Assembly (NCBI GenBank): GCA_011033025.1
Contig: WFMF01000223.1
Span: 215,831-279,830, forward strand
Length of the DNA: 64,000 nucleotides
Direction of reading: 5' to 3'
From: Beroe forskalii
Taxonomy: Eukaryota; Ctenophora; Nuda; Beroida; Beroidae
Made by a program: the position numbers and the translations under genes. How positions within the stretch are numbered: position 1 is the first letter of the stretch; every line of letters begins with the position of its first letter. Under the pieces are notes generated by a model. That model had not been told where the DNA came from. It worked only from the letters and a program-made list of their open reading frames with translations, and did no database searches. Of the stretch, positions 1 through 64,000 are shown one piece after another.

Positions 1-3000
1 GAGGGGGGAGTGTAGTCACATTAACACGTGGTACTTCGCAGGCTTGTTAGTCCCTGAGAGGGGGGAGTGTAGTCACATTAACACGTGGTACTTCGCAGGC
101 TTGTTAGTCCCTGAGAGGGGGGAGTGTAGTCACATTAACACGTGGTACTTCGCAGGCTTGTTAGTCCCTGAGAGGGGGGAGTGTAGTCACATTAACACGT
201 GGTACTTCGCAGGCTTGTTAGTCCCTGAGAGGGGGGAGTGTAGTCACATTAACACGTGGTACTTCGCAGGCTTGTTAGTCCCTGAGAGGGGGGAGTGTAG
301 TCACATTAACACGTGGTACTTCGCAGGCTTGTTAGTCCCTGAGAGGGGGGAGTGTAGTCACATTAACACGTGGTACTTCGCAGGCTTGTTAGTCCCTGAG
401 AGGGGGGAGTGTAGTCACATTAACACGTGGTACTTCGCAGGCTTGTTAGTCCCTGAGAGGGGGAGTGAGTCCCTGAGAGGGGGGGAGTGTAGTCACATTA
501 ACACGTGGTACTTCGCAGGCTTGTTAGTCCCTGAGAGGGGGAGTGTAGTCACATTAACACGTGGTACTTCGCAGGCTTGTTAGTCCCTGAGAGGGGGGAG
601 TGTAGTCACATTAACACGTGGTACTTCGCAGGCTTGTTAGTCCCTGAGAGGGGGGAGTGTAGTCACATTAACACGTGGTACTTCGCAGGCTTGTTAGTCC
701 CTGAGAGGGGGGAGTGTAGTCACATTAACACGTGGTACTTCGCAGGCTTGTTAGTCCCTGAGAGGGGGGAGTGTAGTCACATTAACACGTGGTACTTCGC
801 AGGCTTGTTAGTCCCTGAGAGGGGGGGAGTAGTCACATTAACACGTGGTACTTCGCAGGCTTGTTAGTCCCTGAGAGGGGGAGTGTAGTCACATTAACAC
901 GTGGTACTTCGCAGGCTTGTTAGTCCCTGAGAGGGGGGAGTGTAGTCACATTAACACGTGGTACTTCGCAGGCTTGTTAGTCCCTGAGAGGGGGGAGTGT
1001 AGTCACATTAACACGTGGTACTTCGCAGGCTTGTTAGTCCCTGAGAGGGGGAGTGTAGTCACATTAACACGTGGTACTTCGCAGGCTTGTTAGTCCCTGA
1101 GAGGGGGAGTGTAGTCACATTAACACGTGGTACTTCGCAGGCTTGTTAGTCCCTGAGAGGGGGAGTGTAGTCACATTAACACGTGGTACTTCGCAGGCTT
1201 GTTAGTCCCTGAGAGGGGGAGTGTAGTCACATTAACACGTGGTACTTCGCAGGCTTGTTAGTCCCTGAGAGGGGGGAGTGTAGTCACATTAACACGTGGT
1301 ACTTCGCAGGCTTGTTAGTCCCTGAGAGGGGGGAGTGTAGTCACATTAACACGTGGTACTTCGCAGGCTTGTTAGTCCCTGAGAGGGGGGAGTGTAGTCA
1401 CATTAACACGTGGTACTTCGCAGGCTTGTTAGTCCCTGAGAGGGGGGGAGTGTAGTCACATTAACACGTGGTACTTCGCAGGCTTGTTAGTCCCTGAGAG
1501 GGGGGAGTGTAGTCACATTAACACGTGGTACTTCGCAGGCTTGTTAGTCCCTGAGAGGGGGGAGTGTAGTCACATTAACACGTGGTACTTCGCAGGCTTG
1601 TTAGTCCCTGAGAGGGGGGAGTGTAGTCACATTAACACGTGGTACTTCGCAGGCTTGTTAGTCCCTGAGAGGGGGGGAGTGTAGTCACATTAACACGTGG
1701 TACTTCGCAGGCTTGTTAGTCCCTGAGAGGGGGAGTGTAGTCACATTAACACGTGGTACTTCGCAGGCTTGTTAGTCCCTGAGAGGGGGGAGTGTAGTCA
1801 CATTAACACGTGGTACTTCGCAGGCTTGTTAGTCCCTGAGAGGGGGGAGTGTAGTCACATTAACACGTGGTACTTCGCAGGCTTGTTAGTCCCTGAGAGG
1901 GGGGAGTGTAGTCACATTAACACGTGGTACTTCGCAGGCTTGTTAGTCCCTGAGAGGGGGAGTGTAGTCACATTAACACGTGGTACTTCGCAGGCTTGTT
2001 AGTCCCTGAGAGGGGGGAGTGTAGTCACATTAACACGTGGTACTTCGCAGGCTTGTTAGTCCCTGAGAGGGGGGAGTGTAGTCACATTAACACGTGGTAC
2101 TTCGCAGGCTTGTTAGTCCCTGAGAGGGGGGAGTGTAGTCACATTAACACGTGGTACTTCGCAGGCTTGTTAGTCCCTGAGAGGGGGAGTGTAGTCACAT
2201 TAACACGTGGTACTTCGCAGGCTTGTTAGTCCCTGAGAGGGGGGAGTGTAGTCACATTAACACGTGGTACTTCGCAGGCTTGTTAGTCCCTGAGAGGGGG
2301 GGAGTGTAGTCACATTAACACGTGGTACTTCGCAGGCTTGTTAGTCCCTGAGAGGGGGAGTGTAGTCACATTAACACGTGGTACTTCGCAGGCTTGTTAG
2401 TCCCTGAGAGGGGGGGGAGTGTAGTCACATTAACACGTGGTACTTCGCAGGCTTGTTAGTCCCTGAGAGGGGGAGTGTAGTCACATTAACACGTGGTACT
2501 TCGCAGGCTTGTTAGTCCCTGAGAGGGGGAGTGTAGTCACATTAACACGTGGTACTTCGCAGGCTTGTTAGTCCCTGAGAGGGGGGAGTGTAGTCACATT
2601 AACACGTGGTACTTCGCAGGCTTGTTAGTCCCTGAGAGGGGGGAGTGTAGTCACATTAACACGTGGTACTTCGCAGGTCACATAGTCCCTGAGAGGGGGT
2701 ACATTAACACGTGGTACTTCGCGGCTTGTTAGTCCCTGAGAGGGGGGAGTGTAGTCACATTAACACGTGGTACTTCGCAGGCTTGTTAGTCCCTGAGAGG
2801 GGGGAGTGTAGTCACATTAACACGTGGTACTTCGCAGGCTTGTTAGTCCCTGAGAGGGGGAGTGTAGTCACATTAACACGTGGTACTTCGCAGGCTTGTT
2901 AGTCCCTGAGAGGGGGAGTGTAGTCACATTAACACGTGGTACTTCGCAGGCTTGTTAGTCCCTGAGAGGGGGGAGTGTAGTCACATTAACACGTGGTACT

Positions 3001-6000
3001 TCGCAGGCTTGTTAGTCCCTGAGAGGGGGGAGTGTAGTCACATTAACACGTGGTACGGCAGGCTTGTTAGTCCCTGAGAGGGGGGAGTAACACATTAACA
3101 CGTGGTACTTCGCAGGCTTGTTAGTCCCTGAGAGGGGGAGTGTAGTCACATTAACACGTGGTACTTCGCAGGCTTGTTAGTCCCTGAGAGGGGGGAGTGT
3201 AGTCACATTAATTAACACGGGCTTGTTAGTCCCTGAGAGGGGGAGTGTAGTCACATTAACACGTGGTACTTCGCAGGCTTGTTAGTCCCTGAGAGGGGGG
3301 AGTGTAGTCACATTAACACGTGGTACTTCGCAGGCTTGTTAGTCCCTGAGAGGGGGAGTGTAGTCACATTAACACGTGGTACTTTGTTAGTCCCTGAGAG
3401 GGGGGAGTTAGTCCACGTGGTACTTCGCAGGCTTGTTAGTCCCTGAGAGGGGGGGAGTGTAGTCACATTAACACGTGGTACTTCGCAGGCTTGTTAGTCC
3501 CTGAGAGGGGGGAGTGTAGTCACATTAACACGTGGTACTTTGCAGGCTTGTTAGTCCCTGAGAGGGGGGAGTGTAGTCACATTAACACGTGGTACTTCGC
3601 AGGCTTGTTAGTCCCTGAGAGGGGGGTGTGGTCACATTAACACGTGGTACTTCGCAGGCTTGTTAGTCCCTGAGAGGGGGGAGTGTAGTCACATTAACAC
3701 GTGGTACTTCGCAGGCTTGTTAGTCCCTGAGAGGGGGGAGTGTAGTCACATTAACACGTGGTACTTCGCAGGCTTGTTAGTCCCTGAGAGGGGGAGTGTA
3801 GTCATTAGATTAACACGTGGTACTTCGCAGGCTTGTTAGTCCCTGAGAGGGGGGAGTGTAGTCACATTAACACGTGGTACTTCGCAGGCTTGTTAGTCCC
3901 TGAGAGGGGGGGAGGTAGTCACATTAACACGTGGTACTTTTGTACTTGTTAGTCCCTGAGAGGGGAGATGTAGTCACATTAACAATGTACACTTCGCAGG
4001 CTTGTTAGTCCCTGAGAGGGGGAGGTGGAATACAGACTGGTTTTCAACTTAACACGTGGTATATACGACTTGTTAAAACATAGGCCCTGTTTGTCCCCTG
4101 AGAGGGGGAGGTAGTCACATTAACACGTGGTACTTCGCAGGCTTGTTATAGTCCTCAAGAGAGGGGGGAGGTAGTCACATTAACACGTGGTACTTCGCAG
4201 GCTTTTCATAGTCCCTGAGAGGGGGGAGTGTAGTCACATTAACACGTGGTAGTCGCAGGCTACTTAGTCCCTGAGAGGGGGGAGTGTCGGGTGGAAACAA
4301 TAGCAGGCTTGAAAATCCCTTGGCAAAGGGGATATTAATTGATTAAATACGTTGAATTTGGTACAAACTTTTAATCGCTCAGGCTTGTTAGTCCCTGAGA
4401 GGGGGGAGCCCGTAGTCACATTACACAATGAGGTTCCCTGTGGTACCTGTGTCCTGCAGGACAGGAGCTCTGTTAGTCCCTCAATTCTCAGTAGAGGGGG
4501 GAGTTACTATACAGGGACGGAGACCCTTTTAACACGTGGTAAAATTCTTTCTAGCAGGGCTGGTTGTTAGTCCCCTAGTGTCAGTGGGGGAGCTATGTCA
4601 CATTAACACGTGGTACTTCGCAGGCTTGTTAGTCCCCTGGGGGAGTATTTTGGGTAACACGTGGTACTGGCAGGTCATGATAGCACCACTGATTATTGCA
4701 TTAACACGTGGTACTATAACAGGCTTGTTAGTCCCTGAGAGGGGGGATGAAGATGGACTGAACTATAATTAATGTTAGTCCCTGAGAATAGGGAGGTAGT
4801 CACATTAACACGTGGTACTTCGCAGGCTTGTTAGTCCCTGAGAGGGGGGGGAGCATAAAACCCCATTAACACGTGGTACTTCGCAGGCTTGTTAGTCCCT
4901 GAGAAGAGGGGGAGGTATGAATCAAAATTCTTTAACTATTAAAATTTCCAACTTAACTGGGGAGTGTAGTTTACATTAAATAGTGGTGATATTGCAGGCT
5001 TGTTAGTCCCTGAGAGGGGGAGGTTTCACATTAACACGTGGTACTTCGCAGGCTTGTTAGTCCCTGAGAGGGGGGAGGGTCACATTAACACGTGGTACTT
5101 CGCAGGCTTGTTAGTCCCTGAGAGGGGGGAGGGTAGTCACATTAACACGTGGTACTTCGCAGGCTTGTTAGTCCCTGAGAGGGGGGGGAGGTAGTCACAT
5201 TAACACGTGGTACTTCGCAGGCTTGTTAGTCCCTGAGAGGGGGGGAGTGTAGTCAAATTAACACGTGGTACTAAGGCTTGTTAGTCCCTTGGGGGGAGTA
5301 GTTAACCGTGGTACACGGTTTTTAACTTGAAAACAGGAGGGGGGGAGTGTAGTCACATTAACACGTGGTACTTTAGGCTTGTTAGTCCCTGAGAGGGGGG
5401 AGGAAATACTATTAACACGTGGTACTACGCAGGCTTGTTAGTCCCTGAGAGGGGGGGGTGTAGTCACATTAACACGTGGTACTTCGCAGGCTTGTTAGTC
5501 CCTGAGAGGGGGGAGTGTAGTCACATTAACACGTGGTACTTCGCAGGCTTGTTAGTCCCTGAGAGGGGGGAGTGTAGTCACATTAACACGTGGTAGCATT
5601 GCAGGCTTGTTAGTCCCCTGAGAGGGGGGGAGAGTAAAATACATTAACATGTGGTACTGCAGGCTTGTTAGTCCCTGAGAGGGGGGAGGTGTAGTCACAT
5701 TAATACGTGGTAACAGAATACAAGTATCAGGCAAGACCCATCATCCGTAATCTGGAAAGCACGAACGGAATCATGGTGCTTATCATTAACAACATATCGT
5801 GTTTGATTAGGTTCATGCCACGCCATCATGGAGCATTAGGCATTGAATTAGACCCTGATCCGGACATGATAAGCACATTAACCTATACTGTTACGCAGGC
5901 TTGTTAGTCCCTGAGAGGGGGAGTGTAAATCACATTAAATGACGTGGTACTTTAGCAGGCTTGTTAGTCCCTGGAGCATAGGGAAGTTAAAATACATTTT

Positions 6001-6830
6001 ACACGTATTTCTATGGTTTGCTTGTTTTGTCCCTGAGAGGGGGGAGGTTGTCACATTAACACGTTTTGTACATATTCAGGCTTGGGTAAAATGTACCTGA
6101 AAGGGGGGAAATTAGTCACCCCAACACGTGGTACTTCGCAGGCTTGTTAGTCCCTGAGAGGGGGAGTGTAGTCACATTAACACGTGGTACTTTGCAGGCT
6201 TGTTAGTCCCTGAGAGGGGGGAGTGTAGTCACATTAACACGTGGTACTTCGCAGGCTTGTTAGTCCCTGAGAGGGGGGAGGTAGTCATTAACACGTGGTA
6301 CTTCTGTTAGTCCCTGAGAGGGGGGGGGTGTAGTCACATTAACACGTGGTACTTCGCAGGCTTGTTAGTCCCTGAGAGGGGGGAGTGTAGTCACATTAAC
6401 ACGTGGTACTTCGCAGGCTTGTTAGTCCCTGAGAGGGGGGAGTCACATTAACACGTGGTACTTCGCAGGCTTGTTAGTCCCTGAGAGGGGGGAGTGTAGT
6501 CACATTAACACGTGGTACTTCGCAGGCTTGTTAGTCCCTGAGAGGGGGAGTAGTCACATTAACACGTGGTACTTCGCAGGCTTGTTAGTCCCTGAGAGGG
6601 GGGAGTGTAGTCACATTAACACGTGGTACTTCGCAGGCTTGTTAGTCCCTGAGAGGGGGGAGTGTAGTCATATTAACACGTGGCACTTCGCAGGCTTGTT
6701 AGTCCCTTGATTTTTTAGTCATTTTTGCACGTGAGGGGGGCAATGTTAGTCCCTATGGACTAAGGGGAGTACTCACAACACGTGGTAATTAGTAGGCTTG
6801 TTAGTCCCTTGAGAGGGGGAGTGGCCATGC
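1..6830. repeat. 57-bp satellite array
   Basis: Head-to-tail copies of a ~57-bp unit that contains a G run, then GTGTAGTCACATTAACACGT, then GGTACTTCGCAGGCTTGTTA. The array is near-perfect from 1 to about 3900 (roughly 70 copies) and increasingly broken from 3900 to 6830. Most length variation is in the G run (5 to 8 G), giving units of 56 to 59 bp. Each unit carries CACGTG. When the unit is exactly 57 bp it equals 19 codons, so short repetitive open frames appear and stop wherever the G run changes; they are not genes. The array lies where the last Argonaute intron or the 3' flank of that gene would be. Confidence 0.97.
5707..5895. other. unique insert inside the satellite
   Basis: About 190 bp of non-repetitive sequence interrupts the satellite, with normal units on both sides. 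It can be read as an open frame on the plus strand that starts and ends in satellite sequence, but no family is recognised. It may be an insertion or a remnant of the sequence the satellite expanded into. Confidence 0.5.
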
Positions 6831-6839
6831 AGTATTCCC

Positions 6840-7196
6840 CGACAAATAAAACTTGGCAGAGAATTATTAATTGATTTTAGAGCGGAATTGTTGAAAAAGA
6901 ATCCGTGGTATGGACAGCACATTTTTGATTAAAGGGCCGGTTAAAAGAACGCCAGCGTAATAAAGACCAATAAGTTATCATCCAGGGGAAGGAGCCAAGT
7001 AGGAATGAAATGTATTGAACTCTGGAAACATTCTCAATTAGGGTAATTTAAGGTAATTGGATAAGACCAATGCAGGATGACGAGTTTTGGAATTTGGATG
7101 CAGGATGTGAGGTAAATGGCTCCAATTGGAGTACTAAGGGTATCCTGATGGCACTGCCACAATGGTGATTGGTGATATTAGGGACATGCTAATTAC
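6840..7196. other. non-repetitive spacer downstream of Argonaute exon 12
   Basis: About 350 bp between the satellite and the last recognised Argonaute exon. The final Argonaute exon (the end of PIWI with the last catalytic residue) was looked for on the minus strand and not found. Around 6940-6990 the sequence resembles one end of the small inverted-repeat element at 22855-23160 (shared words such as GACCAATAAG and CCGGTTAAA). Confidence 0.4.
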
Positions 7197-10100
7197 CCTG
7201 TATTCCAGCGTGGGAGTTGAGGTAGAAGTCGAAGTCTGTTGTGGAAGTGATACCAGCATCGACCACAGTTCCGGCGGGCACGTTACCTGACCTGTCTGCA
7301 TCTCGAGGGTTCTGCGAGGTTATGGGGGTTTAATTGGGTTAATCTCGTTAATTGGGTAATCGACCAATACCTCCATTATACGCTAATCTGTGAGATAATC
7401 TATCAATGCCTCCAATATTGACTTATCAAATTAAATTCTGATTTAATACCTCTCAAATTTCGTTATCGAGCGCCCGCTTAACACGACCACCCCAAAAGCA
7501 GGTAAATTATGAAGCTTATAAGGCTACATCAAAGAGGAATGTATGGTTTGTAGATTTTAAATCGACATCGGAGAAATTTCTGGTTGTGCATTGTAATACG
7601 AGAGGAGTTTCCCCAGTGTGGGACTACACGACTCTCCCCCCCCCCCCCACCTTAGGGGGAGGACGATTTTCTAAAAAACTTGAAAATCAAAAGGAAGATG
7701 AAATTAAGTTCGGTTAGACAGATTTTTTAGGTGGGATCAATCAGTAAAACATGTCGTTAGTTTTTATTTATGCACAGTAGTGAAAAATAGGGCTATGAAA
7801 AATGAAAATCACCTTATATACATTTCTCTCCCCCCCCCCCCTTTAGTTTACAAAGCCCCCTCCCCTTACCGCAGTGAAGAGTCGTGTGTGTGATGTCTCT
7901 TACCGCAGTGAAGAGTCGTGTGTGTGATGTCTCTTACCGCAGTGAAGAGTCGTGTGTGTGATGTCCCTTACCGCAGTGAAGAGTCGTGTGTGTGTGTGTG
8001 TGATGTCCCTTACCGCAGTGAAGAGTCGTGTGTGTGTGTGATGTCTCTTACCGCAGTGAAGAGTCGTGTGTGATGTCTCTTACCGCAGTGAAGAGTCGTG
8101 TGTGTGTGATGTCTCTTACCGCAGTGAAGAGTCGTGTGTGTGTGTGTGTGATGTCTCTTACCGCAGTGAAGAGTCGTGTGTGTGATGTCTCTTACCGCAG
8201 TGAAGAGTCGTGTGTGATGTCTCTTACCGCAGTGAAGAGTCGTGTGTGTGATGTCTCTTACCGCAGTGAAGAGTCTTGTGTGATGTCTCTTCTGACAGAT
8301 GATGAAAGTAACGAGGGGGTTGTATCCCGCTTCCAGCTCTGCACACGCCTTCTTAATGGCGTCCACTTCGTACAACATCACGTGGTAGAACTGCCCTTCC
8401 GACACCCCGTCACGGTAGAAGATGATCCGCTGCGGCTTCACCTTAACAAGGATTGATGAATACGTTAATTATCAAACCAAAGAAAACTGGGAATTTGAGC
8501 AAACCCGAAACCGCTGTTTTTAACAGGTTTAAACCGTAACCGAGGAAAAACAGTGTGTTAAACCGTAACAAAACCAGCCATTTCAAAACATTGTAACCGG
8601 TCTTTTCCCCACTCACCTTGACGGCCTGGTAGAACTTGATGAGCATGTTCTTGACCATGGACTGAAGCTGCTCGATGATTGGACTGTGCGCCTTCTTACC
8701 GTCTGTCTTCTGAATGCCGATCTGCGTGGCGTACCGACACGCGAACTTGTCAACACTCCCGACCAGCGCGCACACACTCGGCCTGCTTCCTTCGCCTGGG
8801 GGCAGAGTGTAACGTGTAAAAAGGGTAAGTAAAAAAGAGTAAAATGTGCAAATAGAGTTTAGAGTGCACCATCTAAACATGGTGAAACGGTGCATTATGA
8901 GTTTTGGTTCACGTGACCAAGCCGGCCCAAACAAAATATGTCGAGTATAGTACAGGAGCGTAGCCAGGGGGAAGGCAACACAGGCGGCTCCTTTTTGGAC
9001 AGAAATAACGAAAATTTTGTTCATTTTGTTTTGAGCCAAGCAAAATAAAACATTCAACAGGTTTTGAATGTAAATCGCCGCCTCCGTTTCAAAAAATCTG
9101 GCTACACCCCTGGTATATCACCTTGTTCACGTGACCAAGCCGGCACTATTAAAATAATATGTGGATTATAGTACCTTGTGCTGGTGCAGCGTTGTCAGCT
9201 CCCATGATAACACAGGGTGTCTTGAAGATGGGGATGTTCAGCATGTCAACAGCGATGTTGTTAGTTCCGCCAATCTTTGCATTCATCTTCTGTAGGATGT
9301 TACCTGGGGAGAAATGTGGGCTTGGTGATGGGAAAATTGGGATGTTCAGTTAGTAGGATTTCGAATTTAAGTCACGATAAGAGCTGTCAATTTAAATGAG
9401 ACTTCATGATTCGGCTCATTCCTAATCAATTCAGTAATCTAGATTAGACTTACCGATAGTCTGAGGCTTAGGTGGCTTGAGATTCCTTAGTTCCATGCAC
9501 TGGGTGCTAATGGCATTCTGGTTCTCGAACGTGTGTTTGATCCTGCCATAGCATGAACTCGAACCCTGAGGGATTCAGCGGTAAAATGGCTGAAATTCAG
9601 AGTTTCAGAACACCGCCTATCAGCGCCAAGAAGAATTTTTACAGGATTTTTAGTCCTAGAAATAAAATATTTCGCCTAACTCCTAACATGAAGCAGTAGA
9701 ACCAAACCCACCTGAGGGAGGATGCAGTAGACCAAGTCTATGGGTCCTTGGTTGGCAGCTTTCTGCTTCAGCTCCTGGCAGACACTCCCAATCTCGTTCT
9801 CTCGGCAGTACTTGACGAATGAGGGCTGTGCGATGTTCATTCCGTTCTCTCTGCCAATCTTTATCATGGAGTTGCAGAACGCCTGATAACACAGAGGAGA
9901 TAATATAGTCGCTTTGAGAGTTGTAAACTGCTTCAGTTTCATAACTTTGTCCTAATGGTTGAATCGATTCAATAGACGAACTATTTTAAGATCCCCCAAG
10001 ATAGCATCTAAAGTAGGTTTAGATGATTCGAGTTAATCAAGCTAAGTCTATACATCGATAGATAGCAGGATATGCAAGTGATAGAACTTAGTTAAATTGA

Positions 10101-12550
10101 ACAGCCCGTCTATCTCTAACCTTGACATCCTCAGTCTGACACCTGTTCTGAGGAGGGAACATGAGAATAGCCCAGTTCTTGATGTGCATGGCGCGGTAGA
10201 ACTGCTTGCCCCTGCTGTCCCAGGAACCTCCCTGAGCCATGCAGGTCGCCTGCTTGTCGTACCCCAGCTTGGGCGGATTGATCACTCTGCCCTTCACCTG
10301 AACCAAACCACCGGTTACCATTTCTCAATGAATCCGGTCACGGAATTAGTCCAGAAAGTGTCGGTTAACCGCGCCCGGTTTTTTACTCTTTCCGGTTACA
10401 GTTCGGATAATAACCGACCATTTCCTCTGAACGGTTAATTGCGAACTCAAACATTCGCCTGCCCTTCACCTGGACCATGCTCTGCTCTATCTCAAAGCCG
10501 AACTGCCGCACGTGCTGGTCTTGAGAGAACTGCATCTTCTGCATCTGCTTGTCAATTCCCTGCTTACGGATGGGGGGTTTCTTGGCAGTGGCCCGGATCA
10601 TGTTACGTGTCTCGTCGTCTGTTAGCTTTCGTACACAACGCTGTCCAGCCACAATGTCACACACCTGGGAAATTATAAGGAATTTCATCGTATTTCATAC
10701 GAATATTCGACTCAGTAGCGTATCAACCCCCTGTTTAAATTAGCTATAAGTTGGATTATTATAAAAACAAATCATTAAAAATTTACAGAGCAGCACGATA
10801 TATCTGCGACATATTGCCACTTGAATCCTTTGAAAAACTGTGAGTTCATTAAAACACACCTCCATGGGAATGAAAGTGTTCTTTTCCTTGGGTGAGACCC
10901 AGATGCAGGGCAGATTGGGGTACTTCAGCGTGTAGCCGTACGTTTCTTTGAAGTACTGAGCGATGCTCACTGTGCGGTTGTCAGACACAAAGCTGATCTG
11001 ACTCGCGGTCTTGTGGGTCAACTTCTCCACCCTGTACTGGGTAGGGGTCATTCGGGGATCCAGGGGTAATTGGGGCCCCCAAGCGTCCCAATTTTACCAG
11101 TTGCAAGTCACATCCTGAGCCCAAATTGTCAAATTTCCTATGTTACCAATTGTCCCATTCGTCCCTCTCCCAATCCATTTTTTTAGTTAGGGACATTTGG
11201 GACAGTGGGCCTCCCCCCCCTAAAAGTACCAGTGACACAAATGTTCATTTAAACCGAAACAATTCTAAGTATCAGTGACACACACTCTCCCAAACAATTC
11301 TAAGTATCCGTGACACCCTCTCACCTGTACTGTCGTCTCTGCGCCTGGTGCTTGACCGACACTCTCAGGAACTTCAGTTGCTTCTCCAGACTGCTCCTGT
11401 CCGAGTCACGCAGGCTGTAGTTCGGCTGTATGTTGCCTCGGATGTTGAGGTGCTTGGCCATGAAGTCCAGGACAGGCTGCTCCTCGTAGAAGGCCGTGTG
11501 GCTCTCGTCCACGTTCAGCACGAGGCCCCAGTTGCTCGGCCGGGCCGAGGTGTAGACCCCCGTCCACATCTCCGTGGCGTTGCCGAGCGAGTGCTTCTCG
11601 TTAGAGGCCGGTGGCTGGTACACGGAGCGTCCGGCGACAGTGAAGCGGAGCGAGGGAAAGTGACGGACCACGATGTCAGCTACCACTAGCGTCTCCTGGG
11701 GAATGTCTCCGAACCCAGAGCCTGAGGGGGGGGTTTAGGGTTAGGGGGATGTCTCCGAACCCAGAGCCTGGGGAGGGGGTTAGGGGATGTCTCCAAAGTC
11801 ACAGCCTGGGAAGGGGGTTAGGGTTAGGGGGATGTCTCCAAAGTCAGAGCCTGGAGGAAGGGGGATTTGTCGTGAAATGGAAGATGAAGAGGTTAAGAAG
11901 ATGAAGAGGTTAATGGAAGATGAAGAGGTTAAGTAATATTAAAAACAAGTAGCAATAAAAAAAGTATAGAAGTTGTACCTTTGAGAACTTGCTCGAGACA
12001 GCTCATGTCGATCTGAGCAGCGAACTTGATGTGGATCTTGAAGGTCCTCGCTTGAGAGTCGGGGGTCTCTGGCATTGCCACCTCAACAGTTTTAGGGTCG
12101 TTGCCAACGTCCAACTTGATTGACGAGTACACGTTCTTGTTTCCGTCGTATACGGGCAGACCATCTGGAAATCATCGATACTTAGAAATCACGCGATTTA
12201 AATTAGCTAAAACTCAGGGGGAAAAGAAGTATTTGAGTCTAATCCTAGTAGCGATCTGAATAATGTAATTCACTAATCTTTGGAATTTTCTCCAAATCAG
12301 TTCATAATCTAAGGCACTTACTCTTGAACACAGTTGCTTTGTTCTGCTGAGCGAAGTGATGAATGAGCTTCCTTCGCAGGAACTTCGGGCACTTCGGCTC
12401 AATGTCAATGTCGTAATGGTAAACTGTGATTCTCGGGTTGAACTTCATCTTGTAGAAGTTAGCGAACAAGTCGATTGGACGCCCTTCCTTGCCCCATCCA
12501 GGCCGGGCAACCGCCTTCTGATTCATTGTCCTTTCAAACGTTGTAGCCAT
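7197..12550 (-). CDS. AGO: Argonaute (AGO clade), 12 exons, C-terminus missing
   Basis: Small-RNA-guided silencing protein of the AGO, not PIWI, clade. Exons on the minus strand: 12322-12550, 11979-12164, 11325-11721, 10860-11031, 10470-10664, 10121-10297, 9712-9882, 9454-9565, 9175-9303, 8617-8795, 8262-8441, 7197-7311. Their phases chain without error for 2242 nt (747 codons + 1). In order they give the N domain ([18 protein letters not shown]), linker, PAZ ([20 protein letters not shown] then [12 protein letters not shown]), MID (FVKYCRENE) and PIWI ([39 protein letters not shown]). Usual length is ~850 residues, so ~100 C-terminal residues, including the last catalytic histidine, lie outside or were lost. 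PIWI is unusual: GADN-AAP replaces GADVTHP, and the expected glutamate is proline (SPIIEQL). The ATG at 12550 follows an acceptor-like TTTTCCTAG, so an upstream exon may extend the N-terminus. The gene is tail to tail with nothing and lies 432 bp below the kinase on the same strand. Confidence 0.93.
7866..8284. repeat. 12-copy minisatellite of the Argonaute exon 11 splice donor
   Basis: Twelve copies of TTACCGCAGTGAAGAGTC separated by variable (GT)n and GATGTCTC, unit 32-43 bp. On the minus strand the unit is the end of Argonaute exon 11 (codons for [10 protein letters not shown]) plus its donor GTAAGA and the first intron bases. The copy next to the exon (8253-8284) is the coding one; the other eleven lie in the 950-bp intron, each with an intact GCG|GTAAGA. 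Confidence 0.95.
11700..11870. repeat. 4-copy minisatellite spanning the Argonaute exon 3 acceptor
   Basis: Four copies of a ~36-50-bp unit (GATGTCTCC-AA-CCAGAGCCTG followed by a G-rich GGTTAGGG stretch). The first copy is the start of Argonaute exon 3 with its acceptor (minus strand CCCCTCAG|GCTCTGGG); the other three lie in the preceding intron. The TTAGGGTTAGGG words belong to this unit and are not a telomere. Confidence 0.85.
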
Positions 12551-12982
12551 ATTGTCGCTAGGAAAATAGTGAAGGTTAGTTAGAAAATATGATTTCCATA
12601 CAGAAATACTCCAGCAGACATATCAAAAAGCAATAAAACAAACGTGGCTTCAGAATGTAAATAAAAAGTCTTATCATGCCCTTTCCATAAATCATTACCA
12701 TTGGTTTCACCTCACATAATTGTTTAATGTAAATCCTTTATCAGACAAATATGGGAAACTGAAGATGTTGGAAATCACGATATAATTAATTTTCATCAAC
12801 AGGCAGTATAAAACCAGTACTAACAGCAATATGAAGATAAATCATCTGAAAAACAATTTTCCGCTGTAATAATTCACACAAATCAAAGCTAAGTTTACAT
12901 AATTTAACATCCTCAGCGCGCATAACAGCTCACTAACATATCAATCAATGTCCACATTATATCTCATTGATCATAAAACACT

Positions 12983-13726
12983 TCAGTGCAACGTATTGCT
13001 TAGTTTCCTAGGAGCTCTAGGTCGCTTAACCATCATAGGAACGTCAGTCAGCAAGTCAATAATGTGCTGAGATATCAGTCCGATGGCGACCTTATTCTCT
13101 CCCCCTCTCGGGATCACTACGTCAGCGTACTTCTTCGTAGGCAGACAGAATTCTTCAAACGCTGGCTTCACGAAACTGGTGTACTGAGTCAGGACGTTTT
13201 CCAGTTTCCGTCCCCTGTCCACAATGTCCCTTTGGACACGCCTCGCTAGTCGCGTGTCAGAATCAGTGTCCACGAATAACTTCATGTCCAGCAGGTTCCT
13301 CAGTTCCTTGATGTAGAGCACAAGTATACCTTCGATAAGGATTATGTCTGAGGGAGCCACTTGGTACGTTTCCTCGGATCTGCAGTGGTTCACGAAGTCG
13401 TAAATGGGAATCTCCACGGTTTCACGGGCCCGGATTTTTTGGATCTTTTCCAGCATCAAATCGGTGTCAAATGCATCGGGATGATCGAAGTTATAGTGGC
13501 CTTTGACAGCCAGATTCACTTGACCAGGCGTAAGGGGTTTGTAAAAACTGTCCTGGCTCAGTATTAAAACTTTATTGCTGAGATTACTCTCAGTTAAATT
13601 GTCCATGATACACTTACAAACAGTTGTTTTGCCTGATGCAGTACCGCCGGCTACACCAATGATGAAACACCGGTCACTAGAACTGGCATGCCTACCGTTT
13701 CTCAACTCACCATTTACCTCCCCCAT
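12983..13726 (-). CDS. UCK: uridine-cytidine kinase, uninterrupted
   Basis: Phosphorylates uridine and cytidine to UMP and CMP in the pyrimidine salvage pathway, in the cytosol. The 247-residue frame holds the P-loop GVAGGTASGKTT near residues 25-36, the ILSQDSFYKPLT and FDHPDAFD segments of the nucleoside site, VDTDSDTRLARRVQRDI in the lid and the family signature FEEFCLPTKKYADVVIPRG. Length is close to animal UCK1/UCK2 (~260-280). The start is the ATG at 13726; a GTG one codon upstream is not a plausible animal start. The sequence TATCTTTCAG|GGTG just upstream looks like an acceptor, so a non-coding 5' exon is likely. The coding region has no intron, unlike the Argonaute beside it and unlike vertebrate UCK genes, so an old retrocopy is possible, but the frame is intact. 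Confidence 0.95.
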   Translation of the reverse strand: MGEVNGELRNGRHASSSDRCFIIGVAGGTASGKTTVCKCIMDNLTESNLSNKVLILSQDSFYKPLTPGQVNLAVKGHYNFDHPDAFDTDLMLEKIQKIRARETVEIPIYDFVNHCRSEETYQVAPSDIILIEGILVLYIKELRNLLDMKLFVDTDSDTRLARRVQRDIVDRGRKLENVLTQYTSFVKPAFEEFCLPTKKYADVVIPRGGENKVAIGLISQHIIDLLTDVPMMVKRPRAPRKLSNTLH

Positions 13727-14008
13727 CACCCTGAAAGATAGATCTCAACGTCGCTGGTCTCACCGACAAAAATAAGAAAACAGAAGTCAAAAAAACGTAA
13801 CACAACGAAAGATGTCTACCAACATTTAAGACACAGACATTGATTGATAGAAGTAGTCGTCGCATTGAATTATTCGCGACAGTCAAAAGAAAACGCTTGC
13901 GCAAAAAATATTACACGATAATGCCACCGTGTAAAATCTTAGTGCGCGGCGCGAATATAGAATTTAAACTGTGGTGACCCTTTTCTAAAGTTGATCGACC
14001 GACGCGGA

Positions 14009-14820
14009 CGTTGCCCGTCTATTTCCTTTGGCATAGGGTTAAAATTTCGGACGATTTCTGATTGTCTGATCCGCAAAGCTGCTGAAATCATCGCTTGCCA
14101 CTTCCCCTAACCAGGGGCGTCGCGTAAGCAGGGTCCTTCGGCGGACGCGCGCGCTTCGCGCGCGCGCCCGCCGAAGGCGAAGGGGTCAGACAATGTCTGA
14201 CAAGGTTAGGGCAAGCTTGCCACATGCTTTGCCCAAACCAGGACCCTGGCGCGGCCCGGCAAGCCCCTAGCCTGGTTAGGGGAACCATACCACATGCACA
14301 TGCTATATTGCTATAATGCTATATACTATGTGTACATGTCCCTTGTCTGACGTCGTCAGACCCATTATTTCTGCGACGCGAGTCGTGGCGCGCGCGAGGC
14401 TAGGGGGTCAGGCAACGCGTCCTTGTTTCCCCTAACCAGTTATGAGTTATAACCAGTATATATGTAGGTTTGCAAAATGTTGTCGTACGATGCAATGTAT
14501 GACCCATTGACCCTTGCTCTAACCAGATCCCTAGTTTTACGCGCGCCGCGCCTTGCTCCATTGCTCCAAACAAGGGGTGTCGTTTTGCAACACCCCTGGT
14601 TAAGGGAAGTATGACCCGCTTGTCAGACGTTGTCTGACCTGCCTTACCGCGCGCTTCGCGCGCGCGCCCGCCGAAGGCGTAGGGGTCAGACAACGTCAGA
14701 CAATGACCCGCTGCCGCCAGCCGATTAGAATCAGCGCAGCGCCGCGCACGCAGGCGTGCTGATACTCGAGAGGGTCTGTCAACGTCAGACAAGCAAAATA
14801 ATGAGCTCATCACTTACAGG
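14009..14820. repeat. GC-rich repeat with short palindromes
   Basis: Repetitive DNA upstream of the kinase with runs of GCGCGCTTCGCGCGCGCGC, several AGACAATGTCTGA-type palindromes and repeated CCCCTAACCAG words. The same words recur at 20533-21115, in the other copy of the duplicated segment. No coding content is seen; it looks like decayed mobile DNA. Confidence 0.6.
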
Positions 14821-15002
14821 GAAATTTTGACATCAAGTACCACTCGTTGTAAAATCGGACCATACCGATAGCACCCAGAAAAAAGACATCTATCTTTAAT
14901 GTTCAATTATGACATATGCTAATATACTACTTATACTATTGTTGAATTCCAATTTAAACTTTTTATTGACACTTGAGTTGCTTTTGCAAACATTTTTCTG
15001 CA

Positions 15003-16760
15003 ACGATGATGGCATTAGAATAAATAATCTATTAAATAATCTATTAAATTATAAAGACTTCCTACATCATGAAATCACTGATAAACTTAACCTTAGGGAG
15101 TGTACTGAAGAGGAAATAGAGAATATAATTGACGAACTTAAACTAGGAAAATCTAGCGATATACCAATCCATGTGATTAAATTAACTGCTAAAATAACTG
15201 CACCAATTCTATCAATCTTGTACAACAAATGTATGGTTGAAGGATACTTTCCAGCTGAACTTAAAACAGGCAGAATTACACCGATCTACAAAAAAGAAAA
15301 TGAAGAACTGCTTGAAAACTATAGACCTGTTTCTACCTTACCAATTTTCGGGAAAATTTTTGAGAAGGTAATCTTCAACAGAATGTATCAATTTTTTGAG
15401 GACAATGAAATTATCTATGATAACCAGTACGGTTTCAGAAAGGGACACTCAACAAACCATGCTTTAAACTACTCAGTATCCTATATAGAAGAGCAAATTA
15501 AGTCAAAAAAGTATACTCTGGGGATCTTTATTGACCTGAGTAAAGCATTTGATACTATAGATCACGAAATACTGGCCTGTAAGTTGAATAACTATGGAGT
15601 CTGTGGAAAGGCACTGAGCCTAATTAGAAGCTACCTTTCTGGTAGAAGCCAACTAGTTAATGTACTAGAAGAAAAGTCTGAAACTCTCGACGTGCAATTT
15701 GGGGTGCCTCAGGGCTCAGTACTGGGTCCACTACTTTTTATACTATACATTAATGACATTTGTAACTGTTCTGAAAATGGCAAATTTATTTTATTTGCTG
15801 ATGATACTAACATATTTGTTACTGGAAATAACGTAGAAGAGGCTTATTCAAATGCTAACTTAGTTCTGTCAAGGGTATCAGAGTATATGGAATCTAACCT
15901 TTTACATATCAATACTAAGAAATGCTGTTACATGCTTTTTGCGCCCAGTAAGAAAAATTTGTGTACTTCCATTCCTGACCACCTTCAAATATCTGTTTAT
16001 GGAAAAATAATTAATAAAGTTAGTGAGGCTAAATTCCTAGGAGTGTTACTAGATAAAGATTTGTCATGGAAACCTCACATTGCAAAGCTTAACAAGACAC
16101 TAAAAAGTGCATGTGGCAGACTATACCGGATTGTGAACTGTCTACCAGCAAAGCTGCATAAACAAATTTATCATTCACTCTTCGAATCACATCTTAGTTA
16201 TGCTATCTCTGTATGGGGTGGGGTTGCTTTAAGTAACTTAGACCCTGTTTTCCGTACCCAAAAGAAATGCATAAGAATAATGTTCGGTGATACTAACTCA
16301 TTTCTAGAGAAATTTCGCACCTGTGTAAGATGTAAGAGCTCGTCCAATTGATAAGCAAAAACTTGGCAAAGAATTTTTCTGTAGAGAATCGTCCAAGCCT
16401 CTTTTCACCCATGAAAATTTATTAACAGTACAAAATTTATATCGATTAAGAAGTATCATGGAACTAGTAAAAATAGTTCAGTCTAAGGAGCCCAAGCCTA
16501 TCTATCAGACCCTCAATATATCAAAGCGTAGTGGCAACAGGTTCCTCACACCAGAGCCATCAAATTACTTTTCATATAGGGCACCATGGCTCTGGAACTG
16601 TTTTAGAAAAATTCCTAGACTTGAGAATTTCGGCTTTGATAGTGATGAAAACTTGATAAAATCTGTCCTTAAGAAATGTCTCCTAGAAACACAAAAGTCA
16701 GGTTCAGAAAACTGGCTTAATAGCAATTTTACAGAATTTCTCATGGTGGAACCATTATGA
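15003..16760 (+). pseudogene. LINE reverse transcriptase, frameshifted
   Basis: Reverse transcriptase that would copy the element RNA at a nicked target. The frame from about 15003 to 16351 shows YRPVSTLPIFGKIFEKVI, QYGFRKGHSTNHAL, the catalytic FIDLSKAFDTIDH, GVPQGSVLGPLLFILYINDI and the catalytic FADDT. The open frame can be read from an ATG at 14909, but its first ~31 codons are host DNA shared with 21222-21319. At about 16335 a one-base slip puts the rest (ARPIDKQKLGKEFF to the stop near 16760, including PWLWNCF) in another frame. The apurinic endonuclease is absent, so this copy is dead. The LINE clade is not assigned. Confidence 0.88.
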
Positions 16761-18128
16761 GATATGCAGTGGAAAGTAATGACCAGACCGACGGTTGTGT
16801 TCACACTACTGATGGGAACTTATCCCATTATTAAAAGATGAAAATTATGGAAATAAAAACGGTTAACCACGACTCGGGTTGTGAGTGTGTTCAATGTTCA
16901 TATTTTGTTCGTTTGTCTGTTTGTCCATCTCAGTCAGTCAATCTCTAAGACATCCTTGAGCCGAGATCTATCAAGTAGGTTGTTAAGTAAGTGACAAAAC
17001 TCGTCTTGTACATAATACAATATGCGACAAACCAATTTTGTTTGGCGACACTGACTTTCATGTTCTAATGTAAGTCTATGCGTGATGCATCAGGCCTTAG
17101 TTTTTTATTTGAAAAGTTTAATTTGATATCAGATTATCAGGTGACAATATCAATTTGCTATATAAAATCTTCAATCTATATATTAGCGTCCCAGCTCCTT
17201 AAACCGTTGTATGGCAATAAATCCTCAGACCATTGATTTCAAGTGATGATAGTAAATTATCATGTCATACTTACAATTCTATATGTTGTTGGTATTTGCC
17301 TTCATATTATTTTTTTTCGAGTAATATTTGACCCCAAGTGGTGGGCCAGGTGGTCCCAAGGGGTGCTATGAAGCAAAAAGCCACTGCATCCTTTCTCCAG
17401 CCACGATAACTGGCCTGCCACTCAGGGTGCATCTGTGTTTGAAACTGACTAGCTCTGCAGGTAATAATGTAGGTACCATTAAGACATTAAACAGATGCAG
17501 CAAAAGAATGCTAGAGTTACTAGTCAGTTTCACAAAGGCCTGAATTGCCTCATATGGCTCCAAACTACATAGAAAACTCACAAACAGCTGTGTAACTCAT
17601 ACTGTATGATACTCACTCAGTATGCTGAAATGATGGTATTAATGGTAACATTTATGCCTCATAGCTCACAACTGCTAAGAGAATTCTAACCATTTGTTTT
17701 TTGGCTTGCTTTTCTGACCCAGTAACATGGGTCAACAAATGATTACTTTTGATGTTATGAACTACTCTAAATTTAATGAGACCACTACTGTACACAATAA
17801 ATGATAGGTAAAATCTATTTTCCTGCAAAAATTGGCAGCAAAGTGTACTATATGAGTATATGGTTATATTCCTGCGAACTAAAATGGTCTCTTATATAAG
17901 TATAAGTGATAACTATAATTGTATAATGATTTTGATTTTGCTATCACTAGGTATATTCAATGCAGATAATAAAATATAATGAATAGTAATTAATGATCTT
18001 AGATCAAATAATAAGTATCTTGCTTCTAACGTCAAAAATCATTTGTGTGTGTGTGTGTTTGAAATGTGATTTGTACTTATGGAGATTAAAATAAACTCTT
18101 TGTTTTCATAACTCTTTGTTTTCATAAC
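15003..18128 (+). mobile_element. 5'-truncated non-LTR retrotransposon (LINE)
   Basis: Boundaries come from an empty site elsewhere in the window: 14909-15002 matches 21222-21319, and the sequence after 18128 continues the match from 21320, so 3.1 kb was inserted between them. The 3' end carries two copies of ACTCTTTGTTTTCATAA, as in LINEs that end in short tandem repeats. No endonuclease domain is present, so the copy is 5'-truncated. No clear target-site duplication is visible beyond AAC. A second 3' fragment lies at 38179-39296. Confidence 0.9.
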
Positions 18129-19285
18129 TGCTCTGTGTGTGCGTCAGTAAATAACAGATGTAGTAAATAGGGTTGTAGATAAGGTTGTTAACACCCCAAA
18201 ATAATGCTTTTAAGGGATATACTTGTATTTATTGTGGTCCTAGCACTCAAGAAAATATGAAATTGTATATCCTGAAATGGAAAACTTTGTAAACTTGGGC
18301 TTCAGATCCCTTTTTACTACCCCTTTTAACTACCTTATTGATAAGGTAGGGTAGTAAATAGGGTGGTAAAACATAAAAAGGGACTTTAAAAGGGAATAAA
18401 ACCCGGAATCATGATTGAAGACTCTTTTATTAGATTTGCAGTAGTCTAAACACTCGAAATAGATAACAAGGTTTGTACTTTGCATCACAACCCTTTTTAC
18501 TCCCCTATTGACAAGGTCCTATTGACTGATGAGCACACATATGTGTAACAGCGCTGGACTTTAGGCAGGTTCAATACTTTCCTCGGTTCAGTGCAATTGG
18601 TTTCTCTAACTAGGGGCATGGCAAAAATGGTTTAGCACTTGTCATGTTACATTTAATTCTAGCATGAATTTTCAATGGTACATCAATCATCTACTTGAGG
18701 GGAATGATATCATTCATTTAATTTAATTTATGAGCAACAGGCTATTAGTGGTAGTGCTACAATTAAATACTATGTCACTGTCAATTGCCAGGTTTCACAT
18801 CACTATAATGAGACACACAAGCTGATTGTTGAATAGTAAGGAGTTCTTTCAGGAACATCTTCAGTGCTAAGATATTCTTTTACAAGTTAATTTAACATGT
18901 TATGTCTGGGAGAAGTGTTATGGGGTTTAGAACTTTTTAGATCAATTTCACTATTGTTTCAATTCACTGTTAATTCTTTACTGTCAATTTTTTAACTGTT
19001 TGTGTAATGTTTGATTAACAAATGTATTAGTATAGCAATCTCAGATAGGGCGGAATATTGTAACAAGTTATGTCAGTGCTTCGATTGTTGTTACCATATT
19101 AGAAAGGTGAGGTGAATTTCATTGTATACATTTCAAATTATAATTTTTTTAGCTTGATCAAAATTATTATTTCCCTGAACCTTCTTTCAATAGGTATATC
19201 ATCAGGTAAATTTTTATTTGTAAAGGCAAGTATTTTCAGGGAAAGCAGTTTCCTTCAAAACCAAAGTCAGAACTGCCATATAAAT
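18129..19285 (+). pseudogene. duplicate copy of the CEP120 5' region
   Basis: Continuation of the duplicated segment after the LINE; it matches 21320-22545. It includes a copy of CEP120 exon 1 (about 19075-19110) and the start of exon 2 (about 19247-19277). Relative to the intact copy, exon 1 has small insertions (GCTTCGATTG for GCTGATTG, GAAAGG for GAAGG) and exon 2 diverges after CAGAACTGC, so it cannot give a CEP120 protein. Confidence 0.75.
18305..18385. repeat. imperfect hairpin
   Basis: TTTTTACTACCCC...CTACCTTATTGATAAGGTAG...GGGTGGTAAA folds back on itself. It is present again at 21497-21580 in the other copy of the duplication. Confidence 0.5.
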
Positions 19286-20524
19286 TCCCTCTTCCGTGAA
19301 TCCTTGTTCCCCCGAATGATCCTGAGATTGAGCCCTATCATGTCCCTCCCAATGTCCTGTATTAATCCCTTTCCACGTCTAAATTGTACGAATATCAATC
19401 CCTTGCCACTCCCATGCCCGACATCGATCCAAATTTTGGGAGAATCCAAGAAATGATCATTGTTGAATTGTATTTGTTGACAACATTGTGTAATTTTATG
19501 AGCTTTCTGTACAAGTGATACGTCTTTATTTGAAATTAAATGGTTATTTGAAATGGCTATTTGAAATTAATTCGTTAGTAGAAGAAGCTGTTTTACTGTT
19601 TGATCTAGTTCAACACAATTATTCATGTGAAACTAAATTTGATAAATTGAATTTCCTGTGAATTTGTCGAGCTGCGAATCATGGTTTGATCAACCAGACG
19701 CGCGCGCGATCAGCTCGAGCTTCCTCGCGCTCTGATTGGTCGAATGAGCTGAGGATGAGCTCATTCGACCAATCAGAGCGCGAGCTGAGCTGCTCAACTC
19801 GCGCTCTGATTGGTCGAACCCTGACCAATCAGCGACTCCCGACCTGTGGGTAAGCTAATACGCCGTCGATAATAATTGGTAATATATTGGATAATGAAAT
19901 CGTAATTATAACACTAAAGTATCACCGGAAAATTACGCTAAAAGTAAAGTAACTCTAAAAGTGAAGCTACAAGCGCTGCGCAATTTGTAAGATCTTATTC
20001 GAGTAATTTGTGTAAATGCGCGGCGTAGCGCGTTCTCGGCATAAATTTTGATTCTTTTCCGAACTTCATGGTTTCAATGAAAAGTCATGAAATTCACAAG
20101 ATTAGTTCAATTAAACGTTAGAAAAACGATAATGAAAAAATTTATGAAAAATTTTGCAATTAAAATTGAACGCGCGCGTCCGCGCGGGAAAAAATGAAAA
20201 TTGGGGTAAATTCGCCGGTAATGCAAAAATGGACTGAGCAACATTGAATAATTTTTCAATTTTATTTCATTCATATTTTTAAATAGATGTAATTTAACGC
20301 ATGACAGAGTTTCATGAGGTGTCGGTATTCCAAAGTACCGCGCGCGCCAGAAAAATCGCTAAAAACACCCATTTTTAGAGGTTTTTTGGATTTTTGACCG
20401 AGCAACATCAAATTTTTCGATTTTTTATCGGCACCATGTTAAATTTCACGCAAAATTACTGTATATAAGTTGATAAAAATGGTGTATCAAAAATTTTTTC
20501 CTCGGGACGTAACAGCCTCTACTA
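19286..20524. other. intergenic, AT-rich with GC-rich islands
   Basis: No gene is seen. It contains one clear hairpin (19724-19784) and low-complexity blocks such as repeated ACTGAGCAACAT-like words followed by poly-T-rich sequence. Confidence 0.4.
19724..19784. repeat. 27-bp inverted repeat with CCAAT cores
   Basis: Perfect 27-nt arms (19724-19750 and 19758-19784) around a 7-nt loop. Each arm includes GCTCTGATTGGTCGAATGAG or its complement, with ATTGG/CCAAT in the middle; a further GCGCTCTGATTGGTCGAA follows at about 19802. Confidence 0.85.
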
Positions 20525-20629
20525 CCTACGAAAACGTTGCCCGTCCTTTGGCATAGGGTAAAGATGTCGGACGATGACATCGTCCGACATCTTTACCCTA
20601 TGCCAAAGGACGGGCAACGTTTTCGTAGG
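20525..20629. repeat. 105-bp perfect palindrome
   Basis: Two 52-nt arms (20525-20576 and 20578-20629) around one central A match without error. The arms include CGTTGCCCGTCCTTTGGCAT, also found once at 14010-14035 without the mirror arm. Confidence 0.92.
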
Positions 20630-22342
20630 ATGTTATACCCTACCCTCGCGCGCGGCGCAACGTTCCACATTTGGACCGACGATGTCTGATTGTCTGATCC
20701 GCAAAGCGGCTGACGTAACTCAGCCAGAGTTATATGGGACACTTACCCTTCGCGCGCGCGAGGGGGTCAGGCAACGCCTTCCTAAGCCCGCATAGGTCTG
20801 TGTACGCGCCGCGCGCTTCCTTTCTAAGCCCACATAGGCGTGTACGTGTGTACGCGCGCCGCGCAACGCAGACAGGGATATACAATATACGTGTTTAGCA
20901 ACGCGCTTTCCTAAGGGAAAAGCGCCGCGCGAGCCACACAGGGATATACGTGTTTAGTGCAAAGCAACGCCTGACAACGTGTCCCTGTTTCCCCTAACCA
21001 GTTATAATAACCAGTATGTATGCAGTAGGTTTGCAAAATGTTACACACACCTATGCGGGCTTAGGAAGCGCACTGATACTCGAGAGGGTCTGTCAACGTC
21101 AGACAAGCAAAATAATGAGCTCATCACTTACAGGGAAATTTTGACATCAAGTACCACTCGTTGTAAAATCGGACCATACCGTCATACCGATAGCACCCAG
21201 AAACCATACATCTTTAATGCTCAATTATAACATATGCTTATACTACTTATACTATTGTTGAATTCCAATTTAAACTTTTTATTGACACTTGAGTTGCTTT
21301 TGCAAACATTTTTCTGCAACTGCTCTGTGTGTGCGTCAGTAAATAACAGATGTAGTAAATAGGGTTGTAGATAAGGTTGTTAAAACCCCAAAATAATGCT
21401 TTTAAGGGATATCCTTGTATTTATTCTGGTCCTAGCACTCAAGAAAGATATGAAATAGTATATCCTGAAATGGAAAACTTTGTAAACTTGGGCTTCAGAT
21501 CCCTTTTTACTACCCCTTTTATCTACCTTATTGATAAGGTAGGGTAGTAAATAGGGTGGTAAAACATAAAAAGGGAATTTGAAAGGGAATAAAACCCGGA
21601 ATCATGATTGAAGACTCTTTTATTAGATTTGCAGTAGTCTAAACACTCGAAATAGATAACAAGGTTTGCACTTTGCATCACAGCCCTTTTTACTCCCCTA
21701 TTAATAAAATATTGACGAGGTCCTATTGACTGATGAGCACACATATGTGTAACAGTGCTGGAATTTAGGCAGGTTCAGTACTTTTCTCGGTTCAGTGCAA
21801 TTGGTTTCTCTAACTAGGGGCATGGCAAAAATGGTTTAGCACTTGTCATGTTACATTTAATTCTAGCATGAATTTTCAATGGTACATCAATCATCACCTG
21901 ATATGAAAGTTTTATACTGTAGAATTCACCTAAAATATTTAAGCAGTACTTGAGAATGATATCATTCATTTAATTTAATTTATGAGCAACAGGCTATTAG
22001 TGGTAGTGCTACAATTAAATACCATGTCACTGTCAATTGCCAGGTTTCACATCACTATAATGAGACACACAAGCTGATTGTTAGATAGTAAAGTTCTTTC
22101 AGAACATCTTCAGTGCTACAATCATATTTATTATTTAGGGCATCCATTACCTCAGTTAGTTAATTTAACATGTTATGTCTGGGAGGGGGTGTTGTAAGTT
22201 TGAAACTACAATTTTAAAGATCAATTCACTATTGTTTCAATTCACTGTTAATTCTTTACTGTTTTAACTGTTTGTGTAATGTTTGATTAACAAATGTATT
22301 GAAGTATAGCAATCTCAGATAGGGCAGATATTGTAACAAGTT
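20630..22342. repeat. second copy of the duplicated segment, upstream of CEP120
   Basis: Matches 14640-15002 and, after the LINE site, 18129-19080. It lacks the LINE and therefore marks the empty insertion site at 21319/21320. It includes the CEP120 5' flank; no other gene is seen. Confidence 0.8.
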
Positions 22343-25300
22343 ATGTCAGTGCTGATTGTTGTTACCATATTAGAAGGTGAGGTGAATTTCATTGTATACA
22401 TTCAAATTATAATTTTTAGCTTGATCAAAATTATTATTTCCCTGAACCTTCTTTCAATAGGTATATCATCAGGTAAATTTTATTTTGTAAAGGCAAGTAT
22501 TTTCCAGGAAAGCAGTTTCCTTCAAAACCAAAGTCAGAACTGCAAGTTTCCTGCAAGTTTGCAAATGAGATACTGAATAGTGACCCTGTATCTCATACAT
22601 CAGCACCCTATTTTAACACTGAGCTAGCATGGGAGTTAGCTAGAAAGACCCTTCATCAGCATCGCCTTCAAAGAACACCTCTGAAGTTAACTGTAATGTT
22701 TTTTTTCCATTTAACTTTTAGATAATCTATCTAAGCCAGGAATTTGGTACAATTGAAATGATCTCAATATCTCAATATTGAGCAAGAAATTCATTATTTT
22801 TAAATCTAATCATTTACAAGAAGTATGTTTTAAATAGATATCAAACTTGATATACCTTATTGGCCTTTATTTAGACCACCTTTTTAACCAGCCTTTTTTA
22901 ACCAGCCCTATGGACAAAAATTGAATCATTTTCGAACCATTTTAACTGGCCCCTTGGACAAAATTTTTTTCTGGTGGTTGCTAGATCAGAGATTTTATGC
23001 TCTGAAATGACCACTGAAAGCCCCTTATTTTCAATAAATTGCATCAAAAGATTGAAATCCTGGTCTGATGTTATGATTTAGGTTACTCATGTGTTATGTA
23101 ATGTTATGAATTTTTTGTCGTTTTTGTCCTTAAGGGCTGGTTAAATAAAGGCCAATAAGGTAACAATAATTCAATGAGCTAATTTACAATTATATGCCAA
23201 TCATTTACTGCATAATCAATAATAGTCAGTATCTATTTCTATCATGGTTACTTTCTCAGTTTTATGCAAAGTCTGGTTCAAATGGGGAAGAAATAGGTCA
23301 TATCATGCTTGATCTTCGTTCAATTTCAAATGAGGGCTCAGAGTACAAGTGGTATCCCTTATCACGATGCAAGTACAAGACTCACAAGCCACAGATCAGA
23401 CTTATGATGTCAATTGAGGATTCTGAAGGAGACCAGCAACCGGTAATGATCAGGCAATCCCATTCAACTTGTATATTGTGTACTGTTCTATTCCTAAATT
23501 TAATAATAATAATACCTACATCTACAACTTGTGTCAGTTATAACTTTTGGACAATGTCTTGAAGATGAGAATGGATCTGAAAATTGTTACATGATAAAGA
23601 ATTAAAATTCTTAGAAACATTTATGGCTGTAATGTTTTCTTTCATGGTTTTACTGTCCCTTAAACCTTATACAATATAGCTTCTTCCTCGCCATAAGAAT
23701 GTTTGACAACCTTTCAGACAACAGATGTTCCTCAACAGAAGAAGTTGTTTGTATCTTTGGATGAAGCATCAGGCTGTTACCAAGTTGGGGAACCATCTCC
23801 AGCAGATCCTACCTACACTTTATCCTTCACCATTGTTGCAGCTGCTGGCCTACTCCCCCTCATAGATGCTACGAAACCTGCTGCTTTTTGTTTCAGGTTC
23901 ATGAGCAACTGTTTGATGCATTTTTAATATTCAATAAGCATAAGTTAGTACCAAGTTAGTATATCTTACTGCAACTTTAGAAGATAACTGTTGAGTCTTG
24001 TGGTTTAGTTACCTAGCCATAGTCATCATTACTTGAGTATTATATTCTCAATGCTTTCCTTTCCGTTCCTTCTCTTCTTTATTTTTCCTTAACTGCTGTT
24101 TCAAATATCCACAAAGGATTATTATCTGTCCAAGAACCCCTAAAGCAGAGAGTGCCATTGCTATCAATATTGCATAATCTATTTCTGCTAAGCAACCAAG
24201 TTTGAAGGGAGTTTGTATTAAAGCACCATCAAGAACAACCAGGCAATCTTCAGGTATAGTACCATAGTATCCTTGGAGCCAGCATGCAACAGCTCTTAGG
24301 ACCTTGGATAATGCCAGAAAATGAATCGGTAAAGTCAGAGAAAGATAGAAATGATCATTTTCTGACGCCTTCTTCTTCAATACTTTAACAAGACGGCTAG
24401 CAACTTTTTTGAAACGAAGTATCATTATGAGAAATGCAAAAACAGCCATTACAGTTGAATTGATAAGTACTAGCCAATCCTTTTTTGTAGAGTATTTGTC
24501 AACATAGAAGTATTCTAGGAATAACTCAGCACCATCCTCAAAAATAAATGCTGTTAAGGAAATAGCTGCACTCACTATCATGAATGTTCCATTTTTCAAT
24601 TCTTTGATTAATTTCCTGTTTTCTTCTGGTAAATCAGTTAACTCTTTAAATTTATCCCATGACTGGCCACTGACATATATATTAAGAAGGCCTATTATCA
24701 TAGTTTTAACAAGTCCAAGTATTGCAAATGCAAGTATTCCATTATTGACATTTTTGTTCCTCATAATATAGGGGTCTAAAAGGTCTTCTGTTAAAAACTC
24801 CAACCTATAAAAATACTGGAAGTCTAATGAGACATCTGCATGGTCATATAGCATGAAAACTGCAGGCCTTACAAACCAAAACAAGGTAAAAGTCGTCTCC
24901 AGTGCTGCTTGCTTATCGGACATACACTTTGTTACAACCTTTTGGCATACACCAAGGAAGTTTAAACTCTCTGGGATGTTTTTTATGTTAGCAACAAAGA
25001 GGTGATGAGTCCGTCTTCCATAGAATGCATACAATAGGAATGAAGTTCCGTAAATGAAGGTTGCTATAAATAATGGGGTCTCCACAAATCTCTGATATGC
25101 GACAGTTTGGTTTCCGACCCACGGCCGGGATTCCCATATCTTGGTTATCCCGCAATATGTAATGTTATTGCTTCCAAGAGTTGTGCACCCATCCTCAGTC
25201 GCTAATAAGGATTCTCGAAAATCAGTTTCTGATGTCATTTTCATGAGATTTGTTGCTTTTTGGCGCAATTTGTTGTTTATCTGTGTCTTTTGCAGCCCTG

Positions 25301-28300
25301 CAGTATATGCCTTAATAATGATAAATTCTATATGAACTTATTAATCATTAATAATGATAAATAATATTAAGGTGCTGCTTATAATAGCCAAAGATCAAAG
25401 TGCAACATCTTGTCACCCCCTCCCAATTTTTGATATTCAATGTACAGTATATAATATATCAAACTTACGGGAACTAACTTAGAGTTCGTTAGAAAAAACT
25501 TCAGACAAATCACGTAAACAGTAAACACAGATAATATAATGATATAGAATAGAAGTAGAAATTAGAATGAGAGCGTTATTATAATCATTTCACAATATCA
25601 CAATAATATGTTAATTGTTACTATATCATCGAGAAATGTTAAATCGTTATAAATTGATAAATGTTGCCATTTCATCCAAAGAACAAATGTACATTTAAAT
25701 TATTTTTGATTGATGGTAAAAGGGCAGGAATATAAAGTCAGCTGGGGGGGTCAAAGTCGCCGTTACAATCACTGCCTAACATAAAAGCGTCATAAACCAA
25801 AGTATCAATGCAAACTTGTAAACGTAAATGAATATAAGAATTTTCTCAATTGTCGCGTACACAAGCTCTTTAGTCTTTATATACATTGTTTTCCTCAAAA
25901 TAAATAATTTAAAAACACAAAAGGAATAAATTTAAAACACAGAGACATGAGTTGATCGAATCACTGCAACATTGTACTTAGTTTTTTAGATTAAGATCAC
26001 ATAGGAGGATGAAATAAATCAACGTTATAAGACAATGTAACAAGCATCATAGCTATAAATCGTAAAGCAAAAAGCAAAAGTTACAGAATCTTCGATAATA
26101 GAAACTAAGTCATTAGTCAATGTCCGCTTCAAATTTAATAATTCTAGAAACATTCCTCATACAATTTCGTTAATAATAAATCCGAAAATGCAATTTCCAG
26201 AAGTTCCAAAAGTAATTAAGTAAAAGATAAGTAAAAGTCGGATAGAGTTTTATTCTTTGGGATCGTTCACATATCGTCACCTTCAAATCAAAAGGTGATA
26301 ACTCGAGTTATCACCTTTTCAAAAAAACCTTACCAAGTGATTCAGAATCTCATTGCGCACCCGTGAGTGAAATTTTGAAGTGATTTGAGCAAAATCAGCA
26401 ACAAAATTTTTTTAGAAAGTTTTGCCAAAAAGTTATAACCGAGTTATTACCTCCTAAAATAATTTGAAATAATAAAATAAATTTTATAGGGCTATAACTC
26501 AACATATCACCTTTTAGTAACGAATAAAACAGTCCAAAATTCGAAAAAAGGTTATAACTCCAGTTATAACCCTATTTTTGAAAGATTGTTTGTTTTTCTA
26601 TTAATTTTCAGGTTATAACTTGAGTTATAACCCAGTTTGAAAAATAATTTTCACATATTTAGGGTTCTCAATTTGAGAAATAAGAAATTGTAAGAATGTT
26701 TTAAGTACTATAATGTGCCTCTGTTGTATCAAAGATTCGTCTAGGAAATCTAAAAATACCTATTATAGTAATTTCAGAGTAGGTACTAACAGTATATGGA
26801 AGTTTTGACGTGCTTTCGTGAGCATTGGTCAGCAATAATATAGAAAGTATCGAGGTGAAACATTTCTTTTCAGTGCCAACAGTTCATTTTTGACAACTTG
26901 AGTATGACATAGTTATGCATTTTTCCAAATTATTTCCATTATTATGTCACCCATTTGTTTTAAAATTGAGTACCTGTAAACAATGCTGTAGTGATTGATG
27001 ATTAGGGTACTATTGCTCTATTACTAAAATATTTTTGCCTTATTTGGAATCTGCAAGTTAGGAAATTACTAATAGGAAATTCAAGGAGCCACGATTTCAT
27101 TTCTACGATGAATGGATGATTTGCTGATTTGGAGGATTTTTTTCTGATTTAATCAATTGGAATGACATATAGGTTGTAATAATAAGATGACCACAGTGGT
27201 ATTAACCATGATCAGAACCACATATCTGACCGAAAACACACGATTTTATCCCTATGGTTGTCAGTTTGTTAAATAAAATAAAATGTTAATTTCTGGCCAT
27301 TCTTCACAAAAAACAAAGTAACAAGTAAAACTTGATAGATGTAAAGTGGTATTTTTGTGACTGATAAAAGGAATGTAAATTTAAAGCACGGAGTTTGCTC
27401 AAGACGTCATGATGATATTGTTAATTTAGATGGTGTTTAGTGTTTCTACTTCCATACTTTCTGAATAGTTTGAAATATGTAATTTCAAGCAGACATGACA
27501 TGTCAAAGCTTTATGCTAGTATGGTACATAGTACTACCGAAAAGTAGTTTGATGAACTCACACAAATAGCTAAATAGCAGCCACAATTTGAGTTGAAACT
27601 TAATACTTTAATAAGGATTTTAGGGTACAAAATAATTGTGAACAGTATCATGAAAGGGGCTAAATGAAAATTAATAGGGCTTTCTTTTCTTAAAATCACT
27701 ACAAAGGCGCTAAAAATCGTGAAATTTCGTAATGATGTCATTAAATTTCATGAAACTTTATAATTTTAGTGTTTTTGAAAATAAATAAGAACCGAAAATA
27801 ACAAAGGATGTCGTCTTCAAATATCAGTTTTAAATAATTCAAGAACATTTTGATATCTTGAAATTATGGAATTTAAGGCAATAAGGTGATAACTCAATAT
27901 AATATGTGATAATACTGCTGTCTTTAGTAGGAGAAAAAGTAATTCAAAAGGTTATAATTAGAGATATCACCTCTTCAAATCATTTTTAAAATTAAAGTTT
28001 CGACCAAAGGTGATAACTGTCAACTTTTCAATTAATTAATTAATTGTAATTAATTATGGACATCGGGAGGAGTGAAAACATTATCTGATCATACTACATT
28101 ATTACATACTATTCAAAAACCATAAGTTGAGAACATTTGACCATTAGTTTTGAAGAAAATTAGTTTTTTTCGATTATCTCAAAACTATACTTTTCAAGTT
28201 ATCACCTTTTGATTTGAAGGTGACGATATTATTATTATTATTTTTTTACCAACTAACTATAAAGACATGGACTGATCAGGGTACAGCAATTCTGTACTGT

Positions 28301-28735
28301 GGTTAGTAGATAAAAATATTACGTATTCACCAAGAGGGGGAGGAGGTTTCCGAATGATTACGTTACATGTTATTGAAACAAATACAACTACTGTAAATTT
28401 GATTACGAGGGGAGGGGGTTGAATTGATTACATAATATGTGAACGATTCCTTTCTAACATCTCTGTCTTCTCTTGCCACCTGATGATGTGAAGATTTACA
28501 TTGCTGTTGACGATGGAGGACCTTGCATCTTTATTGCACTTATAGTGCGCACTTGACCAGATTCTATCCTCCAGGTTCAACATGTTGGATAACCTGGTGA
28601 CCAACTCATCGTTCGTTAACGCCACGAAACCTGACTTCCCCCTTGAACGGGTCAGTGTTAAGCTGAGGGGAGGCCTTCAGAATGTGTACAAGTACTTGGC
28701 AACGGTCCAAGATGTCTCGTTACAGCTCTGTCAAG
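22343..28735 (+). CDS. CEP120: CEP120 homologue, exons 1-5 (partial)
   Basis: Centrosomal protein of 120 kDa, needed for centriole assembly and elongation, here its N-terminal C2 domains. Exons: 22343-22376, 22508-22692, 23260-23442, 23718-23896, 28575-28735; phases chain (34, 185, 183, 179, 161 nt). Exon 1 starts at ATG with [12 protein letters not shown], the family's usual opening. Exon 2 gives [20 protein letters not shown], near-identical to the vertebrate protein. Exon 3 gives [10 protein letters not shown] and [11 protein letters not shown] of the first C2 domain. Exon 4 gives GCYQVGEP and [13 protein letters not shown]. Exon 5 gives [21 protein letters not shown]. About 250 of ~1000 residues are covered; later exons are not recognised downstream in the window. 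Intron 4 (4678 bp) holds an antisense gene and a DNA transposon. Confidence 0.88.
22855..23160. mobile_element. 306-bp MITE-like element in CEP120 intron 2
   Basis: Inverted ends CCTTATTGGCCTTTATTTA and its complement at the right end, flanked on both sides by TA. Internal sequence is AT-rich without an open frame. Ends and TA flank fit a non-autonomous Tc1/mariner-type element. Confidence 0.65.
24048..25244 (-). CDS. seven-helix membrane protein, unknown family
   Basis: A single-exon frame of 398 residues from the ATG at 25244; the frame is open a few codons further upstream but only to a TTG. Seven hydrophobic segments are visible, starting with [20 protein letters not shown], then [88 protein letters not shown] and [20 protein letters not shown]. 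The first ~50 residues carry two cysteines and an N-glycosylation site (NQT), and the tail is very basic ([11 protein letters not shown] type). No family motif is recognised; a chemosensory-like receptor or an orphan transporter is possible. It lies wholly in CEP120 intron 4, antisense to it. Confidence 0.8.
   Translation of the reverse strand: MKMTSETDFRESLLATEDGCTTLGSNNITYCGITKIWESRPWVGNQTVAYQRFVETPLFIATFIYGTSFLLYAFYGRRTHHLFVANIKNIPESLNFLGVCQKVVTKCMSDKQAALETTFTLFWFVRPAVFMLYDHADVSLDFQYFYRLEFLTEDLLDPYIMRNKNVNNGILAFAILGLVKTMIIGLLNIYVSGQSWDKFKELTDLPEENRKLIKELKNGTFMIVSAAISLTAFIFEDGAELFLEYFYVDKYSTKKDWLVLINSTVMAVFAFLIMILRFKKVASRLVKVLKKKASENDHFYLSLTLPIHFLALSKVLRAVACWLQGYYGTIPEDCLVVLDGALIQTPFKLGCLAEIDYAILIAMALSALGVLGQIIILCGYLKQQLRKNKEEKERKGKH
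25330..26273. other. CEP120 intron 4, AT-rich
   Basis: AT-rich intron sequence upstream of the nested antisense gene, so it would hold that gene's promoter. No distinct element is recognised. Confidence 0.4.
26274..28226. mobile_element. 1.95-kb non-autonomous DNA transposon with TIRs
   Basis: The ends are inverted repeats of ~32 bp beginning TCGTCACCTTCAAATCAAAA and flanked by TA on both sides (26272-26273, 28227-28228). The left end runs into a perfect 30-bp palindrome at 26290-26319 (core GGTGATAACTCGAGTTATCA). Inside are at least seven degenerate copies of GGTTATAACTCGAGTTATAA (about 26430, 26490, 26550, 26612, 27888, 27950, 28008). No transposase frame is seen. TA flanks fit a Tc1/mariner-type mover. 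Confidence 0.75.
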
Positions 28736-29826
28736 GTGAGTACATGTCACAGACCATAAGTTGGACAATAAATGATAATTCAATGTCTTCATTGTTAGCA
28801 TTTTAGTACAAAAAACGAACAAAAGACACAGTTATGGGGAAAGCCCCGATTAGTTATTGAGTTATTGTTCGTTAGAAAAGTCGAACAGGCGTTTAATTTT
28901 TCGGGGTTTACGGAGCTTTTCGGTGTTGCCCCAGTCATGCAATAGCTAAAAAGCATTGATGATTTGATGAGGTTTGGAAAATTTAATGATATATTGACTC
29001 CATTCCTGTAATCCAGTACAATCCTTAATTCGTAATTGAATCATCAAAATCAAATTAACTAATTATAGTCATAATCATTGCTCTGAAAATGTCCCCGAGT
29101 GTCCTGTGCACTTACTGCAACGAGTTTGTTCGTATGAAGAACCTGTATAATAATATGTAGAACGTACGCCATAAACTGTAATTTAACCCGCTTCACATTG
29201 CTGAAACTTGAAAGGCGACCCAGTTAATAAATAACCGTTAGAAACGCTCTGCCTTTTTTCATGCAGATTATAGTAGATCAAGTGGTATCAAAAGTCAGTT
29301 ATAGCTTATAAAACTTATCTTTATTTGTCGTTAGTATTCAGAGAACTAATGATAACAAATAGCAAAAGCTTGATTCCAACTCTCTTAAACCACAATAACT
29401 TGTTTGTTCAAGGATAGTCCTTAAAGCATAAAGCACTATCCTTGCACAAACAAGGATCTCAGCTTGCCCTTCCTCAATGACTTTTTGAGACAAAAGAGGC
29501 GATTGGGAATTTGGGAGGGAAATATAATAATATGCACTCCTTCTAAGCGTTGCCTAATATTGCCTATTTATAGGTTTATATTAAGTAGAATCAAAAGTAG
29601 AATCAAAAGTAGAATCAAAACTCAATTATTCAAAATGCCTATGTGCAGAAAGTGGTTTCCTAAGACCATTTTCCACAATTATACGTACTTAATTACAAGG
29701 TTTCACGAAGTTTAATTTTGTATCAATTTTGTGCAAATATGCTACAATTCATTGATTTCACGAAGAAGGAGGACCAAGTGTGATTATATTGTTTTAAAAC
29801 TTGATATAAGAGTGATATTATACCGA
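28736..29826. other. intergenic or further CEP120 intron
   Basis: No exon of CEP120 or of the lectin gene was recognised. Around 28885-28925 is a stretch (GTTTAATTTTTCGGGGTTTA) whose complement occurs at 52835 and 57359. A short tandem of CAAAAGTAGAAT lies at 29590-29625. Confidence 0.4.
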
Positions 29827-29858
29827 CTACCGAGCTTCCAACCTATCATTTAACTCAC

Positions 29859-30602
29859 CTTGCCCAAACACCTCTACTTCTCTGAGGTTCTGAAACCCTG
29901 TAGCTCTTTCGTTGCTGAGTTCCACCATGTTCCCCCTCCCCAGACAAAAGATTTCGTACTTGGACTTCGCTTCTGTGATTTCTCCACAATTCTTAACTGT
30001 TTCCTCGTCCTTTTTGATGATCACCGAAATACCCACAATCCTTTCCAAAACAACTGGTGAATTATCTCGGTTGTATATTTCAATAGATCTGATATTTGCA
30101 GTCTTCTCCAAGTGGACTCGCAACCAAATCCCAGAGTTTGCGTAGTTTGTGTGGGCTATAGTATTGTAGTTACCGTCTACAAGATTCCATGCACCATATT
30201 GATCTTTATTTTCGTAATTGCTTGCCATCGATGCTGTTAGTCCTCCAAACTTCACTCCTCCAACTGAAATATGCCAATGGTCTTTGAACAAAGAGAGAGA
30301 GAGAGAGGAGTCTGTCATTTAACATCTGCTCATTTGCAAATGACAAACGAATTGTTTGCATATAAATTATAATACAAGCAATCATCTTACAATTGTTTGC
30401 ATACAATTAATCATCTTACCAATCTAGTATGATGATGATCAAACCATCTTCTTACAGAGCTTCAATAATTGTAATCATAGTTTTTTTACATAATCATAGA
30501 AAAATGAAGTGTATAATACTTACATGGTGTTTCTTCTGCCGCGACCATTAGAAAATGAAGCTGCAGACAAATAAATAAAATGATCATATCTTTGTAACGC
30601 AT
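29859..30602 (-). CDS. secreted F-type lectin domain protein 1 (partial)
   Basis: Fucose-binding-lectin-like protein, probably for recognition of sugars outside the cell. Exon 1 (30524-30602) is an ATG and signal peptide, MIILFICLQLHFLMVAAEE. Exon 2 (29859-30281) joins in phase 1 and encodes one F-type lectin domain: FGGLTASMASNYENKDQYGA, LVDGNYNTIAHTNYANSGIW, LRVHLEKTANIRSIEIYNRD and VEVFGQ at its end. It ends at a strong donor (CAAG|GTGAGT, phase 1), so further exons are expected; reading through gives a stop at 29827. The paired cysteines common after IYNR in this family are absent here (NSPVVLERI). Confidence 0.78.
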
Positions 30603-32526
30603 CAAACTAAATCTCTGCAGGCAGGGAATCAGAAAGGATTGATGAATGATGATAGGTTAATTCGAATGGACACAGAAAAATTTGACAACAAATTTGCGGA
30701 ATAGTCACAAATTCAAATATATAAGATTATATATTCACAAATTCAAATAGATAAAATTCAAAAGATAAAAGTTGGTTATTCGAATTTTTCTTTTGAATTC
30801 TTGAATTATACTGGTCGTTTCACCGCTGGATAGTCCCGTGACCAGCCTATCATAAATTTTGAGCAGTTTTGATATAAACGGTTGCAAAATGTAAAAATGT
30901 CAAACGTTTAGGATTAAACTTAAAACTCGTGCAGTGATATATTATATACAACAATCTAAAATCTAGGGTGATATTATATACACAACAATCTAGGGTGATG
31001 TTATAAGATTTAGCATCGGGAGGGCCGGCGCAATTCAAATGAGCAAATTTTATTGTTGCATGAATGATTCTGAGAGATTAAGGTGTGTGGAGCTACGAGT
31101 AAATAAGAGAATCTGAATAACCCAAGCATCGTTAGTACTGCCATCTTTACCGAGCAGCAATCATCTAATATAAAACGTATCATAATATATGTTGATTATA
31201 TTCATTGTCTGTCCAATATATTCCCTCCTAAACTCCAGACTCAATGCAAAGGAATGTTAGATAACGATTACTTAGTGAGGAAGAGTCCATTGTGTGTCGC
31301 ACTGCTTGGGCGCGAGAGCCCCTGTCTTTTGTTGTTGTCAAACAGCTCCTGTAATTAGGACTTAGAAATAGGACTTGTGGTGCCCTAGTCCTGCTTAGCA
31401 TTCAAAGAAAGCCATACAGTAGTTATGCTAATATTGCAAACTAAGCTAAGCTTTGTCCACGAATTCTGCGAGACCCCCTGAAAACCTGAAATCGATGGAT
31501 TTTCCCCATGGGAGAGGGCTCTGATTTCACAATCAAATGATCAAAGGAAATAGCGGCATGCAACTCAGTGTAATCAGGGTATGAGCGGCTTAGCGAGGTT
31601 AGTAAGTAGTGGTATGAGGAGAACGCAAAATATTTCGGGGGGCTAGCAAATATATGCGCAAATTTTGATGTCAAATTTACTCTATGTCCAGTTTAATAAA
31701 TCCAACAAAACCTTAGACGGTTTTCTGGTCACTAGGTCACACACCCACCTCCCATTTCCCTCCCCTTGACAGCATTCTTCTGCATTCTTATCATTTATAA
31801 GCCCTTACAAGATAGTGAAGATTGGGACTTTTGATGACAGCAATCTTATCATTTAGAAGCAAACTCGGCTGAAGACGATAATCACATGATTTTCGGTAGC
31901 TACTGATTTTTTACTTCATTGTATCTTTTAAACTTATAAACGTTCTAAACTTGCTCCCTCAGTAAGACACTCGCTCTAAACTAAAAGCAGCACACATGAG
32001 TACGAAAAGAAAAGAAATTTTCGGGGCCACAATTGGGAAATGTACTCACTACTCAACCGGGTACACAATGGGTAAAAGGTCGAGCTGAGTGGGAAAAAGT
32101 TGCAATTAACTCATCTGAGAGAGCTGCGTAATTAACACGAACAATAAACTTTATAAACGGCAATAATGGCCATTGACCACATGGAAAGAACGGATACTTA
32201 ACTGGTAGGAAGAAAGGCTTACTGGTAGGAAGTAAGGCTTTTCTTTTAGTAGCCACATGCGAACCCTCGGGTACTGAGGGCTTCATCATTCAGGCCCACT
32301 TTTTTCCGTCACAGGCTAACTGTTTGACGAATTCGATCACAACGCAGGTCCATATTTTGACTATTTGAGACATCACAGTCTCATCCATCTTTTCTCCAAC
32401 AAAGAAGAAAATATGGAGATAATTTCTATTACCTGAACTGGACGGTTCCTTGAAAGCTTGAATAGCTGGCCGGATCAACTGACATGCCTAGGTCTCATCT
32501 ACAAGAAGCCGAAATGAAGTTAATAA
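30603..32526. other. intergenic between the two lectin genes
   Basis: AT-rich; no exon recognised. It may hold later exons of lectin gene 2, which leaves its sushi exon in phase 1, but none could be identified. Confidence 0.4.
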
Positions 32527-32684
32527 CTGAAGAGTGAAGGATTAAGGTGATAAGATATTCAAAATATGTTCAATATAATATGTAAGTTGTAAATACATTA
32601 TTCGTCAATGCCCTCTTGACAAGAGGGCATTGAGGAATAATGTATTTTCATATATTGAGCATCTTATCACCTGAATCCTTCAGT
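32527..32684. repeat. MITE-like hairpin
   Basis: Imperfect arms of ~70-90 nt meet at ATGCCCTCTTGACAAGAGGG. The outer ends (CTGAAG...GGATTAAGGTGATAAGAT and ATCTTATCACCTGAATCC...CTTCAG) also pair. Confidence 0.75.
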
Positions 32685-32934
32685 TTACTTCATTTTGGTT
32701 TAGATTTTAGATTAAAAGAGGCTTTTGTAGTTAGGGAAAGGTAATGGGTCTATATGAAATTGTTACTTGAACTCGTTAGCGTAATGATATTACAAAATGC
32801 TTATCCCTCGGATCTAGATTTACTGAAAATGAACCACCCAGGGCCATTTCCAGTTATCATCCATGATCGAGGGTCTCCAAACTACAATACTACCGACAAT
32901 GTGATAAAATTCAATAAGGATCTAATTGTCTCAC

Positions 32935-34026
32935 CATCCGTATGGCAGGATGGCAGCTCCGTCTCCACCAGGACTGCGTATCGTGAACAGTGCAGAACGC
33001 CAGGTCCCTCCAACTTCATAGTCGCTCCAGTGCAGATCACTTGGACTGACTCGTTGTTCCGAATCCGGCATTTCTCCGCACAATTTGAGTTGGGGATTTG
33101 GACCCTGCAACTGCCTAGAATAGTGAACTGTCAGGTTATTGGCATGTAGCATTCACAATACACATAATTTACAATACACAGGACCCGTTTTAATTAACTG
33201 AGTTACTAAAAAGCTGGAAGTCAGAAGAAACACTGCGAAATCTGCTGCTTCTAATGAAATATTTCTAATGAAAGACGATAATTTGACAGAACACACACCA
33301 TGGTTACGGGCATTCACTTACTCCTCCCGTAAATATTAACTTACTCTTCCCAAAGACCTCTATCTCTGCGATGTTCTGTTGTTCTGCAACTCCCTCCATG
33401 CTCAGCTCAACTACATCTCCCTTCCCCCTACAGGGTAGCTCGTACATGGACAACTCTTCCGTGATCTGTCCACAGTTCTTCACAATATTATCTTCGCCGG
33501 ATTTGATAAACACGGAGAGCCCTAGAATCCGTTCCTGACAGCAGTCCGCACCCGGTTGTAAATGATAATGCCCTTAATACTTCCCATGCTCTCCAGGTAG
33601 ACTCTCAGCCAAATACCAGAGTCCGATACGGTTGTGTGGGCGAAATTATTGTAGTTTCCGTCGACGAGTAGCGATGCAGGGTATTGATTCCATGGGTTTT
33701 TCATTGATGCTGTTAGTCCTCCAAATTTTTCCCAGTCGTCCCATCCTTCTGCAATATATGATCAGCATTTAACATCAGTTAGTAATTCGTAATTACGTGT
33801 TATTTTGATTTATAAATTCTCCACGAAACTATAAATAGAAAGTTAGAATGTTGAAACGAGGCAAAAAGAGTATCTTTTCTTTTTGTGTTTCATTACTTCA
33901 CTTTGTAGTGTGATATTAGGCGAATTTAAAGTATAGAAGTATAGAGTTATATTGACCTTCTTCCTCTGTATCCGCGCTGACGAATATCAGACCTACGAAG
34001 CCAACCAACAGGAGAAGAATCTTCAT
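32935..34026 (-). pseudogene. secreted F-type lectin-sushi protein 2, one frameshift
   Basis: Paralogue of the gene at 29859-30602. Exon 1 (33957-34026) encodes the signal peptide MKILLLLVGFVGLIFVSA. Exon 2 (33345-33748) encodes the F-type lectin domain: FGGLTASMKNPWNQYPASLL, DGNYNNFAHTTVSDSGIWLR, then after a frame change DCCQERILGLSVFIKSG and EIEVFGK. Exon 3 (32935-33114, phase 1-1) encodes a sushi/CCP-like domain with CRVQIPNSNCAEKC, VQVICTG and ELPSCHTDG. All junction phases agree except that exon 2 is one base short (or two long) near 33545-33556, which gives a stop at NGF. This is either a real lesion or a sequencing error. The final donor (GATG|GTGAGA) predicts more exons. Confidence 0.72.
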
Positions 34027-34045
34027 CTCACCAAGATGCTCCCCT

Positions 34046-35592
34046 ATTCAGTGCAGCTGCCATGTCATCTACTACTTCCTGTGTCATTGACGGTCAATTG
34101 TTGGCGAATATATTCCATTTAGGAACGTAAAATATAACATTCTTTTTTGAAAATGAGTATGAAGAGAGCGACTATCTGACTAACTTGACTAAGTAAGAAG
34201 TCAAAGCTTTCAAAACGAAAATACCTAATGGCACTAATAGTCCAACGGATTTTCGCATAAAAATGGGCTGAAATTAAAATCGAAAATAACAAGCTGATTT
34301 CACCTGGATAAGTTCCCATTGGGTCCCCTGAAGTCACACAAAAAAGTCTACTAAAATCTGAGTGGGGCAAATATGATTTTTTCAAATTTCCCTCAGGCGC
34401 GTAGGCGAGTATATTCAAAATAGGATATCTCAGCGTCTGAATGAGATACGGACCTCCATCAGCACCTCAAAATGACCGCAATAGTCGAATTATGTTGGGC
34501 GGACGCGGTTTCTAGGGTCCCAAAACCTTTACTTTTGAGATATGGTCAAAAACCAATACGCGGCTAGCGTATTTGAGTGATGCAGGTGAAAATGTGCATT
34601 TCAGTCCTAGAGATTCTTACCTTTACTCCTAAGAATAGAAAATAATGAGCTAATTCCACATTTATAAGTAGCAATGGCCCCTGAGGCCTTAAAAAGTTCA
34701 ACAATCAACCAAGTGAGGTAAAATGTGTTTTTACAATTTTTCCCTAGAAAGTAAGTCCAAAGTATGGAAAACTTGTATTTTAGCTTAGTAAGATCATGCA
34801 GAATTCATCATTGCAGCTCAATGTTTTGCTACGACCATGATTTATTCAAATTGAGAAGCCATCACATTTATCACCTCAACAGCAGAGGATTGAAGGGGTT
34901 TCCAAATGCTGACAGTAGCTGACAGGAGGAAGGGGGTCAAGGTTATGTCAGCAAAAATTTGGACATTTTTCATCTACCCAAGTAGTACATTTTTGGGCAG
35001 GGGTTAAGCCAACACCAGGGGGAGGCTTGTCAATACCCAATGCTGACAGATTACTTGAACAATATATGTGAGTATATGACAGCTTCCAGATTAATTGGCA
35101 CATGAACTAAAGCATTCAGTGAACTAGTGAATAATGATAATAACTTATGAACCAGAAACTGTTTTTGGATGCAAAAAATTTGAGCTACCTCTTTGTACTG
35201 GATGTGGTATCTTATCTTATGATAATGCACTCTTTGAAACTATGAAAATTTATCCAACTTATTGTGCACTTTTGGTAAAACGTGCTGCACTTGCCCAGTT
35301 GCACAACATGAATAACCACATTGTGTACTCTTATCTCGGAATGGATTATGGACTCTTCAACCTTCAATAACCAAAACCTTAATAGCCTTGAAAGCTTTAA
35401 TAGGTCATCAATACTAATGTGAATCAGAGTGAAAAGATTCAGGGCAGTCACAGCCTTGATAAACTCTTAGATTGGGGTGTTGATGTAGGCATCATGTCTT
35501 TGTGTGACATCTAAATTCATTTGGAGTTTCTTCAGGCTTTTCATGATGTAGAATTCTAGGGTGCAGAATACTGTATGACATTGATCACAACA
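34046..35592. other. intergenic, no gene recognised
   Basis: AT-rich sequence upstream of lectin gene 2, ending at an assembly gap. A 78-codon frame at 35134-35370 on the plus strand has no recognised motif and is not called. Confidence 0.4.
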
Positions 35593-35692
35593 NNNNNNNN
35601 NNNNNNNNNNNNNNNNNNNNNNNNNNNNNNNNNNNNNNNNNNNNNNNNNNNNNNNNNNNNNNNNNNNNNNNNNNNNNNNNNNNNNNNNNNNN
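35593..35692. other. assembly gap (100 N)
   Basis: Exactly 100 N, the conventional size for a gap of unknown length between contigs. Confidence 0.99.
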
Positions 35693-36371
35693 ATAATTTG
35701 TTTGTAAACAGGCGCGCGACAGACGCGTTTGCCGAAACAATTTTAAAAACACCCCTTCCTGCTTTTGGGAAAAACCCGAATTTGGTGCTAGGGCATAAAA
35801 AAAATTTATTTTTGAAGGCCTCAAGTGAAAAAAATTTTAAAGGGGTTCTTGCCCCAAAATTCAAAATGACGATTTTCAAATTTAAAAAACATTTTTTTCA
35901 TTCGGGGCAAATCAAAATCCTCGGAAAATTTTTTTTGCTTTTACAATTTTAACTCCAGGAAATTTTGTTTTATTTTCGGCAAAATCCGCCGTCGTCACGC
36001 CTGGTACGAGCATCTTTGATTTGAAACTTCGGCCTGATACGGCGTTCAACAAAACAACAAAAACTCAGTAGACCACTTGTAAGTTCATTCTGTACTATAG
36101 GACACTGTTTCTTAAACCTTTCCTGTGAATAATAACGTGAAAAATGTGTGTATGTCACCTGCAATTTACCTGCAATGTACACTATAATGGCTAATGCAGT
36201 GTGTGTGACTACTATATACACAAACGACAGTGAGTCTCTTTCTTGGCGCGTAGTTATATACTTATATAGTACCGGGTGGTCCAAAAAGAACGTTACAAAG
36301 TTAGCGCGCTGTAACTTTGGTTGTGTTTGGATTTTCTTGATGAAACTTTGGGATGTCATAGGTATGTACGA

Positions 36372-36924
36372 TACAATTTTGCACCAAAAATTTGAAATGT
36401 CTACTTCAAAAAATATCCGAGTTATCAACGAAAAACTGGTTTATTTGCCATATCACAGCTTCTGAGTGTCAAAATTTTTAGCTACTCCAGGATCATATTG
36501 CCCATATATTGCCCGTAATATCCTGAAAGTTTCATCAAGATTGCTTAAAAAACCTCGGAGATATGCGCCTTTTTGTATCGCAAAAAGTGTACATAAAGCA
36601 CAGTTAAGGATACATTATGCAAGCTTGCATAGTTTTACATGTCCAAATATGGATATAAGCACGGTTTACATTTCACCTGCAGAGTGTGTAAAAGCTTGCG
36701 TATACACACTTTTTTGCGATACAAAAAGGCGCATATCTCCGAGGTTTTTTGAGCAATCTTGATGAAACTTTCAGGATATTACGGGCAATATATGGGCAAT
36801 ATGATCCTGGAGTAGCTAAAAATTTTGACACTCAGAAGCTGTGATATGGCAAATAAACCGGTTTTTCGTTGATAACTCGGACATTTTTTGAAGTAGACAT
36901 TTCAAATTTTTGGCGCAAATTGTA
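36372..36924. repeat. fold-back element with ~220-bp arms
   Basis: Arms 36372-36590 and 36704-36924 are almost perfectly complementary (a few mismatches) around a ~113-bp loop that itself has smaller inverted words (ATGCAAGCTTGCAT). Just outside the left arm is CCGGGTGGTCCAAAAAGAAC. No coding content. A transcript would form a long double-stranded hairpin. Confidence 0.9.
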
Positions 36925-37439
36925 AGATCAAGACACTTTATTGCCACTTTATTGCCTGCCATGATATTATTTTGAAATATAAGCTCAATTGTCCCTGTCC
37001 CAATTTACTTTTTTGAGTTTAGTTTGGGACTGGTTTTTGGGACAATTTCGATTTTCAAAGCGTTTTTCTTTGAACTTCTTTGATCTCCAATTATCGAAAA
37101 TCATAAATTTTAGTATGGCTGACTGAGTAAATACCTACAACCTTCTTAATTTTTACAAAACCACGCTAGAATGACGTCATAACAATCCATTTTTAGACCA
37201 GGTTGCACTCTCATGATATATGCTGAATTGCAAGACCTACAAAAATCATACTTGGAAAACTAAAGTCTGCGCTCTCTATATAATTATGGTTTGCCGAATT
37301 TATAGTCGAAATTTGAATTTTGACTAAAAATAGTAATACAGTCAAATTCTACACCAAGCGATGGTTTTTGCATGAAAAATCGACCTAACAACTTTCCACG
37401 CCTCTCCGGGGTGTTGAAAGTGCCAAAAAATCCATTTTT

Positions 37440-38175
37440 CATTGAGCCGGAGCTGAGTGATAGATAAAAATCTCGGCTCAGGAAGGTTGTAGAGACTTCG
37501 TTTTGGGCGGAAAATCTTCGCAATGGCCTCGATGTTTATCTACGACTTGCTAACAAAAATATGCCCTTAAATGATCAAGAATAGACTTATGGGCGAAAGC
37601 TAAAATTTTGGTACCCACAAGCCCTGATTAAGGCAAATTTTGTATCTCAGTCCGGGAAGATCGTAGAGACTTCATCTTGTGCGGAAAATGTGCGCAATGG
37701 CCATGTTTATATACGACTTTTTGATGAACATGTGCCCTAAAATACCTCGGGAAAGGAATTATGGGCAAAAAAGTGATTTTTGGGCGGGGCAAGACCTGAT
37801 AAATGCGATTTTCCAATCTCGGCTCAGGGAGTGACTTCATCTTGGGCGGAAAATGTGCGCAATGGCCATGTTTATATACGACTTGTAGATAAACATGTGC
37901 TCTAAAATACTCGGAAACAAAGTTATGGGCGAAAAACTGATTTTTGGGCAGGTACAAGACCAGATAATTTATTTAAAGTTTACACGGTTTTACTATCTAT
38001 AGTGACTTTGTTTGGGGCGGAAAATATTTGCAATGGCCTTGTTCATGTACGACTTGCTAACGAACAGAATATACCCTAAAGTGCTCAGAAACAGAGTTAG
38101 GTATGGGCAAAAAGCTCATTTTTGGCACCTGAAAAGCCTGACATACAATAATTTTTCTATCTCGGTTGAGAAATT
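37440..38175. repeat. ~170-bp tandem repeat, about 4 copies
   Basis: The word GCGGAAAATGTGCGCAATGG followed by CCATGTTTATATACGACTT recurs at about 37508, 37681, 37848 and 38019 with 10-20% divergence. The LINE fragment begins right at its end. Confidence 0.85.
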
Positions 38176-38178
38176 TTT

Positions 38179-39296
38179 CAGTCAATCTCTAAGACATCCT
38201 TGAGCCGAGATCTATCAAGTAGGTTGTTAAGTAAGTGACAAAACTCGTCTTGTACATAATACAATATGCGACAAACCAATTTTGTTTGGCGACGTTTTTG
38301 GATGTCACTGACTTTCATGTTCTAATGAAAGTCTATGCGTGATGCATCAGGCCTTAGTCCCAGCTCCTTAAACCGTTGTATGGCAATAAATCCTCAGACC
38401 ATTGATTTCAAGTGATGATAGTAAATTATCATGTCATACTTACAATTCTATATGTTGTTGGTATTTGCCTTCATATTATTTTTTTCGAGTAATATTTGAC
38501 CCCAAGTGGTGGGCCAGGTGGTCCCAAGGGGTGCTATGAAGCAAAAAGCCACTGCATCCTTTCTCCAGCCACGATAACTGGCCTGCCACTCAGGGTGCAT
38601 CTGTGTTTGAAACTGACTAGCTCTGCAGGTAATAATGTAGGTACCATTAAGACATTAAACAGATGCAGCAAAAGAATGCTAGAGTTACTAGTCAGTTTCA
38701 CAAAGGCCTGAATTGCCTCATATGGCTCCAAACTACATAGAAAACTCACAAACAGCTGTGTAACTCATACTGTATGATACTCACTCAGTATGCTGAAATG
38801 ATGGTATTAATGGTAACATTTATGCCTCATAGCTCACAACTGCTAAGAGAATTCTAACCATTTGTTTTTTGGCTTGCTTTTCTGACCCAGTAACATGGGT
38901 CAACAAATGATTACTTTTGATGTTATGAACTACTCTAAATTTAATGAGACCACTACTGTACACAATAAATGATAGGTAAAATCTATTTTCCTGCAAAAAT
39001 TGGCAGCAAAGTGTACTATATGAGTATATGGTTATATTCCTGCGAACTAAAATGGTCTCTTATATAAGTATAAGTGATAACTGTAATTGTATAATGATTT
39101 TGATTTTGCTATCACTAGGTATATTCAATGCAGATAATAAAATATAATGAATAGTAATTAATGATCTTAGATCAAATAATAAGTATCTTGCTTCTAACGT
39201 CAAAAATCATTTGTGTGTGTGTGTGTTTGAAATGTGATTTGTACTTATGGAGATTAAAATAAACTCTTTGTTTTCATAAAACTCTTTGTTTTCATA
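38179..39296 (+). mobile_element. 3' fragment of the same LINE
   Basis: Matches 16934-18125 of the larger copy, near-identical over the last ~900 bp, and ends in the same ACTCTTTGTTTTCATA tandem tail. Relative to the first copy it lacks ~90 bp (17100-17188) and has 12 extra bases at about 38291. It covers only the 3' untranslated region. Confidence 0.92.
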
Positions 39297-41200
39297 GTTG
39301 TTAAACATTTCCTGGTTTCAATATTATGGATTTTAATTTAAAAAACGACAACAACAAATAACGTGCTGTTTACAGGTTGGTAGAAAAAGGGCACACAATT
39401 GCAAGTGTCATTTCGGAATTCACATTCCCAGCAACCCTTTCCCTTGAAATCAAATAATTCACAGAAACACATAACCTTCTGCGAACTCATCATTGATTAC
39501 CTCATGATTACTTGCATATTGTAGAACTTATTAAAACTTGGAGCTTTACGTCAAGACATTATTGTATGGGAATAAGAATTTTCTGTAATTAAAAATGCTG
39601 AAATTTAATATAATAACTAAAACCCAGCCCAGAGAGCATGTGACACAGATTATTTCTCCTGACGGACCCATCAATAATTTAAAATAGTCTTCCCTTTACT
39701 TTTTAAGTGCTTACTGATAATAAATATAATACGCAATTACACATGTTTCGATTTCTTTTGTGATTGGAAAAGCTTTTGCATATGGTGAGCAAGCGCCAGG
39801 TTAGGACAAAGAATTCAAATAAAGCCTCTTTATAGCATGTCATACTGTAATACTATGTTTCCTTGTATATGCTTTCAATTCAAGGAAACGTAACGTTACA
39901 CATTACGCGTTAAATTTGATTCAAAGGTTCAAATAGCTTGCATGCCTGCGATAATAAAGTTGTAATATTTGTCATTTTTCGGTACCCGAGATTAGTATGA
40001 TAAGTTCGCCAAAATTAGAAAATTCTAGAGATTCTGAGGGACCTAAGGGGACAGGGGGGGTTTAGAGGTGTTGATGGCAAAAAATAGAGTTACGCTAAAA
40101 ATGATAGAGGAGCATTGTAGCTACCAGATATTTATTTCGACCTAAAGATGTAAGAATTGCAAGAGGGTAAAGCCATGCGTGTCTGTATAATTCTAGTTCA
40201 AGTTTCGTCCCTTCAGTGTTGGTCCGGAACCAAAGTCTCTATCTGTCAGCAGCTCTCAACAAACGACCGAACTGTGAACTGTTGATGTTTAATCTATGCC
40301 CTTTCAGGTACCACCCGTAGCTATACTCCAATACAGGGGGTGCCACTGTTGGTCTAGGTTTGGTCTAGCTCATATTCGAGTCTTTTCAGGACTCTAGTCC
40401 GAGTCCTTTCTTGATTTATCATATTCTATTAAAAAAAAAAACAAAACAAAACAAAACAAAGCTACCAGAAAAACTTTACGGAATGAAAAAATCTTGTTTC
40501 TAGCCTGAGTTGCGCGCTTTTGAAAATCGGAATTTGGTAATAATGAATTTGGTGATTGCTATAATTATGCTGCATAGTCACTTGTTTGAAAGGTATGCCA
40601 TTGAAATGCAAAATTCCTAGCGTTAGAGTGAATGGGTAGAATTTCCTGCGATTTACCTTCAGATGATGATAGATGGGTTGGTGGGATGGTGTAGGGAGGG
40701 AGGGAGGAGGGAGGTGTTGTGTGTTGATGTGATGAGGCTGCCATTTGGGGCAGGCAGCACCGACGAGTTGAAGTATTCCTGATGCAGCCATCAAGGGATT
40801 AGATGCCCGGTAGAATCATATCTCAATGAGGTGGATAAGGTGGGAAGCACCAAGAATTATGGGAGTGTCCTGGCTTCTTGTAGTACTGATAGATGATCAG
40901 CATCTACACAGCATAGGTTGCACACCCGGACTTATGCGCGCATGCAGTAAGCCCTGTTCCATCTTCAGAGTTGTTCAGGAGGGTAATGTGAAACATCTGC
41001 TCTCTTTGTCTGCTTCATGTCTCAGATGACATGTAAACAGGTAGGGAAGGGTGGGGATTGAATGTGTATTCGATTGAAACGTCAGGGGTTTGGTGGGTAG
41101 ATGGCATTGGCACAATCTAGGTGCTCAGTGGCCCTAGATGCGACCTAAATTGTTTTCCAGAGCTCACAGTGATGTCCCTGCGTAGGGAACTCTGGTTTCA
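39297..41200. other. intergenic, no gene recognised
   Basis: AT-rich with a poly-A tract and (AAAAC)n at 40431-40460. Nothing coding is supported. Confidence 0.4.
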
Positions 41201-41270
41201 TCTACTTGTATACATCTGGAAATGAAACAAATATTTGTATGTACATTGAAGCCGTCTTTTAATCTACAAC

Positions 41271-41473
41271 CTTCGATGGTTGTATCCATTCTTTGTGCTC
41301 TCTGTTTAGCCAGATCAAGTAACTTGATCCTATTGCTATCTTTGAGAGTTCTTTCCTGATACCCTTGCATTGTTTGCCGGTCAGACCAACAACCCGAAAC
41401 AGCGCCATGGATGAAGTATTTACAAAACCTCTTGCCCCAACTTCAATGGTGAAAAGTTTTGTGTTCCAGCCAT
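41271..41473 (-). pseudogene. retroelement ORF remnant
   Basis: On the minus strand a frame reads GWNTKLFTIEVGARGFVNTS, then RVVGLTGKQCKGIRKELSKI and SSYLIWLNREHKEWIQPS before a stop. This matches the region after the reverse transcriptase in several invertebrate retroelements (VEVGxRGF ... RKxxxxxxxxAxxxSxWLWxxR). The frame is broken upstream (stop before YNGW), so it is a dead remnant. Confidence 0.55.
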
Positions 41474-41609
41474 TATATCATCTGTTTCGTTTAACATCGC
41501 AAATTTCAGAATGCCTTGGCAGGAATTTGTTTCCACTTTTAATGAATACTCTCATGGCTATAATAGAGCTAAAATATGAACATTTGACGCTTATCAAGTC
41601 ATTTCATTA

Positions 41610-44585
41610 ATTTTATATTGGTTTGGTCATAATCACACCGTCATAATCACACAATAATTCTAAGTCATAAAAAGCATACTTTTAAAGAGCAGATTTTACC
41701 AATCCCCCCTTGAGCATTAAGGTGATCGTTTCGACACCTGCAAGGCTTCCGAAATGAAAACTTGACCTTGATTTTGACTCTTGGGATAATATACTAATAT
41801 AGAATAGATTTGATGTCCATTGGATACTAGTGAATCGTTGAGAGGACAAGATAGGTCCCATTTTGCTTAATCACATGAAGGGCGTGGGAACGTTTCGTTA
41901 AAAATGGCAGCTCACTTTCTTGAGACAGGCATCCAGGAAATTACAATTTCATCAAGAAAGTTGAAGGATATTTCACTTTCATCATTATTGGAGACAGATC
42001 AGAGGCAAAAGTTCCCAAAAAATCAACCTTGAGTCATATACAGGCCAAAGTTGATATAAGGAAAGCTTTTCTCCATCAAAAGAGTATAATGTTCACTCCT
42101 GGTTTTCATATGGTAAATTTGCTTATTTGGTTGAAATAGGTAGCCAAAGATTGTAATGAGTGATACTCTCAAATGTCTAAGGATGCTGTGAGCCCTGTTG
42201 AATCTCATATCAATGATGGTTTAGGGTGTCGTCTAAGCCAAAAGCTTGATTTAACCTTACTGTTTCATCAAAAAGGTGCCAATACGGCCTCAATCAGTGC
42301 CAAGATATTGGCAATGAGGGACTTGGTCACCTGAATTAATCAAAACTATCAAGGACCTATCCTGAGCAATCTTTAAGCATGGTAGAGTAACTCCTCACAC
42401 CATGTTTTAACCATTAGAAAGATTGAAGTGATTTTTAAGGACTGAGTGGTGGGTTAAAAGTTTTCCGTTTCATGGCCTCTCTTACTGGCCCGACCTCATC
42501 CCTATCAGTCCCTGACTATGGGAAACGTTAAGGAGGATCATATTGAAGAAGACTGGCCAGATGTCATCCTTAATCTCTTAATTGTAGACTTGGAGAGTAT
42601 TGGCACCATTGCAATCTACCTGAGGAATTAAATGTGAAATTTGGACAACTTTATTCCAGCAGCTATCAAGTGCCTGGGGCTAGCCAAAATAATGAAAGGC
42701 CTTACACCATGGATTTTCATAAATGTTCATCTATTTCGAAAATTGGGAGCACAATTTCATTCTTCAAATAGTTTCCAATTTTATCTGAAAGCCAACTGAA
42801 ATTTGCGACGATAAACGTCACATAATATTATTAGTAAGCACACGAACTTGTATCGCCATTTGCTGAAAATGATCTTAAAAATCTATCTCGGAACCGAATT
42901 CCAAATCGAATATTTTCGGTTGTGAGGCCTTAATCAACAAGAATTGCGCCTGCACCGAATATGCAGGCAAGCCTTGTATTGCTTTGCAGTCTGATTGATG
43001 CCAGTTGATATTATCATTTCAGTTGATATTATCATACTTTCATTTCGTTACATCTCTTATCAGCAAATCACAGTTACACTGATAAGTGCTAAATAACACT
43101 TGTTTTGTGAAATATTCACAGGGATTGTACATCTGCGATTGTACAATGCCATCCGTAGCAGAACGATTCCGCTTCAGCGAAGTGGAGAAGGACTCGAAAG
43201 ACTTCTTGACTGAAGTGAAGAAACTCTGTAAAGTCTACACTGTCGGAGATATTGAACAGTAGTATCCCCCGCGGTGCTTGATGTAACCTTAGCATCATAA
43301 TAAGATAATACAAAATAAAGTCGTTGTAAAGTAATAAGAGTATAAATATACAAATATTGTTCCGATGCGTGTGCTGCGCGTGACCACCGAGAACACGAAT
43401 TGGCACGTGCCATTTCTTCTAAAATTCTTGCGTGCGTTCGTTGTTGTACTCAGTTCGTTGTAGATTTCGCGCCATTTTGTTGAATTGGTTTACGCTTCAC
43501 ATCAAATTGTGTCACCGTTTATTCACGTGATGTATTTTCTTGAATGTTTATTGTTTATACTAAGTTGATATCACTTTTTATCTGATTTTCAAATTTTGTG
43601 CTTTTGTTTTGTGTTTCAATGCTGTCTCTTGTTCCAAAAAGCAATATTCGTTTTTCACAGCGAATAGTATTTCTCAAACTTAGTCGAATTCAGTAGAAAG
43701 TCTAAGAGTTAAATGCAGTATTGCAGTTTGGTACTAAACCTAGTACAAAACCGAAGCCTTTTCCTCGTATCCACCACCCAACTCACACCTAAGATTTTAA
43801 CTTTTTAAGACACGATTTATTCAACAGCCTTCAAATTTAGAACTTATCATAATTTAGGAGTTCGAGCATGCGGCACGTATGGGCCAGATCAACCTTTAAG
43901 ATTTATACTTTTGACAAACCGACAGCTCCATGAATTAAGAATTCGTTTTTTGAAGATTTATGTGATATGGGGACGGAGGGACATTTTCGCGACTGATATC
44001 TGATATTATAAAGGAGCAATCCGGGCACTTTCCAGAAATTACAGTAGTTGTTTTGCAAAACTGGACCTGATATACACATATCCCATTTCTCACCCTCCCA
44101 GACCAGGATCTCTGCCAACCCTCTTCATTGTCTTTTTTTATACACAAAAAGGCCAATGGGGAGAGAAAAAATCCTTTCGAAAAATCTCTTCATTTTAATC
44201 CTCGGAACATATCTCGAAAGTTTCAGGACGATTCTCCAATAATACTGGAGGAGATAGATTTATAACATCATTTTCGGAAAATCGTGATACAAGTTCGTGC
44301 ATGTACTGTAATTACAGGCAAATTCTGTAATTTTTTTCTGCTAGCTACGATGCTCATCAATCATTTCTAGCCAAAAACATATTGAAATATTGGTCATTAA
44401 CCCAGATAACCCAGAATTATTGATCTCAATTGAACCAGCCTTATCACGAATTCCATGGAATGAATTGATGAATTTTTGAATCACTTAGAGATAGCATCAT
44501 ATTGTTCCTGAGGGTTGGTTTGATAAGCCACATAATGTTTATCTTTTTAATCGGGTATTGAATCTTCATTCTTCACTCTTCAGAT
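41610..44585. other. intergenic with decayed repeats
   Basis: Nothing coding is supported. About 42470-42620 faintly resembles a Tc1/mariner transposase end. At 43147-43263 a 38-codon frame (MPSVAERFRFSEVEKDSKDF...) looks coding in composition but has no recognised family. Confidence 0.35.
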
Positions 44586-45443
44586 ATGAAGCAAAATAAG
44601 ATGCTCTATGGCATCATAATGGCCCTGTTCATGGCTCCCATCACAGAAGGATTCATTAAATTCTCTCTGGAAGTTCGAGGTAGAGAGGGAAATAGTCGAT
44701 CTTTAAATTCTGGTTCTGTGAAAGTGAAAACAATCATAGGGGAAGGTTACATCTGCTTGAGTGGCAAGGGTAATCTCGAGAACATTGCACAAGTGGTCTG
44801 CAAGGCAATGGGTTTCACAGATGCTGTCGATTGGTTTGGGATGCTTCACAGATCTTCGAGTATAGGTAAAGCTATCATGACCGATACAGATTGTCCTTCT
44901 TCTGCAAAAACAATTGAAGATTGTAGCTTCAAGATTGAAAAGCATCTGGATTGTCCACACACTGGCATTTTCCAAGAGAAATTCTCCCTGGCTGTGGTGT
45001 GCAGACCTCCAAACCCCGATGATTGTAGATTGGTACCTCACTACGGGTTCCTCAAAAGCCAATGTCCTGGCTTTGGGTCAGTGGATGTGTTCAAATGCAG
45101 CCCTGATAAGGACGAATACTACTCAGTCATTGGTAGAAGGCACTTGACAAGGAGATGTTCTGATGATCCCTACAATTATCAGAGCTGTGGGATCAGGGAG
45201 TCAAATAAACTCGTCAACCAGGTAGGAGCACTCTGCACTGATTCCCTGTGTCTCAAAATGACCTTGTATCCCAAGGGGCCACCACTTGAATCGCCTGAAA
45301 GATGGAATTTGGTCACGCGTTCTCTCTATGACATCATTACCTGCGATTTCGCTACAAGCAAGGTTTCTATCTCTAGCCGAGATTCAGAGCAGTGTTTTGG
45401 CCTAAATGTCACAGGGGCTTGCAAAGAGAATAGTGTCGAATAG
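44586..45443 (+). CDS. secreted SRCR-domain protein
   Basis: A 285-residue single-exon frame with a signal peptide (MLYGIIMALFMAPITEG) and one scavenger-receptor cysteine-rich domain at about residues 27-140: LEVRGREGNSRSLNSGSVKV, GEGYICLSGKGNLENIAQVV, CKAMGFTDAVDWFGM, DTDCPSSAKTIEDCSFK and SLAVVCRPP. Such domains bind proteins or microbial surfaces. The remaining ~145 residues are cysteine-rich without a recognised fold. The ATG follows CACTCTTCAG, an acceptor-like sequence, so a 5' non-coding exon is possible. The stop codon lies inside a perfect palindrome (45441-45460). Confidence 0.75.
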   Translation: MKQNKMLYGIIMALFMAPITEGFIKFSLEVRGREGNSRSLNSGSVKVKTIIGEGYICLSGKGNLENIAQVVCKAMGFTDAVDWFGMLHRSSSIGKAIMTDTDCPSSAKTIEDCSFKIEKHLDCPHTGIFQEKFSLAVVCRPPNPDDCRLVPHYGFLKSQCPGFGSVDVFKCSPDKDEYYSVIGRRHLTRRCSDDPYNYQSCGIRESNKLVNQVGALCTDSLCLKMTLYPKGPPLESPERWNLVTRSLYDIITCDFATSKVSISSRDSEQCFGLNVTGACKENSVE

Positions 45444-47388
45444 CTGCATATATGCAGCTATTTAATAAATAGTAGCATATATGACATCTTTTGAAACTAT
45501 GCCTAATATAAGATACAGCAGAGATGTAATAAAAATAGATATCTAGCACTACAAAGTAATTATCTACAAGTAGCAAAAAACCGCTTCAGATCTACCGACA
45601 ATCGATAATTGAATTATAGATGGTTTTTATACGCCCTATCATAGTAAATTTGAAAAAGTGATTCCATGTTAAATTGTCCTAATGTCTGTTTTCATGTGAT
45701 TGTGTCTGCGAAAAATATTACATTAATCTGAGGGAATGTTTAAAACAAGCTGTTAGAGGCTAAAATTACTAAAAAGTGGTTTTCATCATCAAGGTTGGCA
45801 ACAAATTGATTTTTCCATAGTTATGTGGTCAAGAAATTTATGTGATTGTGGGAAACCTACCAAAATGATTTAAAGTGATACTATCCATTATGCGAAGTAA
45901 AGACTAGTGATGCTTGGAAGATACTTACATTAAGAATAATTCCCTTTTATTTAAGAATAGTGTCATATATGCAGCTTTATTTACAGATTTCCTATTTTGC
46001 TGAAAATCCAGACCCATTTCCTCTGGATAAGTATATTGCCTTCCATGAATAAGGTATGACCAATCATTTGGAACCCGTCTTAAAAGCAGTGCCGGTTGGC
46101 TCCAGTGTGTTCCTTCATGAGTATCAAATGTTTCTAAACAGTGTCATATATGACACTTTTTGTGCAACTGTTAAAAATGAGGTCATTTTGCTATTTATTT
46201 TCATCTAGGCGTGTAAAATTTTGTTGAATAAGGTTCAGTACTGAATAAACTTATACTGGGAACGAAATTTTAAGCTCATTCCAATTTAAATCATATCTAT
46301 TATAAAGGCAAAATATATAGTGAACTACGATCATTTCTTTAATTCTTCGAATAACAACTATAAAACAAACTGACAGCCATCCAGCATGGTTCAATGAATA
46401 GTTAATAACTTTGTATGTTATTGTAATCATTTTTCGATGCTTACAGCTATTATTGATCAACAGCAGTTGAATTTTTACAAAAAGTGTCAAATATGACACT
46501 TTTTGAAACAAATTGACAAATGTCTCGTTATAAGACTTTTCAGGTGATAATTGTTGAATATTATTTGTAACATCCTAGGTTTTGATTTGGGGAGTTCATT
46601 ACAGAATCTAAACAATTTCTTAACCTTCCTGATAAGAAAAAGTGATTTGAGCCTTCAGAAAATTTACCATATCAATCTAGCTATATCTCATTTAGCTTTG
46701 CACAGTCTTTATAAGTTTGGTTCTATTTCAAAGCTGCTGTTTCAAACAGAAAACGTTAAAATAATATTCAGAGGCTCTCTAACAATTTTACCAATTAAAT
46801 TTAAAGCTTTTCAGGGTAAAAATACCAAATTTTCAGAGGTCTTCATGAAAATTATTGATATCTCAATAACATTAGCATGAATGCCTCTATGGAAGTTTCA
46901 ATCGTCTCACAGGGCTCTTGTGGACAACTGATAAGTTTTCAGAGACACAAATAAATTTTATTGAAAGTTATGGCACTTAAATGATGGTGTCATTGAAATT
47001 GCAAAAAGTGTCATATATGACACTATTTGGACCACTATTCCAGGAGCATTCACAAAAAAGTAAAAGCCATACTGGGTGTAAAATAAGCTATTGAAGGCAT
47101 CAAGTATATCCTGAATTGAGCTTGGAAGAATATTGGGCTCTCCCACTTTTGTGGCTTTTAACAAACAAACTCCTAAAAATTTTATTTTTCGAAAAATGAA
47201 AATTTGGTCATTTTGATGCTTCACTGTGAACAGAGTTGAATGAAAATCAAAGAAAAAATCATTGCTGCTTTTGAACTTCAAACTACTACTACTACTAAAA
47301 CAACTCCTGATGATTCCAGAAGTTGAAATCATTTCTAAAATTCAACTTGAAAACAATTGGGTAAATAGCTGCATATATACAGCTATTT
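45441..47388. repeat. dispersed CATATATG-core palindromes
   Basis: Seven sites: TAGCTGCATATATGCAGCTA (45441-45460, perfect), an imperfect one at 45471-45489, a hybrid AGTGTCATATATGCAGCT (45959-45976), AGTGTCATATATGACACT (46140-46157 and 47007-47024, perfect), an AAATAT variant at 46479-46504, and AGCTGCATATATACAGCT (47368-47385). Confidence 0.8.
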
Positions 47389-47591
47389 GCTAGACACTTA
47401 TCATTAAAAACAGGATTGATCAGATGATCTGATGACAGCACTTCTGTACTTGTGGTTTGTAGATAAAAAACACATTCAGACTTGCATGTGGTATTATTTT
47501 GGCACACCCTGTATATATTCAAATTTAGGAGCATTCAAAAGTACAAAATATGCTAAGAGTGTGTCTCATTAAGAACTTTAGAATAACTTAC

Positions 47592-48738
47592 TCAAGCCAT
47601 CGAATATGTTTGATAGGATATTGCTGATATCTACGAACTCAAGACTTGTTGCAACAAACTGGTCCTGGCAGAACCGAGCAATCTGGAAATAATATTAATA
47701 ATAACACGTGGCAAAATTCTGAAATTAAAAGTTACCGAAGTTTTGTCTTGTAAACTTTTATTCAAAGCTCCCTTCATTCCGAAAGGTTTTGATCGCACGT
47801 ATTTCATTTCCTTATGTAAAAGAGACGCATGTATCTAAAGCTGCTAGATGCGAGTGGATCCGGTATTAAAAAATTCGAGTGGAGGACCCACCAGTCGTAC
47901 TACAGAGATGGTATTCTCCAATATGGAGTCCGTAGAATGCCCATCCCTCAACTTAACCCCCCTTAAGACCCACCAATCGTACTACAGAGATGGAATTCTC
48001 TAAGATGGAGTCCGTAGAATGCCCATCCCTCAACTTAACCCCCCTTAAGACCCACCAGTCGTACTACAGAGATGGTATTCTCTAAGATGGAGTCCGTAGA
48101 ATGCCCGTCCCTCAACTTAACCCCCCTTAAGACCCACCAGTCGTACTACAGAGATGGTATTCTCCAATATGGAGTCCGTAGAATGCCCGTCCCTCTACTT
48201 AACCCCCCTTAAGACCCACCAGTCGTACTACAGAGATGGTATTCTCTAAGATGGAGTCCGTAGAATGCCCGTCCCTCAGCTTGACCGAGCACCCGTAGAC
48301 TTTCAGAGCGTTCTTTATGTTCTCAAAGTAGGACGGAGCTTCGCTAATGCTGTATATCTTCAGGACTTCAGGGTCCTTCACTGCTCCTGAAACGGGATGT
48401 GAAATTCCTAATTTCATAGTAAAGCATCAGACATTTGAGAATTTGCTTATAAATATCCACAGTGTAGTAATTGCTATTTACTGCGATGTAACCATAACTG
48501 TAATCAACCAAACGCTGATTAACTGATTATCGTAATCCTCGAGACATTGATTACCACAACTAACAAAACGTTGATAAGGTTGATTACCGTAGTCATCGAA
48601 GACATTGCAGAGGTCGTCAGCAGGCGGGGTGTAGGTCTGACTGGCCGGTGTGTTGTCCAGTTCTTGCAGGAGAAGGTAGGTGGCTTGTTTGCTCACTTCC
48701 GTGTCTTGGCAGTAGCACACCAGACCGAACAACCACAC
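47592..48738 (-). CDS. SLF2 (FAM178)-like protein, internal exons
   Basis: Three exons with consistent phases: 48588-48738 (VWLFGLVCYCQDTEVSKQAT..., phase 1 out), 48220-48386 (KDPEVLKIYSISEAPSYFEN ... ILENTISVVRL) and 47592-47682 (IARFCQDQFVATSLEFVDIS). The order and pattern (WLF, then a VFxNxG-like segment, then NxxxVVRLxG, then a VDxxxxLxN helix) resemble the C-terminal helical region of SLF2/FAM178, which brings SMC5/6 to damaged DNA. This is by remembered family pattern only. The first donor-proximal copy of a minisatellite lies at the end of the middle exon. Upstream exons are at 52400-52493 and, in better condition, 56940-57036. Confidence 0.5.
47886..48295. repeat. 5-copy 82-bp minisatellite of an SLF2-like splice donor
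   Basis: Unit AAGACCCACCAGTCGTACTA, CAGAGATGGTATTCTC, then GGAGTCCGTAGAATGCCC and CTCAACTTAACCCCCCTT. The right-most copy is the coding 3' end of exon 48220-48386 with its donor (minus strand CGACTG|GTGGGT); the four others, at 47886, 47968, 48050 and 48131, lie in the downstream intron and each keep the exon end and donor. Confidence 0.93.
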
Positions 48739-48819
48739 CTGACATACGTGCCAATTCAACAACACATTGAAAAATACTATCGGCAACTTGCCAGACAACA
48801 GTTTTTGACAGCATCATCA

Positions 48820-51800
48820 TCAAGTAACCTGGTAGTGCGCAGGGGAGTCGAAGGTATCCCGGATAACGGAACCCCAGGGAAGAATAACCTGGTAGTGAGC
48901 AGGGGAGTCGAAGGTATCCCCCAGGAAGAATAACCTGGTGGAACCCCAAGGGGAAGAATAAAGAACAACCTGGTAGTGCGCAGGGGAGTCGAAGGTATCC
49001 CGGATAACGGAACCCCAGGGAAGAATAACCTGGTAGTGAGCAGGGGAGTCGAAGGTATCCCGGATAACGGAACCCCAGGGAAGAATAACCTGGTAGTGAG
49101 CAGGGAGTCGAAGGTATCCCGGATAACGGAACCCCAGGGAAGAATAACCTGGTGGTGAGCAGGGGAGTCGAAGGTATCCCGGATAACGGAACCCCAGGGA
49201 AGAATAACCTGGTAGTGAGCAGGGGAGTCGAAGGTATCCCGGATAACGGAACCCCAGGAAGAATAACCTGGTAGTGAGCAGGGAGTCGAAGGTATCCCGG
49301 ATAACGGAACCCCAGGAAGAATAACCCAGTGAGCAGGGAGTCGAAGGTATCCCGGATAACGGAACCCCAGGGAAGAATAACCTGGTAGTGAGCAGGGGAG
49401 TCGAAGGTATCCCGATAACGGAACCCCAGGGAAGAATAACCTGGTAGTGAGCAGGGAGTCGAAGGTATCCCGGATAACGGAAACCCAGGAAGAATAACCT
49501 GGTAGTGAGCAGGGGAGTCGAAGGTATCCCGGATAACGGAACCCCAGGGAAGAATAACCTGGTAGTGAGCAGGGGAGTCGAAGGTATCCCGGATAACGGA
49601 ACCCCAGGGAAGAATAACCTGGTAGTGAGCAGGGAGTCGAAGGTATCCCGGATAACGGAACCCCAGGGAAGAATAACCTGGTAGTGAGCAGGGGAGTCGA
49701 AGGTATCCCGGATAACGGAACCCCAGGGAAGAATAACCTGGTAGTGAGCAGGGGAGTCGAAGGTATCCCGGATAACGGAACCCCAGGGAAGAATAACCTG
49801 GTAGTGAGCAGGGGAGTCGAAGGTATCCCGGATAACGGAACCCCAGGGAAGAATAACCTGGTAGTGAGCAGGGAGTCGAAGGTATCCCGGATAACGGAAC
49901 CCCCAGGGAAGAATAACCTGGTAGTGAGCAGGGGAGTCGAAGGTATCCCGGATAACGGAAACCCCAGGGAAGAATAACCTGGTAGTGAGCAGGGGAGTCG
50001 AAGGTATCCCGGATAACGGAACCCCAGGGAAGAATAACCTGGTAGTGAGCAGGGGAGTCGAAGGTATCCCGGATAACGGAACCCCAGGAAGAATAACCTG
50101 GTAGTGAGCAGGGGAGTCGAAGGATAACCCCCAGGGAAGAATAACCTGGTAGTGAGCAGGGGAGTCGAAGGTATCCCGGATAACGGAACCCCAGGGAAGA
50201 ATAACCTGGTAGTGAGCAGGGGAGTCGAAGGTATCCCGGATAACGGAACCCCAGGGAAGAATAACCTGGTAGTGAGCAGGGGAGTCGAAGGTATCCCGGA
50301 TAACGGAACCCCAGCGAAGAATAGAAGAATAACCTGGTAGTGCGCAGGGGAGTCGAAGGTATCCCGGATAACGGAACCCCAGGGAAGAATAACCTGGTAG
50401 TGAGCAGGGGAGTCGAAGGTATCCCGGATAACGGAACCCCAGGGAAGAATAACCTGGTAGTGAGCAGGGGAGTCGAAGGTATCCCGGATAACGGAACCCC
50501 AGGGAAGAATAACCTGGTAGTGAGCAGGGGAGTCGAAGGTATCCCGGATAACGGAACCCCAGGGAAGAATAACCTGGTAGTGAGCAGGGGAGTCGAAGGT
50601 ATCCCGGATAACGGAACCCCAGGGAAGAATAACCTGGTAGTGAGCAGGGGAGTCGAAGGTATCCCGGATAACGGAACCCCAGGGAAGAATAACCTGGTAG
50701 TGAGCAGGGGAGTCGAAGGTATCCCGGATAACGGAACCCCAGGGAAGAATAACCTGGTAGTGAGCAGGGGAGTCGAAGGTATCCCGGATAACGGAACCCC
50801 AGGGAAGAATAACCTGGTAGTGAGCAGGGAGTCGAAGGTATCCCGGATAACGGAACCCCAGGGAAGAATAACCTGGTAGTGAGCAGGGGAGTCGAAGGTA
50901 TCCCGGATAACGGAACCCCAGGGAAGAATAACCTGGTAGTGAGCAGGGAGTCGAAGGTATCCCGGATAACGGAACCCCAGGGAAGAATAACCTGGTAGTG
51001 AGCAGGGGAGTCGAAGGTATCCCGGATAACGGAACCCCAGGGAAGAATAACCTGGTAGTGAGCAGGGGAGTCGAAGGTATCCCGGATAACGGAACCCCAG
51101 GGAAGAAATAACCTGGTAGTGAGCAGGGGAGTCGAAGGTATCCCGGATAACGGAACCCCAGGGAAGAATAACCTGGTAGTGAGCAGGGGAGTCGAAGGTA
51201 TCCCGGATAACGGAACCCCAGGGAAGAATAACCTGGTAGTGAGCAGGGGAGTCGAAGGTATCCCGGATAACGGAACCCCAGGGAAGAATAACCTGGTAGT
51301 GAGCAGGGGAGTCGAAGGTATCCCGGATAACGGAACCCCAGGGAAGAATAACCTGGTAGTGAGCAGGGGAGTCGAAGGTATCCCGGATAACGGAACCCCA
51401 GGGAAGAATAACCTGGTAGTGAGCAGGGGAGTCGAAGGTATCCCGGATAACGGAACCCCAGGGAAGAATAACCTGGTAGTGAGCAGGGGGAGTCGAAGGT
51501 ATCCCGGATAACGGAACCCCAGGGAAGAATAACCTGGTAGTGAGCAGGGGAGTCGAAGGTATCCCGGATAACGGAACCCCAGGGAAGAAATAACCTGGTA
51601 GTGAGCAGGGGGAGTCGAAGGTATCCCGGATAAACCCCAGGAAGAATAACCTGGTAGTGAGCAGGGAGCGAAGGTATCCCGGATAACGGAACCCCAGGGA
51701 AGAATAACCTGGCAGTGAGCAGGGGAGTCGAAGGTATCCCGGATAACGGAACCCCAGGGAAGAATAACCTGGTAGTGAGCAGGGGAGTCGAAGGTATCCC

Positions 51801-52380
51801 GGATAACGGAACCCCAGGAAGAATAACCTGGTAGTGAGCAGGGGAGTCGAAGGTATCCCGGATAACGGAACCCCAGGGAAGAATAACCTGGTAGTGAGAA
51901 GAATAACCTGGTAGGAGGGAGTCGAAGGTATCCCGGATAACGGAACCCCAGGGAAGAATAACCTGGTAGTGAGCAGGGGAGTCGAAGGTATCCCGGATAA
52001 CGGAACCCCAGGGAAGAATAACCTGGTAGTGAGCAGGGGGAGTCGAAGGTATCCCGGATAACGGAACCCCAGGAAGAATAACCTGGTAGTGAGCAGGGAG
52101 TCGAAGGTATCCCGGATAACGGAACCCCAGGGAAGAATAACCTGGTAGTGAGCAGGGGAGTCGAAGGTATCCCGGATAACGGAACCCCAGGGAAGAATAA
52201 CCTGGTAGTGAGCAGGGGAGTCGAAGGTATCCCGGATAACGGAACCCCAGGAAGAATAACCTGGTAGTGAGCAGGAGTCGAAGGTATCCCGGATAACGGA
52301 ACCCCAGGGAAGAATAACCTGGTAGTGAGCAGGGGAGTCGAAGGTATCCCGGATAACGGAACCCCAGCGAAGAATAACGG
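48820..52380. repeat. 60-bp satellite array in an SLF2-like intron
   Basis: About 59 copies of a 60-bp unit (AGCAGGGGAGTCGAAGGTAT, CCCGGATAACGGAACCCCAG, GGAAGAATAACCTGGTAGTG). Variation is almost all in G and C runs; a few units are shortened. None of the three minus-strand frames of the unit has a stop, so frames of more than 1200 codons are open by chance. It separates the exon at 48588-48738 from the upstream exon near 52400. Confidence 0.97.
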
Positions 52381-52394
52381 AGGTCGAGGCTCAT

Positions 52395-52493
52395 AATAAC
52401 CAGTGTAACTGGGTGGCAGAGGTCGTATCTCGTCTGGGACCTGCCAGCTCAGGTAGGGCCTTGTGGCCCGTGATGGTGTGTAACCTATTCCTT
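52395..52493 (-). pseudogene. SLF2-like upstream exon, damaged copy
   Basis: Matches the exon at 56940-57036 (shared GAGCTGG, GTCCC-GACGAGATACGA and the CCGTTTCAG-type acceptor), but it lacks ~15 bases after AAGGA and carries base losses that place stops in frame. Since this copy also has shorter homopolymers than the other, consensus error is as likely as true decay. Confidence 0.5.
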
Positions 52494-52899
52494 CTGAAAC
52501 AGTAATTTCTGAGAAGTTAGTTTTTGGAAAGCTATATTGGGGTCGCTTTATATAGTACACTTTATACTTTTATATATAATACACTTGTATTTGAAGTTTT
52601 ACTTTTAAAGAATTTGACCACACTGATTTCAAGATTTGAAAACAAACACCATATTATCATAAAATGGCAATTCTCAACTACTCAAATGACACAATCTCAA
52701 TCCACACACAAGAAAACTTTAGTGAACTTATATCCATTAATCACTGCCACGTTGTATAACCTGTAAATAGGTAACACACGCAATCGTGCAGGTATTTGCA
52801 AATAATGGGGGCAACTCGAAAAACCATAAACCCCGAAAAATTAAACCTGTTGGCTTTTGTATCCTTCGGGGTTTTGGGGTTTAAATTTGAATGTACTAG

Positions 52900-53301
52900 T
52901 GCCATTTAAAATAGGATAAAATCCAACTAAAATGGACCATTCAGAAAGGGTCAAGTCTCAACAAAATGGTGTCATTGAAAAAAGCGGAAATTTTCTCAAA
53001 ATGGTACTATTTCTGAATAAATTTAAAATTTCTCAACAGAAAGGTAGTTTTTAATTTAAGAAAGTCAGAGAATCGTCAAGCAAAATGATACCATTTAAGA
53101 AAGAAAATCAATCCTCAAAATGAATTTTCTACAACAAGAAAGAGTTAAAAATCTTCAGCAAAATGGTATCATTTCAGAAGGCTTGAAAATCTGAACAAAA
53201 TGGTACCATTTCAGATTAAGATCGAAATCGTCAACAAAATGGTACCATTTCAAAGAAGGGCCCAAAAATCTCAACAAAATAATATGTACCATTTGAGAAA
53301 G
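52900..53301. repeat. ~45-bp tandem repeat with AAATGGTACCATTT
   Basis: About eight degenerate copies of a unit containing the 14-bp palindrome AAATGGTACCATTT followed by CAGAAAG and TCAACAA, ending at the assembly gap. The same array recurs at 57440-57590. Confidence 0.8.
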
Positions 53302-53401
53302 NNNNNNNNNNNNNNNNNNNNNNNNNNNNNNNNNNNNNNNNNNNNNNNNNNNNNNNNNNNNNNNNNNNNNNNNNNNNNNNNNNNNNNNNNNNNNNNNNNN
53401 N
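53302..53401. other. assembly gap (100 N)
   Basis: Exactly 100 N. The contig that follows re-reads the locus before the gap. Confidence 0.99.
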
Positions 53402-56400
53402 ACCACTTTGGGGGCTTTTCTTTATGTTCTAAAAAGTAGGCCCGGGCTTCATATTTTAATTTTTTAAGGGAACTTCAGGTTTCACTGCTCTGACACAAGT
53501 TTGAACTTTCCGGTCATTTGAATATTGTTTAAAATATCAAAATTGTATTAATTCTTTTTCCTCCCGTGAAACCAAAACCCAATAAACCAAAACTGTTTAA
53601 ACGTTATAAAATCTAAAGGTAACAACTAACAAAACGTTGATGGGTTGTTTCCTTTCCCAGAGACATTCCAGGGGTTCAGCAGGAGGGTTTTGGCTGGCTG
53701 GGGGGTTGCCCAGTTCTTGAAAGGGAAGGTGGGGGGCTTTTTGCCCCTTGTGTCTTGTTTTGAACCCCAACCCCCCAAACATACATACTGAATTAACCCA
53801 AACTTTAAAAAATACTATCGGCAACAAAATAAAACTTTTTTTTGACAAAATTATCAAGTAAAGGGAAGGGGAAGCGGGGGGTCAAGGTACCCCGGATGCG
53901 GAACCCCGGGGGAAAAATAACCTGGGAGTGGGCGGGGGGTCAGAGGTTCCCAAAATGGGGGACCCCGGGGAAGAAAAACCTGGTATTGAGCGGGGGGTAA
54001 ATTATCCCGGAAAACAGGCCCCGGGGGAAGAATAACTTTGTAAACAGGGGGGGTCGGGGTTTCCCCGGATAGCGGGGGCGGGGAAGAAAAACCTGGTGGT
54101 AAACGGGGAGTCGAAGGCCCCCGGATGGAACCCCGGGGGAAAGGGAATAACCTGTTGGTGGGCGGGAAGTCAAAGGGTTTCCCGGATGGGACGGGGAAAG
54201 AATAACCCAGTAGTGAGGGGGGTCAAAAGGTTCCCCGGTTAACAGGCCCCCGGGGAAGAAAAACCCTGGTAGTGAGCGGGGGGTCGAAGGTGCCCCGGAT
54301 CCGGAAACCCCGGGGAAAATAGCCTGGGGGGAGCAGGGGGTCGGAAGGGTTCCCGGATAGGGGCCCCGGGGAAAAAAATAACCTGGTAGTGAGGGGTCAA
54401 AAGGTACCCCCGGATGGGCCCCCAAAGGGAAGAATAACTGGGTGGGTAGCAGGGGGTCAAAAATTTTCCCCGGATAGCGGGAACCCCGGGGAAGGGGAAA
54501 ACCTGGTAGTGGCGGGGAGTCAGGGTTTTCCCGGAAAAGGAACCCGGGGAAAGAAAACCGGTGAGCAGGGGAGTCAAAATTTCCCGGATAACGGCCCCCC
54601 AGGAAGAAAAACCTGGTATGACAGGGGAAATTTCGGATAGCGGGCCCCGGGGAAGGGAAACCTGGTAGTGAGCAGGGGTCGGGGTGCCCCAGGATTTGGG
54701 GAAGAAAAATTAGTGAGCAGGGGTCAAGGGGTTTCCCCGGATGGCAGGACCCCGGGGGAAGAATCCTGGTAGTGGGGCAGGGTCAAAGGTTCCCCCGGAA
54801 AAGGGGGCCCCCGGGGAAGAAAAACCTGGTGGTGGGGCAGGGGTCGAAGGAAACCTGGAAAAAGAAAACCCCGGGGAAGGGAAAAGCCAAGGGAGTGAGC
54901 GGGGGAGTCGGAGGTTCCCGGATAAGCGGGAACCCCGGGGGAAGAATAACCTGGTGGGGGGGGGTCAAGGTACCCCGGGAAAAAAAGGAACTGGGAAGAA
55001 AAACCCGGTAGTGAGCGGGGAGTCAGAAGGAACCCGGATAGCGGGGCCAGGGAAGAAAAACCCTTGGTAGTGAGAAAGGGGGGTCAAAAGGGAAATCGGA
55101 TTGGGGCCCCGGGGGAAGAAAACCCGGGAGTGAGCGGGGGAGTCAAAAGGTACCCCGGATGGGGCCCCAGGGAAGAATAACCGGTGAGAGGGGGGGTCAG
55201 GGTTCCCGGTTTGGGACCCCAGGGAAAAAATAACCTGGGGGTGAGCGGGGGAGTCGAAGGTACCCCGGAAAACGGAAACCCCGGGAAAGAAAACCAGGTG
55301 GTGGGCGGGGAGTCAAGGTGCCCCCGGATGGGGATTTGGGGAAAAAAACAGAAAGTAAACAGGGGGGGGTCGGGGGTTCCCCCGGAAAAGGATGGGAAAA
55401 TGTAACATTGGTGAGCAGGGGATGGAAGGTAACCTCAGGAACCCAGGGAAGAAACCTGGTAGTGAGCAGGAGTCAGAAGGTATCGGAGATAGCGGAACCT
55501 CGGGGAAAATAACCTGGTAGTGAGCAAGGAGTCAGAGGTATCCCCGGATCTTGAGACCTGGGAAGAATAACCTGGTAGTGAGCAGGGAGTCGAAGGTATC
55601 CATGGAAGGGAGGAACTCAACAATATGGTAGTGGTGGGGGAATGAAGGTATCCCGGATAACGGAACCTCAGGGAAGAATAACCTGGTAGTGAGCAGGGAG
55701 TCAGGGTCCGGATAGCAGGACAGGAAGAATAGCCTGGTGAGTGAGCAGGGGGAGTCAGAGGTGGCTCGGATAAGGGGAATACCCCAGGATGAGGCAGGAG
55801 TCGAAGGTGTCCTGGTAGGAGCAGGGAAGAATGTCGAAGGTATCGGATAGCGGAACCCCAGGGAAGAATAACCTGGTAGTGAGCAGGGGAGTCAGAAGGT
55901 ATCCCGGATAACAGAACCCCAAGGGGAAGGAATAACCTGGTAGTGAGCAGGGGTCGAAGGTATCGGATAGCAGGGCCCAGGGAAGAATAACCTGGTAGTG
56001 AGCAGGGTCGTCAGGTGTCGGATAGCAAGGACTGAGGGAAGAATAGCCTGGTAGTGAGCAGGAGTCAGGTATCCCAGGATAGCAGGACCAGGGAAGAATA
56101 ACCTGGTAGTGAGCAGGGGTCAGAAGGTGTCCCGGATAGCAGGGCAGGAAGAATAACCTGGTAGTGAGCAGGGGAGTCGAAGGTTTGTCGGATAGCAGGA
56201 CCCAGGGAAGAATAACCTGAGGCGGTGGGCAGGGGGTCAGTATCAGTGGAACCCCAGGGAAGAATAACCTGGTAGTGAGCAGGGAGGTCGAGTGTCCGGA
56301 TGCAGGACCCCAGGGAAGAATAACCTGCAGTGAGCAGGGGGAGGTATCCCAGATGGCAGGTTGAGGGAAGAATAGCCTGGTAGTGGGCAGGGGGGTCAGA

Positions 56401-57590
56401 AGGTATCCCGGATAGCAGGAACCCCAGGGGAAGAATAACCTGGTAGTGCTGGGGAGTCGGGGTTCCCCGGATGGAAAGGGGAAAGAAAAACCCTGGTAGG
56501 AGGGGGGTCAGGGTTGGGATAGGGGAACTGGGGAAAAGAAAAACCAGTAAAGGGGGGAGCAGGAGGTACCCCCCGGATGGCAGGCCCCGGGGGAAAAACC
56601 CGGGTGGGGGGCCCAAGGGGTCGAAGGTGCCCCCAGATGTTGGAATTTGGGAAAGAAAAACCCTGGTGAAGGGGGGGTCAGTTTTTCCCGGATAGCGGGC
56701 CCCGGGAAGAAAAACCCGGGTTTTCCCGGGGAGTAAATTGCCCGGTTGGGGCCCCGGGGAAAATAATTAGTGGCGGGGGGTAAAGGGTACCCCGGAAAAC
56801 GGGACCGGGGAAGAAAAACCTGGGGAACGGGGGGTCAGGATAAAGGGGCCCCCGGGAAAACATGTTTTGAGGGGAGTCAAGGGTGTCGGGCCCCGGCCCC
56901 GGGGGAAGTAAAATTTGGGAGGTCAGGCTAAAATTGTCAGTTTTGGTGGAGGGTCTCGTATCTCGTCAGGGACCACCAGCTCAGGGAGGGCCTTGTAGCC
57001 CGTGATGTAGTGTGTCCCGTAACACAGCACCTCCTTCTGAAACGGTAATTTCACAAGAGAAGTTAGTTTTTGGAAAGCTATATTGGGGTCGCTTTATATA
57101 GTACACTTGTATTTGAAGTTTTACTTTTAAAGAATTTGACCACACTGATTTTCAAGATTTTGAAAAACAAACACCATATTATCATAAAATGGCAATTCTC
57201 AACTACTCAAATGACACAATCCTCAATCCACACAACAAAAACTTGTCGACTTATGCATTAATCACTGCCACGTTGTGCTCTATTTCTGTAAATAGGTAAC
57301 GCACGCATCGTGCGCATTATTTGCAAATAATGGGGGGGCAACTTCGAAAAACCCCCATAAACCCCGAAAAATTAAACCCCTATTTGGCTTTTTGTATATC
57401 CACTTCGGGGTTTTTGGGGGTTTAAATTTGAATGTACTGGGTACCATTTAAAAATAGGGCCAAAAATCCACAACTAAAATGGACCATTTCAGAAAAGGGT
57501 CGAAAATCCTCAACAAAAATGGTACCATTTGAAAAAAAAGCAGAAAATTTTCTCAAAAATGGTACTATTTCTGAATAAATTTTTAAAAAA
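53402..57590. repeat. low-quality second copy of 48290-53040
   Basis: In order, this stretch repeats the exon near 48290-48400 (53405-53490), the exon near 48600-48780 (53640-53830), the 60-bp satellite (53860-56900, heavily altered), the upstream exon (56940-57036) and the AT-rich flank (57060-57590). Differences are mostly homopolymer length and G/C substitution. It is best read as the same locus assembled twice or as a badly polished haplotype. Confidence 0.8.
56940..57036 (-). CDS. SLF2-like upstream exon, intact copy
   Basis: On the minus strand, after acceptor CCGTTTCAG, the exon reads KEVLCYGTHYITGYKALPEL then VVPDEIRDPP without a stop. It is the better-preserved version of the exon at 52395-52493. 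The downstream edge is lost in corrupted sequence. Confidence 0.5.
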
Positions 57591-60500
57591 AAACCCCCCC
57601 CCTTTTTTTTTGGGGGCCCCCCCGGGGGGGGTTTTTTTTCCCCCCTTTTGGCCCCCCCTTTTCCCCTTTCCCCGGGAATTTAAACCCCCCTTTTTTTAAA
57701 AAAAAAATTTTTTAAAAAGGGGGAGGCCCAAAAAAAGGGGGGGAAAAAAAACAAAAGGGGGGGCCCCTGACCGGGGGGGAAAATTTTGGGGTTTGGGTTG
57801 GGGGGGGGCCCCCCCCGGGTTTTTAAAAAAAAAAGGAAAAGGCCCAAAAGCAAAAAAATTTGGGCCCCAAAAGGAGGGTTTTCAAGGGGGCCCCCCTTGG
57901 GGGCCCCGGGTTAAAAGGGGTTTAAAGGGGGCCCAAAAAGGGGGGGTTTTGGGGGGAAAAAAAAAAAATTTTTTTTGGGGGAAAAAAAAAAATTTTAAGG
58001 GGTCAAGGGCCGGAAAGGGGGGGGAAAGGGGGGGGTTTTTACCCCAAAAAAGGGGCCAAAAAAGGGGGGGCCCCCGGGGGCCCCCCGGGGGGGAGCCCCC
58101 CCAAAAAACCTTTCCCCGACCGGGTTTTAAATAAAGGGGGGGCCAACCCCCACAGGAAACCCCCCAGGAGCCGGGCCCCCCCCCGGGGGGGGGGGAAAGG
58201 GTTTCCCGGCCCAAAACCCCCCCCAAAAACAGGGGGGGGCCCCGGGGGAAAATTGGGAAAAAAAAAAAAAAACCCCGGGAAATCCCCGGGGGGGGCCCCC
58301 CAAGGGGCCCCCCCCCCAAAAAAAAAAAAACCCCGAAAGGGGGAAAAAGGGGGGAAAAAAACCCCTAACCCGGGGGCCCCCTTAAAGGAAATTTTAAAAA
58401 AGGGGTTTTAAAAAGGGGGGGTTTAAACCCTGGGGCCCCCCTTTGGGGGGGGGGTTTTGGGGCCCGGGCCTTTTTTGGTGAACCCAAAAAGGGGGGGGAA
58501 AAAAACAAAAAGGGGGGCCGGGGAAAAAGGGGGGGCCCCCCCGGGGGGGGGTTTTCCAAAGGGGGCCCCCAAAATGAGGCCCCCCCAAAAAAAAAACCCC
58601 AAAAAGGGGTCCCGAAAAGGGGGAAAAAAACCAAAAAAAAAAGGGGGGGGGGGGGGAAACCGGTTTTTTAAAGGGGTTTAAAAGGGGGGGGGGGGGAGGG
58701 GAAAAAAAGGGGGAAAAATTTGGGAAACCCGGGTACCAACCCCCCGGGGGGGAAAAAAAAAAGGGGGCCTTTAAAGGGGCCCGGGCCCAAAAAGGGGGTT
58801 TTTAAAAAAAAAAAAAAAAAAAAAAACCCCTTTAAAAACCCCAAAAAAGGGGGGAAAAATGGGGAAAAATTTGGGCCCAGGGGGGAAAAGGGGGGGGACC
58901 CCGGGAAAAAAAGGGGGGGGAAAAAAAGGGCCCCCCGGGGGAAAAAAAAAGAAAGGGGGGGAGCCCGCAGGCCCAAAAGGGGTCAAGGCCCCAAAAAGGG
59001 GGGCCCAAAAAGAGGGAAAAGGGGGCCCCAAAAAAAAGGGGGGGGGGGGAATTCCTTTTGGGGGGAAAAAAAAAAGGGCCTTTCATTTTTGGGGGGGGGG
59101 GGGGGGGGGGGGGAAAAAAACCCGACCCAAAACCCCCCGGGCCGGGGGGGGGGAACCCGGGAAAGGGGGAAAAAAAAACCCCCCAAATTCCCCCCCAACC
59201 CCGGGAAAAACCCAGAAAAAGGGGGCCCGGGGAAAAAAAAACCCCGGTTTAAAACCGGGGAAAAGAGGCCCCCAAAAAAAACCCCGGGGGGAAAAAAAAA
59301 GGGGGGGGGCCCCCTTGGGAACCGGGCCAAAACAAACCCCCAAAAAAGGGGGGGAAAAAAGGGGGGAAGGGGAAAAAAAAAACCCAAAAACCCCGGCCCA
59401 GGGGGAAAAAAAAAGGGGGAAAAAAAAAGGGCCCGGCCCGGGGCAGGAGTCACGGGCCCCCAAAAAATTACCCGGGGGAAAAAAAAAGGGAAAGGGGGAC
59501 CGGGGGGGCCCCCCAAAAAAAAAAAATCCAAGGGGGGCCTTAAAGGGGGTCACAGGAACCCGGGGGGGTGACCCGGGGGCCCCCCCCGGGGCCGGGGCCC
59601 AGAGGGGCCCGGCCCCGGGGCCCCGGGAAAAGGCCAAATTGGGGGGGACCCAAAAGGGCCCCAAACCCCGGGGCCGGGCCAAAACAAGGGGAAAAAAAAA
59701 AAGGGGGGCCAAAGGGGTGGGGGAAAAGGGGGGGGGAAAAAAAAAACAGGACCGAAACCCGGGGCCCCAAAAAGGGGGGAAAAACCCGGAAAAAAAAAGG
59801 GGGGGGGGGGAAAAAAAAAAAGGGGGAAAACCCCCGACAAACCAAGGGGCCAAAGGGGGGAAAAAAAGGGGCCCCCCCAAGGGGCCGGGGAAAAACCCGG
59901 CCCGGAAAAGAGCCCCAAAATTTAAGGGGCCCCGGGGCCTTAAAAAAAAACCCCCCCCGGGAAAAACCCAAAATTTGCAAAAAAGGGGGGGGGGTTGGGG
60001 CCCCAAAAAGGGGGGGGGACCCAAAATTTTTTGGGGCCCGAAGGGGGGCCCCCCGGGGGGGTTTTTAAAAAGGGGCCGACCGGGTTAAACCCAAAAGGGG
60101 TTTCCCCAAACCCCGGGGAAAAAAAGGGGGGAAAAAGGGGGGGTTTTTCCCCCGACCCCAAAAACCCAAATGGGAAAACCCCCCAAAAAAAAGGGGGGGG
60201 GTTTTTAAACCCGGGGGCCCGGAAGGGGAAAAAGGGCCCAGAAAGGGGCCCCGGGCCCAAAAAGGGGGCCGGGGGACCAGAAGGGGCCCGGGCCCGGGAA
60301 AAAAAAAAGGGCCCGGGGGGTTTTTTGGGGGGGCCCCCCAAAAAAAGGGGGGAAAAACCCCAAAAAAAGAAAACCCCCGGGAAAAACAAGGGGGCCCAAA
60401 AAAGGGCCGGGGGGCCGAAGGGGAAAAGGGGTTAAAACCCCCGGGCCAAAAAAAAGGCCAAAAAGGCCCGGGGGGAGTCACAGGCCGGGGAAAACCCGGG

Positions 60501-63500
60501 CCCGGGGGGGGGGAAAAGGGCCCAGGGGGGCCAACCGGGGAAAAAAAAAGGGGGGGAAAAAACCCCCCCCGGGGGGAAACCCCAAAAAACAAGGGGGGAA
60601 AAGGGCCCCTTTTTAAAAAAAAAACCCCCCCCAAAAAAAAAAAAACCCAGGAAGGGGAAAAAAGGGAAACCCCCTTTGGGGGGGCCCCGGGGGGGGAAAA
60701 GGAAAAAGCCCGGGGGGGGGCCAAAAACCCCCCCTTTTTTTAAAAGCCCAAAAAAACCCCAAAAAACAGGATTCCCGGGGGGGAATGGGGCGGAAATTTA
60801 AACCCAAAAAAAAATAGAAACCCAAACCCCCCTTTTAAAAAAAAAAAAAAAAAGGGGGGAAAAGGGGAAAACCCAAAAAGGGGAAAAAAACCCCCCAAAA
60901 AAAAAAAAACCCCCCGGCAGGGAAAAAAGGGGGCAAACCCCGGAAAGGGAAAAAACGGACCAAAACAGGGGCCCCAAAAAACAGGACCCCCAAAATGGGG
61001 TTAAAAGGGGCCCCCAAATTGGGGCCCCCTTTTTAAACCCCCGGGGGCCCCCTTTTTTTAAAAACAGGCCCCCAGGACCCCGGGAAAACAGGGTTTGGGG
61101 TTGGGGAAAAAAATGGGGAAAAAAAAGGAAAAAGGAGGGCCCCCCCCGGGGGGGCCCGGGGGGGGGAAAACCCGACCCCAAAAAAAACAGGGGCCCCCCA
61201 AAAAAAACCCCCGGCCCAAAGGGAAAAAACCCCCGGGGGGAAAAAAAAAAAAAGGGGGGGGGGGGAGGCCCCGGGGGCCGGAGGGACCCTTAAAAAGGGG
61301 GGAAAAAAAAATTTAAGGGCCCCCCGGGGGGGGGCCCCCCAAAAGGGGGGAAAACCCCCAAAAAGGGGGGGGAAAAGACCCGGGGGGGGGAAAAAAGGGG
61401 GAATTTTTTTCCCCCCCAAAAAAAAAGGGGGCCCCGGGGGAAACCCCGGACCCCCGGGGGGGCCCCGGGGGAAAGGGGGGGCCCCCCCCCCCGGGGGTTT
61501 TTTTGGGGGGGGCCCCGGGACCCCGAAGGGGTCAAAGGGGAAAAAGGGGGGGAAAAAAAAGGGAAAAAGGAAAAAGACCCAAAAGGGGGAAAAAGGGCCG
61601 GAAAAGGGACCAGACAAGGGAGGGGCAGGGCCTTTTGGGGGGGAAAATTTTGGGCCCCGAAGGGGCCCCAAAAAAAAAGGGGAAAAAAAAAAAAAAGGGG
61701 GCCCCCAAAGGGGAAAGAAGGAAAAAAAAAATTTTTCCCCCCCCAAAAAGGGGAAAAAAAAAAAACCAAAAAAAGGGGGGGCCCGGGCCCCAAAAAAAAG
61801 GGCCGGGGGGAAAAAAAAACAAACCCCCCGGGGGGAAAAAAAAAAGGGGCAAGGCCAAAAAAAGGGGGGGAAAAAAACCCCCCCAAAAAAAAAGGTTTTT
61901 TAAAAAAAGGGAAAAAGAAGGGGTTGGGAAAAAAAACCCCGGGCCGAAAGGGGGGGGGCCCGGGGGAAAAAAAGGCCCCGGGCCTGGGGGGAAAAAGGGG
62001 GCCGGAAGGGGGGGACCCCGGGGGGGGCCCCGGGGAAAAACCCCCCAAAAGGGAAAAAAGGGGGGGGGATTTTAAAAAAGGAAAAAAAAAGGAAACCCCA
62101 AAAAAGGGGGGCCAAAAAAAAAGCCCGGGGGTTAAAAACCCCCGGGGAAAAAAGGGGGAAAAGGGTTTGGGGGGAAAAAAAGGGCCCCCAGGATCAAAAC
62201 CCCTTTAAGGGAAGGGCCCGGGAAAAAAAAGGCCCCCAAAAGTTGGGGGAAAAAAACCCCCAGGGAAAAAGGGGCCCAAAAAAGGGGGGGGGAAAAAAAA
62301 AACCCAAAAAGGGGGAAAAAAAAACCCCCCGGGGGGGAAAAAAAAAAACAGGGTCAGGGCCCAGACAGGAGCCCCAGGCCCGGGGGGCCCAAAAAAGGGG
62401 GGGGGGGACCCAGAAAAGGGGAAAAAAGGGGGGGGGGGAAAAGGGGGGGCCCCCCGGGGAAAGGCCCGGGGCCCCCGGCCCGGGGGAAACCGGGGGCCCC
62501 CCAAAATTTTTAAAAAAGGGGGAAAAAAAGGGGGGGTTTTTTTTCCCCCCGGGGAAAAAAAGGCCTGGGAAAAGGGGGGGGCCCCGACCCAAAAAAAGGC
62601 CCAAAGGGGCAAGGGGCCCCGGGAAAAACAAGGGGAAAAAACCCCCCCAAAAAGGGGGTCCGGGGGCCCCTTACCAAAGGAAAAACCCCGACCCCCAAAA
62701 AACCGAATTTTGGGCCGGAAAAGGGGGCCCCCCGGGGGCCTTATGGGGAAAAAAAAACCCAAAAAAAAGGGGCAAAAAAGGGAGGGGGCCCCCGGGGTTT
62801 GGGGGCCCAAAAAACCCCCCAAAAAGGCCCGGGGGGGCCCCAAATTTTTTAAAAAAAGGGGGGCCCCAAAAATTTTTTTTTTTTTCCCCCCTTTTAAAAA
62901 AGGGGGCCCAAATTTGGGGTCCCGGGGGGGAAAAAAAAACCCCCCCGGGGGGGAAAACCCGGGGGGGGCCCCCCAGAAACCCCCAAAAAAAAAAAAAAAG
63001 GGGGGGCCCCCGGGGGAAAAAAAGGGGCCCCAAAAAAATTTGGGGGGGGGAAAAAAAACCCAAAACCTTAAAAAAAAAAGGGGGCCCCCGGGGGGGAAAA
63101 AAAGCAAGGGGGGGGCCCCCCCCGGGGCCCCAAAAAAAGGGGGGGACCCGGGGGGGAAAAAAGAAAGCAGGGGTTTTTTTGAGTCAAGGGCCCCCCCCTT
63201 GGGGGGAAAAGGGCCTTTGGGGGGGTAACCCCAAAGGGGCCCGGGCCCCCTTTTTAAAAAAAAGGGCCCCCAAAAAAAACAAGGGGGGAAAAAAGGGTTT
63301 TTTGGGGGGGGGGGGCCGGGGGGTTTTTAAAAAAGGAAAGGCCCCCGGGGGGGGGAAAAAAAGAAAGGCCCCGGGGCCCAAAACCTGGGAAGGGGGGGAC
63401 CCGGGGGGGGAAAAAAAAAAAAAAAGGGGCCCGGCCCGGGGGGCCCCGGGGCCCTTTTAACCCGGGGGGAAAAAAGGGGGGGGAAAAAAAAGGGGTTTTT

Positions 63501-64000
63501 CCCCCCAAAGTTTGGGGGGGAAAAGTCCGGGGGGGGGGGGGCCCAAAGGGGCCCCCCCCCGGGGGGGGGAAAAGAAGGAGGGGTTTTTTAAAGGCCCCCC
63601 AAAAGCAGGAGTAAAAAGGGGGGGGGGGAAAAAAAAAAGGGGGGGGACCGGGGGGGGGGAAAAAAAAAAAGGAGGCCGGGCCCAAAAAAAATTTTTTGGG
63701 GAAGGCCCGGGGGGAAAAAAAAGGGGAAAATTTAAAAAAAAAACCCCGGGGGTCAAGGGGGGGGGAAAAAAAAAAAAGGGGGGGGGGAAAAAAAGGGGCC
63801 CGGAACCCCCCAAAAAAAAAAGGGGGGGGAAAAAAAAAAAACAGGAGAAAAGGCCAAAAGGGCCCGGGCCCAAAGGGGCCCCAGCCCGGGAAACCCCCCC
63901 AAAAAGGGGGGCCCCCCGGGGGGGAAAAAAAAAAATTTTTTAAAAAAAGGGGGGAACCCGGGGGTTTCCCCCCCGGGGGGGGGGGCCCCCCCCCCCCCCC
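57591..64000. other. homopolymer-run sequence, probable assembly noise
   Basis: The sequence becomes strings of 3-12 identical bases, mostly G, A and C, with very little T. Occasional surviving words (GGAGTCACAGG, GGTCAAGG, CAGGAGTCA) recall the 60-bp satellite. Long frames here are chance products of the lack of T and are not called. No gene, repeat boundary or signal can be supported. Confidence 0.85.

Follow-up and report, generated by a model that had tools for sequence, protein, structure and literature searches.

Several introns of an Argonaute gene of the ctenophore Beroe forskalii carry the same bases across the donor and across the acceptor, in register with the splice sites, which raises the question of whether such repeats are chance likeness or a trace of how the introns arose. 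The gene (AGO1/2-like; PDB match of its product to argonaute-2, E 2e-189) lies in a 64,000-nucleotide stretch of DNA, hereafter the window (Table 1), with exons 13 and 14 found past the window start in L009. The original prediction had counted 11 introns; spliced alignment to the protein P0001, 91% identical, raises the total to 13, of which intron 12 crosses the window edge and intron 13 lies outside it. Junctions 1-11 are consistent with the aligned proteins in an alignment of 8 sequences, and junctions 12 and 13 are based on the alignment to P0001. The intron-11 acceptor was placed at 7312, the position where the frame is restored. Tandem arrays were observed at two exon ends of this gene, at donor 11 and acceptor 2.

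Table 1. Positions of the Argonaute gene, its repeat-bearing introns and the associated elements in the window
Feature	Position	Strand	Evidence
Argonaute (AGO1/2-like) gene, exons 1-12	7197..12550	minus	spliced alignment to P0001, PDB match, 8-sequence alignment
Intron 3, 8-bp repeat CAGTACAG at both ends	11032..11324	minus	sequence and repeat search
Intron 4, 8-bp match AG|GTGTGT, borderline against chance	10665..10859	minus	sequence and genome search
Intron 5, putative MITE-derived intron (introner)	10298..10469	minus	junction repeats, genome matches, family consensus, family profile
Donor-side 14-bp target duplication, CAG|GTGAAGGGCAG	10459..10472	minus	read from sequence
Acceptor-side 14-bp target duplication, CAG|GTGAAGGGCAG, exonic part coding VKGR	10287..10300	minus	read from sequence
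MITE in intron 5, consensus positions 83-229 of 230	10302..10457	minus	85% identity, 137 aligned bases
Intron 7, 8-bp repeat TCCCTCAG at both ends	9566..9711	minus	sequence and genome search
Intron 10, probable older introner, MITE family as in intron 5, reverse orientation	8442..8616	minus	junction repeat and profile match
Decayed MITE remnant in intron 10	8487..8607	plus	nhmmer 12.1 bits, E 0.0013

In-register repeats at the splice junctions

All five donor/acceptor repeats that had been claimed, at introns 3, 4, 5, 7 and 10, were recovered from the sequence at their positions, as was the match of 18 of 20 bases at intron 5. Identity extends to the left and right of the junction by 8+1 bases at introns 3 and 7, 2+6 at intron 4, 3+11 at intron 5 and 3+4 at intron 10; over introns 1-13 the runs measure 0, 3, 9, 8, 14, 3, 9, 5, 3, 7, 1, 2 and 5. 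When acceptors were permuted within the gene, the probability of obtaining at least five runs of length 7 or more was 9e-5.

The comparison set comprised 80 introns of the same genome (20 from paralogue C612, 4 from paralogue C210 and 56 from other genes, namely VCP, EEF2, a gene that we take to be EFTUD2-like and three Na/K-ATPase pieces). Runs of at least 7 were present in 5 of 13 Argonaute introns against 2 of 80 in this background (Fisher 4.4e-4), runs of at least 8 in 4 of 13 against 1 of 80 (0.0011) and runs of at least 9 in 3 of 13 against 0 of 80 (0.0022). This background is approximate, since some of its junctions were taken from automatic models built on diverged queries, a few of them probably misplaced. 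The statistics leave out C825, C769 and C568, presumably a Piwi locus, whose model is unreliable. Among 8556 mismatched donor/acceptor pairs, with runs limited to 10 bases on each side of the junction, a run of 7 was reached by 100, a run of 8 by 21 and a run of 9 by 6. Comparison of true with mismatched pairs, which the original prediction had proposed as a check and which was performed on 93 introns, places introns 3, 5 and 7 clearly above chance; introns 4 and 10, judged by the repeat alone, are borderline.

For introns 3, 4 and 7, a chance likeness of splice-site sequence is a serious possibility, to which we nevertheless give less than even odds. The run of 8 at intron 4 lies within the range of the mismatched pairs, and introns 4 and 7 matched only themselves when searched against the genome. 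Against chance stand the runs of 9 at introns 3 and 7, with their rarity among mismatched pairs and absence from the background introns. No repeat-family element extending to both junctions was found in intron 3 or intron 7. Intron 3 was also considered as an introner and rejected as such: it holds a mid-intron repeat fragment of a different family, and this fragment stops short of the splice sites.

A MITE family and its copies in putative introns

The DNA of intron 5 has at least 42 matches in the genome including itself (40 of 109 candidates were scored), and these belong to a family of miniature elements (MITEs) with a consensus of 230 bp, TAGGAAACGACCGG...CCGGTCGTTTGGTA, built from 26 rows at 25 places. 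The ends of the element carry terminal inverted repeats, and 16 of the 26 rows are flanked by perfect 8-bp duplications. MITEs of the hAT superfamily have 8-bp target duplications, short inverted repeats starting with TAGG and a length of about 230 bp. The present family resembles them in all three respects and has the 8-bp target duplication characteristic of hAT elements. A non-autonomous, hAT-like family is the likeliest, though not a proven, assignment.

AGGT falls within the flanking duplication at only one of the 25 consensus places (L046), besides the right flank of L021 (C769). This rarity, which weighs against the introner reading, indicates a general MITE rather than an element confined to introns. 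L021, a near-duplicate of the L075 site, has the MITE end and CAG|GTCAGG, but its flanks match at just 2 of 8 positions; it also matches the looser pattern below and stands outside the table of 31 loci. A search for the MITE end followed by N{0,4}AGGT returned 20 matches, of which 12 (duplicates counted) have the AGGT at offset 1, and the reversed pattern returned 0. A looser pattern gave 27 matches, intron 5 among them, against 3 for the reversed control. A pattern requiring GGT at target positions 3-5 gave 22 matches, 10 of them with CA before the GGT; after manual collapse of tandem and duplicate loci the count was 8 of 19, where 1/16 is expected under equal base use (9e-6).

Of 31 loci examined (18 and 12 from two sets, plus L046), 20 fit the layout of an introner in which the duplicated target would provide both splice sites, 7 in forward and 13 in reverse orientation. 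These correspond to about 17 distinct insertions after duplicate genes are collapsed (L046/L061, L059/L060 and L064/L069, judged by shared flanks). The repeat itself was part of the basis on which donors were called, and an AGGT pattern served to call the right sites; the run lengths at the 20 loci are therefore no independent test. At L066, L072 and L074 the right copy reads CAGGTGAA. Two full MITEs outside the 20, L065 and L068, have duplications of 7/8 and 8/8 that hold AAGGT. Several further candidates were rejected as introners: L057, L058 and L073 lack a left end that matches the right flank, L062 has a 5/8 match with the donor out of register, and L076, L078, L079, L082 and L085 have no convincing donor.

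At 7 of the 20 loci the rejoined junction is spanned by an alignment to a known family or to a solved protein. The matches were to M14 carboxypeptidase, DIOX_N, DPPIV_N, dynamin/DRP1 and INTS11, and to Peptidase_C1 (papain-type protease), the last at two loci in what is apparently one gene; the match at L046 ends 4 residues short of the junction and was not counted. Pfam, applied to 13 joined products (L060, L061, L064, L069, L070, L071 and L080 were not in this set), assigned a family to seven (L046, L063, L066, L067, L074, L083 and L084) and none to L059, L072, L075, L077, L081 and L086, of which L086 matches INTS11 in the PDB. At the level of sequence, it is established that an element family with inverted repeats and 8-bp target duplications fits between duplicated AG|GT in several genes, where joining the flanks gives back a known protein. 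With similar introns at many unrelated loci and coding sequence restored by their predicted removal, the MITE family is, on this evidence, an introner family.

Origin of introns 5 and 10

Intron 5 of the Argonaute gene, and probably intron 10, appear to be introners of this family, a reading to which we assign a probability of about 0.88. Of the two models named in the original prediction, insertion of an introner with duplication of its target site holds for intron 5, where a family element lies between duplicated AG|GT, and probably also for intron 10. At intron 5 the 14-bp copies around the MITE are perfect, and the intron and the exon after it begin with the same 11 bases. The MITE end adjoins the acceptor copy and is complete except for its last base, the remaining 82 bp of the consensus being absent. 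Intron 5 scores 86 bits with the family profile. The intron interrupts the protein at MVQ|VKGR, where the proteins of relatives are uninterrupted in the alignment of 8 sequences.

In intron 10 the junctions, AAGGTGAG/AAGGTGAA, match at 7 of 8 positions; the MITE terminus lies about 9 bases inside the donor, and the far end is not recognisable. Weak as it is, the 12.1-bit match was reached by 0 of 1000 dinucleotide shuffles (best 7.7), and a pairwise test gave 1/300. With intron 5 left out of its construction, the family profile found only introns 5 and 10 among the 93 at E <0.01, the next best intron scoring 2.9 bits. Intron 10 is probably an older introner of the intron-5 MITE family.

A non-autonomous hAT-like MITE would have landed at CAGGTGAA (at intron 10, AAGGTGA[A/G]) within an exon that was continuous until then, and duplication of the target would have placed AG|GT on each side of it. 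The spliceosome would then take its donor GT from the upstream copy and its acceptor AG from the downstream one, and removal of the element with one target copy would restore the original reading frame exactly. The introns are presumably spliced in vivo, the MITE ends may provide branch-point and pyrimidine signals (GGTTAACCGGTCGTTTCCTACAG resembles a branch site plus tract), and splicing would explain the survival of insertions at AG|GT.

Against an introner reading count the weakness of the intron-10 match, the 11 of 31 loci that stayed outside the 20 and two features of intron 5. These two, its repeat of 14 bp where the family has 8 and the absence of one terminus, require either a subsequent rearrangement or an insertion event of another kind. 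They would also suit repair of a staggered double-strand break, in which a stray MITE fragment entered the exon as filler with a 14-bp duplication and without transposition; in Daphnia, intron gains of the break-repair kind have been associated with short direct repeats. This origin is unlikely, given a near-intact MITE end directly at CAGGTGAA, the type of site seen at other introners, and given that other copies are also shortened (153 bp at L061 against 274 at L046), although the start of L061 is still recognisable.

Far less probable is an old intron at this position that later took in a MITE, its ends matching by chance or by later duplication. The 15% divergence and truncation of the element, and the presence of MITE copies at sites without AG|GT, would be compatible with it, but the identity of the first 11 bases of intron and following exon, with the element adjoining, would require a separate exact duplication; moreover, the paralogue models C612 and C210 have no intron there, and other genes show the layout too. 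A tandem duplication of exon sequence containing AGGT, the second model of the original prediction, is the least credible origin, since the interior of intron 5 is a genome-wide repeat-family element and not exon sequence, even though the gene does have tandem arrays at exon ends.

The earlier view that several introns are young was not borne out by the intron-5 element, whose 85% identity to the consensus is similar to that of 20 other introner copies (median 88%); the 26 consensus rows have a median of 97%, in a biased set chosen by similarity. None of the five repeat-bearing positions is shared with the paralogue models C612 (a model of low identity) and C210, whereas introns without a long repeat are shared, intron 9 with C612 and introns 12 and 13 with C210, a pattern in support of young introns. 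A literature search found no intron positions for human Argonautes.

Relation to known introners

Huff et al. (2016) reportedly describe introners with 8-bp target duplications in Aureococcus, and the family described here is similar to them as a DNA-transposon introner with duplications of that length. The same 8 bp is given for Aureococcus in a figure legend of a survey of 3,325 genomes (PMC9860276). In the Aureococcus example of that survey the element itself contains the two splice sites and lengthens the transcript by 12 bases, whereas here the target would give both splice sites, with no addition to the protein at the checked loci. According to the passages of the survey on which we draw, introners of algae, fungi, protists and some animals likewise represent transposon families forming introns in many genes, with inverted repeats and target duplications and, in some families, splice sites from the insertion site. 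The present case differs in its ctenophore host, in the occurrence of the MITE also at non-AG|GT sites and in its intronic copies in both orientations. The same passages report introners in only two animal groups; the main text of the survey contains no word beginning with ctenophor-, and a literature search for introners in ctenophores found no report.

The data also permit a broader and more tentative reading, for which we would offer rather less than an even chance, that DNA transposons drive the gain of introns in ctenophores. If each inverted end of a general hAT-like MITE carries branch-site and pyrimidine signals, the element could be spliced out at once after insertion at AG|GT in either orientation, and most repeat-bearing Argonaute introns (5, 10 and the older, decayed 3, 7 and 4) would have begun in this way. 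On this view, a real share of the introns of the host would be transposon-born. Introners, as far as the survey describes them, are rare in animals. In a marine lineage that branches close to the root of the animals, a recognisable source element, copies on and off AG|GT and single genes hit twice would offer a direct system for testing the passage from transposon to intron, including the requirements on element ends. The RNA-silencing gene Argonaute has itself been hit, by the present reading once clearly and probably twice.

Origin of Argonaute intron 5

When 241 bases around intron 5 of the Argonaute gene were used as query against the genome (216 Mb, 1134 contigs), at least 42 matches were recovered, intron 5 itself included; the other 41 that were scored span the interior of the intron, and a few pass its acceptor by some bases. 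The aligned places define a 230-bp hAT-like MITE with the ends TAGGAAACGACCGG and CCGGTCGTTTGGTA, and perfect 8-bp flanking duplications of varied sequence were present in 16 of the 26 aligned rows, two of which represent one place. The intron 5 element is 85% identical to the MITE consensus, and its rejoined flanks encode MVQVKGRV, the same as in relatives. Judging from these alignments, intron 5 is a transposon copy. It departs from the family in its repeat of 14 bp, not 8, and in the absence of one MITE terminus, and both features favour the main rival reading, in which a shortened MITE was inserted through break repair.

For introns derived from this MITE by insertion with target duplication, we propose that a target of the type CAGGTnnn or AAGGTnnn would be duplicated, its upstream copy becoming the donor and its downstream copy the acceptor, and that splicing at both copies would leave the message as it was before insertion. 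The element end GGTTAACCGGTCGTTTCCTA preceding CAG resembles a branch site with a pyrimidine tract. A similar stretch occurs at each of the two inverted ends, which would account for introns formed in either orientation. Among 25 places chosen by similarity to intron 5, AGGT lies within the flanking duplication at locus L046 only, which argues for a general MITE family and for the persistence of some of its insertions as introns.

Introners of the same family in other genes

Locus L046, among the first places found, carries the MITE as an intron of a KIF21A-like gene (CAGGTATC/CAGGTAAC). A pattern of the MITE end followed by N{0,4}AGGT gave 20 matches and its reversed form 0, with AGGT at target offset 1 in 12 of the 20, some of them duplicates. 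With GGT alone fixed, CA stood directly before it in 10 of 22 matches, or in 8 of 19 once duplicates were merged by hand, against 1 in 16 expected with equal base use. A looser MITE-end pattern matched 27 places, Argonaute intron 5 among them, and 3 in the reversed control. Twenty of the 31 loci read showed the layout of an intron (7 forward, 13 reverse; about 17 distinct insertions), and at seven loci known proteins span the rejoined junction (Table).

Table. Features of the Argonaute gene (window positions) and protein matches spanning rejoined introner junctions
Feature	Position	Strand	Evidence
Argonaute exon 1 start	12550	minus	spliced alignment to P0001
MITE part in intron 5 (MITE positions 83-229)	10457-10302	minus	MITE alignment
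14-bp copies of CAGGTGAAGGGCAG flanking intron 5 MITE	10472-10459 and 10300-10287	minus	direct identity
MITE match in intron 10	8607-8487	plus (reverse to the gene)	family profile, 12.1 bits
Carboxypeptidase	across junction		Pfam 5e-54; PDB 6e-39
DIOX_N	across junction		family match
Peptidase_C1	across junction		family match
DPPIV_N	across junction		family match
Papain-type protease, second insertion	across junction		apparently same gene as other Peptidase_C1 case
Dynamin/DRP1	across junction		PDB 4.5e-35
INTS11	across junction		PDB 1.4e-18

In several copies the first T of the element completes the donor, as in CAG/GTGAG+TAGC (L072) and CAG/GTAAG+TAGC (L067). At donor positions 3-5 the donor-side and exon-side copies are frequently unequal, which we infer to reflect selection for a better donor. 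The two introners of what is apparently one papain-type protease gene lie about 760 bp apart, at C462:150697 (L084) and C462:151455 (L067). At L046 (C303:603456-603597) the introner 3' end with CAG/GTAAC is present in three tandem copies, so that several acceptors are possible; a shorter copy, L061 on contig C212, is seemingly without the tandem 3' end.

A 2022 survey, as far as its accessible text goes, places introners in just two animal groups, describes families in which the insertion site supplies both splice sites, and contains in its main text no word beginning with ctenophor- (PMC9860276). The single paper found to mention both introners and ctenophores has the term introner, in its available text, solely within a reference title. 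No report of ctenophore introners was named in literature listings by title and abstract start (best 10 of 1305 and best 10 of 19), and a later introner survey, reportedly dated 2025, may contain one.

Donor/acceptor repeats along the Argonaute gene

The five in-register repeats of the original prediction were all located at their stated positions, the runs of introns 1-13 being 0, 3, 9, 8, 14, 3, 9, 5, 3, 7, 1, 2 and 5. At least five runs of at least 7 had a probability of 9e-5 when pairing was shuffled within the gene. Runs of at least 7 occurred in 5/13 Argonaute introns versus 2/80 background introns, and runs of at least 9 in 3/13 versus 0/80, the background being taken from gene models of the same genome in which some automatic junctions are doubtful. 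Among 8556 mismatched donor/acceptor pairs, 100 reached 7, 21 reached 8 and 6 reached 9. The repeats of introns 3, 5 and 7 thus exceed chance, and those of introns 4 and 10, judged on the repeat alone, are borderline. The background introns themselves show no excess over mismatched pairs at 7 or 8 (0.24 and 0.18), so this small sample of 80 gives no sign of a genome-wide surplus of long repeats.

A family profile built from the 26 genomic rows together with the 20 introner copies was run on all 93 introns. The top score was that of intron 5 with 86.3 bits, followed by intron 10 at 12.1 bits (E 0.0013), the next best reaching 2.9 bits (E 0.81). When intron 10 was put through 1000 dinucleotide shuffles, no shuffle attained 12.1 bits (best 7.7); in a pairwise test the figure was 1 of 300. 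With its junction repeats AAGGTGAG and AAGGTGAA, intron 10 is probably an older introner of the MITE family. Introns 3 and 7 each bear 8-bp repeats; a search in them for a repeat-family element extending to these repeats found none. A fragment of a distinct repeat family, seen at L090 (C558) with the end TAGAGGGGGGTGCCACTGTCCC, lies inside intron 3.

Structure and surroundings of the gene

Spliced alignment to the Argonaute protein of a relative (P0001; 91% identical, 856 aa) revealed 14 exons and 13 introns on the minus strand, introns 12 and 13 extending past the window start; aligned proteins concur with junctions 1-11. The top solved relative was argonaute-2, and argonaute 2 of Pleurobrachia bachei was the sole named animal among 12 Argonaute matches (58%, partial), which makes a ctenophore the probable host. 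Intron 9 shares its position with the paralogue model on contig C612, and introns 12 and 13 with that on C210; all three are without a long repeat. None of the five repeat-bearing positions (3, 4, 5, 7, 10) is common to these two models, a distribution that fits later gain without proving it. The second Argonaute on C210 (L010, near 22680-25190) has a 651-codon open frame, in contrast to the intron-rich genes on C612 and C274.

The donor of intron 11 lies inside a tandem array (7865-8291) in which a 34-bp unit recurs about 12 times, each copy comprising the exon 11 end (RHHTRLFTA) and its own GTAAG donor, so that about 12 donors may compete, with changing frames. The exon 3 start and acceptor (CAGGCTCTGGGTTCGGAGACAT) recur about four times in tandem at 11698-11864, the exon's own copy included, and the extra copies sit within intron 2. 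A 57-bp minisatellite of about 110 copies (1-6707) occupies most of intron 12.

Upstream of the Argonaute gene and on the same strand, a uridine-cytidine kinase gene (12986-13744) forms a single open frame without introns, with relatives at 97% and 88% among the 120 matches listed, none of which bears a ctenophore name; the placement of the host therefore depends on the Argonaute. A reverse-transcriptase frame (RVT_1; 14900-16760) probably belongs to a LINE-like element. A decaying 60-bp satellite (48961-56448) adjoins a long stretch of G/A/C runs (57000-64000) with open frames on both strands, which has the look of an artefact of assembly or polishing.
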